Shown here piece after piece: positions 1 to 64,000 of a stretch of DNA of 64,000 bases. Source of the DNA: Biomaibacter acetigenes. Its GTDB lineage: Bacteria; Bacillota; Thermosediminibacteria; Thermosediminibacterales; Tepidanaerobacteraceae. The DNA is taken from NCBI RefSeq assembly GCF_003691585.1, contig NZ_CP033169.1, forward strand, positions 1,426,001 through 1,490,000, written 5' to 3'. The translations under genes were made by a program, and so were the position numbers. Position 1 is the stretch's first letter. Each line of letters starts with the position of its first letter. Under the pieces are notes generated by a model that was not told the origin of the DNA, did not search any database, and saw nothing but the letters and a program-made list of their open reading frames with translations.

Positions 1-2
1 TA

Positions 3-1898
3 AAATTGATGCTTCCGCCCCGGGCAAACAAAAAACAGGAAGCTATATACACCGCGGTGGTTACCTGTGAAAACTTGCCTGATAAAGCTGTCAATCAAAA
101 AAGGGTATGGGAACTTGTTTCAACCTCAGGAGGGCTTTCGGCCCGGGAAATATCTCAAAGAACCGGGCTGCCTGTTTCTTCGGTGCAGGCTGCCTTAACG
201 GCGCTTATTAAAAAAAATATACTCAGTAAAAGTTACCGGGTTATAGACCGAAAACCGAAGATACCTGCAGGAGAAAGGCGTATGACACCGCTAAACCTTA
301 CGCAGGACCAGGTATTGGCTTTGAAAAAGATATTTGCCAATCTTGAAAATCAAAGAAAAACCATACTTTTGTACGGTGTAACTGGCAGCGGCAAAACAGA
401 AATATATATCAGAACCATAGAAAAGGTCCTAAATCAGGGGCAAAAAGCCATTGTGCTGGTTCCCGAAATTTCCCTAACACCTCAGATGCTGGCTATCTTT
501 CAGACAAGATTTCCCGGAAGGGTAGCCGTTATTCACAGCAGGCTGTCCGCCGGGGAAAGATTTGATGAATGGCATATGATATATAACGGTCAGGCGGATG
601 TGGTCATAGGAGCTCGGTCCGCCATCTTTGCACCAATAAAAAACCTGGGTCTGATTATAGTGGATGAAGAGCATGAGTCATCTTATAAACAGGCGGAACA
701 TCCCTATTATGATGCCCGGGCTGCGGCTATTTTCAGGGCCCGGATGCAGAATGCGGCCCTTATATTTGGAAGTGCCACCCCTTCGGTGGAATCCTACTAC
801 AAAGTGGTTACTGGCGAATACCTGCTTGTAAAAATGACAAAGAGAGCATCCGGTATGCCGCTTCCCGAACTGGAAGTTGTGGATATGAGGGAGGAACTAA
901 AGGCCGGAAACCGCCACATATTTAGCCGAAAACTTGTTTCAAGCATAAAACAAACTTTGTCTTGCAACCGGCAGGCGATACTTTTTTTGAACCGGCGAGG
1001 ACATTCGACTTTTGTGATATGCCGCGATTGCGGGTTTGTATTGAAATGTCCTCACTGCGATATTTCGCTTACATATCATTTTGATGATAAAAGTGTAAAA
1101 TGTCATTATTGCGGATACCGTGTAAAAGCCCCGGATATCTGCCCCGTTTGCGGCAGCAGCCATATACGTTATTTTGGCGCCGGGACAGAAAAGGTGGAAC
1201 AGGAGGTGTGCCGGCTTTTTCCGGGAGTGAAAGCTCTACGCATAGATGCGGACACGATTTCAAAAAAAGGGTCTCTGGAGCGTATATTATCCAGCTTCAG
1301 GAAGGGAGATGCCCAGATTTTAATAGGCACCCAAACCGTAGCCAAGGGTCTTGATTTCCCGAAAGTATCCCTTGTAAGTGTTATAACTGCCGACACAGCT
1401 CTTAATATGCCTGATTTCAGGGCCGGGGAGAGGACTTTTCAACTGATTACCCAGGTGGCAGGCAGGGCGGGAAGGGCGGATTTTCCCGGAAAAGTTCTGG
1501 TCCAAACATACTGCCCCGAGTCTTTTGCCATAAAAGCAGCATGTGAAAAGGGCATTACAAAATTTTACCGGGAAGAATTAAAAAACAGACAAAAATCCAA
1601 CTATCCACCCTTTTGTCACCTGTTAAATATAACATTAACCGGTTCTAAACAGGATATGGTGGAGAAAAACGCTACGGAAGTTAAAAATATGTTGTGTGAA
1701 ATTACGGAAGGTGGCCTGGAGATATATGGCCCTGCTCCGGCTCCGCGATACCGCGTAAAAGACAATTACCGCTATCATGTACTATTAAAGAGCAAGAAAG
1801 TGGAAACATTAATTAAAGTTGAGGAATCTTTGAAAGCCATGAAAAAACAGCGAGACATCAAAATCGCGTGGGATATGGACCCGCAAGATTTATTATAA
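3..1898 (+). CDS. priA: Primosomal protein N' (PriA helicase), 5' end outside the window
   Basis: Superfamily 2 DNA helicase that recognises stalled replication forks and starts reloading of the replicative helicase. The visible part runs from a winged-helix-like segment (about residues 25-85) to Walker A GVTGSGKTE (about 124) and the DEEH box in IVDEEHESSY (about 220). Next come the zinc-binding pairs CRDC, CPHC, CHYC and CPVC (about 340-390), then the helicase C-terminal motifs GTQTVAKGLDFP and QVAGRAGRA. The reading frame is open to the left edge and the N-terminal 3'-end-binding domain is absent, so this is about 630 residues of an expected 730-830. It is the usual upstream neighbour of def and fmt. 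Confidence 0.96.
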   Translation, partial: KLMLPPRANKKQEAIYTAVVTCENLPDKAVNQKRVWELVSTSGGLSAREISQRTGLPVSSVQAALTALIKKNILSKSYRVIDRKPKIPAGERRMTPLNLTQDQVLALKKIFANLENQRKTILLYGVTGSGKTEIYIRTIEKVLNQGQKAIVLVPEISLTPQMLAIFQTRFPGRVAVIHSRLSAGERFDEWHMIYNGQADVVIGARSAIFAPIKNLGLIIVDEEHESSYKQAEHPYYDARAAAIFRARMQNAALIFGSATPSVESYYKVVTGEYLLVKMTKRASGMPLPELEVVDMREELKAGNRHIFSRKLVSSIKQTLSCNRQAILFLNRRGHSTFVICRDCGFVLKCPHCDISLTYHFDDKSVKCHYCGYRVKAPDICPVCGSSHIRYFGAGTEKVEQEVCRLFPGVKALRIDADTISKKGSLERILSSFRKGDAQILIGTQTVAKGLDFPKVSLVSVITADTALNMPDFRAGERTFQLITQVAGRAGRADFPGKVLVQTYCPESFAIKAACEKGITKFYREELKNRQKSNYPPFCHLLNITLTGSKQDMVEKNATEVKNMLCEITEGGLEIYGPAPAPRYRVKDNYRYHVLLKSKKVETLIKVEESLKAMKKQRDIKIAWDMDPQDLL

Positions 1899-1983
1899 CG
1901 AGGCGAAAAGATGTCCCCCACCTCTGCAGGTGGCGGGTGCCAATTTGTTTTTCAGGCGACGGGTCATAATCTCACGCCTCGTT
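1897..1983. repeat. Structured intergenic element between priA and def
   Basis: A perfect 9-bp inverted repeat (AACGAGGCG at 1897-1905, CGCCTCGTT at 1975-1983) encloses about 70 bases. Inside is a second perfect hairpin, CCACCT-CTGC-AGGTGG. The left arm overlaps the last bases of the priA stop codon. There is no T-run, so it does not look like a simple terminator. The nested fold and sharp edges suggest a dispersed structured repeat or a processed RNA hairpin in the priA-def message. Function unknown. Confidence 0.5.
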
Positions 1984-2053
1984 GCAACGATGTGTTGAAA
2001 CTGCTCCGCAGTTTCCTCTGATGTTTAAAACTGCAGAAAGGGAGAAAAAGTTA

Positions 2054-2518
2054 ATGGCAATACGAAACATACGTAAATATGGAGACGAGATTTTGAGAAA
2101 AAAAGCCCGGGATGTGACAGTTTTTGATGACAATTTAAAAACGCTGCTGGAGGATATGGCAGAAACCATGAAAGATGCCAACGGGGTTGGTCTTGCGGCA
2201 CCCCAGGTCGGTATATTAAAAAAAGTGGTGGTAATTGATGTGGGCAATGGTTTGATAGAACTTATCAATCCTGAAATAGTTTTTGAGGAAGGCGAAGTTG
2301 TAGAAGTTGAAGGGTGCCTGAGTATTCCGGGAGTTAACGGCGAAGTTGCACGGCCTCAAAAAGTCAAAGTTAAGGCCCTGGATAGAAATGGAAAAAAGAT
2401 TGAAATTGAAGGTGAAGATTTGCTGGCCCGAGCATTATGCCATGAGATAGACCATCTCAATGGTATTCTATTTGTGGATAAGGTAATAAAATTTGTAAAA
2501 CCTGATAGTGAGGGATAA
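2054..2518 (+). CDS. def: Peptide deformylase
   Basis: Metalloenzyme that removes the N-formyl group from new polypeptides. All three family motifs are present in order: [10 protein letters not shown] (about residue 41), EGCLSIPG (about 86, metal-ligand Cys) and HEIDHLNG (about 128, two ligand His and catalytic Glu). The product is 154 residues, normal for the short Gram-positive type. The ATG at 2054 has a purine-rich AAAGGGAG upstream and begins [11 protein letters not shown] as in homologues; the frame stays open further upstream, into the structured element, but that part is not conserved. It pairs functionally with fmt, which begins 2 bases after its stop codon. Confidence 0.96.
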
Positions 2519-2520
2519 AA

Positions 2521-3456
2521 ATGAATGTAATTTTCATGGGAACCCCGGAGTTTGCGGTGCCCTCACTGAAAACACTCCTGGATACGGTCAATGTCCAGGC
2601 GGTGGTTACCCAGCCTGACAGGCCCGTGGGAAGAAAGAGAATAATCACTCCTCCACCGGTTAAAAAGATAGCCGTTGAAAATGGGCTTCAGGTGTTTCAA
2701 CCTGAAAAGGTGAGGGATGAGCAGTTTATAAAGGTCCTTTCATCATTTAAACCGGATTTGATAGTGGTAGCGGCTTTCGGCCAGATACTTCCAAGACAAG
2801 TCCTTAAAGTTCCTTCTATCGGCTGCATAAATGTGCATGCATCTCTGCTGCCGAAATACCGCGGGGCGGCCCCCATACAGTGGTCTATCATAAATGGTGA
2901 GCAAGTTACCGGTATTACTATCATGTGGATGGACGAGGGTCTCGATACCGGAGATATATTTCTTCAGGAACAACTGGAGATAAAAAAGGAATGGACTTAT
3001 GAGGACCTGGCCAGGGAAATGTCGCTTCTGGGCGGTAAAGTGCTGAAGAAATCCATAGAGATGATAAAATCAGGAAATCTTATACATGTACCCCAGGACC
3101 CTGAAAAAGCTACCTATGCCCCCATGCTCAAAAAGGAGCACGGCAGAATAGACTGGAATAAAAGTGCTGTGGATATATATAATCTCATAAGGGGACTTTA
3201 TCCATGGCCGGGGGCCTATACTTTGAGAAACGGCCAGGAAATAAAGATATGGGAAGCTGAAGCAATTCCACAAGAAAGGAAAGTTTCTCCGGGCAAATTT
3301 TACGGCACGGTCAGGGGTAAAGGGTTCCTTATTGGCTGCTCGGAAGGCTGCCTCCTTGTAAAGGAACTACAGGAAGCGGGAAGAAAGAGAATGACTGCTA
3401 TGGAGTATATGGCAGGGCACCCCATGAGTGAGGGAGATAATTTTGCAGATGCCTAA
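2521..3456 (+). CDS. fmt: Methionyl-tRNA formyltransferase
   Basis: Transfers a formyl group from 10-formyltetrahydrofolate to Met-tRNA(fMet), giving the initiator tRNA whose product Def later deformylates. The N-terminus MNVIFMGTPEFAVPSL, the catalytic-domain stretch HASLLPKYRGAAPIQW (about residues 108-123) and DEGLDTGDIF (about 140) are typical. The C-terminal tRNA-binding domain covers about 205-311. At 311 residues it is full length. Its 3' end overlaps the start of the next gene, so the two are translationally coupled. Confidence 0.97.
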   Translation: MNVIFMGTPEFAVPSLKTLLDTVNVQAVVTQPDRPVGRKRIITPPPVKKIAVENGLQVFQPEKVRDEQFIKVLSSFKPDLIVVAAFGQILPRQVLKVPSIGCINVHASLLPKYRGAAPIQWSIINGEQVTGITIMWMDEGLDTGDIFLQEQLEIKKEWTYEDLAREMSLLGGKVLKKSIEMIKSGNLIHVPQDPEKATYAPMLKKEHGRIDWNKSAVDIYNLIRGLYPWPGAYTLRNGQEIKIWEAEAIPQERKVSPGKFYGTVRGKGFLIGCSEGCLLVKELQEAGRKRMTAMEYMAGHPMSEGDNFADA

Positions 3457-4285
3457 ACCCGCAGAAGGGAACGTGAGAATTAAAAAAAGGATATTTATAG
3501 GGCTGCTTACCGCCAGCATAGCCCTTATTGTTTTAATGCTTCTGACCGGTATATTTATATATTTAAATAAATTTGGAAACTGGTACAGGTATATACTCCT
3601 GTTGATAGTAGCTTTTTTAAGTATTTTCATCTTTATTGTCAGTATAGGCCTGACCGGGGTGGTTATGACCCTCTGGCATGTAAAGACTTTTTTCGGGCTG
3701 CAGGATTTAATGAATGTGTCTATAAATATATTGTTTCCTATAGCGCTGGCTCTTGGAGAAATGCTTCACATACCCAGGGATATTATAAAAAGTTCATACA
3801 TAGAGGTCAACAATAAGCTCACCCAGAGCAGGGTTTTTAATATAGACCCTGCCAGGATTTTGATACTGGCACCGCACTGCCTTCAAAAATGGGATTGTCC
3901 TTATAAAGTAACTGCTGATGTTTCAAATTGCCATCACTGCGGACGGTGTGATATTGACAGGCTCTGGAAGCTGAGCAAACAAAAAGGTGTAAATCTTGCG
4001 GTGGTCACCGGTGGAACTCTTGCCCGCAAAATGGTGGTTGAACATAAACCCAGGGCCATTGTAGCTATCGCATGTGAGAGGGATTTGACCGAAGGCATCC
4101 TGGATACAAATCCCCTGCCCGTGATCGGTGTATTGAATATAAGACCCGAGGGACCATGTAAAAATACATGCGTGGATGTGGACAGAGTTTCCGAAGCAGT
4201 GGATTTTTTCTTAAGTGGAAAAACCAGTCGGGAAATAGGAAGGAGCCTTGAGAAATTTGAAAAATGCCAGAGAATTGGCCATTGA
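3443..4285 (+). CDS. DUF116 membrane protein with cysteine cluster
   Basis: Member of the DUF116 family, found in Clostridia between fmt and rsmB; no function is established. Two hydrophobic helices occupy about residues 15-75. The cytoplasmic part carries the cysteine-rich sequence CPYKVTADVSNCHHCGRCD, which looks able to bind a metal or an iron-sulfur cluster. Further Cys occur in AIACERD and GPCKNTC. Start choice: TTG at 3443 sits 6 bases behind AGGGAG; GTG at 3428 and ATG at 3449 are alternatives in the same frame. It overlaps fmt upstream and rsmB downstream, which suggests co-expression with the translation genes. Confidence 0.85.
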   Translation: MQMPKPAEGNVRIKKRIFIGLLTASIALIVLMLLTGIFIYLNKFGNWYRYILLLIVAFLSIFIFIVSIGLTGVVMTLWHVKTFFGLQDLMNVSINILFPIALALGEMLHIPRDIIKSSYIEVNNKLTQSRVFNIDPARILILAPHCLQKWDCPYKVTADVSNCHHCGRCDIDRLWKLSKQKGVNLAVVTGGTLARKMVVEHKPRAIVAIACERDLTEGILDTNPLPVIGVLNIRPEGPCKNTCVDVDRVSEAVDFFLSGKTSREIGRSLEKFEKCQRIGH

Positions 4286-5603
4286 AATACTCATAGATTC
4301 CCAGCAGGGTTCGTACAGCAATCTTGCCTTGAATAAATATTTAACTCAAGACATCCCCGCGATAGATAGGGCTTTTGTGACCGAACTGGTATACGGCGTG
4401 CTGAAGTACAGGATGAAGCTGGACTATATAATATCCCAATTTTCAAAAATAGAACTTTCAAAGATGTCCTGGCCTGTGCTGAACACCCTCAGAATCGGAA
4501 TTTACCAGTTGATGTTTCTGGATAAGGTCCCGGTTTTTGCAGCGGTCAACGAGTCGGTTAATCTGGCAAAAAAAATGGAAAATCCCGGGGCGGCAAGATT
4601 TGTAAACGCAGTGCTCAGAAACATAGTCAGAAATAAAAATGTCATCACCTATCCGGACCCTGTAAGGCATCCCCAAGAATTCCTTTCGATATATTATTCC
4701 TTTCCCAAATGGATGGTGGAAAGATGGATAAAATTGTACGGTTTCGATTTTACAAGAGATTTATGCGAGGCTTTTAACCAGAAACCACGGGTATGCATCC
4801 GGATCAATACCTTGAAAACAAATAAAGAAAAGCTAAAGTCAACCCTTGAAAGTGAAGGCGTTAAAGTAATACCCGGTGTAATGTTTGAAGAAGCCTTTTA
4901 TATAGAAGACATTCCTCAGCTTAAACAGTTGAAAAGCTTTCATGACGGGCTTTTTCAACCCCAGGATGAAAGCTCCATGATTGCCGCCAGAGCTCTTGGG
5001 GTCCGGAGCGGAGATATGGTGCTGGATGTGGCGGCCGCACCGGGAGGTAAGACCACCCATATTGCCCAGATTATGGCGAATAAAGGCAGCATAACCGCAT
5101 GGGATATTCATCCCCACCGTGTGGAGCTCATTAAAGAAACCTGCAGGCGCCTGGGTACCACCATTGTGGATGCTCAGGTAAGGGATTCTCGGCTGAAGGA
5201 TAAAGATATGCACAATAAATTTGATAAAGTGCTGGTGGACGCCCCATGTTCCGGCCTGGGTGTGATCCGCAGAAAGCCTGACATTAAATGGTCAAAAAAA
5301 CCCGAGGACATATCGGTCTTAACTACCGAGCAACAGAGAATATTGGAGGTATGTTCACAATATGTTAAACTCAACGGGATTTTAGTTTACAGCACTTGCA
5401 GCATTGAGCCCGAGGAAAACCAGCAGATTGTGGAAGCATTTCTTGAAAACAACGGCAATTTTGTATATGATGATATGAGGCCGTATCTTCCCGAAAAACT
5501 TGCGATGGAGCTTAAAGAACCCTATGGATGGATCCAACTTTATCCCAACATCCATAAAGTCGATGGATTTTTCGTTGCCAGATTAAAGAGGGTGGGTAAA
5601 TAA
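4248..5603 (+). CDS. rsmB: 16S rRNA (cytosine-967-C5)-methyltransferase RsmB
   Basis: SAM-dependent m5C methyltransferase for position 967 of 16S rRNA. An N-terminal NusB-like RNA-binding domain (about residues 1-140) is followed by the Rossmann methyltransferase domain. The latter has VLDVAAAPGGKTTH (SAM site, about 262), the DAPCSGLG Cys and the catalytic STCSIEPEEN Cys (about 387). Length 451 is standard. TTG at 4248 lies just after GGAAGGAG inside the end of the DUF116 gene, so the two overlap by 38 bases. Only one base pattern separates it from rlmN, which starts on the base after its stop codon. Confidence 0.96.
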   Translation: MRNLKNARELAIEILIDSQQGSYSNLALNKYLTQDIPAIDRAFVTELVYGVLKYRMKLDYIISQFSKIELSKMSWPVLNTLRIGIYQLMFLDKVPVFAAVNESVNLAKKMENPGAARFVNAVLRNIVRNKNVITYPDPVRHPQEFLSIYYSFPKWMVERWIKLYGFDFTRDLCEAFNQKPRVCIRINTLKTNKEKLKSTLESEGVKVIPGVMFEEAFYIEDIPQLKQLKSFHDGLFQPQDESSMIAARALGVRSGDMVLDVAAAPGGKTTHIAQIMANKGSITAWDIHPHRVELIKETCRRLGTTIVDAQVRDSRLKDKDMHNKFDKVLVDAPCSGLGVIRRKPDIKWSKKPEDISVLTTEQQRILEVCSQYVKLNGILVYSTCSIEPEENQQIVEAFLENNGNFVYDDMRPYLPEKLAMELKEPYGWIQLYPNIHKVDGFFVARLKRVGK

Positions 5604-6641
5604 ATGGAGAAGAGAAATCTCAAGGGTTTGACGCTGCAGGAACTGGAAGAATTTATGGCGGCGCTGGGAGAACCTGCATACAGAGCCAGGCAGATTTTTA
5701 AATGGATTTATAAGGGCGTAACCCGGTTTGAATTGATGACCGATTTGCCAAAAAACCTTATGCAAAAATTAAACGATAAAGCCCGCATAAGCATGATAGA
5801 AATATACAGGAAGATTGAATCTTCTTTGGACCAGACTATCAAATATGTTTTTTTACTGGAAGATGGCAATATGGTGGAAGGCGTAAAAATGGAGTATTCC
5901 TTCGGTATGAGCGCCTGTGTTTCAAGCCAGGTAGGATGCCGCATGGGTTGTGCCTTCTGTGCTTCTGCCATTGGGGGGATGGTCAGAAACCTCACAGCCG
6001 GTGAAATGGCTGATGAAGTTCTGGCCATCGAAAAAGACACCGGGAAAAAAGTGGGTAGGGTGGTGGTAATGGGCAGCGGAGAGCCTCTTTTAAATTATGA
6101 TGAACTGATCAAATTTTTAAATTTGCTAAATTCTCCTCTGGCTTTCAACATCAGTTTCAGGAGAATAACCATATCTACCTGCGGCATCGTGCCGGAAATA
6201 ATCCGGCTGGCCGATGAGGGGATTCCGGTAACCCTGGCGGTTTCCCTTCATGCCCCCGATGACAGCCTGCGCAACAAGCTCATGCCTGTAAATCGTAATT
6301 ACCCAATTTTACAATTGTTAGATGCGTGTAAATATTATATAATAAAGACAAAACGCCGCATAACTTTTGAATATGCTCTCATATCACAGGTAAATGACAC
6401 CATAGAATGCGCACAAAAGCTTTCAAGGCTCTTAAAGGGAATGTTGTGCCATGTAAACCTGATACCGCTAAACGCAGTTAGGGGAAAGGGTTTTGAAAAG
6501 AGTAAGCCTGATCAGGTTGCCGCTTTTAAAAACATACTATCAAATAGCGGGATTTCCAATACAGTAAGAAGAGAAATGGGTGCAGATATTGAAGCCGCCT
6601 GCGGTCAACTCAGAAGAAGTATTTTAGACGAGGTGAAATGA
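5604..6641 (+). CDS. rlmN: Dual-specificity 23S rRNA/tRNA adenine C2-methyltransferase RlmN
   Basis: Radical SAM enzyme that methylates C2 of A2503 in 23S rRNA and A37 in some tRNAs. The 4Fe-4S motif CRMGCAFC lies near residue 112. The second essential cysteine, which carries the methyl group, is in EMGADIEAACGQL close to the C-terminus (about 335). GSGEPLLNY and VSLHAPDD are family signatures. Length 345 is normal. It follows rsmB directly, and its stop codon overlaps the start of the phosphatase gene (ATGA), so the run rsmB-rlmN-stp-prkC is one transcription unit. Confidence 0.97.
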   Translation: MEKRNLKGLTLQELEEFMAALGEPAYRARQIFKWIYKGVTRFELMTDLPKNLMQKLNDKARISMIEIYRKIESSLDQTIKYVFLLEDGNMVEGVKMEYSFGMSACVSSQVGCRMGCAFCASAIGGMVRNLTAGEMADEVLAIEKDTGKKVGRVVVMGSGEPLLNYDELIKFLNLLNSPLAFNISFRRITISTCGIVPEIIRLADEGIPVTLAVSLHAPDDSLRNKLMPVNRNYPILQLLDACKYYIIKTKRRITFEYALISQVNDTIECAQKLSRLLKGMLCHVNLIPLNAVRGKGFEKSKPDQVAAFKNILSNSGISNTVRREMGADIEAACGQLRRSILDEVK

Positions 6642-7375
6642 TGATATTTTCTGCAAAAACCTGTGTTGGTAGAGTAAGATCCAACAATGAAGACGCTTTT
6701 TATGTTCCCCCGAAAAATGGGAATTACCCTGAACTTTTTATGGTGGCCGATGGCATGGGGGGGCACCGCGGTGGCGAAGTAGCAAGCCAAATGGCGGTTA
6801 AAGAGGTATCGGATTATATAAATGCCCGTTTTTCGAAGGATTTCAATGAGGACCTGATAAAAGCTATGATAAATGATTCCATAATGGAGGCAAATAGAAA
6901 AATATTGATGGCGGCAATGGACCATGAAGAATGGGCAGGCATGGGCACAACGCTTACCATGGTTCTCTTCCTTGGGAAAAAAATATTCATTGGCCATGTA
7001 GGTGACAGCAGGGCATACATGATAAGGAACAATACCATTACACAACTGACAAGAGATCATTCACTGGTGTGGCAGCTTATGGAAGAGGGAAGACTTACCC
7101 TGGATGAGACCAGGACTCATCCAATGAAAAATATCATTACAAGAGCCCTGGGCACCGATAGAGTGCTGGAGCCTGACTTTTTAGAATACGACCTGGAAAA
7201 GAATGATATAATTGTTCTGTGCAGCGATGGACTTACAAACATGCTGGAAGACGATGAGATTAAAAATATTGTTTGCGGTCAAGAACTCGAAACGGCAGCC
7301 GAAATGTTGATACATGCGGCAAATCTGCATGGTGGAATCGACAATATTACGGTAGAGTTAATCAGAGCAGATTAG
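6638..7375 (+). CDS. stp: PP2C-type serine/threonine phosphatase Stp/PrpC
   Basis: Mn/Mg-dependent protein phosphatase that reverses phosphorylation by the PASTA kinase encoded next. PP2C metal-binding motifs are all visible: DGMGGHRGGE (about residue 35), GDSRAYM (about 122), SDGLTNML (about 190) and GGIDNITV near the C-terminus. Length 245 matches the Firmicute group. ATG at 6638 overlaps the rlmN stop and lies 4 bases behind GAGGTG; ATG at 6641 is possible. The stp-prkC pairing is conserved across Firmicutes. Confidence 0.96.
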   Translation: MMIFSAKTCVGRVRSNNEDAFYVPPKNGNYPELFMVADGMGGHRGGEVASQMAVKEVSDYINARFSKDFNEDLIKAMINDSIMEANRKILMAAMDHEEWAGMGTTLTMVLFLGKKIFIGHVGDSRAYMIRNNTITQLTRDHSLVWQLMEEGRLTLDETRTHPMKNIITRALGTDRVLEPDFLEYDLEKNDIIVLCSDGLTNMLEDDEIKNIVCGQELETAAEMLIHAANLHGGIDNITVELIRAD

Positions 7376-7390
7376 CATGGAGTGATGAAC

Positions 7391-9271
7391 ATGATTGAAA
7401 AAACACTGGGAAACCGGTATACAATTCTTGAGGAAATTGGTGGCGGAGGTATGGCGGTAGTATATAGAGCCCGTGATACCCTGCTGAACCGGATAGTAGC
7501 CATAAAGGTTTTACGCCCCGAGTTTTCCGGGCATAATGATTTTGTCAGGAGGTTTAGAAGGGAGGCTCAGGCTGCAGCCAGCCTTTCTCATCCCAATATC
7601 GTAAGCATTTATGATGTAGGCCAGCAAAATGGGCTTTACTATATTGTAATGGAATACATTGAAGGCAAGACATTGAAAGAGCTTATAAAATTGAAAGCTC
7701 CCATGCCGCCCATGGAAGTCATCGAGATAGGAAAGCAAATTTGTGATGCCCTGGAATGTGCCCATAAAAACAAGATAGTACACCGGGATATCAAATCCCA
7801 CAATATAATTATTACTCCCGAAGGAAGGGTAAAGGTGGCTGATTTCGGCATTGCTAGAGCAACCGCCGATACAACTATCACAAATACAGGCAGCGTGTTT
7901 GGTTCTGTTCATTATTTTTCTCCAGAACAAGCAAGAAGTGATATGGTAGATGAACGCTCCGATATATATTCCCTTGGAGTGGTGCTATACGAAGCCCTGG
8001 CAGGCAAACTCCCCTTCGAGGGTCAAACCCCTGTGGCCATTGCATTAAAGCAAATACAGGATAGTCCCTCACCTATTTCAAATATAATACCGGGTTTTCC
8101 TGAAGAACTGGAGGCCATTATTGAAAAATGTATGGCCAAGTCACCGGATGAAAGGTTTCAGAGCGCTGCAGAACTTAAAAGGGAGTTAAACGAAGTCTCT
8201 CAGCACTCCGATATTGTAAACTTTAAGCCATCGGAACTGGAGCATACATTGGTTCTGAACAATACTCAAAAAGAGCAATTTTCAAAAACTTCTCCGAAAA
8301 TCCAGAACTCCGTTTCCCGAAAAGCCAGGAAGTCATCAATCTTTAGAAATATAGCCATAGTTTTATTAGTAATAGCATTGTTTAGCGCGTTTTCGTACCT
8401 TGGCGCCGTCTGGGCCCGAAAATATTTTGAGGTGCCTGAAGTCAGCGTTCCAAATGTCATAGGTAAATCCGAAGAAGAAGCATCAGCCGAACTTGCCCAA
8501 AAGAATCTTAAATATACTGCCGATAGAGTTTTTGACAAAGCGCCTGACGGACAGGTAATTGATCAGGACCCAAAGGGAGGAGAAACTGTCAAGGTGAATC
8601 ATCCTCCTATAAGCCTTGTCATCAGCAAGGGGCCGAAAACCAGCAAGGTTCCCAGGATTGTCGGCTCGAGCGAACAGGATGGTATTGCTATGCTGACTAA
8701 TAACGGTTTTGCAGTGGGCAGTATCTCCAGGGAATATTCCGATGAATTTCCCGAGGGTGTAATCCTCGATCAGAACCCCAGGGCGGACCTATCACTTCCT
8801 GAAGGAACTGCCATAAATTTCACCGTGAGCCTTGGCCCTGAAATAAAACAGTCAAATACACCTGTATTAATAGGCAAGACACTGGATGATGCAAAAAAAC
8901 TACTGGAAGAACAGAAATTACAGATAGGTACCATCACCAAAAAATCCAGTGATGCCGTTCCGGAAAACACAGTTATGGATCAAAGCCCCAGACCCGGTGA
9001 CCCCATAGGTCCGGAAGGAACCGTAGACCTTGTTGTAAGCAGCGGTCCGCTAAAAATAAAAAAATTAAATTTAAGCATACCTTTGCCTTCAAAACCCTCA
9101 GAGTTTGCCATCAAGGTTATTGTATCGGATGACCTCGACGAAAACCGGCTGGTATATAATAAAAGGCATACTCCCCAGGACAGCCCCTTAATTATTCCCA
9201 TTGAAGGGGCAGGGGTTATGAATGTGGAAGTATGGCTTGACAATACACTACTTCTAAAAGAATCCTATTGA
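7391..9271 (+). CDS. prkC: PASTA-domain serine/threonine kinase PrkC
   Basis: Membrane Ser/Thr kinase that senses peptidoglycan fragments and regulates cell-wall metabolism, dormancy and spore germination. Kinase domain, about residues 8-270: GGGGMAVVYRA loop, AIKVL lysine, HRDIKSHN catalytic loop and DFGIAR. A single membrane helix follows at about 318-340, then three extracellular PASTA domains at about 352-555 and a short C-terminal extension. ATG at 7391 is preferred because GGAG lies 8 bases upstream; GTG 7382 and ATG 7385 are in frame. In most relatives rsgA follows; here rpe follows directly. Confidence 0.96.
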   Translation: MIEKTLGNRYTILEEIGGGGMAVVYRARDTLLNRIVAIKVLRPEFSGHNDFVRRFRREAQAAASLSHPNIVSIYDVGQQNGLYYIVMEYIEGKTLKELIKLKAPMPPMEVIEIGKQICDALECAHKNKIVHRDIKSHNIIITPEGRVKVADFGIARATADTTITNTGSVFGSVHYFSPEQARSDMVDERSDIYSLGVVLYEALAGKLPFEGQTPVAIALKQIQDSPSPISNIIPGFPEELEAIIEKCMAKSPDERFQSAAELKRELNEVSQHSDIVNFKPSELEHTLVLNNTQKEQFSKTSPKIQNSVSRKARKSSIFRNIAIVLLVIALFSAFSYLGAVWARKYFEVPEVSVPNVIGKSEEEASAELAQKNLKYTADRVFDKAPDGQVIDQDPKGGETVKVNHPPISLVISKGPKTSKVPRIVGSSEQDGIAMLTNNGFAVGSISREYSDEFPEGVILDQNPRADLSLPEGTAINFTVSLGPEIKQSNTPVLIGKTLDDAKKLLEEQKLQIGTITKKSSDAVPENTVMDQSPRPGDPIGPEGTVDLVVSSGPLKIKKLNLSIPLPSKPSEFAIKVIVSDDLDENRLVYNKRHTPQDSPLIIPIEGAGVMNVEVWLDNTLLLKESY

Positions 9272-9300
9272 TTCGATATTTTTTAAGGGAGAGGTTTGCC

Positions 9301-9957
9301 ATGATTAAAATTGCTCCTTCTATATTATCAGCGGATTTTGCTTGTTTAGGGGAAGAGGTTAAAAAAGTAGAAGATGCCGGAGCCGATCTTCTGCACATTG
9401 ATGTTATGGATGGTCATTTTGTCCCGAATCTTACCATCGGGCCTCCTGTCATATCGTGCCTGAAAGGCAGGACCTCTCTACCTTTTGATGTGCATTTGAT
9501 GATTGAAAATCCGGAAAAATATGTGGATGACTATATAAACGCTGGGGCTCAAATACTGACTGTCCATATAGAGGCCAGCGTTCATATTCACAGGTTGCTG
9601 GGCTATATTAAAAGCAAGGGAGTGACCCCCGGCGTTGCATTAAATCCGGGTACACCCCTGGCGGACCTCGAATATATTCTAGACCAGGCTGGTATGATAC
9701 TGATAATGAGTGTCAACCCGGGGTTTGGAGGACAAACGTTTATTCCTCAAATAAAAGACAAAATTAAAGCCCTGAAGGCCATGTTGAATTCCATGAGTCT
9801 TGACATTCCCATAGAAGTGGATGGAGGAATAAACGAGAAAAATGCGAAAGAGATCATAGAAGCCGGAGCGGATATCCTGGTAGCGGGTTCGGCTATATAT
9901 AATGCACCTGATCCATCAAAAGTAATAAGGCATATGAAAGAAAAAAACCCCCTGTAA
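9301..9957 (+). CDS. rpe: Ribulose-phosphate 3-epimerase
   Basis: Interconverts ribulose 5-phosphate and xylulose 5-phosphate in the pentose phosphate pathway. A TIM barrel of 218 residues with DVMDGHFVPN (metal-ligand His/Asp), DVHLMIENP, MSVNPGFGGQ and EVDGGI. The ATG at 9301 has AAGGGAGAGG upstream; a frame from 9268 that overlaps prkC is open but not conserved. In B. subtilis rpe follows prkC and rsgA and precedes thiN and spoVM. Here both rsgA and thiN are gone, while the spoVM neighbour is kept. An intrinsic terminator begins at its stop codon. Confidence 0.96.
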   Translation: MIKIAPSILSADFACLGEEVKKVEDAGADLLHIDVMDGHFVPNLTIGPPVISCLKGRTSLPFDVHLMIENPEKYVDDYINAGAQILTVHIEASVHIHRLLGYIKSKGVTPGVALNPGTPLADLEYILDQAGMILIMSVNPGFGGQTFIPQIKDKIKALKAMLNSMSLDIPIEVDGGINEKNAKEIIEAGADILVAGSAIYNAPDPSKVIRHMKEKNPL

Positions 9958-9968
9958 GGGGTTTTTTT
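9941..9968 (+). terminator. Intrinsic terminator after rpe
   Basis: The A-rich strand AAAACCCC pairs with GGGGTTTT around a short CTGTAA loop that contains the rpe stop codon, followed by a run of seven T. It ends the rsmB-to-rpe unit. Confidence 0.85.
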
Positions 9969-10036
9969 GTGTCAGAAACAAATGCTCATGAATATAAATA
10001 ATATATGAGGATTTTCAGGACCGGGGGGGTGGCGAA

Positions 10037-10195
10037 GTGTGGAAAAGACTGGATTTTAAGAAGATCCTGGGAATTGTAGCAGCTATATCGGGAGCGGCGA
10101 TCTTGATTTTAAGCATGCCTTCGTGGATATGGATGATGGCTCTGGGCGGTTTTTTAATCTGGTTCGGGTGGATATTATTTACTACCAATCGGTAA
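10037..10195 (+). CDS. Small two-helix membrane protein
   Basis: A 52-residue product beginning VWKRLDFKKILG, with one hydrophobic helix at about residues 11-27 and a second, Trp-rich one (WIWMMALGGFLIWFGWILF) at about 29-48. GTG at 10037 sits 4 bases behind a strong G-rich GGGGGGGTGG. I do not recognise a named family. Its place just before spoVM, the absence of another gene between, and a 13-base gap to spoVM suggest that both are read together. A role at a membrane is a fair inference; anything more specific is not supported. Confidence 0.6.
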   Translation: MWKRLDFKKILGIVAAISGAAILILSMPSWIWMMALGGFLIWFGWILFTTNR

Positions 10196-10208
10196 AGGGG
10201 GAAGGTAT

Positions 10209-10295
10209 ATGCGTATCTATGTTTTGAAATTACCCAAAGGCATAGGCCGGATTGTTAAAAAGATACTGGGGTTGTTCGGGCATAAGAATGAGTAA
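10209..10295 (+). CDS. spoVM: Stage V sporulation protein SpoVM
   Basis: A 28-residue amphipathic peptide that binds the convex outer forespore membrane and anchors SpoIVA to start spore-coat assembly. The sequence begins MRIYVLKLPKGIGRIV, which aligns with B. subtilis SpoVM (MKFYTIKLPKFLGGIV), including the conserved KLPK with the key proline. GGGGAAGG lies 4-10 bases before the ATG. Position supports the call: in B. subtilis spoVM also lies between rpe(-thiN) and rpmB. Its terminator is shared with the convergent rpmB. The gene is too short for ordinary gene finders. Confidence 0.92.
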   Translation: MRIYVLKLPKGIGRIVKKILGLFGHKNE

Positions 10296-10302
10296 AAATA
10301 AA

Positions 10303-10330
10303 AGCGTGCTGGAAATGCACGCTAATTTTA
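10303..10330. terminator. Bidirectional terminator between spoVM and rpmB
   Basis: AGCGTGC (10303-10309) pairs with GCACGCT (10317-10323), with A-rich sequence to the left and AATTTTATT to the right. It can serve the convergent spoVM and rpmB transcripts. Confidence 0.75.
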
Positions 10331-10516
10331 TTGGGCTCTCTGGACCTTTCCTGAACGAAGGCATCTCGTACAGATGCTTATTCTTTTAATGGTACCGTTG
10401 ACATTTACCTTTACACGGCGGATATTCGGGGCCCACACTCTCTTAGACCTTATATGGGAATGGCTGAGCTGAATACCTTTTCTGGGAAGTTTACCACAGA
10501 TCTCGCACTTTGCCAC
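10328..10516 (-). CDS. rpmB: 50S ribosomal protein L28
   Basis: Large-subunit ribosomal protein of 62 residues. It is the zinc-ribbon (C+) version with CEIC near the start and CTRC near the end; the core LSHSHIRSKRVWAPNI is typical. GTG start 9 bases behind AAGGAGGTG on the minus strand. It stands alone against the direction of its neighbours, with its own promoter at 10544-10572 and the terminator shared with spoVM. This orientation and position between spoVM and asp23 is the same as in Bacillus. Confidence 0.97.
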   Translation of the reverse strand: MAKCEICGKLPRKGIQLSHSHIRSKRVWAPNIRRVKVNVNGTIKRISICTRCLRSGKVQRAQ

Positions 10517-10543
10517 TTTTGCACCTCCTTTACATACAAAGCT

Positions 10544-10572
10544 ATTTTACCACATAAATGAAGGCTCTGCAA
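10544..10572 (-). promoter_or_regulatory. Sigma-A promoter of rpmB
   Basis: On the minus strand TTGCAG (10572-10567), 17 bases, TAAAAT (10549-10544), about 25 bases before the rpmB ribosome-binding site. Confidence 0.65.
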
Positions 10573-10589
10573 TAAATGAATCTAAGTTG

Positions 10590-10618
10590 TTAAAAAAAAG
10601 TTAAAAATGTATTATAAT
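10590..10618 (+). promoter_or_regulatory. Probable sigma-A promoter of asp23-fakA-recG
   Basis: A perfect TATAAT at 10613-10618 with the weak -35 TTAAAA at 10590-10595 (17-base spacing); TTGTTA at 10587 gives 20 bases. It lies 50 bases before asp23 and is divergent from the rpmB promoter. Confidence 0.55.
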
Positions 10619-10667
10619 AGATTTAGAAGCACGGTGTTTCTTTAAAAAAAGGAAGGGAGGTACCACC

Positions 10668-11021
10668 TTGAAAAATATTATAAAGAATAGCCTGGGAGAA
10701 ATCGAAATATCTAGGGAAGTAATAGCGCTTCTAGCAGGCAATGCGGCCATGGAATGTTACGGTCTGGTTGGCATGGTTTCCCGTAAAATGAGCGACGGTA
10801 TAACCGAACTCCTGGGGAGGGAAAATCTGGGTAAGGGAGTGGAAGTCCAGTTAACCGATGACAAGCTAGTAATTGATTTATACATAATAGTTCAATACGG
10901 TACCAAAATAAATGAAGTTGCCAGCAATGTCATTGAAAAGGTGCATTTTAACCTTAAAAACATACTGGGTTTTGATCCCGACAAAATAAATGTGGTAGTT
11001 CAGGGAATAAGGATAAAGTAA
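10668..11021 (+). CDS. Asp23/Gls24 family envelope stress protein (YloU-like)
   Basis: Member of the Asp23/Gls24 (DUF322) family, 117 residues, which in staphylococci sits at the membrane and affects cell-envelope homeostasis. The N-terminal GEIEISREVIALLAGNAAMECYGLVGM and the C-terminal DKINVVVQGIRI are family features. TTG at 10668 lies 7 bases behind GGGAGGT. The order asp23-fakA (yloU-yloV) is conserved in Firmicutes, and the two are probably co-transcribed, with fakA 18 bases downstream. Confidence 0.93.
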   Translation: MKNIIKNSLGEIEISREVIALLAGNAAMECYGLVGMVSRKMSDGITELLGRENLGKGVEVQLTDDKLVIDLYIIVQYGTKINEVASNVIEKVHFNLKNILGFDPDKINVVVQGIRIK

Positions 11022-11039
11022 ATTGGGAGGTTTTTGGTT

Positions 11040-12695
11040 TTGAGTTACAACAGAATCAATGGGCACCTATTAAAAAAAGCAATTATACATGCGGCTTACG
11101 TTTTAAGACAGAATAAAAAAGTGGTGGATGCGTTAAATGTGTTTCCCGTACCCGATGGAGACACCGGAACAAATATGTCCCTCACAATGGACCAGGCTGC
11201 GGGTGAACTGCAAAAACTTCAGTCGGATGAGTTAAAAAAAGTTGTGGATACAGCGGCCTGGGGTTCGTTGATGGGAGCCAGGGGTAACTCCGGAGTCATA
11301 CTTTCACAGCTTTTCAGAGGTTTTTCTCAAAGTATATCTTCCAATAAACAAAGCATATCTCCCCTGGAATTCGCCCAGGCTTTTAAAAGTGGGGTAGATT
11401 CGGCTTACAGAGCGGTTATCCGTCCCGTTGAAGGGACAATACTGACGGTGGCCAGGGAAATGGCTGATAAAATGCTGGCAGATTCCAGAAAAATCGATGA
11501 TATGGAAAAAATTTTTGCCAATGCATTGAGTTACGGTGAAAAAATTCTGGCCAAAACTCCCGAAATGCTGAAAGTATTAAAAGAAGCAAAAGTGGTGGAT
11601 GCAGGTGGAAAAGGCCTAATTTTTTTAATGCAGGGATTTCTGGAGGCTCTTGAAAATCCTGATTTAACGGAAAGTGCTTTGGAACAAAAAGCGGAAAAGA
11701 CCGATGCATTTGAATTCAGAGATGCTGAAGATACAATCAAATTTACTTACTGTACCGAACTTTTTATCAGGGGAAGGGATATCGATCTGGATTTACTTAA
11801 ACAGGAGCTTTCCGACCTCGGCGACTCCATTATTGTTACGGGCATGGAGGGTGTTGCAAAGATACATATTCATTCCAATCATCCCGGAGAGGTTATGGAA
11901 ACGGCCTTAAAGTGGGGAGAACTATCCAATATCAAGGTAGACAACATGAAAATCCAGCACAGGGAACTGATTAAAAAACAGGAAACAGACGTTTCGCATG
12001 ATGTTGAGGATATGCACCAACCCCAAAAAACCGAAAAGAAAACAGGTATTGTTGCGGTTTCCCAGGGCCAGGGGTTGAAAGACATTTTCATAAGTCTCGG
12101 TGCCGATGATGTGATTGAAGGCGGGCAGACCATGAACCCCAGTACCGAAAACATATTGTCAGCCATCGAAAAAGAGCCTTTCGAAAATGTCATAATTCTT
12201 CCAAACAATAAAAATATTATAATGACTGCCGAGCAGGTAAAACTCATAAGTAAAAAAAATATTTATGTGCTGCCCACAAGGTCGGTGCCTCAGGGAATAG
12301 CGGCCCTGCTGGCTTTTAATCCAATGCTTTCTATAGATGATAATCTGGCCGGCATGAGTCAAAACATTAAAAATGTTGTGACAGGTGAAGTCACTTATGC
12401 CGTGAGGGATTCCCAGTGGAACGGGACTAAAATAAAACAGGGAGATGTAATCGGCATAAAGGATGGCCAGCTAATCGTGGTGGAAAGGGATAAGGAGAAA
12501 GTATTGCTGGCTTTGATAGATGAAATGGTCCGGGGTAAGGAGTACGGAATAATTACTATATATTACGGACAGAATGTCGATGCTTCATCCATACAAAACA
12601 TAAGTGATGAGCTTTCGGCAAAATATGCTAATTTTGACATTGAATATTATAACGGAGGCCAGAGCCTGTATTATTATATTGTTTCTGTGGAGTAG
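11040..12695 (+). CDS. fakA: Fatty acid kinase catalytic subunit FakA (DAK2 domain, YloV)
   Basis: ATP-dependent kinase that phosphorylates fatty acids held by DegV-type FakB proteins, making acyl-phosphate for PlsX/PlsY or elongation. N-terminal DAK2 domain, about residues 8-200: VPDGDTGTNMSLTM and GARGNSGVILSQLFRG form the Mg-ATP site. The C-terminal domain runs from about 320 to the end. The product is about 551 residues. TTG at 11040 is 9 bases behind GGGAGG; TTG at 11034 is in frame but too close. Two possible FakB partners (27176 and 51181) and PlsX are in the same window. Confidence 0.93.
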   Translation: MSYNRINGHLLKKAIIHAAYVLRQNKKVVDALNVFPVPDGDTGTNMSLTMDQAAGELQKLQSDELKKVVDTAAWGSLMGARGNSGVILSQLFRGFSQSISSNKQSISPLEFAQAFKSGVDSAYRAVIRPVEGTILTVAREMADKMLADSRKIDDMEKIFANALSYGEKILAKTPEMLKVLKEAKVVDAGGKGLIFLMQGFLEALENPDLTESALEQKAEKTDAFEFRDAEDTIKFTYCTELFIRGRDIDLDLLKQELSDLGDSIIVTGMEGVAKIHIHSNHPGEVMETALKWGELSNIKVDNMKIQHRELIKKQETDVSHDVEDMHQPQKTEKKTGIVAVSQGQGLKDIFISLGADDVIEGGQTMNPSTENILSAIEKEPFENVIILPNNKNIIMTAEQVKLISKKNIYVLPTRSVPQGIAALLAFNPMLSIDDNLAGMSQNIKNVVTGEVTYAVRDSQWNGTKIKQGDVIGIKDGQLIVVERDKEKVLLALIDEMVRGKEYGIITIYYGQNVDASSIQNISDELSAKYANFDIEYYNGGQSLYYYIVSVE

Positions 12696-12713
12696 ATAGG
12701 CGAGGTGGTCCTT

Positions 12714-14735
12714 TTGGAGTTGTCATCCGAAATAAAAAATATAAAGGGTGTAGGGCCTACAAGAGCTAAATTATTAAATAGACTGGGGATAAAAACTGTC
12801 GAGGATGCTTTATTTTTTTTCCCAAGAGACTATATCGATCTGATGCCTTTGAAATTTTCGCAGGGCAGTGAGGAAAAAACCGGCGCCTTTCCGTGCATAG
12901 TAAAAGACTCGGCCATAGAAAAAAAGGCAAAATCGGGAATCCGACTTACACTGGTGCCGGTATCTGATGGAAAAAATAAAGGCCATGCGGTTTTTTTTAA
13001 CCAACCGTACATAAACAGGAATTTTCGCCGCGGCGACAGACTTTTGTTGATAGGGAAAGTCAGAAAAAACTATGGGGAATACGAGATAATAAGCCCTGAG
13101 TGGCAAAAATTTGATAAAAATAATCCCATTACACTGGACAGAATCAGCCCCATATATCCTCTCACCAAGGGGCTTTCTCAAAAAATATTGAGACAGATTA
13201 TGAAAAGTGCGCTAAAAGAAATTTCCGAAATACAGGAAATCTTACCTGAAGATATTATTAAAAAATTCAATTTGATTTCCAGAAAAGAAGCTCTAAAAAA
13301 TATACATTTTCCTATAAGTTTTGAAATGCTGGAAAGAGCCCGTGTCAGGTTTATTTTTGAGGAACTTCTCCTGTTTCAATTGGCTATGGCACAAACCCGG
13401 CGAGAGTTTGTCGGTGATAAAAGAAAAAATGTATATACCAATTTTGATATAACCCCTTTTTTGTCCACACTTCCGTTTACACTGACTCCCGGTCAGGAAA
13501 AGGTTATCGGGGATATAATAAGCGATTTAAAAAGTGAGCAAAATATGAACAGGCTTATACAGGGCGATGTGGGTTCCGGTAAGACTGTAATTGCCAGCAT
13601 TGCGCTGTATTTGGCCGTGAAAAATGGTCTGCAGGGCGCTTTTATGGCTCCCACGGAAATCCTGGCAGAACAGCATTTTCTAACCTTGGAAAAATTCTTG
13701 AGTCCCCATAGAATAAAAGTGGACATATTAAAAGGTGGGATATCCAGAGCCGAAAAAGACCGTATTCTTGAGAATTTAAAAAAAGGCAGTACCGATGTGA
13801 TTGTTGGAACCCATGCTATAATTCAGCAGGATGTGGAGTTTTTTAAACTTGGAATGGTGATAACCGATGAACAGCACAGGTTTGGTGTGAAACAGAGGCA
13901 AGAACTGGTTAAAAAGGGGTATTACCCCGATATACTTGTAATGAGCGCCACACCCATTCCCAGGACTCTGGCACTGGTATTGTACAGCGACCTTGATATT
14001 TCTGTCATAGATACCGTTCCTTCGGGACGACAGGAAGTTGATACATATGTAGTGGGAAACGATATGAGGAAAAGAGTTTATGATTTTATGGCCCGGGAAG
14101 TTGAGAAAGGCCATCAGGTGTTTGTGGTCTGTCCTGCCGTGGAAGAAAACGATCTGAATGTTTCAAACGTGGAAGACCTGGGCGCACGCTTAAAAAAAGA
14201 ATACCCGGCTTTGAAAATCCAGGTATTACATGGGAAAATGAAAAATGACGATAAAGATAGAATTTTAAAAGATTTCCTTTTAAAAAAAATTCAGGTGCTG
14301 GTCTCCACTACCGTGGTTGAAGTGGGAGTGGATGTGCCGTGGGCCACACTAATGATAGTGGAAAATGCTGAAAGGTTCGGTATGGCACAACTGCACCAAC
14401 TAAGGGGTCGGGTTGGCAGGAGCCATTTAAAATCCTACTGTATTTTGATATCCGATTCAAAAGAAGAAACCGCCAGGTCTCGTCTGAAGTATATGATGAA
14501 AAGCCATGACGGTTTTGAAATATCTCAGATAGACCTTGAAATGAGAGGCCCGGGAGAATTTCTCGGGGTCAAACAGCATGGCTTTTTTGAGTTCAAGCTT
14601 GCAAATCTTATAAGGGATGTCAGGCTGCTCGAAAGTATAAAATTGCTTGCCTCAGATATAGTAGAAAAAGGCTACCTGTTACTTCCAGAGTATAAGGACC
14701 TTGCTAAGGTTCTTAAAGAAAAAATGAAAATTTAA
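12714..14735 (+). CDS. recG: ATP-dependent DNA helicase RecG
   Basis: Double-strand DNA translocase that regresses stalled forks and processes branched recombination intermediates. N-terminal wedge/OB domain about residues 1-240, with IKGVGPTRAKLLNRLGI at the start. The helicase core has QGDVGSGKT (Walker A, about 280), DEQHRFGV (Walker B), SATPIPRTLAL, VVEVGVDVP and LRGRVGRS. Length 673 is normal. TTG at 12714 is 5 bases behind GAGGTGG. It follows fakA with an 18-base gap, as in many Clostridia. Confidence 0.97.
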   Translation: MELSSEIKNIKGVGPTRAKLLNRLGIKTVEDALFFFPRDYIDLMPLKFSQGSEEKTGAFPCIVKDSAIEKKAKSGIRLTLVPVSDGKNKGHAVFFNQPYINRNFRRGDRLLLIGKVRKNYGEYEIISPEWQKFDKNNPITLDRISPIYPLTKGLSQKILRQIMKSALKEISEIQEILPEDIIKKFNLISRKEALKNIHFPISFEMLERARVRFIFEELLLFQLAMAQTRREFVGDKRKNVYTNFDITPFLSTLPFTLTPGQEKVIGDIISDLKSEQNMNRLIQGDVGSGKTVIASIALYLAVKNGLQGAFMAPTEILAEQHFLTLEKFLSPHRIKVDILKGGISRAEKDRILENLKKGSTDVIVGTHAIIQQDVEFFKLGMVITDEQHRFGVKQRQELVKKGYYPDILVMSATPIPRTLALVLYSDLDISVIDTVPSGRQEVDTYVVGNDMRKRVYDFMAREVEKGHQVFVVCPAVEENDLNVSNVEDLGARLKKEYPALKIQVLHGKMKNDDKDRILKDFLLKKIQVLVSTTVVEVGVDVPWATLMIVENAERFGMAQLHQLRGRVGRSHLKSYCILISDSKEETARSRLKYMMKSHDGFEISQIDLEMRGPGEFLGVKQHGFFEFKLANLIRDVRLLESIKLLASDIVEKGYLLLPEYKDLAKVLKEKMKI

Positions 14736-14837
14736 AAAATTCTAAATGCACTGATTGGCTTGAAAGGTATATTGTTCTAGTATATAGACTTTTACACGGG
14801 TTATATTATAAGTACGATAGTAAAGGAGGTGACAAAA

Positions 14838-15062
14838 ATGGCATTAGGACAAAAGAGAAATAAACTCGTAATCCCTGAGGCCAACAAGGCTATGGAGCAG
14901 TTCAAAACAGAAGTTGCCAGGGAAGTTGGTATCACCGCTCCTGCTGACGGCTATTGGGGCAACTATTCATCGAGGGATTGTGGCGCTGTTGGAGGCCACA
15001 TGGTAAGAAGAATGATCGAGGACTACGAAAGACGTTTGAGTGGTGGAGGCACAACTCAATAA
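14838..15062 (+). CDS. Alpha/beta-type small acid-soluble spore protein
   Basis: A 74-residue spore protein that coats DNA in the forespore and protects it from UV and depurination. The family stretch runs from NKAMEQFKTEVAREVGI to GYWGNYSSRDCGAVGGHMVRRMIE; the EVA segment is the GPR protease site. ATG at 14838 is 8 bases behind AAAGGAGG; GTG at 14829 lies within the ribosome site and is rejected. One transcription unit, ending at a strong terminator. A sigma-G promoter is expected between 14740 and 14820, but I could not place one with confidence. Confidence 0.95.
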   Translation: MALGQKRNKLVIPEANKAMEQFKTEVAREVGITAPADGYWGNYSSRDCGAVGGHMVRRMIEDYERRLSGGGTTQ

Positions 15063-15075
15063 AATAGAAATTTAT

Positions 15076-15112
15076 AAAAAGAACAGACTCAGGATTGAGT
15101 CTGTTCTTTTTT
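15076..15112. terminator. Strong terminator after the SASP gene
   Basis: AAAAAGAACAGACTCA pairs perfectly with TGAGTCTGTTCTTTTT around GGAT. A and T runs on both sides make it usable on either strand. Confidence 0.92.
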
Positions 15113-15130
15113 ATCATGCGGCTAGTTTTG

Positions 15131-15210
15131 TAAAATTAAATGTCGGCAGCCATGCTGCCGACATTGGGAGAGGAGAAACCGGAGGAAGAGCTTATGGGGA
15201 AAGTTTGTTA
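15131..15210 (-). ncRNA. Candidate sporulation small RNA (CsfG-like) on the minus strand
   Basis: On the minus strand a perfect 12-bp hairpin (15165-15154 with 15150-15139, loop ATG) is followed by TAATTTTA, an intrinsic terminator. About 50 bases upstream lie two pyrimidine-rich blocks, CTCTTCCTCC and TCTCCTCTCCC, which can pair with ribosome-binding sites. Upstream of these are GTATA (15246-15242) and GTAGATAATA (15226-15217), spaced 15, which fits a forespore sigma-F/sigma-G promoter. The site is just upstream of rsmD (ylbH). I recall that B. subtilis csfG, a forespore RNA conserved in spore formers, lies between ylbG and ylbH. The expected RNA is about 80 bases. The identity with CsfG is inference. 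Confidence 0.5.
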
Positions 15211-15216
15211 CGTTAA

Positions 15217-15246
15217 TATTATCTACAAATATAAAGATAATTATAC
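15217..15246 (-). promoter_or_regulatory. Possible sigma-F/sigma-G promoter of the small RNA
   Basis: Minus-strand GTATA (15246-15242), 15 bases, then GTAGATAATA (15226-15217), which meets the sigma-F -10 pattern GgnrAnAnTw at all but the second base. Confidence 0.4.
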
Positions 15247-15343
15247 AATTAAACCCAAAAAAATAAATTTTTTTTTATTCGTTTTAAAGAGTTGTGTAAT
15301 ATGTTAGAATATATCCTAGACATAACAATGGATGGTGCCTGTT

Positions 15344-15898
15344 ATGAGGATTGTAGGTGGAATTCATCGTGGCAGAAAAATAAAATCTCCCCGGGGAAGG
15401 ACCACCAGGCCCACTCCGGATATGGTCAGGGAAGCACTGTTCAATATATTAAACCAGAAAGTAGTGCAATGCCGCTTTCTGGACATCTTTGCGGGAACGG
15501 GTGCGGTGGGCCTTGAGGCTTTGAGCAGGGGGGCGGATTTTGCGGCTTTTATAGAACAAGACCACGTGGCCTGTAAAGTGATTTTTGAGAATCTCAAAAA
15601 TCTAAATTTGCTCAGTAAAGCCGAGGTTTTATGTTACGATGCTATGGAAAGCATGAAAAAACTGGAGAAAAAAGATGAATCTTTTGATATAATTTTTTTA
15701 GACCCGCCCTATTATAAAAACGAAATCAATCCATGCCTTGAATATTTACGCTATTCTAGAATTTTAAAACCGGAATCCGTTATTGTTATTCAGCATGCAT
15801 GGGATATTTCTCTTGAATACGACGGTTTTGTGTATATAAAACAAAAAAAATATGGTAAGACAATTCTGTCTTTTTTGATTAAGGAGGAAAAATCGTGA
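15344..15898 (+). CDS. rsmD: 16S rRNA (guanine-966-N2)-methyltransferase RsmD
   Basis: SAM-dependent methyltransferase acting on G966 of 16S rRNA during 30S assembly. [18 protein letters not shown] at the N-terminus, [13 protein letters not shown], the SAM-binding [19 protein letters not shown] (about residue 45) and the catalytic [10 protein letters not shown] (about 128) are clear. About 184 residues. ATG at 15344 is chosen because homologues begin MRI(V/I)(G/S)G; ATG at 15332 is in frame, and neither has a strong ribosome site. Its stop codon overlaps the GTG of coaD, the usual rsmD-coaD coupling. Confidence 0.95.
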
Positions 15899-16395
15899 GT
15901 ACAGCTATATACCCCGGAAGTTTTGATCCAATAACTTATGGCCATTTAGACATTATAGAAAGGAGTGCAAGGTTTTTTGATAGGTTGATTGTCGCAGTTT
16001 TATCAAATCCGCAAAAACAACCTCTTTTCACCGCTGAAGAAAGGGTTGAAATGATTCGAGATTCTGTAAAACACATTTCCAATGTGGAAGTGGAAAATTT
16101 TCAGGGCCTTCTGGTAGATTTTGCAAGACTAAAAAAGGCAAGAATTATAATCAAAGGGCTCAGGGCGGTATCAGATTTTGAATATGAACTTCAAATGGCT
16201 CTTATGAATAAAAAGCTTGATGATGATATTGAAACCTTTTTTATGATGACCAGTGCAAAATACTCGTATCTTTCTTCCAGTGTAGTTAAAGAGGTGGCAA
16301 GATTCGGGGGGTGTATCCGTAATCTTGTACCCCCTGTGGTGGAAAATCATTTGAAACAAAAATTGATTTCGTTAGAATCAAAATCTACTAAATAG
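15895..16395 (+). CDS. coaD: Phosphopantetheine adenylyltransferase
   Basis: Transfers AMP from ATP to 4'-phosphopantetheine, the penultimate step of coenzyme A synthesis. Nucleotidyltransferase of 166 residues with [16 protein letters not shown] (T/HxGH motif), [16 protein letters not shown] and the C-terminal [20 protein letters not shown] at 15895 lies 7 bases behind AAGGAGG and overlaps the end of rsmD. Supplies CoA for the acetate and fatty acid pathways encoded downstream. Confidence 0.97.
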
Positions 16396-16411
16396 TATTG
16401 GGGGTTTTTCA

Positions 16412-16858
16412 ATGGAATGCTATAAAATAATTGAGCAAATTCAGGAAATCATAAATTCGAGTTCTAAGATTCCTTTTTCCAACAAGGTTGTCATTGACCA
16501 GGCACAAATACTGGATTTAATTGATGAGCTTTTGAGATTACTGCCCGATGATTTGAAGAAAGCCCAGCGGATAATTGAAGAACGCCAGCAGATTTTAATA
16601 GAAGCACAAAAAGAAGGCGAAATGATAATTAAAGAGGCTAAGAATCACATTGAAAAAATGGTAAATCAGGAAGAAATAATCAAACTGGCCAAGGAAAAAT
16701 CTGAACAGATACTTTCATATGCAAAACAAACTGCCCGGGAGATACGGGCAGGAGCCAACGACTATGCCGATGAAGTCCTGAGCCAGTTAGAACAGCACCT
16801 GGAAAAGGTGCTTGAAACCGTGAGAAAAGGAAGGGAAGAATTGAATCAAAAAAGATAA
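16412..16858 (+). CDS. Coiled-coil protein of unknown function, coaD-ylbJ neighbour
   Basis: A 148-residue, highly charged, mostly helical protein. A long coiled coil (about residues 48-148), rich in Glu, Lys and Gln, resembles stalk subunits of ATP synthases such as the b or H subunit, and database entries often call it 'ATPase' on that basis alone. There are no nucleotide-binding motifs and no membrane helix. It lies between coaD and ylbJ in many spore-forming Clostridia. The start ATG lies behind GGGGG in TATTGGGGGTTTTTC. Function unknown. Confidence 0.75.
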   Translation: MECYKIIEQIQEIINSSSKIPFSNKVVIDQAQILDLIDELLRLLPDDLKKAQRIIEERQQILIEAQKEGEMIIKEAKNHIEKMVNQEEIIKLAKEKSEQILSYAKQTAREIRAGANDYADEVLSQLEQHLEKVLETVRKGREELNQKR

Positions 16859-18118
16859 CTATTTTTTTATCACTTTAAAGCCTACTACCTCGAACCCCTT
16901 TAATAGATGGACAATAACCGAAATAAATAAAACCAGAATGAACAACAATATGAAAACTTCTGTAGAAATCTTGAAAATGGAAATCCAGCTTTCTGAATTA
17001 GGCTGGGGAACGGCGGCAAAAACGGGCATCACAAGTGAATTATAACTATTTATAGGAACAACCATTAAAAGATAAGTTACTATTCCCGCAAGAACGGCAT
17101 GTAAAACCCTGGCAATAATATAAGGGGCTATTCGAATATCGGTATCGCTTACCATGCTTATGACCTGGAAATGAACAGACAATCCGCTCCAGGCAATTAT
17201 GCTACTGGCTATAATAACTCTCTGCACCAGAGGAGCTGTGGCGGCACTGGCCAATTTTGTACCAAGAGTGATTTCGAAGATACCGCTGAGTATGGCAGGA
17301 GAAAGACTTACATCCAATCCTAAAATGTTTAGCATAATGTTTATAACAGGGCATATCATGCTTATAAATCCTGCTACGGTGACTATTCTGATTAAAACAG
17401 AAAAAAGTATGATAAATCCCAGGATAAGGAGCATGGAGTTTATGGAGTCTTTTATACAATCCCCCAGTAATTGGCCAAAAGGCCTGTTATCTTCTTTTCG
17501 TGCCCTTAAAAGTTCACGGGTAGCCTTTAAAAAAATACTCTCGCGTTTATTTATGAAAGCCACCGTTGGAGTTATCTCGGCCTTTGGAGCATAAAATCGC
17601 ATGATAATACCCAGCAAAACGGCCGAGATATAATGTGAAATGGCAATTATAGAACCCAGCCTCACGTCATTGAACATTCCCACCGCCACTGCTCCCACCA
17701 TGAAAAGAGGATCGGCGGTGTTTGTAAACGACATAAGGCGTTCGGCTTCCCGGGCATTACATAGTTTTCTTTTTACCAGTTTACCTGTTAGCATTGCACC
17801 CACCGGATACCCGCTGGCCAGGCCCATAGCCATAACAAAGGAACCGACTCCCGGTACATTAAAGAGAGGCCGCATAAATGGCTCCAGCAAGACTCCCATA
17901 AAATGAACCACACCCAGGCCCATCAAAAGCTGTGAACCTATAAAAAAAGGCAGCAAAGCCGGGAGAACCACATTGAACCAGACATCAAGCCCCTCAACGG
18001 CAGCATCGAAGGCATCGTCCGGATATCTGACAATTGAAACGGTAATGATTACCGCAACTGCCGGCAGAAGTAGCTGATATAACTTAGAAATTCTTTTTCC
18101 GGATATTTTTAAGCTCAT
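16859..18118 (-). CDS. ylbJ: Sporulation integral membrane protein YlbJ
   Basis: Polytopic nucleoside-recognition-domain (Gate) membrane protein of 419 residues with about 8-10 hydrophobic helices. YlbJ is made in the mother cell under sigma-E and is needed for heat-resistant spores. Typical stretches are VWFNVVLPALLPFFIGSQLL, GLASGYPVGAMLTGKLV and SFTNTADPLFMVGAVAVGMF. It is transcribed against its neighbours, and its stop codon abuts the stop of the coiled-coil gene. The start codon lies behind GGGAGGCC read on the minus strand. Confidence 0.93.
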   Translation of the reverse strand: MSLKISGKRISKLYQLLLPAVAVIITVSIVRYPDDAFDAAVEGLDVWFNVVLPALLPFFIGSQLLMGLGVVHFMGVLLEPFMRPLFNVPGVGSFVMAMGLASGYPVGAMLTGKLVKRKLCNAREAERLMSFTNTADPLFMVGAVAVGMFNDVRLGSIIAISHYISAVLLGIIMRFYAPKAEITPTVAFINKRESIFLKATRELLRARKEDNRPFGQLLGDCIKDSINSMLLILGFIILFSVLIRIVTVAGFISMICPVINIMLNILGLDVSLSPAILSGIFEITLGTKLASAATAPLVQRVIIASSIIAWSGLSVHFQVISMVSDTDIRIAPYIIARVLHAVLAGIVTYLLMVVPINSYNSLVMPVFAAVPQPNSESWISIFKISTEVFILLFILVLFISVIVHLLKGFEVVGFKVIKK

Positions 18119-18211
18119 ATTTTAGGCCTCCCAAGTGTAATTTTCTTTTATTTTTATATATAATATATATTGCTGAGAAGGACTTAATATTCTTATGAGG
18201 TGAGTGTCCCG

Positions 18212-19000
18212 ATGCAAAGACCGGTGGTAGGTTTGGCGCTTGGCTCCGGTGCAGCAAAAGGTTATGCCCATATCGGGGTGTTACAGGTGTTTGAGCGGGA
18301 GAAAATACCGGTGGATCTGATAGTGGGTTCAAGTATAGGAAGCTTGATAGGGGCTCTTTATGCGTCAGGCATAAATCCTGTTTTGCTGGAACGTCTGGCC
18401 TATCAGATACGAAGGAGGCATTGGGTGGACATTTCCGTTCCCAAAAAGGGCCTTATTGCCGGCAATAAGATCGAAACAATTTTAAAATTACTCACAAAGA
18501 ATATGGATTTTGAACAGCTTAAGATTCCGCTTGGAGTAATGGCCACAGATCTTTGCTCCAAAAAAAGTATATTAATAAAGGAGGGCAATGTAGCATCGGC
18601 GGTGAAGGCCAGTATAGCTATACCGGGAATATTCTGCCCTGTGGAGGTAGGGGGTAAAATCCTGGTGGATGGAGGAGTGCTGGAAAGGGTTCCAGGAAGC
18701 CAGGCCAGAATGATGGGGGCTGAACTTGTGATAGGAGTTGAACTGGGTTTTGGTAACTATTCACCCCCAAAAAATATTTATGATATACTCATTCAAACTT
18801 TTGATGTGATGGGAAGGGAAATACAGACATTGAAACAATATGATTGCGACGTTTTGATTACCCCTGAACTTTCCGATGTGGACGGCCTTGCTTTTAACCA
18901 GGTTGAAAAATGTATTTGTGAAGGCCGTAAGGCTGCAGAAAAAGCCCTCCCCCAGATTTTGAAATATTTGAGAAAGAAGGTTGGCGCCCTTGAAAAGTAG
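18212..19000 (+). CDS. Patatin-like phospholipase (YlbK/RssA family)
   Basis: Serine lipid acyl hydrolase of the patatin fold with a Ser-Asp dyad. The oxyanion loop is GLALGSGAAKGYAHIGV, the nucleophile elbow GSSIGSLIGALYASG (Ser at about residue 41) and the Asp in VDGGVLERVPG (about 154). About 262 residues, the usual short bacterial length. ATG at 18212 is 8 bases behind GAGGTGA. It is divergent from ylbJ and overlaps the PDZ-Lon gene downstream, the ylbK-ylbL order of B. subtilis. A second patatin is encoded at 50096. Confidence 0.93.
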   Translation: MQRPVVGLALGSGAAKGYAHIGVLQVFEREKIPVDLIVGSSIGSLIGALYASGINPVLLERLAYQIRRRHWVDISVPKKGLIAGNKIETILKLLTKNMDFEQLKIPLGVMATDLCSKKSILIKEGNVASAVKASIAIPGIFCPVEVGGKILVDGGVLERVPGSQARMMGAELVIGVELGFGNYSPPKNIYDILIQTFDVMGREIQTLKQYDCDVLITPELSDVDGLAFNQVEKCICEGRKAAEKALPQILKYLRKKVGALEK

Positions 19001-19997
19001 TTTTTTAAAACGGTATTTGCGTACAATCATTATCATAGCTATAGCACTTGTAGCATTAAATTACTATTTGAGTAAAAATTATACTATAATCGCCCCCGGT
19101 ATAACGGTGGATTTGAAAAATATTATTACGGTGGAAAACGGTTCAAAAAATGAAAAGGGTTCTTTTTTTTTAACGACGGTATCCAGCAGGTCATTAGATT
19201 TACCTCTTTTAATTATTGCTGCGGTGGATCCATATATAAATATTGAAAAAAAAGAACAGATGATACCACCCGGCTGGGACATGAAAAAATATATGGAATA
19301 CATGAAGAGATGGATGGAAGAAAGCCAGAAAATCGCAGAGGTAGTGGCGCTGAAAAAGGCGGGCTACAGCCCTGAAATCCGGGGAGACGGGGCCCAGGTG
19401 GTGGAAATTATGCCCGAAAGCCCCGCTAAAAATAAGATTTTTCCGGGAGACATCATTAAAAAAGTTGATGGTGAAAAAGTCAACCTGGCGGATGAAATGG
19501 TAAAAAAAGTAACGGCTCATAAAATTGGTGAAAATGTAGCTCTTGAAGTTGAAAGAAAGGGTAAAATTCTCGAAATAACGGTGCCGACCATGGAAAGCGG
19601 CAGTGAAAAAGGCAAAGCCGTTATTGGAGTATATATAACCACTCTGAACTGGAAACCCATCCTGCCCCTAAATATCAAGATTGATACCGGAGAAATTGGC
19701 GGTCCTTCAGCTGGAAGCATGTTTGCGCTGGAGATATTAAACCAGCTCTCCCCTGAAGACCTTACAAAAGGCAAAAAGATTGCAGGCACAGGGACCATCA
19801 GTCTCAACGGGGATATAGGGGAGATAGGTGGTATACAGCAAAAAGTTGTGGCTGCCCACCGGGATGGAGCCGAGATATTTTTTGCCCCGGAAAAAAATGC
19901 AAAAGATGCGATGGAAGCAGCCAAAAAACTTGGTATAAAGGTGGTTTCTGTAAAAAAGCTTGATGATATCCTGGATTATCTTTCAAAATTAAAATGA
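18990..19997 (+). CDS. ylbL: PDZ-containing Lon-type (S16) serine protease YlbL
   Basis: Membrane-anchored protease of about 335 residues. One N-terminal membrane helix (about residues 8-25) is followed by a PDZ domain (about 125-200; VVEIMPESPAKNKIFPGD). The Lon proteolytic domain has the catalytic Ser in GGPSAGSMFALE (about 246) and the Lys in GIQQKVVAAHRDGAE. There is no ATPase domain. TTG at 18990 lies 9 bases behind GAAGG within the end of the patatin gene. It converges on tmcAL, and the two coding regions overlap by 9 bases tail to tail. Confidence 0.93.
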   Translation: MKSSFLKRYLRTIIIIAIALVALNYYLSKNYTIIAPGITVDLKNIITVENGSKNEKGSFFLTTVSSRSLDLPLLIIAAVDPYINIEKKEQMIPPGWDMKKYMEYMKRWMEESQKIAEVVALKKAGYSPEIRGDGAQVVEIMPESPAKNKIFPGDIIKKVDGEKVNLADEMVKKVTAHKIGENVALEVERKGKILEITVPTMESGSEKGKAVIGVYITTLNWKPILPLNIKIDTGEIGGPSAGSMFALEILNQLSPEDLTKGKKIAGTGTISLNGDIGEIGGIQQKVVAAHRDGAEIFFAPEKNAKDAMEAAKKLGIKVVSVKKLDDILDYLSKLK

Positions 19998-21236
19998 AAT
20001 AACCCTTCGGGTAAAATCCGAGCCGCCTTTTCTGAGGGACTGGTTTTTAAAGGCAAGGGCATATATGTCCGATGAAAGAAGGTCTATCTCAAACATTTGC
20101 CGTGCATAGTACTCCAGGTCTTTATATTCCGAAGCTCTGGTTATAATCGGGTTTGAAGACCTGGTTTTTATTTGTTTCAAAATATATGAACCCTTAGAAG
20201 TAAATCCGAGAATTCTAAAATACAGGGGATTTCTGGTGGAAACAATATCCTTTTTTATATTCAGCAAAATGTGAATCAGGATTCTGTTGATTTTGGTTTC
20301 GGGATACCGCCTGGTTTTTGTTTGAAGTATGAGCTGTTCTATATTTTCGCTGTTTTTTGCGGCTGCTATTAGTCTATTTTCTAAACCCTCGCTAATATCG
20401 AAAAAAGCACTCAAATCCTGTTTTGGCATGCGGCGCAGAACATAAAGAATCATTGTTTCAAAGTCTTTCAAGAACACAGGGCCTCGGCCTGAGTCAATTT
20501 CTTTCCTTATGGTTCTAAAACAAAAATCAGGCATATTTTTTGCAAGCGTATCCCACTGTTGTGGTTTATTGTCCCGGAAGGCTTTCCTAATAGCAGATGC
20601 GCTAGAATAAAACCCGGTCAGATTTTGTTCATTGTAACCTCCACCTTTTCTTATGACAGGAAAGAGGGAAAAGTCTGCTTTTATTTTAATAATAGCTTTT
20701 ATGTACTCCAGGGCAAGTATGGAATTGGGCATTTTTAGCATCTTAGATATAGCTTCCATGTCATACCCGCAGCTGTGTGATGTTAAAAATTCTTCTATTG
20801 CTTTTTGCCTGGCTAGAGGAAAAGATATACCTTGCTTAAGATTTTTTTTAATCATCTCTTTTAGAAGAACAGGTTCCTGGGCCAGGAGCTTACCGAGGGC
20901 AAAAAATTCCCTTTCGTGGTACTGCTCTATACCGAAACTGAGTATATTGACCACTCTCGTTTGATAAAGAAGCCTTACGGCACTTTCTGCAAAAATTTCC
21001 GCAGTGGCTGTAGAGAAGCATACAGGCAGTTCTATAACAAGGTCCGCACCGGCATTTAATGCCATTTCAGCCCTGGCCCATTTGTCAAAGATGGCAGGCT
21101 CGCCTCTCTGGACAAAATTTCCACTCATAACACACACAACACCATCCGGCTTTAACTGCGATTTTATTTGATTAAGATGGTATAAATGCCCGTTGTGCAG
21201 GGGGTTATATTCAGCGATTACTCCAACAATATTCAT
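19989..21236 (-). CDS. tmcAL: tRNA(Met) cytidine acetate ligase TmcAL (YlbM)
   Basis: Makes N4-acetylcytidine at the wobble base of elongator tRNA(Met), using acetate and ATP. Nucleotidyltransferase-like N-terminus MNIVGVIAEYNPLHNGH with the HxGH-like motif, followed by MSGNFVQRGEPAIFDKWARA. 415 residues, full length. It is transcribed opposite to ylbL, as in many Clostridia. The gene upstream on the other strand is pta, and 211 bases lie between the two starts. The acetate link with pta-ackA next door may be coincidence. Confidence 0.95.
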   Translation of the reverse strand: MNIVGVIAEYNPLHNGHLYHLNQIKSQLKPDGVVCVMSGNFVQRGEPAIFDKWARAEMALNAGADLVIELPVCFSTATAEIFAESAVRLLYQTRVVNILSFGIEQYHEREFFALGKLLAQEPVLLKEMIKKNLKQGISFPLARQKAIEEFLTSHSCGYDMEAISKMLKMPNSILALEYIKAIIKIKADFSLFPVIRKGGGYNEQNLTGFYSSASAIRKAFRDNKPQQWDTLAKNMPDFCFRTIRKEIDSGRGPVFLKDFETMILYVLRRMPKQDLSAFFDISEGLENRLIAAAKNSENIEQLILQTKTRRYPETKINRILIHILLNIKKDIVSTRNPLYFRILGFTSKGSYILKQIKTRSSNPIITRASEYKDLEYYARQMFEIDLLSSDIYALAFKNQSLRKGGSDFTRRVISF

Positions 21237-21447
21237 ACACTATCCTCCAAACTTTAAATTTAATCTATTATATAACAAAAAAAAATTTTTATTAAGAAGG
21301 AAATTTGTATTTTATATCGAAATTCTCTTTTTGTGTTATACGCGCTGGTTTTTTGGGGGTATTTTGTATCGCATAAATAAAATTGTGGAACAAAAACTAA
21401 CAAAAGAACGTAAAAAAATAAATTTATTTAAAGAGAGGAGATTAAAC

Positions 21448-22443
21448 ATGGATTTGATTGAAAAAATCAGGCAGCGTGCCAGGGGCACCAATAAGACCAT
21501 TGTTCTTGCCGAAGGCATCGATGAGCGAACCCTTAAAGCGGCTGAGGTTATTAAAAAGGAGAATATAGCAAAGACCATTCTGCTGGGAAACGAAAAAAAG
21601 ATTAAAGAGCAGGCAGAAGGAAAATATGATATTTCGGGCATTGAAATTATTGACCCTCAAACATCTCCCAAAACCCAGGAATATGCATCCCTTTTATATG
21701 AACTAAGAAAGCAAAAGGGTATGACAATTGAAAAAGCGACCGAATTGGCCAGGGATCCCATATGGTATGGAACACTGATGGTTAAGAGCAAGGATGTGGA
21801 TGGCATGGTGGCAGGTGCCATAACAGCCACTGCAGACCTCTTTAGACCGGCTTTTCAAATCATCAAGACAGCTCCGGGAATAGGCGTGGTGTCCAGCGCG
21901 TTTATCATGATAGTGCCGGACTGTGAATATGGCTCCAATGGCATAATGCTCTTTGCCGACTGTGCCATTAATCCCAACCCGAATGCACAGCAGCTTGCCG
22001 AAATCGCTATTTCTTCGGCAAAGACATGGAAAGCCTTGATGGACGATGACCCCAGAATAGCTATGCTCTCATTTTCAACAAAGGGCAGTGCCCAGCATGA
22101 AATGGTGGACAAGGTGATAGAAGCCACACGCATCGTTAAAGAAAAGGCCCCCGATTTAATGGTGGACGGTGAACTTCAGGCGGATGCGGCTCTGGTTCCT
22201 AAAGTGGCTAAAACCAAGGCTCCCGATAGCAAAATAGCAGGCCATGCTAACATCATGATATTCCCTGAATTGGAAGCGGGAAATATCGGATATAAACTGG
22301 TGCAGCGCCTGGCCAAAGCTGAAGCGGTAGGTCCCATCAGCCAGGGTTTGGCCATGCCCATAAATGACCTGTCCCGCGGATGCAGTGCTGAAGATATCGT
22401 GAATGTGGTTGCAATTACAGCGCTGCAGGCAAGCAATATGTAA
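21448..22443 (+). CDS. pta: Phosphate acetyltransferase
   Basis: Converts acetyl-CoA and phosphate to acetyl phosphate, which AckA uses to make ATP; this is the main energy-conserving step of acetate fermentation. The 331-residue single-domain form begins MDLIEKIRQRARGTNKTIVLAEG. It carries DVDGMVAGAITATADLFRPA and, near the C-terminus, PISQGLAMPINDLSRGC. ATG at 21448 lies 8 bases behind GAGAGGAG; the open frame reaching back to 21193 is non-coding in composition. ackA follows at 44 bases. Confidence 0.97.
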   Translation: MDLIEKIRQRARGTNKTIVLAEGIDERTLKAAEVIKKENIAKTILLGNEKKIKEQAEGKYDISGIEIIDPQTSPKTQEYASLLYELRKQKGMTIEKATELARDPIWYGTLMVKSKDVDGMVAGAITATADLFRPAFQIIKTAPGIGVVSSAFIMIVPDCEYGSNGIMLFADCAINPNPNAQQLAEIAISSAKTWKALMDDDPRIAMLSFSTKGSAQHEMVDKVIEATRIVKEKAPDLMVDGELQADAALVPKVAKTKAPDSKIAGHANIMIFPELEAGNIGYKLVQRLAKAEAVGPISQGLAMPINDLSRGCSAEDIVNVVAITALQASNM

Positions 22444-22486
22444 TCAATTATAAAATATTATAAAATATAAAAAGGGAGGTTTTCAC

Positions 22487-23677
22487 TTGAAAGTTCTGGT
22501 TATAAATTGCGGCAGTTCATCACTGAAATACCAGTTATTCAATATGGAAAATCAATCGGTGCTGGCAAAGGGCATTGTAGAAAGAATAGGCCTGGAAGGT
22601 GGCATGCTCAAGCATCAGCCTGCCAATAAAGACAAAGTGGAGATATCCGAAAATATTCCCAATCACAAAGTCGCGGTCAAAATGATGCTGGATGCCCTGC
22701 TGGACAAAAAACACGGGGTTCTGGAAAATATATCGGAAATATCGGCGGTAGGACACAGGGTTGCTCATGGGGGTGAAAAATTTGCAAGACCGGTATTGAT
22801 AAATGATGCGATACTTGAAGGATTAAAGGAATGTATTCCATTAGCACCTCTTCATAACCCGGCCAATGTACTGGGTATAGAAGCGGTACGTCAGATACTG
22901 CCGGAAACGCCGATGGCGGCAATATTTGATACGGCATTTCATCAAACAATTCCGGAACATGCTTATATATATGGAATTCCTTATGAGTTATATAAGAAAT
23001 ATTCAATAAGAAGATACGGTTTTCATGGTACATCCCATCGATACGTTTCTATGCAAGTCGCACGATTTTTGGGGAAACCTATAGAAGACTTGAAAATTGT
23101 TACCCTTCACTTGGGGAATGGATCAAGTATATCTGCCGTAAAAAACGGCAAGTCTATAGAAAACAGCATGGGCTTTACTCCGTTAGAAGGGATAGTTATG
23201 GGTACCCGTTGTGGGAGCATAGACCCTTCTATAGTGTTTTTCCTTATGGAAAAGGAAGGAATATCTCTGGATAAGATAAATGATTATTTAAATAAGAAGT
23301 GCGGAGTGCTGGGGATTTCGGGCGTCAGCAGCGACTTTAGGGATTTAGAGGATGCAGCGGCTGCGGGAAATACCAGAGCGAAATTGGCCCTGGACGTATT
23401 CGCATATCAGGCTAAAAAATATATCGGTTCCTATGCCGCAGCCATGAATGGACTGGATGCCATTGTGTTTACCGGAGGCATCGGTGAAAATTCCATAAGC
23501 ATACGCAGGATGATTTGTGATGAAATGGACTATTTTGGTATAAAAATTGATGATGCCAAAAACAATGTAAGAGGAAAAGAGGCTGATATTTCTGCGGATG
23601 GTAGCAAAACCCGTGTTCTCGTCATTCCCACCAATGAAGAATTGATGATAGCCCTTGATACGGTTTCTCTTATATAA
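22487..23677 (+). CDS. ackA: Acetate kinase
   Basis: Makes acetate and ATP from acetyl phosphate and ADP. Member of the acetate/sugar kinase fold, 396 residues. [18 protein letters not shown] at the N-terminus, [10 protein letters not shown], the [11 protein letters not shown] loop, [14 protein letters not shown] and FTGGIGENS are all present. TTG at 22487 is 8 bases behind GGGAGG. With pta it forms the acetate pathway; the pair probably shares one message. The yceD promoter begins just behind its stop codon. Confidence 0.97.
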
Positions 23678-23682
23678 TTTTC

Positions 23683-23711
23683 TTGACATAAAGAAAATGT
23701 GTCTATATAAT
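23683..23711 (+). promoter_or_regulatory. Consensus sigma-A promoter of yceD-rpmF
   Basis: Perfect TTGACA (23683-23688), 17 bases, perfect TATAAT (23706-23711), 28 bases before the yceD start codon. Confidence 0.9.
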
Positions 23712-23739
23712 AATTGTTAGTGTTTTGAGGTGAATCCAA

Positions 23740-24246
23740 GTGAGGCTATCTCTAGCAAGAGTAAAACAATCCGAGGGCAATGTCCTGGATTTCAAGTTTG
23801 AGGAAAATATCAGGCAGATCAAGGTTAAGCAAGAAGATTTGAACTTTGCCGAACCGGTAAGGGTGGAAGGCAGAGTGGAGAATATCGGAGATAGGATTTT
23901 AGAGGTCCAGGGTTCGATAAAAACTTCTGTGGAAGATTCTTGCTATAGATGCCTTGCAAAAATCCGGGTGAATCTAAACATAAGTTTTTGTTTTAAATTT
24001 AGTGATGTTCCCATTGAATTCGACGAAGAGGAAATAATCCCATTTTCAGGAGATGAAATTGAACTTCGGCCATATATATTAAATGAGATTATACTTAACT
24101 GGCCGGGTCAAATACTCTGCAAACCCGATTGTAAGGGAATATGTCCTCACTGCGGCGCCAATTTGAACATAACCGCGTGCCACTGTAAGGATGAGGAGAT
24201 AGATCCCCGTTTGTCGGTCTTAAAACAATTTCTGGAAAGGGACTAG
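23740..24246 (+). CDS. yceD: DUF177 (YceD) protein with zinc-type cysteines
   Basis: YceD/DUF177 family protein of 168 residues; the family is linked to 23S rRNA accumulation and always lies before rpmF. Cysteines CYRC (about residue 68) and the C-terminal CKPDCKGICPHCGANLN with CHC probably bind zinc. GTG at 23740 lies 10 bases behind GAGGTG. It is expressed from the consensus promoter at 23683 and co-transcribed with rpmF, 18 bases downstream. Confidence 0.93.
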   Translation: MRLSLARVKQSEGNVLDFKFEENIRQIKVKQEDLNFAEPVRVEGRVENIGDRILEVQGSIKTSVEDSCYRCLAKIRVNLNISFCFKFSDVPIEFDEEEIIPFSGDEIELRPYILNEIILNWPGQILCKPDCKGICPHCGANLNITACHCKDEEIDPRLSVLKQFLERD

Positions 24247-24264
24247 AATCGAGGAGGTGCAAGA

Positions 24265-24447
24265 ATGGCCAATCCAAAACACAGGACATCCAAATCCAGA
24301 AGGGATATGAGAAGAAGCCAATGGAAGTTGGCCGCTCCGGCTTTTGCGGAGTGTCCCCAGTGCCACCAGCCTAAGCTGCCCCATCGGGTATGCCCCAACT
24401 GTGGTTATTACAAAAATCGCGAGGTATTGAAAGTCGAAGCCGAATAA
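24265..24447 (+). CDS. rpmF: 50S ribosomal protein L32
   Basis: Ribosomal protein of 60 residues, N-terminus MANPKHRTSKSRRDMRRSQW, with a zinc ribbon CPQC...CPNC (C+ form). ATG behind GGAGGTG. It is the end of the yceD-rpmF unit and is followed by an intrinsic terminator. Its location before the lipid synthesis genes is conserved widely in bacteria. Confidence 0.97.
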   Translation: MANPKHRTSKSRRDMRRSQWKLAAPAFAECPQCHQPKLPHRVCPNCGYYKNREVLKVEAE

Positions 24448-24452
24448 ATTTT

Positions 24453-24490
24453 AAACCCCTGCTTGAATGAAAGCAGGGGTTTTGATTTTT
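24453..24490 (+). terminator. Intrinsic terminator after rpmF
   Basis: AAACCCCTGCTT (24453-24464) pairs perfectly with AAGCAGGGGTTT (24471-24482), followed by TGATTTTT. Confidence 0.88.
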
Positions 24491-24525
24491 AAACCCGGTG
24501 CATTTAAAAAACTTCTGGTGAAATA

Positions 24526-24558
24526 TTGATTTTATGGTAAAAGTATTATATACTTTTA
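24526..24558 (+). promoter_or_regulatory. fapR promoter with overlapping FapR operator
   Basis: Promoter TTGATT (24526-24531), 17 bases, TATACT (24549-24554). The -10 lies within a perfect inverted repeat, TAAAAGTA-TTATA-TACTTTTA (24538-24558). Its AGTA-N5-TACT core matches the shape of the known FapR operator TTAGTA-N5-TACTAA. This indicates self-regulation of the lipid operon, relieved by malonyl-CoA. Confidence 0.75.
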
Positions 24559-24600
24559 ATAGCTGCTCTTAAAAGCAAGTATTGTTTTGGGGTGATTATA

Positions 24601-25176
24601 TTGACGAAAAAAGGGTTATCAAAAAAAGAAAGACAGGAGCGCCTTAAGCAAATCCTCAGCGATGACCCTTTTTTAAACGATGAAGAACTGGCTGAAAAGT
24701 TTCAGGTCAGCATACAGACTATAAGACTGGATAGGATGGAACTCAAACTGCCCGAACTTAGAGAGAGGATTAGAAGCGTGGCCAGGCAAAACTATTCCAA
24801 AGTTCGTTCTATTGATGTAAAGGAAATAATAGGCGAACTTGTGGACCTGGAACTTGATAAAAGAGGAATATCCATCCTGGAAACAACTCAGGATATGACT
24901 TTTGGTAAAACAAGAGTTATACGTGGAGATATAATTTTTGCCCAGGCCAATTCCCTGGCTATAGCAGTAATCGACGCCAATGTGGCTTTGACGGGAGTGG
25001 CTAACATAAAATACAAGCTGCCGGTATATGCGGGGCAAAAGCTGGTGGCTAAAGCTGAAGTGACCAGGGTCAGGGGAAATAAAAAATTCGTTTTTGTCAG
25101 GATCTTTGTAAAGCAGAAGGAAGTTTTTAGAGGCAAATTTATACTGGTATCACTTGATGATGAGGTGAAACAATGA
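24601..25176 (+). CDS. fapR: Fatty acid and phospholipid synthesis repressor FapR
   Basis: Transcription repressor of lipid synthesis that releases DNA when it binds malonyl-CoA or malonyl-ACP. N-terminal helix-turn-helix, about residues 8-60 ([22 protein letters not shown]). C-terminal hot-dog domain, about 75-190, with [20 protein letters not shown]. 191 residues. TTG at 24601 is chosen because GGGGTG lies at the right spacing; GTG at 24592 is in frame. It heads the plsX-fab operon and overlaps plsX by 4 bases. Confidence 0.95.
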
Positions 25177-26174
25177 AAATCATAGTAGATGCCATGGGCG
25201 GGGACAATGCTCCTAGGGAAACGGTGCTGGGGGCTGTTAAAGCCTGTGAGGAAACAGGTATAAAGATTATTCTGATAGGAAGAAGTCAAGAAATCGAGCC
25301 CCTTCTCAATGAGAAAAACAGCAAAAATATTGAAGTGGTAGATGCCCAGGAAGTTATAACTAATGAGGAATCACCCGTTACCGCCATCAGAAGGAAAAAA
25401 GAGTCGTCCATAGTAAAAGGCCTTGGCTTATTAAAGGAAAAAAAGGCCGATGCCATGGTATCGGCGGGCAGCACCGGAGCTTTGATGGCCGGTGGTTTAT
25501 TTATCCTTGGACGCTTTGAGGGGGTCGACCGTCCTGCCATCGCAGTTGTGATTCCCTCAAAAAAAGATCCGGTACTGCTTTTAGATATAGGTGCCAATAG
25601 TGAGGTAAAGCCCAATAACCTTGTTCAGTTTGCATTAATGGGCAGCATTTACGCCAGAGAAGTGTTGAAAAGAAAAGATCCCAGGGTAGGCCTATTAAAT
25701 ATAGGCGTGGAAGAGGAAAAGGGCAGTTCAGTTATTAAATCGGCGTACTCTTCACTAAAAATGATTAAAGACATAAATTTTGCAGGGAATATAGAAGCCA
25801 GGGATTTTTTTAATCAAAACGCTGATGTGGTTATTTGTGATGGTTTTACAGGAAATATATTTTTAAAGACCGTGGAAGGTTTCGGAATGTTTATTTTTGA
25901 CAGGTTAAAACAGGAAATCAAGAAAAACATTACATATTCACTGGGAGCTTTATTGCTCATGCCGGCCATGAAAGCAGTAAAATCCAGCCTGGACTATTCG
26001 GAGTATGGAGGTGCGATGTTTTTGGGTCTCAATGGGGTCCTCATAAAATGCCATGGCTCTTCAGATAGAAAAGCTATTTATAATGGAATAAAAGCGGCAA
26101 AAAGATATGCGGAAGCTAATATCAATAATAAATTGAAAAAAAGTCTTGAAATAAACACAGAAGGGAAGATTTGA
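25173..26174 (+). CDS. plsX: Phosphate acyltransferase PlsX
   Basis: Makes acyl-phosphate from acyl-ACP, the donor for PlsY in phosphatidic acid synthesis. It also passes acyl-phosphate from the FakA/FakB kinase to ACP. 333 residues, beginning [28 protein letters not shown] and [14 protein letters not shown] are family motifs. ATG at 25173 overlaps the fapR stop and follows GAGGTG. The fabH start codon is just behind its stop codon. Confidence 0.97.
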
Positions 26175-26175
26175 C

Positions 26176-27165
26176 TTGAAAAAAGCAGGCATAATCGGCA
26201 TTGGCTCATATGTTCCTGATAAGGTTCTTTCTAATTTTGATCTTGAAAAGATGGTAGATACATCAGACGAATGGATCAAAACAAGAACAGGTATTTCCTT
26301 CAGGAGAATCGGACCGGAAAATGCGTGTACATCAGACCTGGGAGTCGAAGCCGCAAAAAGGGCACTGGAAAATGCAAAACTTTCTCCTGAAGATGTTGAT
26401 TTGATTATAGTAGCTTCAGCCAGTCCTGACATGATATTCCCCTCTACCGCCTGCATTATACAGAGTAAAATAGGTGCCGTCAATGCTGCTGCTTTTGATA
26501 TTCAGGCGGGGTGTACCGGATTTGTATATGCACTGACCTCAGCGGTTCAATTTATCGGCACGGGATTATATAAAAACATCCTGGTAATCGGTGCGGAAAT
26601 GCTTTCCAGGATAACCGACTGGAAAGACAGAAACACATGTGTTCTGTTTGGAGATGGTGCCGGAGCTGCTGTTGTGAGTGAAGTTGAGGAAGGCGGTATC
26701 CTCTCAAGCGTTCTGGGGGCTGATGGTACCGGGGCTGATTTGTTAGCACTTCCGGCAGGAGGTTCAAAAGAGCCTGCAAATCCGGATACCATAACAAACC
26801 GCAGGCATTATATCAATATGAACGGCAATGAGGTTTTTAAATTTGCAGTCCGGATACTGGAAGAGGCCGCAAGGAAAGCGGCGGAAAAAGCAAACCTGAC
26901 CATAGAAGATGTGGATTTTATCATTCCGCACCAGGCCAACATCAGAATCATAGATGCTGCTATAAAGCGGCTTAAATTCCCCCGAGAGCAGGTGGTGGTA
27001 AATCTAGACAAATATGGAAATATGTCATCGGCTTCCATACCTGTAGCTCTGGATGAAGCATATAGGGATAAAAAAATAAAAAAGGGCGATAAATTGATTC
27101 TGGTGGGGTTTGGAGCGGGTCTAACCTGGGGAGCCAATCTACTGGAATGGAATCTGGAAGATTAG
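26176..27165 (+). CDS. fabH: 3-oxoacyl-ACP synthase III (FabH)
   Basis: Starts type II fatty acid synthesis by condensing an acyl-CoA primer with malonyl-ACP. Thiolase fold, 329 residues. The catalytic triad is visible: Cys in DIQAGCTGFVYAL (about residue 113), His in FIIPHQANIRI (about 250) and Asn in KYGNMSSASIP (about 280). TTG start at 26176, one base after the plsX stop codon. degV follows after 10 bases. Confidence 0.97.
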   Translation: MKKAGIIGIGSYVPDKVLSNFDLEKMVDTSDEWIKTRTGISFRRIGPENACTSDLGVEAAKRALENAKLSPEDVDLIIVASASPDMIFPSTACIIQSKIGAVNAAAFDIQAGCTGFVYALTSAVQFIGTGLYKNILVIGAEMLSRITDWKDRNTCVLFGDGAGAAVVSEVEEGGILSSVLGADGTGADLLALPAGGSKEPANPDTITNRRHYINMNGNEVFKFAVRILEEAARKAAEKANLTIEDVDFIIPHQANIRIIDAAIKRLKFPREQVVVNLDKYGNMSSASIPVALDEAYRDKKIKKGDKLILVGFGAGLTWGANLLEWNLED

Positions 27166-27175
27166 GAGGGAGTCT

Positions 27176-28009
27176 ATGGGCAATATTAGTATTGTCACTG
27201 ACAGCACCGCAGATCTTTCCCCGGAACTTTTGGAGAAATATAACATTACTGTGGTACCTCTAAAGATTTTTTTTGGAGATGAAGAATTTCATGAAGGAGT
27301 GGATATTACTCCGGCCCAATTTTATGACAAACTGCGGACATCACCTCATCATCCAAGAACTTCTCAGCCTTCCCCGGCCGAATTTGCTGCGTGTTATGAA
27401 AAACTCTCTCAAAAAGCCGACCATATTATTTCAATACATCTTTCAAGCAAATTAAGCGGCACGTACCAATCGGCGGTCCTGGCAAAAGATATGGTAAAGG
27501 TACCGGTGGATGTCATAGACTCAAAAGGGGCGTCCATGATGATCGGTTTCACGGTACTGGAAGCGGCCAAAGCTGCAAAAGAGGGGAGGGACCGGCAAAG
27601 TATCCTGCACCTTATTGATGACATGATAAGAAAAATAAAGGTTTACTTTGTAGTAGATACTCTTGACTATCTCCAAAAAGGCGGCCGCATCGGAAAGGCA
27701 TCGGCTTTTCTTGGCAACCTTCTTAACATAAAACCCATGCTAACCATAAAAGACGGTCTGGTAGCTCCGGTAGAAAAAATTCGCGGCAAAGCCAGGGTGT
27801 TGGATAAGCTTTTAGAAAAAGTATCCATGGATGCAAGTAATGTTCCCTTAACTGGCACTGTCATCCATGCAAGCTGTAAAGATGAAGCTGAAAGATACAA
27901 AGAAATATTTGAGAAACACTTCAATTTCAAGGAACTAACCATCTCCACCATTGGGGCGGTCATTGGAACCTATACCGGCCCCGGGACCATAGGAATTATC
28001 TATTATTAA
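27176..28009 (+). CDS. DegV family fatty acid-binding protein (FakB-type), fab operon copy
   Basis: DegV-fold protein of 277 residues that holds one fatty acid for phosphorylation by FakA. Signature segments are TDSTADLSPELLEKYNI, HLSSKLSGTYQSAVLAKDM and KGGRIGKASAFLGNLLN. ATG behind AGGAGGG. Its presence between fabH and fabK puts a fatty acid carrier under probable FapR control. FakA is at 11040 and PlsX at 25173; a second DegV is at 51181. The bound lipid cannot be told from the sequence. Confidence 0.92.
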   Translation: MGNISIVTDSTADLSPELLEKYNITVVPLKIFFGDEEFHEGVDITPAQFYDKLRTSPHHPRTSQPSPAEFAACYEKLSQKADHIISIHLSSKLSGTYQSAVLAKDMVKVPVDVIDSKGASMMIGFTVLEAAKAAKEGRDRQSILHLIDDMIRKIKVYFVVDTLDYLQKGGRIGKASAFLGNLLNIKPMLTIKDGLVAPVEKIRGKARVLDKLLEKVSMDASNVPLTGTVIHASCKDEAERYKEIFEKHFNFKELTISTIGAVIGTYTGPGTIGIIYY

Positions 28010-28028
28010 TTAATTAGGGAGGATTCAT

Positions 28029-28979
28029 ATGTTTCATACTGAAGTCTGCGACCTTCTTGGAATAAAGTATCCAATAATCCAGGGGGGGATGGCATGGGTG
28101 GCTACTGCCGAACTAGCCGCTGCAGTATCCAACGGCGGCGGTCTCGGTATAATAGGTGCTGGAAATGCTCCGGCCGATGTGGTTAGGGACCAGATAAGAA
28201 AGGCAAAAGCCCTGACGGATAAACCTTTTGGAGTAAATGTCTACTTTATGTCGCCCTTTGTAGATGATGTGATGAATACCATCATTGAAGAAAAAGTTGC
28301 CGTGGTAACCACGGGCGCCGGTAACCCAGGAAAGTATATACCGCGACTGAAAGAAGCCAATATAAAAGTGATCCCGGTAATAGCTTCTGTAGCCCTGGCT
28401 CAGAGGCTTGAAAAAATCGGAGTAGATGCCCTTATTGCCGAGGGAATGGAGTGCGGCGGCCATATTGGGGAACTAACCACCATGGCTCTGGTTCCCCAGG
28501 TGGTGGATGCGGTTCATATTCCCGTAATAGCTGCTGGAGGCATCGCCGACGGCAGAGGATTTATAGCTGCCTTATCCCTCGGAGCCAAAGGAATCCAGAT
28601 GGGTACCAGATTTGTATGTGCAACTGAATGTACCGTTCATGACAATTACAAAAATGCAATATTAAAGGCTAAAGATAGAAGTACAGTAGTGACGGGAAGG
28701 CCTACAGGCCACCCTGTTAGAGTATTGAAGAACAAACTGTCCCACCAGTTTGAAACCCTTGAAAGCCAGGGAGCAGACATTAAGGAACTTGAGGCTCTGG
28801 GAACGGGGAGGCTAAGGGCTGCCGTGGTAGATGGAGATGTGGATAACGGTTCAGTCATGGCGGGCCAGATAGCCGGCATGGTAAACGATGTTAAGCCTGC
28901 GGCGGAAATAATAGAGGGTTTAGTGAACGAAGCAAAACAGGTTTTAGATAATATGGCAAACAATCCGGGATGGAGGTAG
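28029..28979 (+). CDS. fabK: Enoyl-ACP reductase II (FabK, FMN-dependent)
   Basis: Reduces trans-2-enoyl-ACP in the last step of the elongation cycle with FMN and NAD(P)H. TIM barrel of the 2-nitropropane dioxygenase-like family, 316 residues. [28 protein letters not shown] at the N-terminus (here in two parts), [14 protein letters not shown] and [10 protein letters not shown] for FMN phosphate binding. No FabI is present in this operon, so FabK is likely the sole reductase here. ATG behind AGGGAGG; fabD starts 5 bases after the stop codon. Confidence 0.95.
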
Positions 28980-28984
28980 TGTCT

Positions 28985-29926
28985 ATGGCGAAAATAGCAT
29001 TTTTATTTTCGGGACAGGGAGCTCAGTATGTGGGTATGGGCAAGGATCTGTATGATAATTTTCCTGTGGCGAAAAGGGTCTTCGAGCAGGCGGATAATTC
29101 ATTAAATTTTAAGATTTCCAGTGTATGTTTCGAAGGTCCCGAAGATAAATTAAAAGAAACGGTCAATACCCAACCTGCCATATTGACGCACAGCATGGCA
29201 TGTTTTTCGATACTTAAAGAAGAAGGCATCCTTCCAGATGTAGTGGCTGGCCTCAGCCTTGGAGAGTATTCTGCCCTGGTGGCGGCAGAATCTATAAATT
29301 TTGAGCAGGCAGTTCCATTGGTCCAAAAGAGGGGGAAATTCATGCAGGAGGCCGTACCCCTAGGGTCTGGCACCATGGCTGCAATCCTGGGCCTTGACAA
29401 AGAGGCTATTATGGAAATATGTCAGCAGGCGTCCGGGGTAGGCAAGGTGGAAGCCGCAAACTTTAACTGTCCGGGCCAAATCGTAATCGCCGGTGAGGTA
29501 AAAGCCGTGGACAGGGCTGTGGAACTTGCAAAGCAGCGTGGAGCAAAAAGGGCCATGATCCTGGCGGTAAGCGCTCCTTTCCACTGCAGCCTGCTGAAGC
29601 CTGCAGAGGAAAAGCTTGCAAAAGAGCTGGATAAAGTGGAAATAAAAAATACAAAGATACCTGTTGTTTCTAATGTAAATGCGGACTTTATACACGAAGC
29701 TTCCGACATAAAAAAACTGCTGATAAAACAGGTAAGTTCACCGGTGTTATGGGAAGACAGCATAAGAAAAATGATTGAGAGCGGTGTAGACACCTTTGTA
29801 GAACTCGGACCGGGTAAAGCGTTGACAGGATTTGTAAAAAAGGTGGATAAAAATCTGGTCACCTTAAATGTGGAAGATACCCAATCCCTAAAAAATACCT
29901 TGAGTTATTTTGGAGGTAAGATTTAA
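28985..29926 (+). CDS. fabD: Malonyl-CoA:ACP transacylase
   Basis: Moves malonyl from CoA to ACP for elongation. 313 residues. AFLFSGQGAQYVGMG at the N-terminus, active-site Ser in AGLSLGEYSALVAA (about residue 89), and His in SAPFHCSLLKPAE (about 200). ATG at 28985 is 7 bases behind GGAGGT; an in-frame ATG at 28970 lies upstream of that site and within fabK. Its stop codon overlaps the fabG start (TAATG). Confidence 0.97.
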   Translation: MAKIAFLFSGQGAQYVGMGKDLYDNFPVAKRVFEQADNSLNFKISSVCFEGPEDKLKETVNTQPAILTHSMACFSILKEEGILPDVVAGLSLGEYSALVAAESINFEQAVPLVQKRGKFMQEAVPLGSGTMAAILGLDKEAIMEICQQASGVGKVEAANFNCPGQIVIAGEVKAVDRAVELAKQRGAKRAMILAVSAPFHCSLLKPAEEKLAKELDKVEIKNTKIPVVSNVNADFIHEASDIKKLLIKQVSSPVLWEDSIRKMIESGVDTFVELGPGKALTGFVKKVDKNLVTLNVEDTQSLKNTLSYFGGKI

Positions 29927-30666
29927 TGGAACTTTCCGACAAAGTATGTATAGTAACCGGGGGTTCCCGGGGAATAGGGCGTGCCATTTGTATCGAAATG
30001 GCCAGGGCCGGGGCTACCGTAATAGTAAATTACTGCTCCAACGAAAAGGCGGCCATGGAGGTAGTATCAGAAATAGAGAACCTTGGTCAGGAGGCTTATG
30101 CCCACAAAGCCGATATTTCCGACTTTGGGCAGGCGGTAAAAATGATAGACGAAATCCATAGCAAATTCGGACATATAGATATACTGGTGAACAATGCCGG
30201 TATTACAAGAGATGCATTATTGCTCAGGATGAGTGAAAAAGATTGGAATGATGTAGTTACAACAAATTTGACAGGCGTTTACAACACAACAAAGGGTGTT
30301 GTGAGATACATGGTCAAGCAAAAGCAGGGAAGAATCATCAATATCTCATCCATTGTCGGCATTTATGGCAATACCGGCCAGGTTAATTATGCCGCAGCAA
30401 AAGCGGGGATTATTGGTTTTACCAGAGCCCTGGCAAAAGAACTGGGAAGCAGGAGTATCACCGTCAATGCCATTGCCCCCGGATTTATTAAGACAGATAT
30501 GACTTCTTCCATAATTGAAAAAAGCGCAGGGATAGAGGAAAAAATTCCTTTAAAAAGGCTGGGGACCCCCGAAGATGTGGCACATCTGGCGGTTTTCCTG
30601 TCATCTTCCAAAGCGGAATATATTACCGGCCAAATAATAGCTATTGACGGGGGGCTTACTTTATAA
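29926..30666 (+). CDS. fabG: 3-oxoacyl-ACP reductase (FabG)
   Basis: NADPH-dependent short-chain dehydrogenase that reduces 3-oxoacyl-ACP. 246 residues with TGGSRGIGRAI cofactor loop (residues 12-22), NNAGIT (about 89), catalytic Ser in ISSIVGIYG and YxxxK in NYAAAKAG (about 151). ATG at 29926 overlaps the fabD stop by one base and follows GGAGGT. acpP lies 69 bases downstream. Confidence 0.97.
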   Translation: MELSDKVCIVTGGSRGIGRAICIEMARAGATVIVNYCSNEKAAMEVVSEIENLGQEAYAHKADISDFGQAVKMIDEIHSKFGHIDILVNNAGITRDALLLRMSEKDWNDVVTTNLTGVYNTTKGVVRYMVKQKQGRIINISSIVGIYGNTGQVNYAAAKAGIIGFTRALAKELGSRSITVNAIAPGFIKTDMTSSIIEKSAGIEEKIPLKRLGTPEDVAHLAVFLSSSKAEYITGQIIAIDGGLTL

Positions 30667-30735
30667 TATCTTTAAATTGGAATAAAATATATAAAAGTAA
30701 TCATAATATGCTACTGGAGAAGGGGGGTGAAGAAA

Positions 30736-30969
30736 GTGGAAGTACTGGATAAAATAAAAAGAATTATAGCCGAACAACTGGGTATTGATGAGGATGAGGT
30801 GGTACCGGAAGCTTCTTTCATCGATGATCTGGGAGCCGATTCTCTTGACATTGTGGAATTGATTATGGCTTTTGAAGAGGAGTTTGATCTGGAAATCCCC
30901 GATGAAGATGCGGAGAAGATAAAAACGGTTCAAAATGTAATAGATTACATAAAGAATCACACCGCATAG
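30736..30969 (+). CDS. acpP: Acyl carrier protein
   Basis: Carries growing acyl chains on a phosphopantetheine bound to the Ser of [10 protein letters not shown] (about residue 37). 77 residues, strongly acidic, four-helix type. GTG at 30736 is 9 bases behind GGGGGG and begins [16 protein letters not shown] as in other ACPs; GTG at 30727 lies against the ribosome site. A hairpin terminator follows, so part of the transcripts probably ends here, giving ACP in excess over fabF. Confidence 0.96.
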
Positions 30970-30975
30970 CCTCAA

Positions 30976-31033
30976 AAAGTCCCGTATCAATTACGGGACT
31001 TTACTTTAGAAAGTCCAGGGGCCAGGCCCCTTT
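30976..31033 (+). terminator. Tandem hairpins between acpP and fabF
   Basis: AAAGTCCCGTA (30976-30986) pairs with TACGGGACTTT (30992-31002). A second, GC-rich hairpin AGGGGCC/GGCCCCT (31017-31031) is followed by TTT. The T-runs are short, so read-through into fabF is likely. Confidence 0.65.
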
Positions 31034-31074
31034 AACCGTAGATATAGATATAATACTTTACCGGGAGGAAACTT

Positions 31075-32313
31075 ATGGAAAAGAAACGAGTGGTTATTAC
31101 AGGGATAGGAGTTATCTCTCCTGTAGGAACAGGAAAGGAAAAATTCTGGGATTCCCTGATACAGGGGAAATCCGGCATAGATTTGATTACAAGGTTCAAT
31201 TGTGATGATTTTCCCACAAAGATCGCAGGGGAAGTGAAGGATTTCAATCCTGAAGATTATATCGAAAAAAAGGAATTAAAGCGGCTGGACAGGTTTACAC
31301 AGTTTGCCATAGCTGCTACTAAAATGGCCCTTGAAGATTCAAGATTAAATCTTTCCTCTATAGACAACGACAGGGTCGGAGTTGTCATGGGATCTGGCAT
31401 AGGCGGAAGCGAGACATGGGAAGAGCAGCATAATACCCTGATCGAAAAGGGGCCGAAAAGAGTAAGTCCTTTTTTCATCCCCATGATGATTGCCAATATG
31501 GCCTCGGGGCAGGTATCCATGGCCTTCAATCTCAAGGGGCCTAACTTTACAGTGGTTACGGCCTGCGCCTCCGGGACCAATGCCATAGGCGAGGCTTTCC
31601 GCATTCTCCAGAGAAATGATGCGGATATCATGGTGGCCGGGGGTACTGAAGCACCCATTACTCCACTCTCCCTGGCAGGCTTTTCATCCATGAAAGCCCT
31701 ATCTACTCGCAATGACGAACCTCATAAAGCCAGCAGGCCTTTTGATAAAGATAGGGATGGTTTTGTCATGGGAGAAGGCGCGGGAGTCATGATACTGGAA
31801 ACACTGGACCATGCTTTGAAGAGAAATGCCCACATATACGCTGAAGTTATAGGATACGGCACCACCGCCGACGCATACCACCTGACTCAACCTGCACCCG
31901 AAGGCGAAGGGGCGGCAAGAGCCATGAAAGCTGCCATTGACGATGCGGGGATAAAACCCGGACAGGTGGATTATATTAATGCTCACGGAACTTCTACACC
32001 GCTAAACGACAAGTTCGAAACACTGGCTATTAAAAACGCTTTTGGTGAACATGCATACAATCTGGCCATAAGTTCTACAAAGTCCATGACTGGACACCTC
32101 CTCGGAGCTGCCGGGGCAGTGGAAATGATAGCAACGGTATTTACTGTGACCAGCGGGGAAATTCCCCCCACCATCAACTACGATTGTGCTGACCCGGAAT
32201 GTGATTTGAATTATGTGCCCAACAAATCCGTAAAAAAGGATATATCCATTGCCATGTCCAACTCCATGGGTTTTGGTGGCCACAATGCCTGCGTGATTGT
32301 AAAAAAATATTGA
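31075..32313 (+). CDS. fabF: 3-oxoacyl-ACP synthase II (FabF)
   Basis: Condensing enzyme for chain elongation, 412 residues. Catalytic Cys in [15 protein letters not shown] (about residue 164), His in [11 protein letters not shown] (about 304) and His in [14 protein letters not shown] (about 340). ATG at 31075 behind GGGAGGAAA. It is the last gene of the lipid operon. Its final codons (tat tga) lie within the left arm of the fold-back element at 32307. Confidence 0.97.
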
Positions 32314-32573
32314 TTTGGGTGTAAAAAGTCGTTTTAGGTGATTGTGACGGCCTGGCTCCTGACCGTTCAGCCAGACGTTCTAAAGCTTGCTCCTTCGCTT
32401 CGCAGGGTTACGCCGGCAATTCGGCGTCCTGCCTCAATGCCGGCCGGCATGCATCCGTGCATGCCGCCCCTGCTCCGCTCGTTTCGAGCTTAAGAACGTC
32501 TTTGGCTTCACTCTACGGTGCCTTTGGCCGTCACGAACCACAAACGCCGGAGTTTTTACACCTATATCAATAT
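32307..32573. repeat. GC-rich fold-back element (MITE-like) between fabF and rnc
   Basis: A 267-bp block bounded by 21-bp inverted ends (32307-32327 and 32553-32573, 19 of 21 matching). A second paired block, GTGACGGCC/GGCCGTCAC, lies further in, and AGACGTTCTAAAGCTT pairs with 14 of 16 bases near 32485. Within the loop are further perfect hairpins, such as GGCATGCA/TGCATGCC and ACGCCG/CGGCGT. The interior is much richer in GC than its surroundings and carries no credible gene. The whole can fold as one giant branched hairpin. It looks like a non-autonomous mobile or structured repeat; other copies in the genome would prove it. Confidence 0.7.
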
Positions 32574-32592
32574 TAAAAAGAGGTTATAAAGA

Positions 32593-33312
32593 ATGCAACT
32601 TGATCCAAATAGGCTTCGGGAACTTGAAAGATTACAGGAAATCATAGGAATTACATTTAACAGCTTTCAGATTTTGAATAATGCCTTTATACATCCTTCT
32701 TATACCAACGAGCAAAATAGCATATCGATAGAGAACAACCAGAGGCTGGAATTCCTTGGAGATGCGGTTCTGGAACTGGTGATAAGCCATTACCTTTATG
32801 AAAAATATCCTGAGATGTCTGAAGGCCAGATGACAAAAGTCAGAGCTTATACCGTATGTGAGCACAGTCTTGCTCTGGCGGCTAAAAACTTGCTATTGGG
32901 AGATTACCTTGTGCTTGGCAAGGGAGAAGAAAACACCGGGGGACGCGAAAAACCATCCATTCTGGCAGATACCTTTGAATCACTTATTGGTGCAATTTAT
33001 CTTGATAAAAATTTAGATACTGTAAGGGATTTTATTATAAAAAATCTCGAAGATGCCATTCAAAAGGCTGTGGAAGGAGAAGAAGCCCGGGATTATAAAA
33101 CCTTGCTTCAGGAAATATTGCAGAAATCATCACCGGACAGGGTTTGCTATGAGGTCATAAAAGAGGAGGGCCCCGACCATGCCAAGGTTTTTTATGTAGA
33201 GGTTTTATGGAAAGGCGAAGTAATGGGTAGGGGTTCCGGAAAAAGCAAAAAGGAAGCCGAACAGCTTGCTGCAAAACAAGCCCTTAACAATTTAAAGCAA
33301 TGGAAAATATAA
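32593..33312 (+). CDS. rnc: Ribonuclease III
   Basis: Double-strand-specific endoribonuclease for rRNA and mRNA processing. 239 residues. Catalytic domain with NQRLEFLGDAVLELVIS (about residues 48-64) and DTFESLIGAIYLD (about 124). C-terminal double-strand RNA-binding domain, about 165-236, with SGKSKKEAEQLAAKQAL. ATG at 32593 lies 8 bases behind AAAGAGGT, 20 bases after the fold-back element, so that element probably forms its leader. An RNase III gene preceded by a giant hairpin is notable. Confidence 0.97.
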   Translation: MQLDPNRLRELERLQEIIGITFNSFQILNNAFIHPSYTNEQNSISIENNQRLEFLGDAVLELVISHYLYEKYPEMSEGQMTKVRAYTVCEHSLALAAKNLLLGDYLVLGKGEENTGGREKPSILADTFESLIGAIYLDKNLDTVRDFIIKNLEDAIQKAVEGEEARDYKTLLQEILQKSSPDRVCYEVIKEEGPDHAKVFYVEVLWKGEVMGRGSGKSKKEAEQLAAKQALNNLKQWKI

Positions 33313-33323
33313 TATTTAAAAAA

Positions 33324-33352
33324 GAAGGAATTTTATTTCCCTCATAGAATAT
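33324..33352 (+). promoter_or_regulatory. Sigma-H promoter of spoVS
   Basis: GAAGGAATT (33324-33332), 11 bases, ATAGAATAT (33344-33352). Both boxes match the sigma-H consensus RNAGGAWWW / RNNGAATWW at every position. B. subtilis spoVS is known to depend on sigma-H. Confidence 0.85.
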
Positions 33353-33395
33353 ATAACTCAAGAAATAATAAATATTTTTAAGGGGGATTTATCGA

Positions 33396-33656
33396 ATGGA
33401 AGTACTAAAAGTATCAGCTCAATCAAAACCCAAATCTGTTGCAGGAGCTCTGGCAGCCGTCTTAAGGGAAAAAGGCGTGGCTGAACTTCAGGCGGTGGGT
33501 GCCGGGGCCGTAAATCAAGCGGTTAAGGCTATTGCAATCACAAGAGGTTTCGTAGCGCCCAACGGTATCGATCTGGTAACTGTTCCCGCTTTTGCTGAGA
33601 TTGACATTGACGGAGAAGAAAGGACAGCCATAAAATTTATTGTTGAACCCCGTTAA
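33396..33656 (+). CDS. spoVS: Stage V sporulation protein S
   Basis: Small Alba-like protein of 86 residues needed for septation and coat formation during sporulation. The sequence from MEVLKVSAQSKPKSVAGALA to the C-terminal AEIDIDGEERTAIKFIVEPR is nearly invariant in the family. ATG lies 8 bases behind AAGGGGGA. Own promoter (sigma-H) and terminator, so it is a single-gene unit placed between rnc and smc. Confidence 0.97.
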   Translation: MEVLKVSAQSKPKSVAGALAAVLREKGVAELQAVGAGAVNQAVKAIAITRGFVAPNGIDLVTVPAFAEIDIDGEERTAIKFIVEPR

Positions 33657-33672
33657 AATTAATTTGGAATTT

Positions 33673-33707
33673 ATACCTGTCCTGTTGAAAGGACAGGTAT
33701 TTTTATT
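33673..33707 (+). terminator. Intrinsic terminator after spoVS
   Basis: ATACCTGTCC (33673-33682) pairs perfectly with GGACAGGTAT (33691-33700), followed by TTTTATT. Confidence 0.9.
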
Positions 33708-33749
33708 ATTATAAATATGTGATAGAATTTAAAAAGTGGAGGGATGCCT

Positions 33750-36700
33750 TTGTACCTTAAAAGAGTGGAGTTGCACGGGTTCAAATCCTTTGCAGACAGG
33801 ATCGAGATTGAATTTGGGCCCGGCATAAATGCCATCGTGGGTCCTAACGGCAGTGGAAAAAGCAATATCACGGATGCCATAAGGTGGGTGCTCGGTGAAC
33901 AGAGCGTGAGGAATCTGAGGGGCTCTAAGCTGGAAGATGTTATTTTTGCGGGCAGCAATACAAAAAAGCCCATGGGCATGGCGGAGGTTTCCATCACGCT
34001 GGATAATTCAGACAAACTGCTGCCGCTAGATTATTCGGAAGTTTGTTTCACCCGAAGGGTGTTTCGCTCCGGGGAAAGCGAATTTTTCCTGAACAAGACC
34101 CCGTGCAGATTGAAGGATATTCAGGAAATATTGATGGATACCGGTATAGGCAAGGATGGTTACTCAATTATAGGCCAGGGCCAGGTAGATGAGATCCTTA
34201 CCGGACGTTCGGAAGAAAGGCGGGCTATTCTCGAGGAAACCGCCGGTATAATGAAACATAAGGCCAGAAAAAAAGAGGCTGAAAAGCGCATGGAAGAAAC
34301 CGTAGGTAATATGGTAAGGATAGATGACATTCTGGCCGAAATCCAGAATCAACTGGAACCATTAAAATTACAGAAGGAAAAAGCCCTGGAGTACAAGAGG
34401 CTTTTGGAACAATTGAAACAACTGGATATCAACCTGCTGCTAGCCGAAATATCGAGAATTGAAAAAAAGGCATCTCATATAAAAAATTCTATTGAAGAAA
34501 ACCAGACTTCCCTGCAAAAAATCATAAACGAAAGGGCCCTGCTGCATCAAGGAATGATGAATGACAGTGCTCAGCTTGAACTTCTTGAGAAAGACTATGA
34601 AATTTATCAGCAGAAGGCCTTTGATGCCGGTACAAAGAGGAAGGACCTGGAAAAAGATTTGCAGTGGACGAAAGATGAGGAAAAAAGGCTTTGGCTTGAA
34701 CAACAGGAGTTGAGCGGCAATATAGAAAATTTAAGGCGTAAGATCTCCGAGGTTAAAAATGGCCTGGGCCAAAAAATAAAGGTTCTGGAACAGAAAATAA
34801 AAGATATTAATGGTCTGGAACTTAAAATAACCGAAGGGGAAAAGGAACTTGTTTGTGTGGACGACTCCATTAAAAAAAAGGAAAATCTTATTGAAAGTCT
34901 AAAGGGTGATGTCATCGACCTGTTAAATTTCGCTTCGGAAAAGAGGAACATGATAACTAGCCTTACAGCCATGAAGACCAATCTGGAAAACCGTTTGAAA
35001 CAGATTCGAAAAGAGATATGCCTGCTGGATGAGTCAAATAATAAAACCAGAGCCGAGATAGAGAATATAAAAGGAATGATAGAAAATCTAACTCTTCAGT
35101 GTGAACAAAAGCAAAAGCAGATCCAGGATACGCAGGACTACATCCTGAAATTAGGTTCAACCCTGGAAGAAAAAAGGGTTTTGAGTATAAAAAAAGGGGA
35201 GGAATTGTCGGCTCTGGCTTCAAGGTTTAAAGCTCTCAAAGAGGTCAATGAGAGTTTTGAAGGCTATCAATATGGAGTGAGGAACCTCCTGTCTTCCATA
35301 AAAAATAATAAACTAAATGGGGAAGGCCTTTATGGCGCGTTGGCCGATATTATTTCCGTAGACAGGACCTATGAGGTGGCTATTGAAACCGCACTGGGAG
35401 GGGCTCTTCAGAATATTGTTTGCGATACAGAAGAACATGCAAAAAGAGCTATAGAATATTTGAAAAGGCATGACCTCGGCAGGGTGACATTTTTACCCCT
35501 CAATACCATAAAACCCAGAGGGCTTGACGCTGAAGAAATAAAAATATTATCCATGAAGGGCTGTATAGATACGGCCGACCATCTAACCACCTGCGGCAAA
35601 AAGTTCTTACCGGTAATTGGCCATCTGCTGGGAAGGGTTATAGTGGTGGACAAAATGGATAATGCCATAGCCATAGCCAGAAGGTGCCGATTCAGTTTAA
35701 AGATCGTAACCCTTGACGGAGAACTGTTTAACCCTGGCGGTTCCATAACAGGAGGGAGTCAAAAAAAATCAAGTCTTATTCTATCGAGGAAAAGAGAACT
35801 TCAGGAGTTTGAAGAAAAAATAGCGAGATCGGAAAAAGACCTGGCCATTATCAGACAGGAGTGTACAAGGATTGAAGGGGATTATCAGGAATACTTGAAA
35901 ATGGTTGATTCCTGTAAAAATGCCGTTTTTAATTTAAAATCCGAAATTGCCGCTCTGGAAAGGGAACTTAAGGAAAAGCAAACGGTTTTCAATGAAAGGG
36001 AACATAAAAAGAGCCAGCTTGAATCCGAAATTGACGATATAAAAACCCAGACTGTGGATATAGATGCACAAATAATATCCGTACAAAAAGATATAGGGAG
36101 CATAGATATAAAAAACACTTCCAGTCAGAGCAAGGTAAAAGACCTTCAGCAGCAATTATCCAGGGACAGGTCAAAAAGAGAAATGCTGGCACAACGGATT
36201 ACCGACTTGAAGGTCCAACTTGCATCTCACAAACAGGAAGAAATAAGTTTGGAACAAAATATACAGAATGAAGAGGAAAACCTTCAAACCTGGTCGAGGG
36301 AACTAAAGGTTCTGGAGGATAAATTTGAGCAAAATGAGCGTTCCATGAGCATGGCAAAAGACAAAGTTTTAAACTACGCTGAGCAAATGACAAACTATGC
36401 CGAACTTGAAAAGGATTTGTTAACCAAAGTGGATAATCTGAAAAAACAAAGGGAATCGCTGAAAAAGGCGCTGGAAGAAAGTCAAGCAAAATTTAATCGT
36501 CTTGAGGAAGAGCAAAAAAAGCTTGAAAGGAAACTAAATGAATGTATAGTGGATGAAACGGCCCTTAATATGGAATTTAACCAGGTCAGGGGAAAATTGA
36601 TGGAAAGATATTCACTGACCGTTGAACAGGCCTTGAATTTTAAAAAAGAAATTGGGAGCATTCTTGAGATGAAGGAAAAAATTACAGCCCTTCAGCAGGA

Positions 36701-37304
36701 AATAGAATCCCTTGGCATTGTGAATTTACAGGCTGTAGATGATTATGACAATTTAAAGTCCCGGTATGATTTCTTAAAAGCTCAAAGGGATGATCTAAAA
36801 GAGGCAAAGGATAAACTGGATAGTTTGATAAAGGAAATAACAAAAACAATGGAAGATATGTTCCTCAGTTCATTTGAAAAGGTCAGAGAGGAGTTTAAAA
36901 AAGTTTTCACCGAACTTTTCGGAGGCGGCAAAGCCGACCTGATTATAGAAGGCGATTGCAGCATGCTTGAGGCAGGAATTGACATTATCGCCCAGCCGCC
37001 GGGGAAAAAACTTCAGAGCATTTCCCTGCTTTCGGGAGGAGAAAAGGCTCTGACGGCCATAGCCCTTCTTTTTGCCATATTAAATATCAAGGCTACGCCC
37101 TTTTGCATCCTCGACGAGATAGAGGCGGCGCTGGACGATGCCAATATCGATAGGTTTGCATCATATCTGAGAAAGGTTGCGGGTCACACCCAGTTTATCA
37201 TTATTACTCATCGCAAAAACACCATGGCCATAGCTGATGCCCTTTACGGCATAGCCATGGAAGAGACGGCAGTATCAAAAGTGCTGACGGTAAAGCTGGA
37301 GTAG
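33750..37304 (+). CDS. smc: Chromosome segregation protein SMC
   Basis: Condensin ATPase that organises and separates chromosomes with ScpA and ScpB. 1184 residues. ATPase head N half with GPNGSGKSNITDAIRW (about residues 30-45); coiled coil about 170-500; hinge about 510-660, with YGALADIISVDRTYEVAIETALGG at its start (here described, not quoted in full). Second coiled coil about 670-1020; head C half with LLSGGEKALTAIAL and FCILDEIEAALDD. TTG at 33750 is chosen since GGAGG lies 7 bases upstream and gives the conserved start (M)YLKRVELHGFKSFAD; ATG at 33744 touches the ribosome site. Confidence 0.96.
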   Translation: MYLKRVELHGFKSFADRIEIEFGPGINAIVGPNGSGKSNITDAIRWVLGEQSVRNLRGSKLEDVIFAGSNTKKPMGMAEVSITLDNSDKLLPLDYSEVCFTRRVFRSGESEFFLNKTPCRLKDIQEILMDTGIGKDGYSIIGQGQVDEILTGRSEERRAILEETAGIMKHKARKKEAEKRMEETVGNMVRIDDILAEIQNQLEPLKLQKEKALEYKRLLEQLKQLDINLLLAEISRIEKKASHIKNSIEENQTSLQKIINERALLHQGMMNDSAQLELLEKDYEIYQQKAFDAGTKRKDLEKDLQWTKDEEKRLWLEQQELSGNIENLRRKISEVKNGLGQKIKVLEQKIKDINGLELKITEGEKELVCVDDSIKKKENLIESLKGDVIDLLNFASEKRNMITSLTAMKTNLENRLKQIRKEICLLDESNNKTRAEIENIKGMIENLTLQCEQKQKQIQDTQDYILKLGSTLEEKRVLSIKKGEELSALASRFKALKEVNESFEGYQYGVRNLLSSIKNNKLNGEGLYGALADIISVDRTYEVAIETALGGALQNIVCDTEEHAKRAIEYLKRHDLGRVTFLPLNTIKPRGLDAEEIKILSMKGCIDTADHLTTCGKKFLPVIGHLLGRVIVVDKMDNAIAIARRCRFSLKIVTLDGELFNPGGSITGGSQKKSSLILSRKRELQEFEEKIARSEKDLAIIRQECTRIEGDYQEYLKMVDSCKNAVFNLKSEIAALERELKEKQTVFNEREHKKSQLESEIDDIKTQTVDIDAQIISVQKDIGSIDIKNTSSQSKVKDLQQQLSRDRSKREMLAQRITDLKVQLASHKQEEISLEQNIQNEEENLQTWSRELKVLEDKFEQNERSMSMAKDKVLNYAEQMTNYAELEKDLLTKVDNLKKQRESLKKALEESQAKFNRLEEEQKKLERKLNECIVDETALNMEFNQVRGKLMERYSLTVEQALNFKKEIGSILEMKEKITALQQEIESLGIVNLQAVDDYDNLKSRYDFLKAQRDDLKEAKDKLDSLIKEITKTMEDMFLSSFEKVREEFKKVFTELFGGGKADLIIEGDCSMLEAGIDIIAQPPGKKLQSISLLSGGEKALTAIALLFAILNIKATPFCILDEIEAALDDANIDRFASYLRKVAGHTQFIIITHRKNTMAIADALYGIAMEETAVSKVLTVKLE

Positions 37305-37334
37305 ATGCATAAATTTATGAGAGAGGTGAAGAAA

Positions 37335-38231
37335 TTGGGTTTTTTTGATAAGTTAAAGCAAGGTTTGAGCAAGACCAGAAACAATTTTACGGAAAAAATT
37401 GACAACCTATTAAAGTTTACCAGAAAAGTTGATGAGGAAACGCTGGAGGAACTGGAAGAGGTATTGATTTCAGCGGATGTTGGAGTAAATGTGACCCAGA
37501 AGCTCATGGAGAGTTTGAGAGAGCACGTAAAGTCTTCGAGGATAAGAAGCACTGAGGACCTGAAAGCCGCTCTGAAAGAGGAAATTAAGGGGCTTTTTCC
37601 ACAGCAAAAAATGTCTTTACAACCGCCATGCATCTTGCTTGTGGTGGGAGTCAACGGTGTGGGAAAGACCACGTCCATTGGAAAGCTTGCCCATAATTTT
37701 AAAAACCGGGGTTACAAAGTCATCATGGCTGCAGGGGACACCTTCAGGGCTGCAGCGGCAGAGCAGCTGGATGTCTGGGGACAGAGGTCAGGGGTTGATG
37801 TGATAAGGCATCAGGAAGGTTCCGACCCCGCCTCGGTGCTCTTTGATGCCATCCAGGCCGGGAAATCCCGCCGGGCGGACATAATAATATGTGATACCGC
37901 CGGGCGCCTTCATACAAAAAAGAACCTCATGGAAGAATTGAGAAAGCTTTACAGGGTGTGTCAAAAGGAATATCCCGATGCCCAACTATTGAGCCTCATG
38001 GTGCTCGATGCTACCACAGGTCAAAATGCTCTGGCCCAAGCAAGAATATTTAAAGAGGCAGTGGATATTTCCGGGATAGTCCTTACCAAACTGGACGGGA
38101 CCGCCAGGGGCGGCATTGCCATTGCCATCGCCCAGGAATTGAACATCCCCGTATGGTTTATAGGTGTGGGCGAGGGAATAGATGACCTGCAGGATTTTAA
38201 CCCTGATGAATTTGTGGATGCTATTTTGTGA
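37335..38231 (+). CDS. ftsY: Signal recognition particle receptor FtsY
   Basis: GTPase receptor that docks SRP-bound ribosomes at the membrane. 298 residues: N domain about 1-85, then the NG GTPase with GVNGVGKTTSIGKLA (about 105), DTAGR, TKLDGTARGG (about 255) and GVGEGIDDLQDF. The acidic A domain of proteobacteria is absent, as in most Firmicutes. TTG at 37335, six bases behind GAGAGGTG, gives the typical start (M)GFFDKLKQGLSKTR; ATG at 37305 is an unconserved extension. Directly behind smc. Confidence 0.95.
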   Translation: MGFFDKLKQGLSKTRNNFTEKIDNLLKFTRKVDEETLEELEEVLISADVGVNVTQKLMESLREHVKSSRIRSTEDLKAALKEEIKGLFPQQKMSLQPPCILLVVGVNGVGKTTSIGKLAHNFKNRGYKVIMAAGDTFRAAAAEQLDVWGQRSGVDVIRHQEGSDPASVLFDAIQAGKSRRADIIICDTAGRLHTKKNLMEELRKLYRVCQKEYPDAQLLSLMVLDATTGQNALAQARIFKEAVDISGIVLTKLDGTARGGIAIAIAQELNIPVWFIGVGEGIDDLQDFNPDEFVDAIL

Positions 38232-38241
38232 TGCATCATTC

Positions 38242-38270
38242 TTGACATAAAAAACCGCATGCTGTATAAT
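38242..38270 (+). promoter_or_regulatory. Consensus sigma-A promoter of ylxM-ffh
   Basis: Perfect TTGACA (38242-38247), 17 bases, perfect TATAAT (38265-38270). It gives ylxM-ffh-rpsP its own start apart from smc-ftsY. Confidence 0.9.
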
Positions 38271-38273
38271 TAG

Positions 38274-38299
38274 CCTGTAAAGGATGAGACCTTTACAGG
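38274..38299 (+). promoter_or_regulatory. Perfect 10-bp hairpin at the ylxM transcript start
   Basis: CCTGTAAAGG (38274-38283) pairs with CCTTTACAGG (38290-38299). It begins at the expected transcription start. The 3' arm ends in AGG of the AGGTG ribosome site (38297-38301), so it could shield the 5' end and restrain ylxM translation, or serve as a protein-binding site. Confidence 0.6.
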
Positions 38300-38307
38300 T
38301 GATGTTT

Positions 38308-38667
38308 ATGGATGAACTTACGAAAATAAATCTGTTATATGACTTTTACGGAGATTTTCTGACTGAAAAGCAGAGGGAGATTTTTGAACTTCATTTTTTG
38401 AACGACCTTTCCCTGGGGGAAATAGCCGAAAATTATGGAGTAACCCGTCAGGGGGTCTATGATATTGTCAAACGGGCGCAGGATATTTTAACCGAATATG
38501 AAGAAAAACTGGGCATGGTCAGGCGGTTTGCAGGTCTTGAAAAAAAGGTTGAAAAGATACTTCAATCTTTGAAAGAGCTGGAACCGGGCCTTTCTGAAGA
38601 TTATAGGATCAGAATCCGAAAGATTTGCGATGATGTAGCCTCATTGTTAAAGGAAGGCGGTGAATAG
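38308..38667 (+). CDS. ylxM: YlxM/p13-like helix-turn-helix protein of the SRP operon
   Basis: About 119 residues. The sigma-70 region 4-like helix-turn-helix (about residues 15-60: LTEKQREIFELHFLNDLSLGEIAENYGVTRQGVYD, quoted here by its key parts LTEKQREIFELHF and EIAENYGVTRQGVYD). Coiled C-terminal half. In streptococci YlxM binds SRP components. ATG at 38308 lies 6 bases behind AGGTG; frames from 38284 and 38302 are also open. It overlaps nothing and precedes ffh by one base. Confidence 0.92.
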   Translation: MDELTKINLLYDFYGDFLTEKQREIFELHFLNDLSLGEIAENYGVTRQGVYDIVKRAQDILTEYEEKLGMVRRFAGLEKKVEKILQSLKELEPGLSEDYRIRIRKICDDVASLLKEGGE

Positions 38668-38668
38668 A

Positions 38669-40009
38669 ATGGCTTTTGAAGCGCTTACTCAGAAGTTGAA
38701 TGATATTTTCAAAAAGTTGAAGGGCAAGGGAAAACTGACCGAGGCTGATGTAAAGCAGGCAATGAGAGAGGTAAAGCTCGCGCTGCTGGAAGCCGATGTA
38801 AATTTCAAGGTTGTAAAAGATCTAATCCAGAAAATAAGCGAGCGAGCCGTGGGGCAGGAGGTAATGGAAAGCCTCACTCCGGGGCAGCAGGTCATTAAAA
38901 TCGTAAATGATGAACTGGTACAGTTGATGGGATCTAAGGAAGCAAAGTTAAATTTTTCTTCCGGTGGAATTACTGTCATAATGCTTGTCGGGCTTCAGGG
39001 TTCAGGTAAAACCACCACTGCAGGAAAGTTAGGTAGACTGCTTTCTAAAAGCGGCAAAAAGCCTCTTCTTACAGCCGCAGATATTTACCGCCCTGCAGCC
39101 ATCAAACAACTCCAGGTGGTGGGAGAAAAGCTGGATTTGCCCGTTTTTACCATGGGCCAGCAGGACCCGGTTAACATTGCCAGAGCCTCTGTGGAATATG
39201 CCCATAAGCACAACAATGATGTGATAATAATCGATACAGCAGGACGACTGCATATAGATGAAGAGCTCATGGACGAACTGTCAAGAATAAAGCAGGCTGT
39301 AAACCCCAGTGAGATACTGCTGGTAGTGGACAGCATGACCGGCCAGGACGCAGTGAATGTGGCGGAAGAGTTCAACAAACGCCTGGCTCTAACCGGCCTC
39401 ATCCTGACAAAGCTGGACGGCGACACCCGGGGAGGCGCCGCCCTGTCCGTCAAGGCAGTTACGGGATGCCCCATAAAATTTGTAGGTATGGGGGAAAAGC
39501 TGGAAAACCTGGAACCTTTTTATCCAGAACGTATGGCTTCAAGAATACTGGGGATGGGAGATGTGCTCACCCTCATCGAAAAAGCTACTCAGTCTTTTGA
39601 TTTAAAAAAGGCCCAGGAACTGGAGCAAAAGCTTAAAACCCAGTCCTTTGACCTCAACGATTTTCTGGAGCAGCTTTCCCAGGTTAAAAAGATTGGTTCC
39701 CTGGACCAGATATTGAGCATGATACCGGGTTTTTCTCCGCAGAAGCTGCAGGGCCTGGAACTGGATGAAAAGGAACTGGTTCACGTGGAAGCTATAATTA
39801 ATTCAATGACACCCGAGGAAAGAAAAAATCCTTCCATTATAAACGGCAGCAGGCGTAAACGCATTGCTGCCGGTAGCGGCACTTCCATACAGGATGTTAA
39901 CCGTCTTTTAAAACAATATGAACAAACCCGAAAAATGATCAAACAGATGACTGATATGGAAAAGGGCCGTAAAAAAGGAAAGCATAGATTTCCATTTTAT
40001 GGGCTTTAA
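38669..40009 (+). CDS. ffh: Signal recognition particle protein Ffh
   Basis: GTPase of the SRP that binds signal peptides with 4.5S/6S RNA. 446 residues. N domain about 1-85, [15 protein letters not shown] (about 107), [17 protein letters not shown] (about 245) and the Met-rich M domain from about 300 ([32 protein letters not shown]). ATG at 38669 lies 7 bases behind AAGGCGG; GTG at 38660 overlaps ylxM. rpsP follows at 14 bases. Confidence 0.97.
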
Positions 40010-40023
40010 AAGGAGGTGAAACA

Positions 40024-40314
40024 GTGGCAGTTAAGATTAGATTAAGGCGAATGGGCGCCAAGAAAAAACCCTTTTACAGGGTAGTGGTGGCCGACAGCAG
40101 GATGCCCAGAGATGGTAGATTTATCGAGGAAATAGGGTATTATAATCCGCTGACAGATCCTGCTGAAATAAAAATTAACCAGGAAAAGGCTACCGATTGG
40201 TTGAAAAAGGGTGCCATTCCTACAGATACTGTAAAACATTTATTCAAGACCCTCGGTATTCTGGGCAACACCAAAGCAAAAACAGTTGCCGAATCCGATA
40301 TCGGCGAAGCCTAA
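40024..40314 (+). CDS. rpsP: 30S ribosomal protein S16
   Basis: Small-subunit assembly protein, 96 residues, with [24 protein letters not shown] and [16 protein letters not shown] regions. GTG at 40024 is 7 bases behind AAAGGAGG. It is placed between ffh and khpA as in most Firmicutes. Confidence 0.97.
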
Positions 40315-40382
40315 CTCCATTAAAGTAACTGGGTTTTACTGTGAAATTTTAAACAGGGAAGGAACAAAAGGAGGAAGTTATT

Positions 40383-40610
40383 GTGATAGAATTGGTAGAA
40401 TACATTGCAAAAGCCCTGGTGGACCACCCCGAAAATGTCGCGGTCAATCAGGTGGAAGGCGAACAATCCATAATTCTTGAACTCAAAGTCGATCCCGAAG
40501 ATATGGGCAAGGTTATAGGAAAACAGGGTAGAATTGCCAAAGCCATCCGCACTGTTGTCAAAGCGGCTGCCGCAAAAGACGGCAAAAGAGTAGTTGTAGA
40601 GATAATATAA
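40383..40610 (+). CDS. khpA: KH-domain RNA-binding protein KhpA
   Basis: 75-residue single KH domain protein that pairs with KhpB (Jag/EloR) to bind RNA and affect cell elongation. The RNA-binding GxxG loop is GKQG in [17 protein letters not shown] (about residues 40-56). GTG at 40383 lies 8 bases behind AAAGGAGG. Conserved position rpsP-khpA-rimM. A hairpin terminator follows. Confidence 0.95.
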
Positions 40611-40616
40611 TTTACA

Positions 40617-40646
40617 AGGGGGTTAGGCGGAACCTAACCCTTTTTG
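40617..40646 (+). terminator. Terminator or attenuator between khpA and rimM
   Basis: GGGTTAGG (40620-40627) pairs with CCTAACCC (40633-40640), followed by TTTTT. It may lower the output of rimM-trmD relative to rpsP. Confidence 0.8.
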
Positions 40647-40677
40647 TAAGTTTATTACAAGGATGTGAAAATACCTC

Positions 40678-41187
40678 TTGGAACAGTATATAGTAGTGGG
40701 GAGGATATTATCCTCCTGGGGTGTTCGAGGTCAGATTAAGGTTGAACCCCTGACGGATGACATCAAGAGGTTTGATAAACTTAAAAAGGTGTTTATTGGC
40801 ACCGATGATTTGCCAGCCCGTTATGATGTGGAATCGGTATTATATTTAAAAAATGCTTTTGTGGTTTTAAAGCTAAAAAATATTGATTCACCGGAACAGG
40901 CCGAAAAGTTCAGGGGAGTTTATTTGAAAATTTCCAGGGAAGATGCGGTCAAATTGCCCGAAGGAAGGTATTTCATCTGTGATATAGTCGGGCTTCGCGT
41001 CTTTACGGAGAGCGGTGAGTTTCTCGGGAAAATAGTGGATGTTTTGCCGACCGGGGCCAACGATGTTTATGTGGTTAATGGAAAAGCAGGAAATCAAATA
41101 CTTCTTCCTGCCATTAAAGAAGTGGTTAAACAAATAGATTTAGAAAACAATAAAATGATAGTCAGGCTTATGGAGGGAATGGCATAG
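40678..41187 (+). CDS. rimM: Ribosome maturation factor RimM
   Basis: 30S maturation factor that binds S19. 169 residues: N-terminal beta-barrel with VVGRILSSWGVRGQIKVEPLTD (key parts VGRILSSWGVRGQIK) and PRC-barrel C-terminus with VGLRVFTESGEFLGKIVD. TTG at 40678 behind AAGGATGTG with rather long spacing. Its stop codon overlaps the trmD start by one base. Confidence 0.95.
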   Translation: MEQYIVVGRILSSWGVRGQIKVEPLTDDIKRFDKLKKVFIGTDDLPARYDVESVLYLKNAFVVLKLKNIDSPEQAEKFRGVYLKISREDAVKLPEGRYFICDIVGLRVFTESGEFLGKIVDVLPTGANDVYVVNGKAGNQILLPAIKEVVKQIDLENNKMIVRLMEGMA

Positions 41188-41906
41188 TGTTTCAGATCCA
41201 TATCCTCACTCTTTTTCCCGAATTTTTCACAGGGCCTTTAGATGTCAGCATATTGAAGAGGGCCAGGGAAAAAGACCTCATAAGAATAAAGCTGGTAAAT
41301 ATAAGGGATTTTTCCCATGACAAGCATAAAAAGGTAGACGACTACCCCTATGGCGGAGGATGCGGTATGGTGATGAAGCCCGAGCCCATTTTCGAGGCAG
41401 TGGAATATGCCATGGAAGACTTTAAAACTGACAAAAGGCGCATAATCCTTATGTCGCCCCAGGGGAAACTATTTAACAACCAGATGGCCCGAAGCCTTTC
41501 CGAACAAGAACATCTCATTTTAATATGCGGCCATTATGAGGGCGTTGATGAAAGGGTTAAGACCATAATAACCGATGAGGTTTCCATAGGGGACTTTATA
41601 GTCACAGGAGGAGAACTGCCTGCTCTTGCCGTGGTGGACGCCACTGCCAGGTTTATCCCGGGAGTCCTTGGCAGCCATGAGTCACCAGAAAACGAATCTT
41701 TTTGCGAAGGTTTGCTGGAATATCCGCAGTATACCCGACCTGAAGTTTACAGGGATTTGAGGGTGCCCAAAGTACTCCTTTCCGGAAATCATAAAGAAAT
41801 AGAGCTATTCAGGCGTAGAGAGGCTTTAAAAAGGACCCGCGAAAGAAGGCCGGATTTGTTTGCAAAGCTAAACCTGAGCGATCAGGACCTGGAGCTGCTC
41901 AAATAG
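41187..41906 (+). CDS. trmD: tRNA (guanine-37-N1)-methyltransferase TrmD
   Basis: Trefoil-knot SAM methyltransferase that makes m1G37 and prevents frameshifting. 239 residues. HILTLFPEFFTGPLDVSIL, DDYPYGGGCGMVMKPEP, ICGHYEGVDERV and the knot GDFIVTGGELPALAVVDA (about 133-150). GTG at 41187 overlaps the rimM stop. The usual rimM-trmD-rplS order. Confidence 0.97.
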   Translation: MFQIHILTLFPEFFTGPLDVSILKRAREKDLIRIKLVNIRDFSHDKHKKVDDYPYGGGCGMVMKPEPIFEAVEYAMEDFKTDKRRIILMSPQGKLFNNQMARSLSEQEHLILICGHYEGVDERVKTIITDEVSIGDFIVTGGELPALAVVDATARFIPGVLGSHESPENESFCEGLLEYPQYTRPEVYRDLRVPKVLLSGNHKEIELFRRREALKRTRERRPDLFAKLNLSDQDLELLK

Positions 41907-41937
41907 TTTTCCAATCTGACGGGGATATGGATTTTGA

Positions 41938-41966
41938 TTGCCAAGAAAAAGCCTTTATGCTATAAT
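41938..41966 (+). promoter_or_regulatory. Sigma-A promoter of rplS
   Basis: TTGCCA (41938-41943), 17 bases, TATAAT (41961-41966), about 35 bases before the GTG start. It allows rplS to be made apart from trmD. The leader is too short for a structured ribosomal-protein leader. Confidence 0.75.
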
Positions 41967-42001
41967 ATGTTTTGTCATTAAACGCAAGGGAGGGAAAATG
42001 C

Positions 42002-42343
42002 GTGGATTTTATAACCGCTGTAGAACAGGAGCAAATAAAGAAAGATATTCCTGACTTTAGACCGGGAGATACGGTAAAGGTTTATACAAAAGTTGTGGAA
42101 GGCGGCCGTGAACGTATTCAGGTCTTTGAAGGCACGGTCATAGCCAGAAGAGGCGGTGGCTTGAGGGAAACTTTTACTGTGAGAAAAGTTTCTTATGGTG
42201 TGGGTGTGGAAAGGATTTTCCCGTTAAATTCCCCCCGCATCGATAAAATAGAAGTTGTGAAAAAAGGGCGTGTCCGCCGCGCTAAACTTTACTACATGAG
42301 AAATTTAAGGGGCAAAGCAGCCAGGATAAAGGAGAGGGACTGA
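42002..42343 (+). CDS. rplS: 50S ribosomal protein L19
   Basis: 113 residues at the 30S-50S interface, with [40 protein letters not shown] and the C-terminal [20 protein letters not shown] at 42002 is 6 bases behind AAGGGAGGG. An ATG at 41998 is out of frame and rejected. In many Firmicutes lepB follows; here rbgA follows directly. Confidence 0.96.
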
Positions 42344-42371
42344 TGACAGTCCCTTATTATTTTATTTTTAT
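42335..42371 (+). terminator. Terminator at the end of rplS
   Basis: AGGGACT (42335-42341) pairs with AGTCCCT (42348-42354), followed by TATTATTTTATTTTTATT. The left arm overlaps the end of the rplS frame. Confidence 0.75.
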
Positions 42372-42391
42372 TATTTTCAGGTGGTGGAATA

Positions 42392-43249
42392 ATGGAGATT
42401 CAGTGGTATCCAGGACATATGGCAAAAGCTAGAAAGATTATAAAGCAAAACATCCGGTTGGTAGATGCAGTGATAGAATTAGTTGATGCCCGGGCACCTT
42501 TGGCAAGTCACCTTCCGGACCTTGATGAACTTTCGGGTGGTGCGCAAAAAATTGTGGTTTTAAACAAAGCTGACCTTGCCGATGAAAGGGTTACCGGAAT
42601 GTGGATAAAAAAATTTAGAGAAATGCAATTAGAAGCCCTTGACGTGAATTCCATGGACCGGCACTCCGTTAAAAGACTGATAAATTTGATAACAACCATT
42701 TACTGCAAAAAGCCGGGCTGTAGGCCAACCAGATGTATGATTATCGGTATTCCAAATGTGGGAAAATCATCTATCATAAACCAGATGGCCGGCAGGAAAG
42801 GTGCCAGAACCGGAGATATACCCGGGGTCACAAAAGGAAAGATGTGGCTGAAAGTGAATAAAGAGCTGGAACTGCTGGACACTCCGGGCATTTTATGGCC
42901 CAAATTTGAAGATAAAGCCATCGGAATAAAACTCGCCATACTCGGTTCCATAAAAGAAGAGTTGATTAATATTGAGGAACTTTCATATATTTTTCTGGAA
43001 TTTTTGTCAAAAGAATATCCCCACAGCTTGAGGGAAAGATATAAAATCGATGTTGGGAAAAGCCCCCGGGAAATGTTGAACGACATAGCTTTTAAAAGGG
43101 GATTTCTCATGGCAGGTGGGGTGCCCGATATGGAAAGAAGTGCAAAAACCCTGCTAATGGAATACCGCCAGGGTAAACTCGGAAGAATTTCCCTGGAGAA
43201 CCCCGATGAACAAGGAGGATTTTGGCAAAATATATCGAATCAAGAATAG
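42392..43249 (+). CDS. rbgA: Ribosome biogenesis GTPase RbgA (YlqF)
   Basis: Circularly permuted GTPase for late 50S assembly. 285 residues. Order of motifs: G4 NKAD (about 50), G1 GIPNVGKSSIIN (about 119), G2 region GDIPGVTKGK and G3 DTPG (about 161). C-terminal RNA-binding domain about 200-285, with GGVPDMERSAKTLL. ATG behind AGGTGG. rnhB follows. Confidence 0.96.
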   Translation: MEIQWYPGHMAKARKIIKQNIRLVDAVIELVDARAPLASHLPDLDELSGGAQKIVVLNKADLADERVTGMWIKKFREMQLEALDVNSMDRHSVKRLINLITTIYCKKPGCRPTRCMIIGIPNVGKSSIINQMAGRKGARTGDIPGVTKGKMWLKVNKELELLDTPGILWPKFEDKAIGIKLAILGSIKEELINIEELSYIFLEFLSKEYPHSLRERYKIDVGKSPREMLNDIAFKRGFLMAGGVPDMERSAKTLLMEYRQGKLGRISLENPDEQGGFWQNISNQE

Positions 43250-43274
43250 ATAGCCAGTGGAAGGGGGCATTTTT

Positions 43275-43910
43275 GTGACTGATTTAAATAAAGAGATTAT
43301 AAGGCTCTCAAGACTTTACGATATGGAACGCAATCTCAGACAAAAAGGCCATGTCTTAATTGCTGGAGTTGATGAAGCTGGCCGGGGGCCCCTGGCAGGG
43401 CCGGTGGTGGCGGGAGCCGTCATTCTTGAGCCGGATACTACTATAATAGATTTAAAGGACTCCAAACTTTTAAGCGAGAAAAAAAGAGAGGCGGTATATA
43501 AAGAAGTAATTAAAGTTGCCGTATCTTATGCCTTTGATGTGGTAGACCAGGAGTACATAGATGAACATAACATCTTGAATGCGACCCTTCATGCTATGAA
43601 AAGAGCTGTTGAGAAACTGGGCGCAAAGCCGGATTTTATTCTCGTAGATGCGCTAAAAATACCCGGTATAGATATTCCCCAACAGGCTGTTATTCACGGG
43701 GATAATCTGTGCGCCTGTATAGCAGCCGCTTCAGTGATAGCAAAAGTAGAGCGGGACAGGATAATGAAAGGTTACGATAAAATATATCCCCAGTATGGTT
43801 TTTCCAGAAATAAAGGATACGGGACCAAGGAGCATGTGAATTCTATAAAGAAATACGGCTTTTGTCCCATTCACAGGAAAAGTTTTTCAATAAAAGGGCT
43901 GGAGATGTAA
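43275..43910 (+). CDS. rnhB: Ribonuclease HII
   Basis: Cleaves RNA in RNA-DNA hybrids, including single ribonucleotides. 211 residues. Catalytic acids in IAGVDEAGRGPLAGP (Asp, Glu), DSKLLSEKK, and LVDALKI (Asp); AASVIAKVERDRIM follows. GTG at 43275 lies 7 bases behind AAGGGGGC; the frame from 43257 is open but not conserved. A decayed second copy of its 5' part lies at 57946-58061. Confidence 0.96.
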   Translation: MTDLNKEIIRLSRLYDMERNLRQKGHVLIAGVDEAGRGPLAGPVVAGAVILEPDTTIIDLKDSKLLSEKKREAVYKEVIKVAVSYAFDVVDQEYIDEHNILNATLHAMKRAVEKLGAKPDFILVDALKIPGIDIPQQAVIHGDNLCACIAAASVIAKVERDRIMKGYDKIYPQYGFSRNKGYGTKEHVNSIKKYGFCPIHRKSFSIKGLEM

Positions 43911-43911
43911 G

Positions 43912-44265
43912 GTGGATAACAAAAAAATCGGCGCATTGGGTGAAAGGCGGGCGGTGGAGTTTTTAAAACGCAACAACTATAATATACTTGCCGTAAACTA
44001 CAGGTGCCGGCAGGGTGAAATAGATATAATAGCAAGGCAGGGAAACACACTTATTTTTATTGAAGTAAAAACCAGGAGTTCCTTAAAATTCGGCATGGGC
44101 ATGGAGGCAGTGAATTACGTCAAACAGCAGAAGATAAAGAAGGTTGCAATGAATTTTCTCAGTGAAAAAAGGACAGTTTTTACCGACCTGAGATTTGATG
44201 TGATAGACATAATGATAAAAGACCGGGACACTGCTGAAATAACACATATAAAAAATGCCTTCTAA
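43912..44265 (+). CDS. YraN family (UPF0102) endonuclease-like protein
   Basis: 117 residues with the restriction-endonuclease-like core: GERRAVEFLKRNNYNILAVN, GEIDIIARQGNTLIFIEVKTR (Asp, Glu-x-Lys). The biological role is not settled. GTG at 43912, with GGAG upstream in rnhB's last codons. In most bacteria the yraN-comM (yifB)-dprA order is conserved. Here only a 35-codon stub of comM follows, and the full comM is 13.9 kb away. A relic of another yraN 3' end lies at 58076-58159; 16 of its 27 residues match this protein. Confidence 0.9.
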   Translation: MDNKKIGALGERRAVEFLKRNNYNILAVNYRCRQGEIDIIARQGNTLIFIEVKTRSSLKFGMGMEAVNYVKQQKIKKVAMNFLSEKRTVFTDLRFDVIDIMIKDRDTAEITHIKNAF

Positions 44266-44277
44266 AGGGGGATAATA

Positions 44278-44385
44278 ATGCTGGCACAAGCTAAAAGCTG
44301 CGCCATTTATGGACTTGAAAGTTTTTTGGTGGATGTAGAAATAGATATATCCGGCGGCCTACCTGCCTTTGACAAGGTGGGTTAA
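44278..44385 (+). pseudogene. comM: 5' fragment of comM
   Basis: Encodes [20 protein letters not shown] and on to GLPAFDKVG before a stop codon, 35 residues. The first 31 codons match the start of the full comM at 58177. Bases 44278-44316 differ from that gene at 10 of 39 positions, mostly silent. Bases 44317-44372 are identical over 56 bp, and then the similarity ends abruptly. It has its own ribosome site (AAAGGGGG) and sits where comM belongs. This is the left edge of the inserted block. Confidence 0.9.
44317..44372 (+). repeat. 56-bp perfect direct repeat, left copy
   Basis: Identical to 58216-58271 inside the intact comM. It marks the junction between the backbone and the inserted block, and is the likely crossover site. 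Confidence 0.92.
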
Positions 44386-44399
44386 ATTGCCACAAAGAA

Positions 44400-44792
44400 A
44401 TGTTATCAAAAGAAAACGCTTTTAAGGTTCTAACCATAAGAAAAAGTCTTAACATAAGCGGAGAACCCCTATCGTATAATGTCGGATTCGGTTTAACCGA
44501 GAGCTGCCATCAACAGCTTTTAAACTTATCGCAGAAGAATGGATTAAACCCGTCGGAATTAATCAGAATGGCATTGGACTGTGTAATCTTCAATGAAAAT
44601 TATGTTGAGATGTTAAAAAGCCAAAGGAAAGCAAATAACGTATTGGTACATAAAAGGACTGTGAATCTGAATAAAACACAATTCAATAGAATTTCCGAAC
44701 TAAGCAAAACATACGGGATTGCGCGTTCGGAAATCATACGAAAATCAATAGAAGAATTTTTAAAAAAGGACTTTTTGCATCGAGAGGGATAA
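44400..44792 (+). CDS. Protein with two ribbon-helix-helix-like domains
   Basis: 130 residues, no named family recognised. Two segments look alike and resemble the CopG/Arc ribbon-helix-helix fold. Residues 27-64 have FGLTESCHQQLLNLSQKNGL then NPSELIRMALDCVI. Residues 86-121 have VNLNKTQFNRISELSKTYGI then ARSEIIRKSIEEFL. One chain could thus make a pseudo-dimeric DNA-binding unit. No strong ribosome site precedes ATG 44400. It begins 14 bases after the comM stub and ends 4 bases before the Sir2 gene, so the two may be expressed together. Confidence 0.6.
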   Translation: MLSKENAFKVLTIRKSLNISGEPLSYNVGFGLTESCHQQLLNLSQKNGLNPSELIRMALDCVIFNENYVEMLKSQRKANNVLVHKRTVNLNKTQFNRISELSKTYGIARSEIIRKSIEEFLKKDFLHREG

Positions 44793-44796
44793 AGGT

Positions 44797-45543
44797 GTGG
44801 ATTTTTTAAGGGAAATAGCACTCAAAACGGCCGATCTGATCAAAAGATCCGGCAAAACCCTTGCACTTACCGGTGCCGGCATCAGCACCGAAAGCGGGAT
44901 TCCGGACTATAGAAGCAAAGGCACGGGGTTGTGGGAAAAATATGACCCAATGTCAAAGGCCAGCCTTTCGGCATTAATTTCCGACCCGGTAGAATTTTAT
45001 AATTTTAACCTGCCCCGGTGGATTAAATACGCAAATGCCGAGCCGAATACCGCTCACCGGGTTCTTGCAAAGATGGAGGAAAAGAATTTTATCCGTGGAG
45101 TTATAACCCAAAATATCGACGGGCTTCACATTAAAGCGGGTTCCAGAAACGTATGGGAAGTTCACGGCCACCTTCGCACGTGTCGCTGTATGGGTTGCAA
45201 TCATAAGTATGATTTTTCCGAAGCTGTGCGGCAGTTTGAAGACGGGATAGTTCCCCCAAAATGCAAAACATGCGGCGGTATACTCAGGCCTGATGTAGTG
45301 CTTTTCGAAGATCCCATGAGCAGCGACTATTACAGGGCGCTGGAGGCTTTAGAGGGTTGCGAACTTTTAATTGTGGTAGGAAGCAGTCTGCAAGTATACC
45401 CAGTAGCAGACATGCCTTATCTTGCAAGACAAATGGTAATCATCAACAAAGAACCGACCACGTTTGATAGCCGAGCCGCCGTAACAGCTCATTGCAAAGC
45501 AGGCGAATTTTTTGAAGAGCTGGCGTCAATTTTAAAGATATAA
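44797..45543 (+). CDS. Sir2-family NAD-dependent protein deacylase
   Basis: 248 residues. NAD-binding GAGISTESGIPDYRS (about residues 25-39), TQNIDGLHIKAGS (about 105) and catalytic His in WEVHGHLRTC (about 124). Zinc-binding CRCMGC and CKTCGG; VVGSSLQVYP near the C-terminus. Removes acetyl or other acyl groups from lysine, giving nicotinamide and O-acyl-ADP-ribose. GTG at 44797 with AAAGG upstream. With acetyl phosphate made by Pta-AckA, lysine acetylation is likely in this host, but no target is visible. Confidence 0.92.
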   Translation: MDFLREIALKTADLIKRSGKTLALTGAGISTESGIPDYRSKGTGLWEKYDPMSKASLSALISDPVEFYNFNLPRWIKYANAEPNTAHRVLAKMEEKNFIRGVITQNIDGLHIKAGSRNVWEVHGHLRTCRCMGCNHKYDFSEAVRQFEDGIVPPKCKTCGGILRPDVVLFEDPMSSDYYRALEALEGCELLIVVGSSLQVYPVADMPYLARQMVIINKEPTTFDSRAAVTAHCKAGEFFEELASILKI

Positions 45544-45565
45544 AAAGCTATTAAATAGTTACCTA

Positions 45566-45649
45566 TTTTGACCTTACCTCAATGTTCCGCCTTTGCCTTT
45601 CCGCAAGGTCGGTCTCAAGCAGGTCGTTTAAGAACGCAAGATACTTTTG
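45566..45649 (-). pseudogene. Probable remnant of an IS21-family istB gene
   Basis: Twenty-eight codons on the minus strand read QKYLAFLNDLLETDLAERQR and on to RNIEVRSK, like the N-terminal region of IstB helper ATPases (YLxFLxxLLxxElaeRexRRIxxR). No Walker motifs or transposase follow. The rest of the 325-base gap 45544-45868 holds only the tetR promoter region; I see nothing else in it. Confidence 0.4.
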
Positions 45650-45797
45650 GTTTAGAAAGATATAGTGATAAAAAATAGGCACCATTTTGACCTCGAAAAA
45701 TTCTTTTCTTAGGCATTCCAAAGGGGGAAATATTGCTGTAAATTTATGGTTGAGATCGAAAAAGGTCACAAAGAAAAAAGCTTATTAGCATAAATAT

Positions 45798-45828
45798 TTG
45801 ACATAAACAAAAAAGTATGCTATATAAT
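45798..45828 (+). promoter_or_regulatory. Sigma-A promoter of tetR
   Basis: TTGACA (45798-45803) with TATATA at 45821 (17 bases) or TATAAT at 45823 (19 bases). The palindrome at 45841 lies at the transcription start. Confidence 0.75.
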
Positions 45829-45840
45829 AAATTAATAAGA

Positions 45841-45850
45841 CGGACGTCCG
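45841..45850. promoter_or_regulatory. TetR operator candidate, site 1
   Basis: CGGACGTCCG, a perfect 10-bp palindrome at the expected start of the tetR transcript. The same sequence with similar flanks (ACGGACGTCCGAnTAA) recurs at 46811. Confidence 0.75.
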
Positions 45851-45868
45851 AATAACTATAAAAAAGAG

Positions 45869-46456
45869 ATGATGAAAATGAATTATCCGGAGGAAAGAAA
45901 TCAGTCCCAAAGGATATTGGAAGCGGCATATGAATGCATTTCGACCAAAGGGTATGCAAATGTATCTCTGAGGGAGATCGCTGATAATGCCGGAGTTGTT
46001 TTAAGCCAGCTACATTATTATTTCGGAAACAAAGAGGGCCTTTTCAGGGAAGTAATAAAAATGATGATAAAAAAATATCTATTTGAAGTGGAAAGCTATT
46101 TAAAGAAAGGGAAAACCGCAAAAGAAAGGCTATCGTCATTGATTAATTTTTTTAAGGAAATGTTAAAAAACAATCCGGGGCTATTCCGCTTATTATATGA
46201 TTTCACCGGCCTTGCCCTATGGTCTCCTTCTTTTAGCACCCTGCTGCGAAACTTATTTAAAGATTTATCAAACATGATAGAAGAACTGATTTTAAAGAAT
46301 AGCCATTTAATGGAAAATTTGCAGGGGTACTCTCCGGCCCTCTTAGCCAGGATGATTCTGGGAGCAATGTTTGGGACAGCTATACAGGTTATGCTTGATG
46401 AGGACAAGGAAAATTTGCCTGACGCCTTAAATGCAATACAAATAGTGTTAGATTAA
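45869..46456 (+). CDS. TetR/AcrR family transcriptional regulator
   Basis: 195 residues. N-terminal helix-turn-helix, about residues 12-58 (SLREIADNAGVVLSQLHYYF, then GNKEGLFREV). C-terminal ligand-binding helices, unlike any family I can name. No strong ribosome site precedes ATG 45869; the later ATG at 45878 or 45872 may be used. The palindrome in its own promoter and again before ubiB suggests self-control and control of the next genes. The ligand is unknown; a lipid or hydrophobic compound is an inference from the neighbours. Confidence 0.9.
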   Translation: MMKMNYPEERNQSQRILEAAYECISTKGYANVSLREIADNAGVVLSQLHYYFGNKEGLFREVIKMMIKKYLFEVESYLKKGKTAKERLSSLINFFKEMLKNNPGLFRLLYDFTGLALWSPSFSTLLRNLFKDLSNMIEELILKNSHLMENLQGYSPALLARMILGAMFGTAIQVMLDEDKENLPDALNAIQIVLD

Positions 46457-46481
46457 ATCATGACAAAAAGGAGAGAGGTAA

Positions 46482-46786
46482 ATGCTAAACTTATTAGAAA
46501 AATCAATGTATCTTGGCTTCGGTATTTTTCATATTCCAGAGAAAAAATAGAAAAGATTGTGGAGGAACTGGTGGAAAAAGGCGAGATAACAAAGAAAGAC
46601 GCTCAGAAAATGGTATCCGATATGGTTAAAAAAGGGCAGGAACAAAAAAAAGAATTGGGAAAGATAATAAGAGATGAAATCACAAAATCCATTGATTACA
46701 TGAATATCGCCAGAAAACAAGACCTGGTAACCAAAGAGGAAATCAGGGATATTGTAAGAGAAGAGCTTAATAAAGCATTAAAATAA
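46482..46786 (+). CDS. Phasin-like coiled-coil protein, frame broken at an A6 run
   Basis: Similar to the 'phasin family' proteins of Clostridia, about 101 residues if one base is restored. ATG 46482 follows AGGAG at 8 bases and encodes MLNLLEKSMYLGFGIFHIPE, the usual N-terminus, but the frame stops at 46548. The rest (KIEKIVEELVEKGEITKKDA and on to EELNKALK, strongly coiled) is in another frame. One extra A in the A6 run at 46542-46547 would join them. An open frame from 46460 avoids the break but lacks a ribosome site and the conserved start. Either a true frameshift or a base missed in the run. Function in this setting unknown. Confidence 0.7.
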
Positions 46787-46810
46787 GGATTTGTTGTAAA
46801 ATATGTAATA

Positions 46811-46820
46811 CGGACGTCCG
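46811..46820. promoter_or_regulatory. TetR operator candidate, site 2
   Basis: CGGACGTCCG, identical to site 1 at 45841, 22 bases before the ubiB start codon and after the phasin-like gene. Confidence 0.72.
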
Positions 46821-46841
46821 ATTAAATGGATGGGATAAAAA

Positions 46842-48533
46842 TTGACTGTTATAAACCAGATTAAGCATATAAAGAGATACAGGCAAATTATTCAGGTTTT
46901 TATTAAGCATGGCTTCGGAACAATTGTCGATAACTTGGGTATTTTAAGTTACCTAAAAATAAAAAGACATTTGCTTAAAGGTGAAAATAGTTATGATAAA
47001 AAGCTTAATATAGGTGAGAGGTTGAGGCTTGCTCTGGAAGAGTTAGGGCCAACTTTTGTAAAGCTGGGTCAGATTCTAAGCACAAGGCAGGATATCTTGC
47101 CCCAGTATATTATCCGCGAACTTGAAAAATTACAAGATGAAGTTCCTCCTTTTCCATTTCATGAAATTAAATCCATTATCGAAAGTGAATTAAACGATGA
47201 TCTAGAAAATATTTTTGCAGAATTTGATGAAAAACCCATCGCAGCTGCTTCTATAGCTCAGGTCCATGTTGCTAGACTGAAATCCGGGATGAAAGTTGTA
47301 GTTAAAGTTCAAAGGCCCGGGATAGAGAGGATAATTGACCAGGATTTAAGCATTTTGGAAGACCTTGCCCAGTTTATAGATAAACATACTAAATATGGCA
47401 GATTGTATAATTTCAGTAAGATGATAGAGGAATTTAAAAATACTTTGTTCAATGAATTGGATTTTACAGTAGAAGGTGAAAATGCCGATACATTCAAGAA
47501 AAATTTTAGACGGGATAAAAACATTAAAGTCCCTGAAATAAACTGGATCTACACTACGAGACGAGTTTTAACCATGGAATATATTGAGGGTATTCGGCTA
47601 AGAGATTTTTATGCCTTTGAAGAAGAAGGAATCGACAGAAAGATAATAGCCAGAAATCTATCAAAGTCCATATTTAATCAGATTTTTAGAGATGGTTTTT
47701 TCCATGCTGATCCCCACCCCGGAAATATTATGATTTTGCCGAAAAATAATATAGCACTTTTGGACTTTGGTATGGTAGGCAAACTAAATGAAGATCGCAA
47801 GATCCAGTTTTTAAAAATATTTCTTGGCATTTCTTTTAGAGACAGCAAACTAATCATCCGGGCGATAATGAGCCTGGGAGCCATGACACAGCGTGTAAAT
47901 ATTAAAAAAATCGAGAGGGATCTGAATTCTATCCGGGATACGTACCTTTCAATTCCTCTCAATGATATAAAAATTGGCAATATATTTAGAGATATTTTTG
48001 AACTGGCATTTTCTTACAACATTATACTCCCGGCCGAATTCACCATGCTAGCTAAATCCCTGGTAACTTTGGAAGGGGCGGTAGCGGAGCTTGATCCCGA
48101 AATGAATATTTTTGAAGTGGCGGAACCCATAGCCAGGAGGTTGATGTTCAAACTCTATTCACCCGAAAAGTTTATGAAGGGGTTTCTGGCAGGAATGGTG
48201 GATTACGGGAATCTATTAAAAGAAGTTCCTTCTTCAATGCTCAACTTTATCAATAAAATGGAAGAGGAAGATTATACTTTACAGTTCAGTCTAAAAGGTA
48301 ACGAAGATACTATTAAGCGAATAGATAAAATAGCTAACCGTATATCTTTTAGTTTAGTTCTTTTGGCAGTAAGCATAATAATCGCCGGTATTATAATCGG
48401 GTCAGGTATGAGTGCTCATACTGGAGTAGAAATTTATTTGCTCAACCTTGCTGTATTAAAAATTGGTCTTGTTGTTGGCGGATTAATAGTTATATGGCTT
48501 GTTTTATCAATTTTCCGCTCTGGAAGCCTTTGA
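46842..48533 (+). CDS. UbiB/AarF (ADCK, COQ8) family atypical kinase
   Basis: 563 residues. The ADCK-type motifs are present: FVKLGQILSTRQDILP (KxGQ, about residue 73), AAASIAQVH (A-rich loop), VKVQRPG, FHADPHPGNIM (about 290) and LLDFGMVG. Two C-terminal membrane helices, about 497-520 and 530-558. In aerobes UbiB/COQ8 supports quinone synthesis by ATP-driven handling of lipids at the membrane; this anaerobe shows no such pathway here, so another isoprenoid or lipid substrate is likely. TTG at 46842 is the only sensible start, with a weak GGATGGGA upstream. A candidate operator lies 22 bases before it. Confidence 0.9.
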   Translation: MTVINQIKHIKRYRQIIQVFIKHGFGTIVDNLGILSYLKIKRHLLKGENSYDKKLNIGERLRLALEELGPTFVKLGQILSTRQDILPQYIIRELEKLQDEVPPFPFHEIKSIIESELNDDLENIFAEFDEKPIAAASIAQVHVARLKSGMKVVVKVQRPGIERIIDQDLSILEDLAQFIDKHTKYGRLYNFSKMIEEFKNTLFNELDFTVEGENADTFKKNFRRDKNIKVPEINWIYTTRRVLTMEYIEGIRLRDFYAFEEEGIDRKIIARNLSKSIFNQIFRDGFFHADPHPGNIMILPKNNIALLDFGMVGKLNEDRKIQFLKIFLGISFRDSKLIIRAIMSLGAMTQRVNIKKIERDLNSIRDTYLSIPLNDIKIGNIFRDIFELAFSYNIILPAEFTMLAKSLVTLEGAVAELDPEMNIFEVAEPIARRLMFKLYSPEKFMKGFLAGMVDYGNLLKEVPSSMLNFINKMEEEDYTLQFSLKGNEDTIKRIDKIANRISFSLVLLAVSIIIAGIIIGSGMSAHTGVEIYLLNLAVLKIGLVVGGLIVIWLVLSIFRSGSL

Positions 48534-48571
48534 GACTAAAATCTACTTGAAATATTTATGGAGGGATTATT

Positions 48572-49945
48572 GTGACTCAAAAATGGCAACCAAATCTGGA
48601 TTTTGCAAAAAGGTACATAAGTGAAAAGGTTTTACAGCAACTGTTAAGCTATTTAAGCAGGGACCCGGTCCGTCATATGGAACAGATTTTAAGCCTGGGC
48701 AAGATTTTGGCACGGCGGGAAGAACACAGGAGAAACATAGAAGCCATAGAAAAGGCCATTGCTACAAATCCGGCTATTAACCAACTGGCCGAAGGATTAT
48801 TGAAGGATACCCATTCCAATGTGTTACATAGACTCCTTTATAACTGGTTTATAAATTCCGCTTTGCTGGGTATTCCACGCCAGCGCCAGCTGTCAGATAC
48901 TTTAGGGTTTAATGTTCCCCATTTCATATTAGTAGATCCTACCGGCGCATGCAACCTTCGATGTGAGGGATGCTGGGCAGGTGCCTATGCAAAACATGAT
49001 GAACTTTCCTTTGAACGGTTGGATCGTCTCTTTAATGAGGCAAAGGATTTGGGGATATACTGGATAGTTATGTCTGGAGGGGAGCCGTTCTTATATCCTC
49101 ATTTGTTCGATTTAGCAGCTAAACACAGCGACATGGCTTTTATGATATATACTAACGGCACCATGATCGATGACCGGGTAGCAGATAAAATTGTGGAAGT
49201 TGGCAACATATCTCCTGCCTTTAGCCTTGAGGGCTGGGAAAACAGGACCGATCAAAGGCGCGGTAAAGGGGTCTTTAAAAAAGTAACTGAAGCTATGGAC
49301 CGTCTGAGGGAAAGAGGAGCTGTTTTCGGGATTTCCCTTACAGCCACCCGGGACAATGTAGATGAAATAACGTCGGATAATTTCATAGACTTTTTAACGG
49401 AGAAAGGAGCCAGGTACGGATGGATATTCCATTATATTCCTATTGGTCGTAATCCCAACCCCGAATTAATGCTTACTCCGGAGCAAAGGGCCTATATGGC
49501 AGAAAGAATCCCATACATTCGCAGTCATAAGCCCATTTTACTGGGTGATTTCTGGAATGATGGAGAGTTAACCCAGGGATGTATAGCCGGGGGAAGGAGA
49601 TATTTCCATATAACCGCCAGCGGAGCTGTAGAACCGTGTGCTTTTGTCCATTTTTCCACTCAAAATATCAATGACTGCAGCCTCAAGCAAGTTCTACAGT
49701 CACCATTGTTTACGACTTTCCAAAAAAGGCAGCCTTTTTGCGACGATCATCTCAGGCCTTGCCCCATTATTGATGTACCTGAAGGACTAAGACAAATTGT
49801 AAAAGAAAGCGGGGCTAAGCCTACTCATGATGGTGCCGAGGATGTGTTGAAAGGAGAAGTGGGAGAATTCCTTGATCTGCGTTCCACGGCCTGGGCGAAG
49901 GAGGTCGCAAAAATAAGGTCGGAAGTTCGCAAAAATATCTGTTAA
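48572..49945 (+). CDS. Radical SAM protein with C-terminal cysteine-rich extension
   Basis: 457 residues. A helical N-terminal domain (about 1-110) precedes the radical SAM core with CNLRCEGC (Cys 127, 131, 134) and SGGEPFLYP. After the core, four more cysteines, in QGCIAGG, AVEPCAF, PFCDD and RPCPII, could hold a second iron-sulfur cluster, as in SPASM or twitch proteins. Substrate unknown. GTG at 48572 lies 7 bases behind GGAGGG, 38 bases after ubiB, so it is probably in the same unit. Confidence 0.88.
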   Translation: MTQKWQPNLDFAKRYISEKVLQQLLSYLSRDPVRHMEQILSLGKILARREEHRRNIEAIEKAIATNPAINQLAEGLLKDTHSNVLHRLLYNWFINSALLGIPRQRQLSDTLGFNVPHFILVDPTGACNLRCEGCWAGAYAKHDELSFERLDRLFNEAKDLGIYWIVMSGGEPFLYPHLFDLAAKHSDMAFMIYTNGTMIDDRVADKIVEVGNISPAFSLEGWENRTDQRRGKGVFKKVTEAMDRLRERGAVFGISLTATRDNVDEITSDNFIDFLTEKGARYGWIFHYIPIGRNPNPELMLTPEQRAYMAERIPYIRSHKPILLGDFWNDGELTQGCIAGGRRYFHITASGAVEPCAFVHFSTQNINDCSLKQVLQSPLFTTFQKRQPFCDDHLRPCPIIDVPEGLRQIVKESGAKPTHDGAEDVLKGEVGEFLDLRSTAWAKEVAKIRSEVRKNIC

Positions 49946-50095
49946 TTCCATTTCCGGTGATTTATTTTTCCTAAGGGCCGGGTTTGTAACCAGGATGAAC
50001 CGTGCCCTTTTCAACCTGGATGGGCCTATCTCTGAGGTTATTTGGTCAAATTGAGCAAATGCTAAAAAGTATGTAGAGGCAATGGAAGTGAAAAC

Positions 50096-51070
50096 ATGAA
50101 TAAAAAACAGAAGGTTAAAGTAAGGCCACGCATCGGAATAGCCTTGGGAAGCGGTGGCGCTAGAGGCTATGCCCACATAGGTGTGCTCAAGGCGTTGCAT
50201 GAGGCGAATATACCTATTGATGTTATTGCTGGAACCAGCATGGGGGCAGTAGTAGGTGCAGCCTATGCTATAGGTTACCGAATCGAAGAATTAGAGGATA
50301 TGGCTCTGCAAATGCGGTGGCGATGGTTGTTTAACTTGATCGACCCTGCTATACCACGTCAGGGAATAATAGCTGGAAACAAAGTTGAAAAGTATTTTAA
50401 AATATTAACTAAGGGAAAAGTGTTTGAACAGTTGGAAAAACATTTAATTGTTGTTGCTACTGATATCACATCTGGAGAGGAAGTGCGTATCAATTCAGGA
50501 CCGGTGGCAAGGGCCTTACGAGCCAGCATAGCCATACCTGGTGTTTTTTCTCCAATCAAGTCAGGACAAAGCCTGTTGGTGGATGGTTCGGTTACTACGC
50601 CTGTACCTATTATGGCAGCCATAGAGGCTGGGGCAGAGATTGTTGTGGCTGTTGATGTTAGTTCGAACGTGGATCAAACTGCCACACTGGTGCAAACATG
50701 GAAACGCTTGAAGAGAATGCCTTCTAAAAAGATATTTCAAATAATTGACACTCAAAAAATTGGTCGTTTTATTAAAAATTCACAATTTGAGATTGTAAAC
50801 GTAATAGGCAATACATTGGAATTGTGTAACCAACCTAAAGAAGTTTCTAAGCCTACATCGATAGCCAATAAGCATTATTTGCTGTTAAAGCCTGATGTGG
50901 GAGATGTAAGGTGGTATGAGTTTCATCGGGTTAGAGAGTGTATTCACGCAGGAGAAGTTGTGGGAAAACAGGTAGCTGAACAGATAAAATATTTTCTGAG
51001 TACAGGGAACTTTCTTGTAGAACCTGACAAGCAAAACGGTAGGGAACTAAGAGCAATTGGAGGTAATTAA
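50096..51070 (+). CDS. Patatin-like phospholipase, second copy
   Basis: 324 residues. GIALGSGGARGYAHIGV oxyanion loop, nucleophile GTSMGAVVGAAYAIG (Ser at about 46) and catalytic Asp in VDGSVTTPVP (DGS in place of the commoner DGG). A C-terminal extension of about 60 residues relative to the copy at 18212 has no motif I know. ATG 50096 with GGAAGTG upstream. It lies 150 bases behind the radical SAM gene; that gap holds nothing I recognise. Confidence 0.9.
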   Translation: MNKKQKVKVRPRIGIALGSGGARGYAHIGVLKALHEANIPIDVIAGTSMGAVVGAAYAIGYRIEELEDMALQMRWRWLFNLIDPAIPRQGIIAGNKVEKYFKILTKGKVFEQLEKHLIVVATDITSGEEVRINSGPVARALRASIAIPGVFSPIKSGQSLLVDGSVTTPVPIMAAIEAGAEIVVAVDVSSNVDQTATLVQTWKRLKRMPSKKIFQIIDTQKIGRFIKNSQFEIVNVIGNTLELCNQPKEVSKPTSIANKHYLLLKPDVGDVRWYEFHRVRECIHAGEVVGKQVAEQIKYFLSTGNFLVEPDKQNGRELRAIGGN

Positions 51071-51180
51071 ATAAATTTTATAGGTGAAGTTTTCGTTTAT
51101 TCGGCAATATGTTGACTATATAGCCCCCCAACATACTTGGAAAAAGCTTATGTGAATAGTAATATAAATTTAGGAGGAAT

Positions 51181-52029
51181 ATGATGAAAAAAGCTATTAT
51201 AATTACAGACACATCCTGCGACCTTCCAGGAGAGATAATTGATCAATATCCTATAAGGGTTTTGCCAATGCCCGTTTCGGTAAAAGACAAACCTGAAATG
51301 AACATTTCCGGTCTTACTGTAAAAGAGTTTTACGATATGATGAGAAATAATCAGATCATGCCCACTACTTCTCAAGTTTCTGTAGCAACTTTTATAAAGA
51401 CCTTCGAAGAGTGCTTAAAAGAAAAATATGCGCCGGTGGTCATAGGACTGTCCTCGAAACTTACAAGCAGTTATCAATCAGCATTAATGGCAAAAGATAC
51501 TCTGAAAAGTGATGATATAGTGGTACTGGATTCAAAGTGTGCGAGTCTGGGTCAAGGCCTTGTGGTGATGAAAGCGGCTAAAATGGCCCGGGACGGTAAA
51601 AACCCCAAAGAAATTGTCGAGGAAATTGTGCCCTATGCCGAACATATGGAGCACATATTTACCGTGGATTCCCTGGAACACCTGAAGCGCGGAGGAAGGA
51701 TTTCTGCTGCTCAGGCTTTTGTGGGAGGCCTGCTCAACATAAAGCCAATTTTGCATTTTGTGGATGGAGCCATCCAACCCCTGGAAAAGGTGAGGGGCCG
51801 TAAAAATGTGATAAAGCGAATGGTGGAGATAATGGCACAAAGGGGCAAAAATATTGAAAACCAGATAATTGGCATAAGCCATGGTGATAACGAAGAAATG
51901 GCTCTTGAACTGGCGGATACAATAAAAACGAAATACGGTGTAAAAGATATAATTATTTCGTGGATAGGGCCGGTAATAGGAAGTCATGCCGGCCCCGGCA
52001 CCCTGGCGCTGTTTTTCCAAAATGCCTGA
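51181..52029 (+). CDS. DegV family fatty acid-binding protein, second copy
   Basis: 282 residues. TDTSCDLPGEIIDQYPIRVLP at the start (key TDTSCDLP), GLSSKLTSSYQSALMAKD, KRGGRISAAQAFVGGLLN. It may deliver a different fatty acid to FakA than the copy in the fab operon. ATG (two in a row at 51181) lies 7 bases behind AGGAGG. Next to a patatin, it fits capture of fatty acids released from lipid, an inference from position only. Confidence 0.92.
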   Translation: MMKKAIIITDTSCDLPGEIIDQYPIRVLPMPVSVKDKPEMNISGLTVKEFYDMMRNNQIMPTTSQVSVATFIKTFEECLKEKYAPVVIGLSSKLTSSYQSALMAKDTLKSDDIVVLDSKCASLGQGLVVMKAAKMARDGKNPKEIVEEIVPYAEHMEHIFTVDSLEHLKRGGRISAAQAFVGGLLNIKPILHFVDGAIQPLEKVRGRKNVIKRMVEIMAQRGKNIENQIIGISHGDNEEMALELADTIKTKYGVKDIIISWIGPVIGSHAGPGTLALFFQNA

Positions 52030-52056
52030 TGTCGTTGCAGGATGTGATGGATTGAC

Positions 52057-53316
52057 ATGAACGCGGTGAATGCATACCTAAAACTGGTGAGAAAAAACCT
52101 TGACAAACCTACCATAGCTTATAAATTAATAAAATACGGCCTTAGTGTGGCGGAAAAATACGTCAGCTTTTTCCCGGACAGGAGATTGCCTGAATCTCTC
52201 CGGTCTTTAACCAAATTGTGCTTTAAATATATAAGGGCACCCATAGATAACCCGCAAAACTCAGTCTGGGTCAATGTCTTTGCACCAACGGAATTCCTGC
52301 ATGCCATGGACATATATCCGCTCTTTATAGAAGCCTATTCATCATATATGTCGGGATTTTGTGTAGAAGATTGTCTCATAGATAAAGCCGAATCCGCTGG
52401 CATATCTAATACACTTTGCAGCTATCACAAGGCTTTCATAGGTTCCGGCGAATTGGGAATTCTCCCAAAACCCAAAATGGCTGTAACCACTTCCATGGTC
52501 TGTGACGCAAACATTAACACCTTCAGATATCTGGCCGCCAAATTCGATATCCCTATTTACATAATTGATATTCCGTATGAATATAACCGGAATACCGTTG
52601 AATACGTAAAAGGGCAATTACTTGAAATGATAGGATTGATTGAAGGCGTCTTTAACAAAAAACTGGACCTTGACAGATTAAGGGAGATAATTTCGCTGGA
52701 AAACCGGACTAGAAAATTAATAAAAGAGTATATTAATAATTTGAAATCTAAAAGTTTTAACACTACTATGGCCACGGAGATGTACATGCTCTTTACCTCC
52801 CATGTTTTCATGGGACTAAAAGAGACGTTCGATTTTTATGAGCGCCTTGTTGATGATATAAAAAAAGCGCCCGACAGGAGCGGTAAAGGCATATTTTTTG
52901 TCCATCTGCTCCCGATGTTTGAAAAGAGTTTTAAGAAATATTTAAATTTCAGCAGTGAGTTTCAAATTTTAGGTAGTGATTTGAATTACGATTTCCTCGA
53001 CGAAATGTATTGTCCGGATCCCTTTGAAGCCATAGCCGAAAAGATGATTTTAAACATATACAACGGCGGTTTCGAAAGGAGAGTAAAGGCCGTTTCCAAT
53101 TTGGTCGATGAGATAAAGCCCGACGGTATAATACAGTTTTGTCATTGGGGGTGTAAACAATCCATCGGCGGCGTCGGCATTTACAGGAATTATTTCAGGG
53201 AAAGAGGCATTCCCTTTCTGGCTGTAGACGGTGACGCAATAGATAAGAGAAATAATCAAGAGGGCCAGATAAGGACAAGGCTTGAGGCCTTTCTAGAAAT
53301 GCTGAAGAGAAGGTGA
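52057..53316 (+). CDS. 2-hydroxyacyl-CoA dehydratase-type iron-sulfur protein, large
   Basis: 419 residues of the HgdB/BcrC/FldC superfamily. The three cluster-ligand cysteines of the family can be matched: TLCSYHKAFIG (about residue 115), SMVCDANINT (about 143) and HWGCKQSIGG (about 364). The length and lack of a CoA-transferase gene nearby fit both a dehydratase half and the homodimeric double-cubane-cluster reductases known from Carboxydothermus. ATG 52057 has no strong ribosome site. It is followed by a shorter relative and by the activase. Confidence 0.82.
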   Translation: MNAVNAYLKLVRKNLDKPTIAYKLIKYGLSVAEKYVSFFPDRRLPESLRSLTKLCFKYIRAPIDNPQNSVWVNVFAPTEFLHAMDIYPLFIEAYSSYMSGFCVEDCLIDKAESAGISNTLCSYHKAFIGSGELGILPKPKMAVTTSMVCDANINTFRYLAAKFDIPIYIIDIPYEYNRNTVEYVKGQLLEMIGLIEGVFNKKLDLDRLREIISLENRTRKLIKEYINNLKSKSFNTTMATEMYMLFTSHVFMGLKETFDFYERLVDDIKKAPDRSGKGIFFVHLLPMFEKSFKKYLNFSSEFQILGSDLNYDFLDEMYCPDPFEAIAEKMILNIYNGGFERRVKAVSNLVDEIKPDGIIQFCHWGCKQSIGGVGIYRNYFRERGIPFLAVDGDAIDKRNNQEGQIRTRLEAFLEMLKRR

Positions 53317-53320
53317 CAAT

Positions 53321-54160
53321 ATGATAGGTTATGTCTGCAAATACACTCCTGTGGAGATAATCAAAGCCTTTGATGAGGAAGTGTCAAGGATTGATCCGGA
53401 AATTAAGACTTATGAAAAAGCCGAAGGTTTGACCCACCCCAATATGTGCAGCTTTATGAAGGGGACCCTGGAGGATATACTGCAAAAAAATATTGACGAG
53501 GTGGTCCTGGTAAACTGCTGTGACAGTATAAGAAGACTTGCCGAAATATTAAAGAATAAGGTTAAATTTTTGCATGTGATCGACCTGCCGAGAAAGATAA
53601 ATGAGAGCGCATGCAATTTGTTTTATGCGGAATTACTTGAGTTTATCAGAGCTTATGAAGAATATAAGGGTAAGAAATTTGATCAAGATAGGTTTAAAAA
53701 TATATTAAAAGAACACAAGGCAAAAATTTATGACTCGAATGAATGTATCGCAGTTTTGGGTGCTAGGTTCAAAGACGATGTAATTAAAAACATAGAGGAA
53801 AGGTACAATATCAATGTAATCAATTTGACGTGTACGGGGGATCAAAGACTGTCAAATATAATGCAAGGGAATGATTTAATTTTCAACTATGCGTCTGCAA
53901 TTATGAATTCTTATCCTTGCATGAGGATGACCGCAGATAGGCTGGCTTTTTTAAAAAATTACAATCTAAAGGGCATTATTTATAACACCGTGAAGTTTTG
54001 CGATTTTTACTCTTTTGAATATGCTTCCCTGAAAAATTTTTTGAATGTGCCCATATTAAAGATTGAAACGGATTACCTGGATTTTGACGGCGGTCAAATC
54101 CTGAACAGGGTGGATGCCTTTCTGGAATCCGTTGGAGTCAGAAAATCGAAGTGCAGGTAA
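53321..54160 (+). CDS. 2-hydroxyacyl-CoA dehydratase-type iron-sulfur protein, short
   Basis: 279 residues, a compact member of the same superfamily as the gene before it. The three cysteines again align: NMCSFMKGTL (about 43), LVNCCDSIRR (about 65) and SYPCMRMTAD (about 206). It begins 5 bases after the larger protein's stop codon, behind GAGAAGGTG, and overlaps the activase by 10 bases. The pair may make a two-subunit enzyme with the large partner. Substrate unknown. Confidence 0.78.
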   Translation: MIGYVCKYTPVEIIKAFDEEVSRIDPEIKTYEKAEGLTHPNMCSFMKGTLEDILQKNIDEVVLVNCCDSIRRLAEILKNKVKFLHVIDLPRKINESACNLFYAELLEFIRAYEEYKGKKFDQDRFKNILKEHKAKIYDSNECIAVLGARFKDDVIKNIEERYNINVINLTCTGDQRLSNIMQGNDLIFNYASAIMNSYPCMRMTADRLAFLKNYNLKGIIYNTVKFCDFYSFEYASLKNFLNVPILKIETDYLDFDGGQILNRVDAFLESVGVRKSKCR

Positions 54161-54945
54161 AAAACAGAGGATACTTCATGGGCATCGACAGCGGGTCCAC
54201 GTCGACAAATGCCGTAATACTGGATCAGGATAAAAACATTATCTCCTATTCCATCATTCCCACTGGGGCAAAGGCCCTGGACAGCGCCTGGGAGGCATAT
54301 CGGATTGCTCTTGAGAAAGCCAATTTAAGAAGAGAAGATATCTCCTGCGTTGTTTCCACAGGGTATGGAAGAATAAGTATTCCCTTTTCAGACAAATCCG
54401 TCACGGAGATAACCTGTCATGGAAAAGGGGCATTTTACCTTGACAGCGGCGTGAGGACGATAATAGACATTGGCGGCCAGGACAGCAAGGTGATAAGGCT
54501 GGATGATTGCGGAAACGTGGTTGATTTTGTCATGAATGACAAATGTTCGGCGGGAACCGGAAGGTTTTTGGATGTCATGGCAAGAGTTCTTCAGGTTTCC
54601 ATTGAAGACATGGCAGAGGTTGTAAGGGATTTTAAAGAGGATATCACAATAACCAGCATGTGCACCGTCTTTGCCGAATCCGAAGTCATCTCCCTGATTG
54701 CACAAAATAAAGATAAAAGGGATATTATCAGGGGATTGAACAGGTCGGTGGCATCGAAGGTCGCCTCGCTTTTGGGCAGGGTGGGAAAGCGCGCAAAATA
54801 CATGATGACAGGTGGAGTCGCCAAAAACAATGGAGTGGTGTATGAAATAGAAAACAAAATCCAGGAAAAGATAATAGTTCCATTTGAACCGCAGATTGTC
54901 GGTGCTTTAGGTGCGGCATTGATCGCCGCCGGCGAAAACGACTAG
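54151..54945 (+). CDS. Acyl-CoA dehydratase activase (BadF/BadG/HgdC family)
   Basis: 264 residues, ASKHA-fold ATPase that injects one electron into a dehydratase or reductase while hydrolysing ATP. GIDSGSTSTNAVIL phosphate loop (about 11-24), GGQDSKVI, the cluster Cys in DKCSAGTGRFLD (about 134) and in SMCTVFAESEVISL (about 170), and MTGGVAKN. These two Cys form the 4Fe-4S bridge between two subunits. GTG at 54151 keeps the first beta strand (YFMGID); ATG at 54178 would cut it. Tail to tail with clpB. Confidence 0.92.
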   Translation: MQVKNRGYFMGIDSGSTSTNAVILDQDKNIISYSIIPTGAKALDSAWEAYRIALEKANLRREDISCVVSTGYGRISIPFSDKSVTEITCHGKGAFYLDSGVRTIIDIGGQDSKVIRLDDCGNVVDFVMNDKCSAGTGRFLDVMARVLQVSIEDMAEVVRDFKEDITITSMCTVFAESEVISLIAQNKDKRDIIRGLNRSVASKVASLLGRVGKRAKYMMTGGVAKNNGVVYEIENKIQEKIIVPFEPQIVGALGAALIAAGEND

Positions 54946-54946
54946 T

Positions 54947-57520
54947 TTAATCTATCAGCTCATCCAGGTTTATTTTTTCGTCCGATTTTACGCCCTGAAC
55001 TATCATACGGCTCAATGGGGTTTCAATTTCCTGCTGGATGAGCCTCTTCAGCGGTCTTGCCCCATAAGAAGGATCATAACCTTTTTCGGACAGATAATTT
55101 AAAGTCCTATCGGACCAGGTAAGTTCCAAGCCGGCAAAGTCCTTTACCCTCTGGGCGAATTTCTCCAGAAGCATTTGGGAGATTTGTTTCATATGAGATT
55201 TTTCCAGTGGATGAAATACTATTACCTCATCCACCCGGTTTAAAAACTCGGGTTTGAATTGACGCCTCAGGAGATTAAGTACCCGCTCTTTAACTATAGA
55301 AAAATCTTTGCCGCCTCCCGCCTGAAATTCCAGGATTTCATGGCTTCCAAGATTGGAGGTCATGATGATGACGGTATTCTTAAAGTCCACGGTTCGCCCC
55401 TTGCCGTCGGTTAGTCTGCCGTCGTCGAGAATCTGCAGCAAAACGTTGAATACATCGCTGTGAGCTTTTTCTATTTCATCCAGAAGGATGACCGAATAGG
55501 GATGGCTCCTGACCGCCTCAGTCAGCTGGCCGCCCTCCTCGTAACCCACGTATCCCGGAGGCGCTCCTATGAGCCTTGAAACCGAATGCTTTTCCATATA
55601 CTCGGACATATCAATCCTTATGATGTTGCGCTCATCGTCGAACAGGGCTTCTGCAAGAGATTTGGCCAGTTCTGTTTTGCCCACTCCCGTGGGCCCAAGA
55701 AAGATAAAGCTACCCACCGGCCTGCCGGGGTCTTTTATGCCGGCCCGCGCCCTCAGGACTGCGTCGGCCACGGCTTTAACAGCATCTTCCTGGCCCACCA
55801 CCCGCCTGTGGAGGATATCCTCCAGGTGCAGCAGCTTTTGTTTTTCTCCTTCCATGATGCGGTTCAGGGGAACACCTGTCCACTGGCTTACCACCCGGGC
55901 TATTTCTTCTTCATCCACCTCTTCTTTTAAGACAGCCTCTTTTGCATGTTCCTTCATCATGGCATTTTCTTCCTCGCTCAACTTTCTTTCCAGTTCGTTC
56001 AACCTGCCGAATTTCAGTTCCGCCACTTTGTTCAAATCATATTCCCGTTCGGCTCTTTCAATCTGGATTTTAACTTCATCAATCTGCTTTTTAAGGTCGT
56101 GAATTTTCGTTATCCTGTCTTTTTCCTGTTTCCAGCGTTCTTTCATGCTGTTGGCTTTGACGTTTAACTGGGCGAGCTGATTTTTAATTTTTTCCAGCCT
56201 TTCCATAGACTGTGGGTCATTTTCCTTCTTTAAGGCCGCTTCTTCTATCTGGAGCTGGGTAATTTTTCGCAGGATTTCATCCAGTTCCGCAGGCATGCTG
56301 TCTATTTCCGTCCGAAGGCGCGCCGCCGCTTCATCCATCAGGTCTATAGCCTTGTCAGGCAGGAATCTATCAGGAATATATCTGTCAGAAAGCACCGCAG
56401 CGGCGATGATGGCACTGTCTTTGATTCTGACCCCGTGATATACCTCGTATTTTTCTTTAAGGCCCCTCAATATGGAAATGGTGTCTTCCACCGAAGGCGG
56501 CTCTACCAGCACCGGCTGGAAACGGCGCTCCAGAGCCTTGTCTTTTTCGATGTATTTTCGATATTCCTCTATGGTGGTCGCCCCGATAGCCCGGAGTTCG
56601 CCCCGGGCCAGCATGGGCTTCAGGAGATTGCCGGCGTCCAGTGCACCTTCCGCAGCGCCGGCTCCCACTACGGTGTGAAGCTCGTCGATGAACAATATGA
56701 TCCGGCCGTCTGAGTTCTGGACTTCTTTCAACACTGCTTTCAGCCTTTCCTCGAATTCTCCCCTGAACTTGGCGCCGGCGATGAGAGAACCCATATCCAG
56801 GGCTATTATTTTCTTATCTTTCAAACCCTCGGGCACATCTTTGGATACTATGCGCCGGGCCAGACCCTCTGCGATGGCCGTCTTCCCCACTCCGGCCTCG
56901 CCAATGATAACAGGATTGTTCTTGGTGCGCCTGGAAAGAATTTCAATAACTCTCCTTATTTCTTCATCCCGGCCGATGACCGGGTCCAGCTTTCCCTCCC
57001 GGGCGAGCCGGGTGAAATCCCTGCCGTATCGGTTGAGGGCGTCATATGTGGCTTCTGGGTTTTCACTGGTGACCTGCTGGCTGCCACGGATCTTTTTCAA
57101 AGCGTCGAGAATCCTGTTTCGGTCTAGCCCGAAGTTTTTAAAAACATCTTTTATGTCCCCGTCTCCCTCTTCCATAAGAGCCAGGAGAAGGTGCTCCACA
57201 CTGACGTATTCGTCCTTCATCCGGGAAGCTTCTTTTTCTGCGCGGACCATTACCCTTAAAAGACCGGAACTCATGGCCAGAGGCCCGTCGTATCCATGGA
57301 CGGAAGGAATGCGCCTTACGATATCTTCCGCCGAGGTTTTGAACATCTCATGATTCACACCGGCCAGAGTCAGAAGCCGGGGTATGAAGCCGTCTTCCTG
57401 GATGAGCAGGGAAAGAAGAAGATGGCGGGGCGTCACCTCCTGATGATGGCGCTCCACAGCCAGCTTCTGAGCCTCCGCAAGGGCTTCGGTGGATTTTTGA
57501 GTATATTTGTTTATATCCAA
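54947..57520 (-). CDS. clpB: ATP-dependent chaperone ClpB
   Basis: Hexameric disaggregase working with DnaK. About 857 residues. Clp N-domain about 1-145, first AAA+ with [15 protein letters not shown] (about 203), the long coiled middle domain about 400-540, second AAA+ with [15 protein letters not shown] (about 605) and C-terminal D2-small domain. The middle domain marks it as ClpB rather than ClpC. TTG at 57520 is preferred (six bases behind AGAGGTG; begins (M)DINKYTQKS); GTG at 57529 overlaps that site. Promoter with CtsR-like repeats upstream. Confidence 0.96.
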
Positions 57521-57607
57521 CTTTAACACCTCTTTTAAGGTAATTTGGGCGACATATTAATTTAGAATGGATGGTAACGAGAAGCTCAGTGAAAGATGCT
57601 TAATATT

Positions 57608-57637
57608 ATAATATTACAAAGGTCAGGAAAGGTCAAT
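57608..57637 (-). promoter_or_regulatory. clpB promoter with CtsR-like heptads
   Basis: On the minus strand TTGACC (57636-57631), 17 bases, TATTAT (57613-57608). On the plus strand the -35 is part of GGTCAGG-AAA-GGTCAAT (57621-57637), close to the CtsR operator, a tandem GGTCAAA with a 3-base spacer. No CIRCE element is present. Confidence 0.6.
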
Positions 57638-57945
57638 ATATCGCCACAAAGCACCGAAGAATTATAAGCACTCAATCCTTTACCCAAAAGCCCAATAAAT
57701 ATATAACATGATCGCTGATTTCAATGCGACAATATTTAAAAAAGCATCTTTAAAAAGTGTGCACTACACCTGAGCTTCATAGGTAGGCTTTGCTGTTTTT
57801 AGGAACAAATATGACAAAACCGACATTTCCAACAAAAATAAAGATAAATTTACAAGGGGGATGGGTTCAGCGGATACAAAAAGCAGGATTTTAAACAAAA
57901 GTAGCGAATTAAGATAAACGAGGGTATTTTTTTTGGAAAATATTA

Positions 57946-58061
57946 ACTGAGATAGAGAAGTAAAAAATCTTAAAGCTATACGACACCGAGGGGAATTGAA
58001 AAGCAGGAAGCTTGAGCTGGTTGCCGGAGTTAATGAAGCTGGCAGAGATCCATAGGCGGGG
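57946..58061 (+). pseudogene. Relic of the 5' part of rnhB
   Basis: Frame-shifted, stop-containing copy of the rnhB start. Bases 57946-57980 translate TEIEK and then KILKLYDTEGN around stops, like TDLNKEIIRLSRLYDMERN of the intact gene. After a shift, 58020-58052 reads VAGVNEAGRDP for IAGVDEAGRGP. The stretch before it (about 57880-57945) faintly recalls the 3' end of rbgA. The remainder of the gap 57530-57880 holds the clpB promoter and nothing else I recognise. Confidence 0.7.
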
Positions 58062-58075
58062 TAAAACATAAATTC

Positions 58076-58159
58076 GATAACCTGCGATTTAATGTGATAG
58101 ACATATTGATAAATCGAGAAAAGACACATGAGATCATTCATATAAAAAACACCTTTTGA
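58076..58159 (+). pseudogene. Relic of the 3' end of yraN
   Basis: Twenty-seven codons and a stop in one frame, DNLRFNVIDILINREKTHEI and on to IHIKNTF, match the last 27 residues of the YraN protein at 43912 at 16 positions. No 5' part is present; it is joined to the rnhB relic after a deletion. It directly precedes comM, as yraN should. Confidence 0.85.
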
Positions 58160-58176
58160 AGGAGGTCGAAAGAGTA

Positions 58177-59710
58177 GTGCTATCGCAAGTTAAAAGCTGT
58201 GCCATATATGGTTTGGAAAGTTTTTTGGTGGATGTAGAAATAGATATATCCGGCGGCCTACCTGCCTTTGATATTGTCGGCCTTCCGGATGCGGCCGTAA
58301 AGGAATCCAGGGAGAGAGTAAGGGCGGCTATAAAAAATCAAAACTTTGACTTTCCAATAAAGAGAATTACCCTGAATTTGGCTCCGGCCGATATAAAAAA
58401 AGAAGGTCCCCACTTTGACCTTCCCATTGCCCTCGGGATACTATCTGCCACGGACCAATTGCCTGCAGAATCCCTCAAAAAATATGCGGTGGTGGGGGAA
58501 TTATCCCTGGATGGCAGGATAAGGCCAGTCAATGGTATTCTGCCTATGGCCATAGAGGTCCAGCAAAAAAATCTAAAAGGCATAGTGGTCCCATGGGAAA
58601 ATGCAGAGGAAGCTGCGGTAATTCAGGGTATCGATGTCATCGGAGTCAACTCATTGAAAGAAGCGGTGGATTTCTTTAAAGGCGAAATGAGGATAGAAGC
58701 CGTAAAGTTGCCGATCAAGCGGGAAACTTCGGATACAGCGGAAGGAGATTTTGCCGAAGTGAGGGGGCAGGAAAATTTAAAACGCTGTCTGGAAATTGCT
58801 GCCGCCGGCCACCATAATCTCATTATGTTCGGTTCACCCGGAACCGGAAAGACTATGGTAGCCAGGCGCATTCCAACTATCCTTCCATCCATGACTTTTG
58901 AAGAATCCTTAGAGCTCACGAAAATATACAGCATAGCAGGTTTGCTCTCCAACCATTCGGGGTTGGTACAAAAAAGGCCCTTCAGGGCTCCCCACCACAG
59001 TATATCATCCGTGAGCCTTGTAGGAGGAGGCCGTATTCCAAAACCCGGTGAAGTTACTCTTGCTCATTACGGGGTACTTTTTTTGGACGAGCTCCCGGAA
59101 TTTCCCCGGGAGATACTGGAACTTTTGCGCCAGCCTTTGGAAGATGGGGAAATAACCATATCCAGAATAAACGCCACCATTACATATCCCGCAAAGTTCA
59201 TGCTGGTGGCGGCTTTAAATCCCTGTCCGTGCGGTTTTTATGGAGACCCCTTCCACGAATGCTCCTGCAGTCCCCAGCAGATACATAAATATCTTTCAAA
59301 GATTTCCGGGCCTCTTTTAGATCGAATCGATATCCAGACCGAAGTGGCTCCGATGAAGTTTTCCGACTTTGAAAATTCCGCTGTAACAGATTCCGCTACT
59401 ATAAAAAAGAGGGTGGAGAATGCAAGACTAATACAATTGGAAAGATATAAAGGACAAAATATATACTGCAATTCTCAACTCACCCCCAATCTCATAAGCA
59501 AATATTGCAATCTGGGCCGGGGGGAAAAAGTTGCTTTTAAAGGATGCTTTTAACCGTTTGAGGTTGAGCGGCCGGGCATACAACAGGATATTGAAAGTTT
59601 CAAGGACCATTGCTGACTTAGAACAAAGCCGGGATATAAAAGAAAATCATCTGGCTGAAGCACTGAGATACCGAAATCTGGACAAATATTATCAGAATTT
59701 AAGGATGTAG
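58177..59710 (+). CDS. comM: ComM/YifB Mg-chelatase-like ATPase, frameshift near the C-terminus
   Basis: AAA+ helicase that extends D-loops during natural transformation in other bacteria. N-terminal Lon-like domain (about 1-165; [22 protein letters not shown] in part), Walker [14 protein letters not shown] (about 219), Walker [10 protein letters not shown], cysteines [10 protein letters not shown]. The first frame stops at 59553 after [10 protein letters not shown]. The expected tail ([20 protein letters not shown] and on to YYQNLRM) continues one frame over to 59710. Removing one base of the G6A5 run at 59519-59529 joins them into about 510 residues, the family's length. GTG at 58177 lies 10 bases behind AAGGAGGT. 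Confidence 0.9.
58216..58271 (+). repeat. 56-bp perfect direct repeat, right copy
   Basis: Identical to 44317-44372 in the comM stub; lies in codons 14-32 of comM. Confidence 0.92.
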
Positions 59711-59752
59711 CGTATGTGATCTAAATCATTTTTAATATGGGAGGAAATAATA

Positions 59753-60280
59753 ATGAGCAAAAAAGGATTGATACTTCTTTATACAGGTAACGGTAAAGGA
59801 AAAACCACCGCCTCTTTGGGCCTGGCCGTTAGGGCCATAGGCCATGGAGAAAAGGTATATATGATTCAATTTATGAAAGGCAGCGAAAGCTACGGTGAAG
59901 TACAGGCAGTAAGAAAATATTTACCGAGGTTTGAACTTATACAAAAAGGCCTGGATAAATTTGTGAAAAAAGGAAATCCGACTCCGGAAGATTTGAAGCT
60001 TGCCGGGGAAGGCATGGATCTTGCCCGAAAGGTTATCTCTGAAGGCAAACATGATTTGGTAATCCTGGATGAAATAAATGTGGCCGTAGACTACGGTCTG
60101 GTTCCCGAAGAAGATGTTTTAAACCTCATATCTTTAAAACCTGAACATGTAACCCTGGTGCTTACGGGCCGTTATGCTTCTGAAAAAATCATGGCGAAAG
60201 CCGATATGATAAGTGAAGTAAAGGAGATTAAACATCATTACAAGAAAGGGATTCCCGCCCAGCCGGGTATAGAATATTGA
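59753..60280 (+). CDS. cobO: Cob(I)yrinic acid a,c-diamide adenosyltransferase (CobO/BtuR)
   Basis: Adds the adenosyl group to cobalt in corrinoid synthesis or salvage. 175 residues. P-loop YTGNGKGKTTASLGLAVRA (about residues 10-28), MIQFMKGS, VILDEINVAVDYGL and LTGRYASEKIMAKAD. ATG behind GGGAGGAAA. Placed between comM and dprA, an unusual site for a cobalamin gene; no other cobalamin gene is in the window. Confidence 0.94.
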   Translation: MSKKGLILLYTGNGKGKTTASLGLAVRAIGHGEKVYMIQFMKGSESYGEVQAVRKYLPRFELIQKGLDKFVKKGNPTPEDLKLAGEGMDLARKVISEGKHDLVILDEINVAVDYGLVPEEDVLNLISLKPEHVTLVLTGRYASEKIMAKADMISEVKEIKHHYKKGIPAQPGIEY

Positions 60281-60294
60281 TTTGGAGGAAGAAC

Positions 60295-61383
60295 ATGGAG
60301 GATTCCGAACTTTTAATTGCCCTAAACATGATACCCATGCTGGGGTCCAAGAGGATAAGCGACATTTCTTCAGCTTTTAAGGATATACATGGTTTTTTTA
60401 AAGCCGGCAGGGAAGAATTGATGCAAATCCCGGGAATAAGCGATAAGTTGTGTGAACATATACTAAATTACAGAGAGAAAATAGACCCTTCCGCGGAGAT
60501 AGCCAGGGCAAAAAAAATCGGAGCCCAAATTGTCACTATTGCAGATAAAGATTACCCCGAGTTGCTCGGACAGATCTACGATCCCCCTCCGGTGCTGTAT
60601 GTGCTTGGGGATGTATCCACCCTGAAGTATAATGCGGTAGCCATAGTGGGTACCCGGAAGGCATCCTCTTATGGGAAAAACGTGGCCGAGAATTTTGCCA
60701 GGGAGCTGGCTTCCCGTGAAATCAACGTGGTGAGCGGAATGGCCAGGGGAATTGATTCCTATGCCCATAAAGGTGCTGTCGATGCAGGAGGTCCAACCAC
60801 TGCGGTGTTGGGATGCGGCATAGATATAGTATACCCTCCGGAAAACACCAACCTGATGAAGAAAATCATACATTGTGGATGCATTGTGACAGGTTTTCCC
60901 ATGGGCATGAGGCCGATTTCAAGCAACTTTCCGGCCAGAAACCGCATTATAAGCGGCCTTTCTTTGGGCACACTGGTGGTGGAAGCCGCGGAAAAGAGCG
61001 GGTCTCTTATAACTGCTGATTTTGCTCTGGAACAGGGAAGGGAGGTTTTTGCGGTACCGGGAAGCATTTTGAGTCCTTACAGTCGTGGGACTCATAAACT
61101 GATAAAACAGGGCGCCAAATTGGTGGAAAACATCGATGATATATTAAGCGAATTATATATTGAAGGTGCTACAACCGGTGAAATAAAAGAATCTGAAACA
61201 TCTGTAAGTCTTTCCGGAGATGAAAAGGCGGTTCTTGAATTAATAGATTTTCAGCCGGTACATATGGAACAACTGCTGGCAGAATCCCAAAAGGCATCGG
61301 GAGAAATAAACTCCATAATTACACGGCTGGAGTTAAAAGGTTTGATTACAACTCTCCCAGGTGGATATGTAATGAAAATTTGA
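60295..61383 (+). CDS. dprA: DNA-processing protein DprA
   Basis: Binds incoming single-strand DNA and loads RecA in transformation. 362 residues. N-terminal SAM/HhH-like domain about 1-70 (IPGISDKLCEHIL), Rossmann domain with VGTRKASSYGKNVAE (about 112), SGMARGIDSYAHKGA, GCGIDIVYPPEN, NFPARNRIISGLS and EQGREVFAVPGS. A C-terminal winged helix at about 300-362. ATG at 60295 is 6 bases behind GGAGG. With comM it keeps the competence-type order. Confidence 0.96.
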   Translation: MEDSELLIALNMIPMLGSKRISDISSAFKDIHGFFKAGREELMQIPGISDKLCEHILNYREKIDPSAEIARAKKIGAQIVTIADKDYPELLGQIYDPPPVLYVLGDVSTLKYNAVAIVGTRKASSYGKNVAENFARELASREINVVSGMARGIDSYAHKGAVDAGGPTTAVLGCGIDIVYPPENTNLMKKIIHCGCIVTGFPMGMRPISSNFPARNRIISGLSLGTLVVEAAEKSGSLITADFALEQGREVFAVPGSILSPYSRGTHKLIKQGAKLVENIDDILSELYIEGATTGEIKESETSVSLSGDEKAVLELIDFQPVHMEQLLAESQKASGEINSIITRLELKGLITTLPGGYVMKI

Positions 61384-61440
61384 CTTTTTCACAGGATATT
61401 AATAAAATATTAATACGAATTTGTAAAAAGGTGATTTTTA

Positions 61441-63522
61441 ATGGCCAAGTCTTTAATCATAGTAGAGTCTCCGGCAAAGGCCAAAACCATAGGTAAATTT
61501 TTGGGCAGAAATTTCAAGATACAGGCTTCCATGGGACATGTAAGGGACCTGCCCAAAAGCCAGTTGGGTATAAATATTGAGAAGGGGTTTGCACCAAAAT
61601 ATATAACTATCAGGGGAAAGGGTTCCCTCCTGGAAAGTTTAAAAAAGGAAGCCTCCAAAGTTGAAAAAATTCTTCTGGCTACCGATCCCGACAGGGAAGG
61701 TGAGGCCATATCCTGGCATCTGGCGAATCTTTTGGGCTTGCCGGAAGATGAACCATGCAGGGTTGAGTTTCATGAGATTACCAAAAATGCCGTTTCAGAA
61801 TCCATTAAACATCCCAGGAAAATAAACAAAAATCTGGTGGAAGCCCAGCAGGCCAGGAGAATCCTTGACCGGCTCGTGGGATATAAAATAAGTCCCATAT
61901 TGTGGCGAAAAGTAAAATGGGGGTTGAGCGCCGGCAGAGTACAGTCCGTGGCAGTAAGAATAATATGCGACAGAGAAAAGGAAATCAGGGAGTTTGTCAC
62001 CAGAGAATACTGGACCATCGATGCCAGCCTGTCGGATGAAAAGACAGGCTCCAGAATAAAGGCCCAGTTGCATTCCAAAAGTGACAAGAAATTCGAAATA
62101 AATAATAAGCAAGAGGCTGACCTGATTTTATCTGAATTAAAAAATGAAACTTTTATAGTTTCAGAGGTAAAAAAAAGTGAAAGAAAAAGAAACCCTTCAC
62201 CGCCCTTTACTACCAGCAGCATGCAGCAGGAGGCCGCCAGAAAACTGAAATTTACAGCCAAAAAGACCATGATGGTAGCCCAGCAGTTGTATGAAGGCCT
62301 TGATATAAAAGGTGAAGGAACTGTTGGCCTTGTGACCTATATTAGGACCGATTCCACCAGGATATCCGACCAGGCTGTGAATGAGGCCAGGGATTATATA
62401 AACAAAAATTTCGGCAAAGAATATATTTCAGAAAGACCGCCGGTTCAAAAAAATAAAAAAAATATCCAGGACGCCCATGAAGCCATAAGGCCAACATCGG
62501 TTTTCAGGACACCGGAAAGCGTCAAGGACTCTCTCACGAGGGACCAGTACAGGTTGTATAAGCTAATCTGGGAGAGATTTGTAAGCAGTCAGATGGCTCC
62601 GGCGGTATATGACACCGTTTCCGTGGATATAAAGGCAGGACAATATATTTTCAAGGCCACGGGTTCGGTCTTGAAATTTCAAGGTTTTATGGCTGTATAT
62701 ATAGAAAGCACCGATGAAGAGGCAGAAAAGGAAGAAGGCAGCTTACCGCCTCTTGAGGCGGGCCAGTTGTTAAAACTTATAAAGCTTCTACCTGAACAGC
62801 ATTTTACACAACCGCCTCCTAGATATACTGAAGCCATGCTGGTCAAGACTCTGGAAGAAAAAGGTATAGGAAGACCCAGCACCTATGCTCCTATCATTGA
62901 TATAATACAAAAGCGCGGTTATGTGGAAAAGGAAAAAGGCAGGTTTAAACCCACAGAACTGGGTGAGATTGTGGTTCAGATCATGCAGGAGTTTTTTAAG
63001 GATATCGTAGATGTGGATTTTACAGCAGAAATGGAAGATCAACTGGATAGAATTGAATCAGGCGAAGAGAAATGGCAAAATGTCATTGAATCTTTTTATG
63101 TCCCTTTTGAAAAGGAGTTAAAAACCGCCGAACAAACTATAGAAAAAGTAAAAATTGAAGATGAGGAAACCGACGAAAAATGTGAATTATGCGGTAGAAA
63201 TATGGTGATAAAGCGGGGCAGATATGGAAAATTTTTAGCCTGTCCGGGATTTCCCGAATGTAAAAATACAAAACCTCTGATCGAAGAAGTCGGAGCCAAA
63301 TGCCCCCTCTGCGGTGGGAATGTGGTAGTCAGAAGGACAAAAAAAGGCAGGATTTTTTATGGATGTGCCAATTACCCCACATGTGAGTTCGTTTCGTGGG
63401 ATAAACCCAGCGGTAAACAATGCCCCAAATGTGGAAGCTACATGGTAATTAAAAATACCAAAAATGGAGAGATTGAGATATGTTCAAACAATGAGTGTAA
63501 GTACAGAGAGTCACATCAATGA
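61441..63522 (+). CDS. topA: DNA topoisomerase I
   Basis: Type IA topoisomerase that relaxes negative supercoils. 693 residues. Toprim domain with [16 protein letters not shown] (5-20) and [12 protein letters not shown] (about 80); catalytic Tyr in [10 protein letters not shown] (about 300); DAHEAIRPT. Three C-terminal Cys4 zinc ribbons from about 580: CELCGRN, CPLCGGN and CPKCGSY each with a second pair. ATG behind AAAGGTG. Follows dprA and precedes trmFO, as in Bacillus and Clostridia. Confidence 0.97.
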
Positions 63523-63545
63523 TTTTATTGACCGAAGGTGGAGAA

Positions 63546-64000
63546 ATGCAAAGCGTCAAGGTAATCGGGGGCGGCCTTGCAGGATGTGAAGCCGCCTGGC
63601 AGATAGCTAAAAACGGAATCAAAGTAGATCTGTATGAAATGCGGCCATATAAAAATACTCCGGCTCATCATACGGATAAGCTGGCTGAACTTGTTTGCAG
63701 CAATTCCCTGAGATCTGATGAGATTACCAATGCTGCCGGCTTACTAAAACAAGAGATGCGTCTGCTGGATTCTTTGATAATTAAAGTAGCAGATGAAACT
63801 AAAATACCGGCAGGCGGTGCTCTAGCAGTTGATAGACAGCGGTTTTCATCCACTATTACCCGTATTATTGAAGTACATCCCAATATAGCCGTTCACCGGG
63901 AAGAGATAAAGAATATCCCCGAACCACCTGCGGTAATAGCTACAGGACCGCTGACTTCAGATGAGTTTTCCGAAGCGCTGGGCAATTTTTTGGGCAGCGA
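63546..64000 (+). CDS. trmFO: Methylenetetrahydrofolate-tRNA-(uracil-5-)-methyltransferase TrmFO, 3' end outside
   Basis: FAD- and folate-dependent enzyme that makes m5U54 in tRNA. The first 151 codons are visible and open to the right edge. FAD-binding [16 protein letters not shown] (5-20), [20 protein letters not shown] in the next part, CSNSLRSDE (about 57) and [13 protein letters not shown] at 63546 lies 5 bases behind AGGTGGAG, 23 bases after topA. Confidence 0.95.

Follow-up and report, generated by a model that had tools for sequence, protein, structure and literature searches.

Decayed rbgA, rnhB and yraN pieces upstream of comM in Biomaibacter acetigenes are consistent with insertion into comM and later rebuilding of its 5' end

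The window analysed here is a 64,000-nucleotide stretch of the Biomaibacter acetigenes genome (contig NZ_CP033169.1, positions 1,426,001 to 1,490,000). On its plus strand it carries rbgA (42392–43249), an open reading frame in the order rplS-rbgA-rnhB-yraN that is conserved in relatives, followed by rnhB (43257–43910) and yraN (43912–44265), each the sole copy in the 3.4-Mb, one-contig genome as judged by Pfam searches (PF01351 and PF02021, one match each). Behind yraN, on the same strand, lie a 5' stub of comM (44278–44372), a proposed attachment arm (44373–44396) and a copG-like gene (44400–44792). Inserted DNA follows (44797–57529), and beyond it a tract of gene remnants (57878–58159) stands directly upstream of comM itself (58177–59553, plus strand; Pfam Mg_chelatase and ChlI). 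In Tepidanaerobacter and a related MAG (L034–L036), rbgA-rnhB-yraN-comM-dprA-topA are contiguous with no insert. A same-genus MAG (G001, L033) has the arrangement of the window with a shorter insert, and in G004 (L040) clpB lies between yraN and comM.

Using the intact genes at 42392–44265 as the reference, we found that the tract upstream of comM holds the 3' tip of rbgA, the 5' end of rnhB and the 3' end of yraN, all on the plus strand and in the ancestral order. The yraN piece (58073–58159) is the clearest; residues encoded by 58073–58156, followed by the gene's own TGA stop codon, are identical to the intact YraN tail at 17 of 28 positions (tblastn, E 5.4e-9), and a YraN profile built from relatives scores 21.8 bits, against 7.0 for the best among 1,800 shuffled frames. 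The rnhB piece (57960–58061) is frameshifted and interrupted by an in-frame stop. Its downstream part (57996–58061, LKSRKLELVAGVNEAGRDP*AG) matches intact RnhB at 12 of 22 residues (tblastn, E 1.3e-4), with 13.3 bits from a profile of relatives and a shuffle maximum of 6.1, and the relic runs on upstream in another frame as LYDTEGN, where the intact protein has LYDMERN (DNA score 23, shuffle maximum 16, 0 of 500 shuffles as good). The rbgA tip (about 57878–57914) was recovered by DNA alignment; 10 of 500 shuffles did as well in the window alone, and none of 500 did in the sister genome G001 or in G004. On these alignments we regard the relic pieces as real.

A first-pass annotation of this DNA had described a second yraN 3' end in frame with its stop (16 of 27 residues matching) and a stop-bearing rnhB 5' relic at 57880–58159, preceding comM in the ancestral order. 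Both pieces and their order are borne out by the matches above, although the tract is longer than that annotation reported, the rbgA tip being part of it. The finding that would have spoken against these relics was a lack of significant matches, and searches with intact RnhB and YraN gave significant matches to both.

The same relic lies upstream of comM in G001, 92–99% identical to that of the window (genome G000), which exceeds the 83% identity of the functional yraN genes between the two genomes. G004 retains a shorter relic before comM. Profile searches detected no YraN or RnhB relic before comM in the 12 other genomes searched (G013, G014, G016–G019, G021, G207, G255, G278, G323 and G383), which leaves G000, G001 and, in part, G004 as the genomes known to have it to date. 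In a similarity comparison the yraN tail proved about equally close to its own lineage and to Tepidanaerobacter.

The left edge has a different character. The stub behind yraN, which the first-pass annotation had noticed, is the start of comM (tblastn, E 2e-19). It covers codons 1–32, including the first two bases of codon 32, and its 3' end at 44372 is the dinucleotide GA, the proposed core, making the stub the proposed left half of an attL; translated matches reach codon 35–36 because the adjoining arm happens to keep V and G. That arm (CAAGGTGGGTTAAATTGCCACAAA), the proposed attP-derived right half, was defined by alignment with the arms of G001 and Fervidicola, and a position matrix trained on other genomes, with G000 and G001 left out, ranked position 44373 second of 127,952. 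The copG-like gene beside it encodes a ribbon-helix-helix protein (Pfam RHH_3). A copG homologue lies directly behind the comM stub in the window, G001, Fervidicola (G015) and G071. Within the class, copG homologues occur in 4 of 26 genomes: G000, G001 and G015, with an adjacent stub each time, and G019, where copG has no stub next to it and a comM fragment lies at the end of another contig.

In other Firmicutes comM is split at the same codon. A large serine recombinase gene abuts a headless comM in three genomes (G015, G071 and G315), and in two of these (G015 and G071) the corresponding stub, with copG behind it, has been preserved as well. In Fervidicola G015 the stub and copG homologue are on one contig and the recombinase abutting headless comM is on another; the recombinase, encoded at 5050–6606 of L150, has Resolvase, Recombinase and Zn-ribbon domains. 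Genes for a TraG-type ATPase and a Gp3-like directionality factor lie in the DNA beside the edges, and the two flanks together make up a GA-centred inverted repeat of about 24 nt, the form expected for an attP. The two edges lie about 78 kb apart on one contig in G071, and in G315 the recombinase precedes headless comM. Stubs that stop at this codon occur in about 12 Firmicutes genomes, and about ten genomes with such stubs are additional to the cases above; the comparison draws in part on draft genomes and MAGs. Two further fragments were set aside: a reverse-strand comM fragment in Petroclostridium (L043, 8186–8287; codons 20–53), 1.7 kb before comM, whose end is not at the site, and comM codons 1–22 at a contig end beside a second folD-fchA (L164, G019 C153), where duplication or strain mixture is possible.

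The stub of the window ends at the codon where stubs also stop in genomes that have a complete element (G001, G015 and G071 are among those sharing the codon), an element-type arm lies directly behind it, and copG is next to the arm. Because the stub ends at the recurrent insertion codon and is followed by arm and copG, 44278–44792, 14 kb upstream of the relic tract, has the appearance of a defunct attL left by a large serine recombinase element that targets comM. This reading of the left edge is the firmer part of our account, and we consider it highly probable.

These observations bear on the reading that the first-pass annotation implied for the two edges, a plain duplication of rbgA-comM with unrelated DNA between the copies, after which each gene lost one of its two copies in a reciprocal pattern. 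The edges are indeed reciprocal, with rnhB and yraN surviving on the left and comM on the right; second copies of the neighbours occur in the ancestral order (rbgA' tip, rnhB' and yraN', with the comM stub behind yraN), and the window has no recombinase, all of which a duplication would accommodate. Its left end, however, is not an arbitrary duplication end but a recurrent insertion point, and duplication leaves the stub end at the recombinase entry point, the matching arm and copG unexplained. We consider it very unlikely as a full account. Because the stub ends where the recombinase enters and arm and copG follow, insertion with re-creation of the comM 5' end fits better.

The DNA between the edges is absent from the yraN-comM junction of Tepidanaerobacter and encodes Sir2, TetR, phasin-like, UbiB-like, radical SAM, patatin, DegV and 2-hydroxyacyl-CoA dehydratase genes, with clpB on the minus strand. 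Among G000, G001 and G004 its genes have dS values of 0.03–0.25, far below the mostly 0.5–2.6 of backbone genes, indicating that all or some of the insert was exchanged between the lineages, recently and after their split. Upstream of clpB, a tandem GGTCAGGAAAGGTCA (57610–57640), also present in G001 and G004, appears to resemble CtsR operator heptads.

No serine recombinase remnant was found in the inserts of the window, G001 or G004, and the single PF07508 match of the window's genome, at 1886091, lies outside the insert. A search of the insert for a second, inverted attachment arm (attR) gave nothing above background. The end of the insert opposite the attL therefore has neither a recombinase nor an attR with headless comM, the comM 5' end there being full. 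We read the missing recombinase as a loss and the window as the remnant of an element, not an element. The right edge, on this sequence evidence, is no attR: what runs into comM there is a decayed second copy, rbgA'-rnhB'-yraN'. Most likely, the relic pieces are what remains of comM's former neighbourhood in a second copy, one that restored the front end of the gene after a mobile element had split it.

We propose the following history, whose order of events, source of the second copy and mode of joining are inferred. The ancestor would have had rbgA-rnhB-yraN-comM-dprA-topA contiguous, as still in Tepidanaerobacter. A large-serine-recombinase element would then have entered comM within codon 32. 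After its integration, the comM 5' stub, arm and copG would have made up the left edge (attL), with a headless comM at the right edge. Another copy of the neighbourhood (rbgA' tip-rnhB'-yraN'-comM 5' part), whose donor was most likely a relative, would afterwards have recombined by homology with comM on its right and joined element DNA without homology on its left. This joining would have eliminated the element's recombinase end and restored the comM 5' end, and rnhB' and yraN', being redundant, would have decayed.

What the sequences hold directly are the relics in ancestral order, the stub with its arm and copG, the contiguous empty site in relatives, complete elements splitting comM at the same codon, and the exchange of insert DNA; together with the attP-like inverted repeat of G015, the arm rank, the distribution of copG, the dS values and the gene trees described below, these support insertion followed by rebuilding from an incoming rbgA'-comM fragment. 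We consider it the best explanation and give it about an even chance of being correct. Against it stand the missing recombinase remnant and second attachment arm in the insert, and a relic too short to tell foreign from own origin. No intermediate with an element and headless comM in the same genus appeared among the genomes examined, and the non-homologous left junction of the second copy was neither dated nor matched to any donor.

The comM gene offers traces of exchange of its own. Its 5' end is complete. The first-pass annotation had called the gene intact, a description that fails at the 3' end; relative to G001, G004 and L034, alignment shows one extra base near 59527, a +1 frameshift that cuts off the last ~60 residues, which continue in another frame to 59711. 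The extra base may be either a real frameshift or a sequencing error. Near the start, a 56-nt tract (58216–58271) ending at the crossover point is identical to the stub (44317–44372), while in G001 the corresponding stretches of comM and stub differ at 18 of 65 positions, so the stub probably overwrote this part of comM in the lineage of the window. In a topA tree G000 and G001 are grouped (support 100/99), while the comM tree does not group them; its split with G004 is unresolved and its tips are longer. This discord is as expected had a comM allele been imported, and at least one comM allele was probably exchanged between lineages, although the exchange may be unrelated to rebuilding.

All the readings that we weighed accept the relics; where they part is the route by which the second copy came in. 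The main rival is a Campbell-type integration, in which an element in comM of another cell was mis-excised as a circle together with its left host flank (rbgA tip-rnhB-yraN-comM 5'-attL), and the circle entered an intact rnhB-yraN-comM locus by one homologous crossover. The attraction of this scheme is that a single event would produce both edges: the left copy would stop at the attachment site, the right copy would start inside rbgA, and the missing recombinase end would be accounted for. It needs an illegitimate circle, however, and neither such a circle nor an intermediate was found. Nor does it predict a pattern seen in other families, where stub and whole comM are homologous over just 65–140 nt upstream of the start codon. 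We regard it as rather unlikely.

That pattern occurs in G255, G278, G323, G383, G207 and G394, in which a short 5' cassette (65–140 nt plus about 32 codons) is common to the stubs and the whole comM, and several stubs lie in succession upstream of comM. Stubs lie upstream of, and on the same strand as, a whole comM in G207, G255, G278 and G383, the last of which (L199, L200 and L201) has four comM 5' stubs spread over 119 kb. In L199 of this genome, from a distant family, a comM stub adjoins patatin, radical SAM and phasin-like genes (3235–8054) similar to the ones in the window insert. G394 (L206, L210) has a broken comM and a stub on one contig, and a whole comM on another.

Some integrative elements replace the 5' end of the gene they enter. 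The shared cassettes and serial stubs would suit an element that carries a comM 5' cassette at its right end, with yraN', rnhB' and rbgA' captured alongside, and that cuts and replaces the gene at once. Yet comM is headless in all three genomes that still have the recombinase, the attP half of Fervidicola is not comM-like, and a 1.1-kb host flank would be an unusual passenger; we judge this explanation unlikely. The serial stubs also raise the possibility, which we put forward tentatively, that in thermophilic and other Firmicutes serine-recombinase elements split comM time and again, and that imported DNA restores it each time. Every such cycle might then leave an upstream comM stub like a growth ring, and the relics of the window could be what is left of the donor DNA from one restoration.

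Competence genes are frequent targets of mobile elements, and whether hosts recover them by recombination has been asked before. Of the predicted site-specific recombinases in Durrant et al. 2022 (PMC10083194), 12.4% target the magnesium chelatase/ATP-dependent protease (comM-type) family. As in the large serine recombinase elements of that study, a comM-type target is disrupted here, and in relatives a Resolvase/Recombinase/Zn-ribbon recombinase abuts the split gene; unlike them, the window has no recombinase or attR, just attL and copG, and decayed neighbours precede a comM whose 5' end has apparently been restored. In Acinetobacter, Aggregatibacter and others, comM is interrupted by AbaR/Tn7-like and other elements (PMC4774983, PMC11472951), and a 2024 Acinetobacter study raised recovery of comM by recombination, with no excess over chance (PMC11472951). 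Those cases likewise involve mobile elements entering comM and the question of its recovery, but they concern other hosts and other integrases, and no scar with relics of a rebuilding copy is described (PMC4774983, PMC11472951). The mode that we propose for the right edge, homology-facilitated illegitimate recombination, joins linear DNA by homology at one end only and comes from laboratory work (PMC3240628), whereas here it is deduced from an old scar.

Insertion of large serine recombinase elements into comM-type genes is thus known, and the fossil of both cutting and rebuilding is the newer part; we found no locus with both an attL stub and decayed neighbours of a rebuilding copy in the open-licence literature. 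If our reading is true, the attL scar and the decayed neighbours would make one recovery of comM readable in sequence, and the recurring stubs in other Firmicutes could be used to tally how often insertion and recovery took place.
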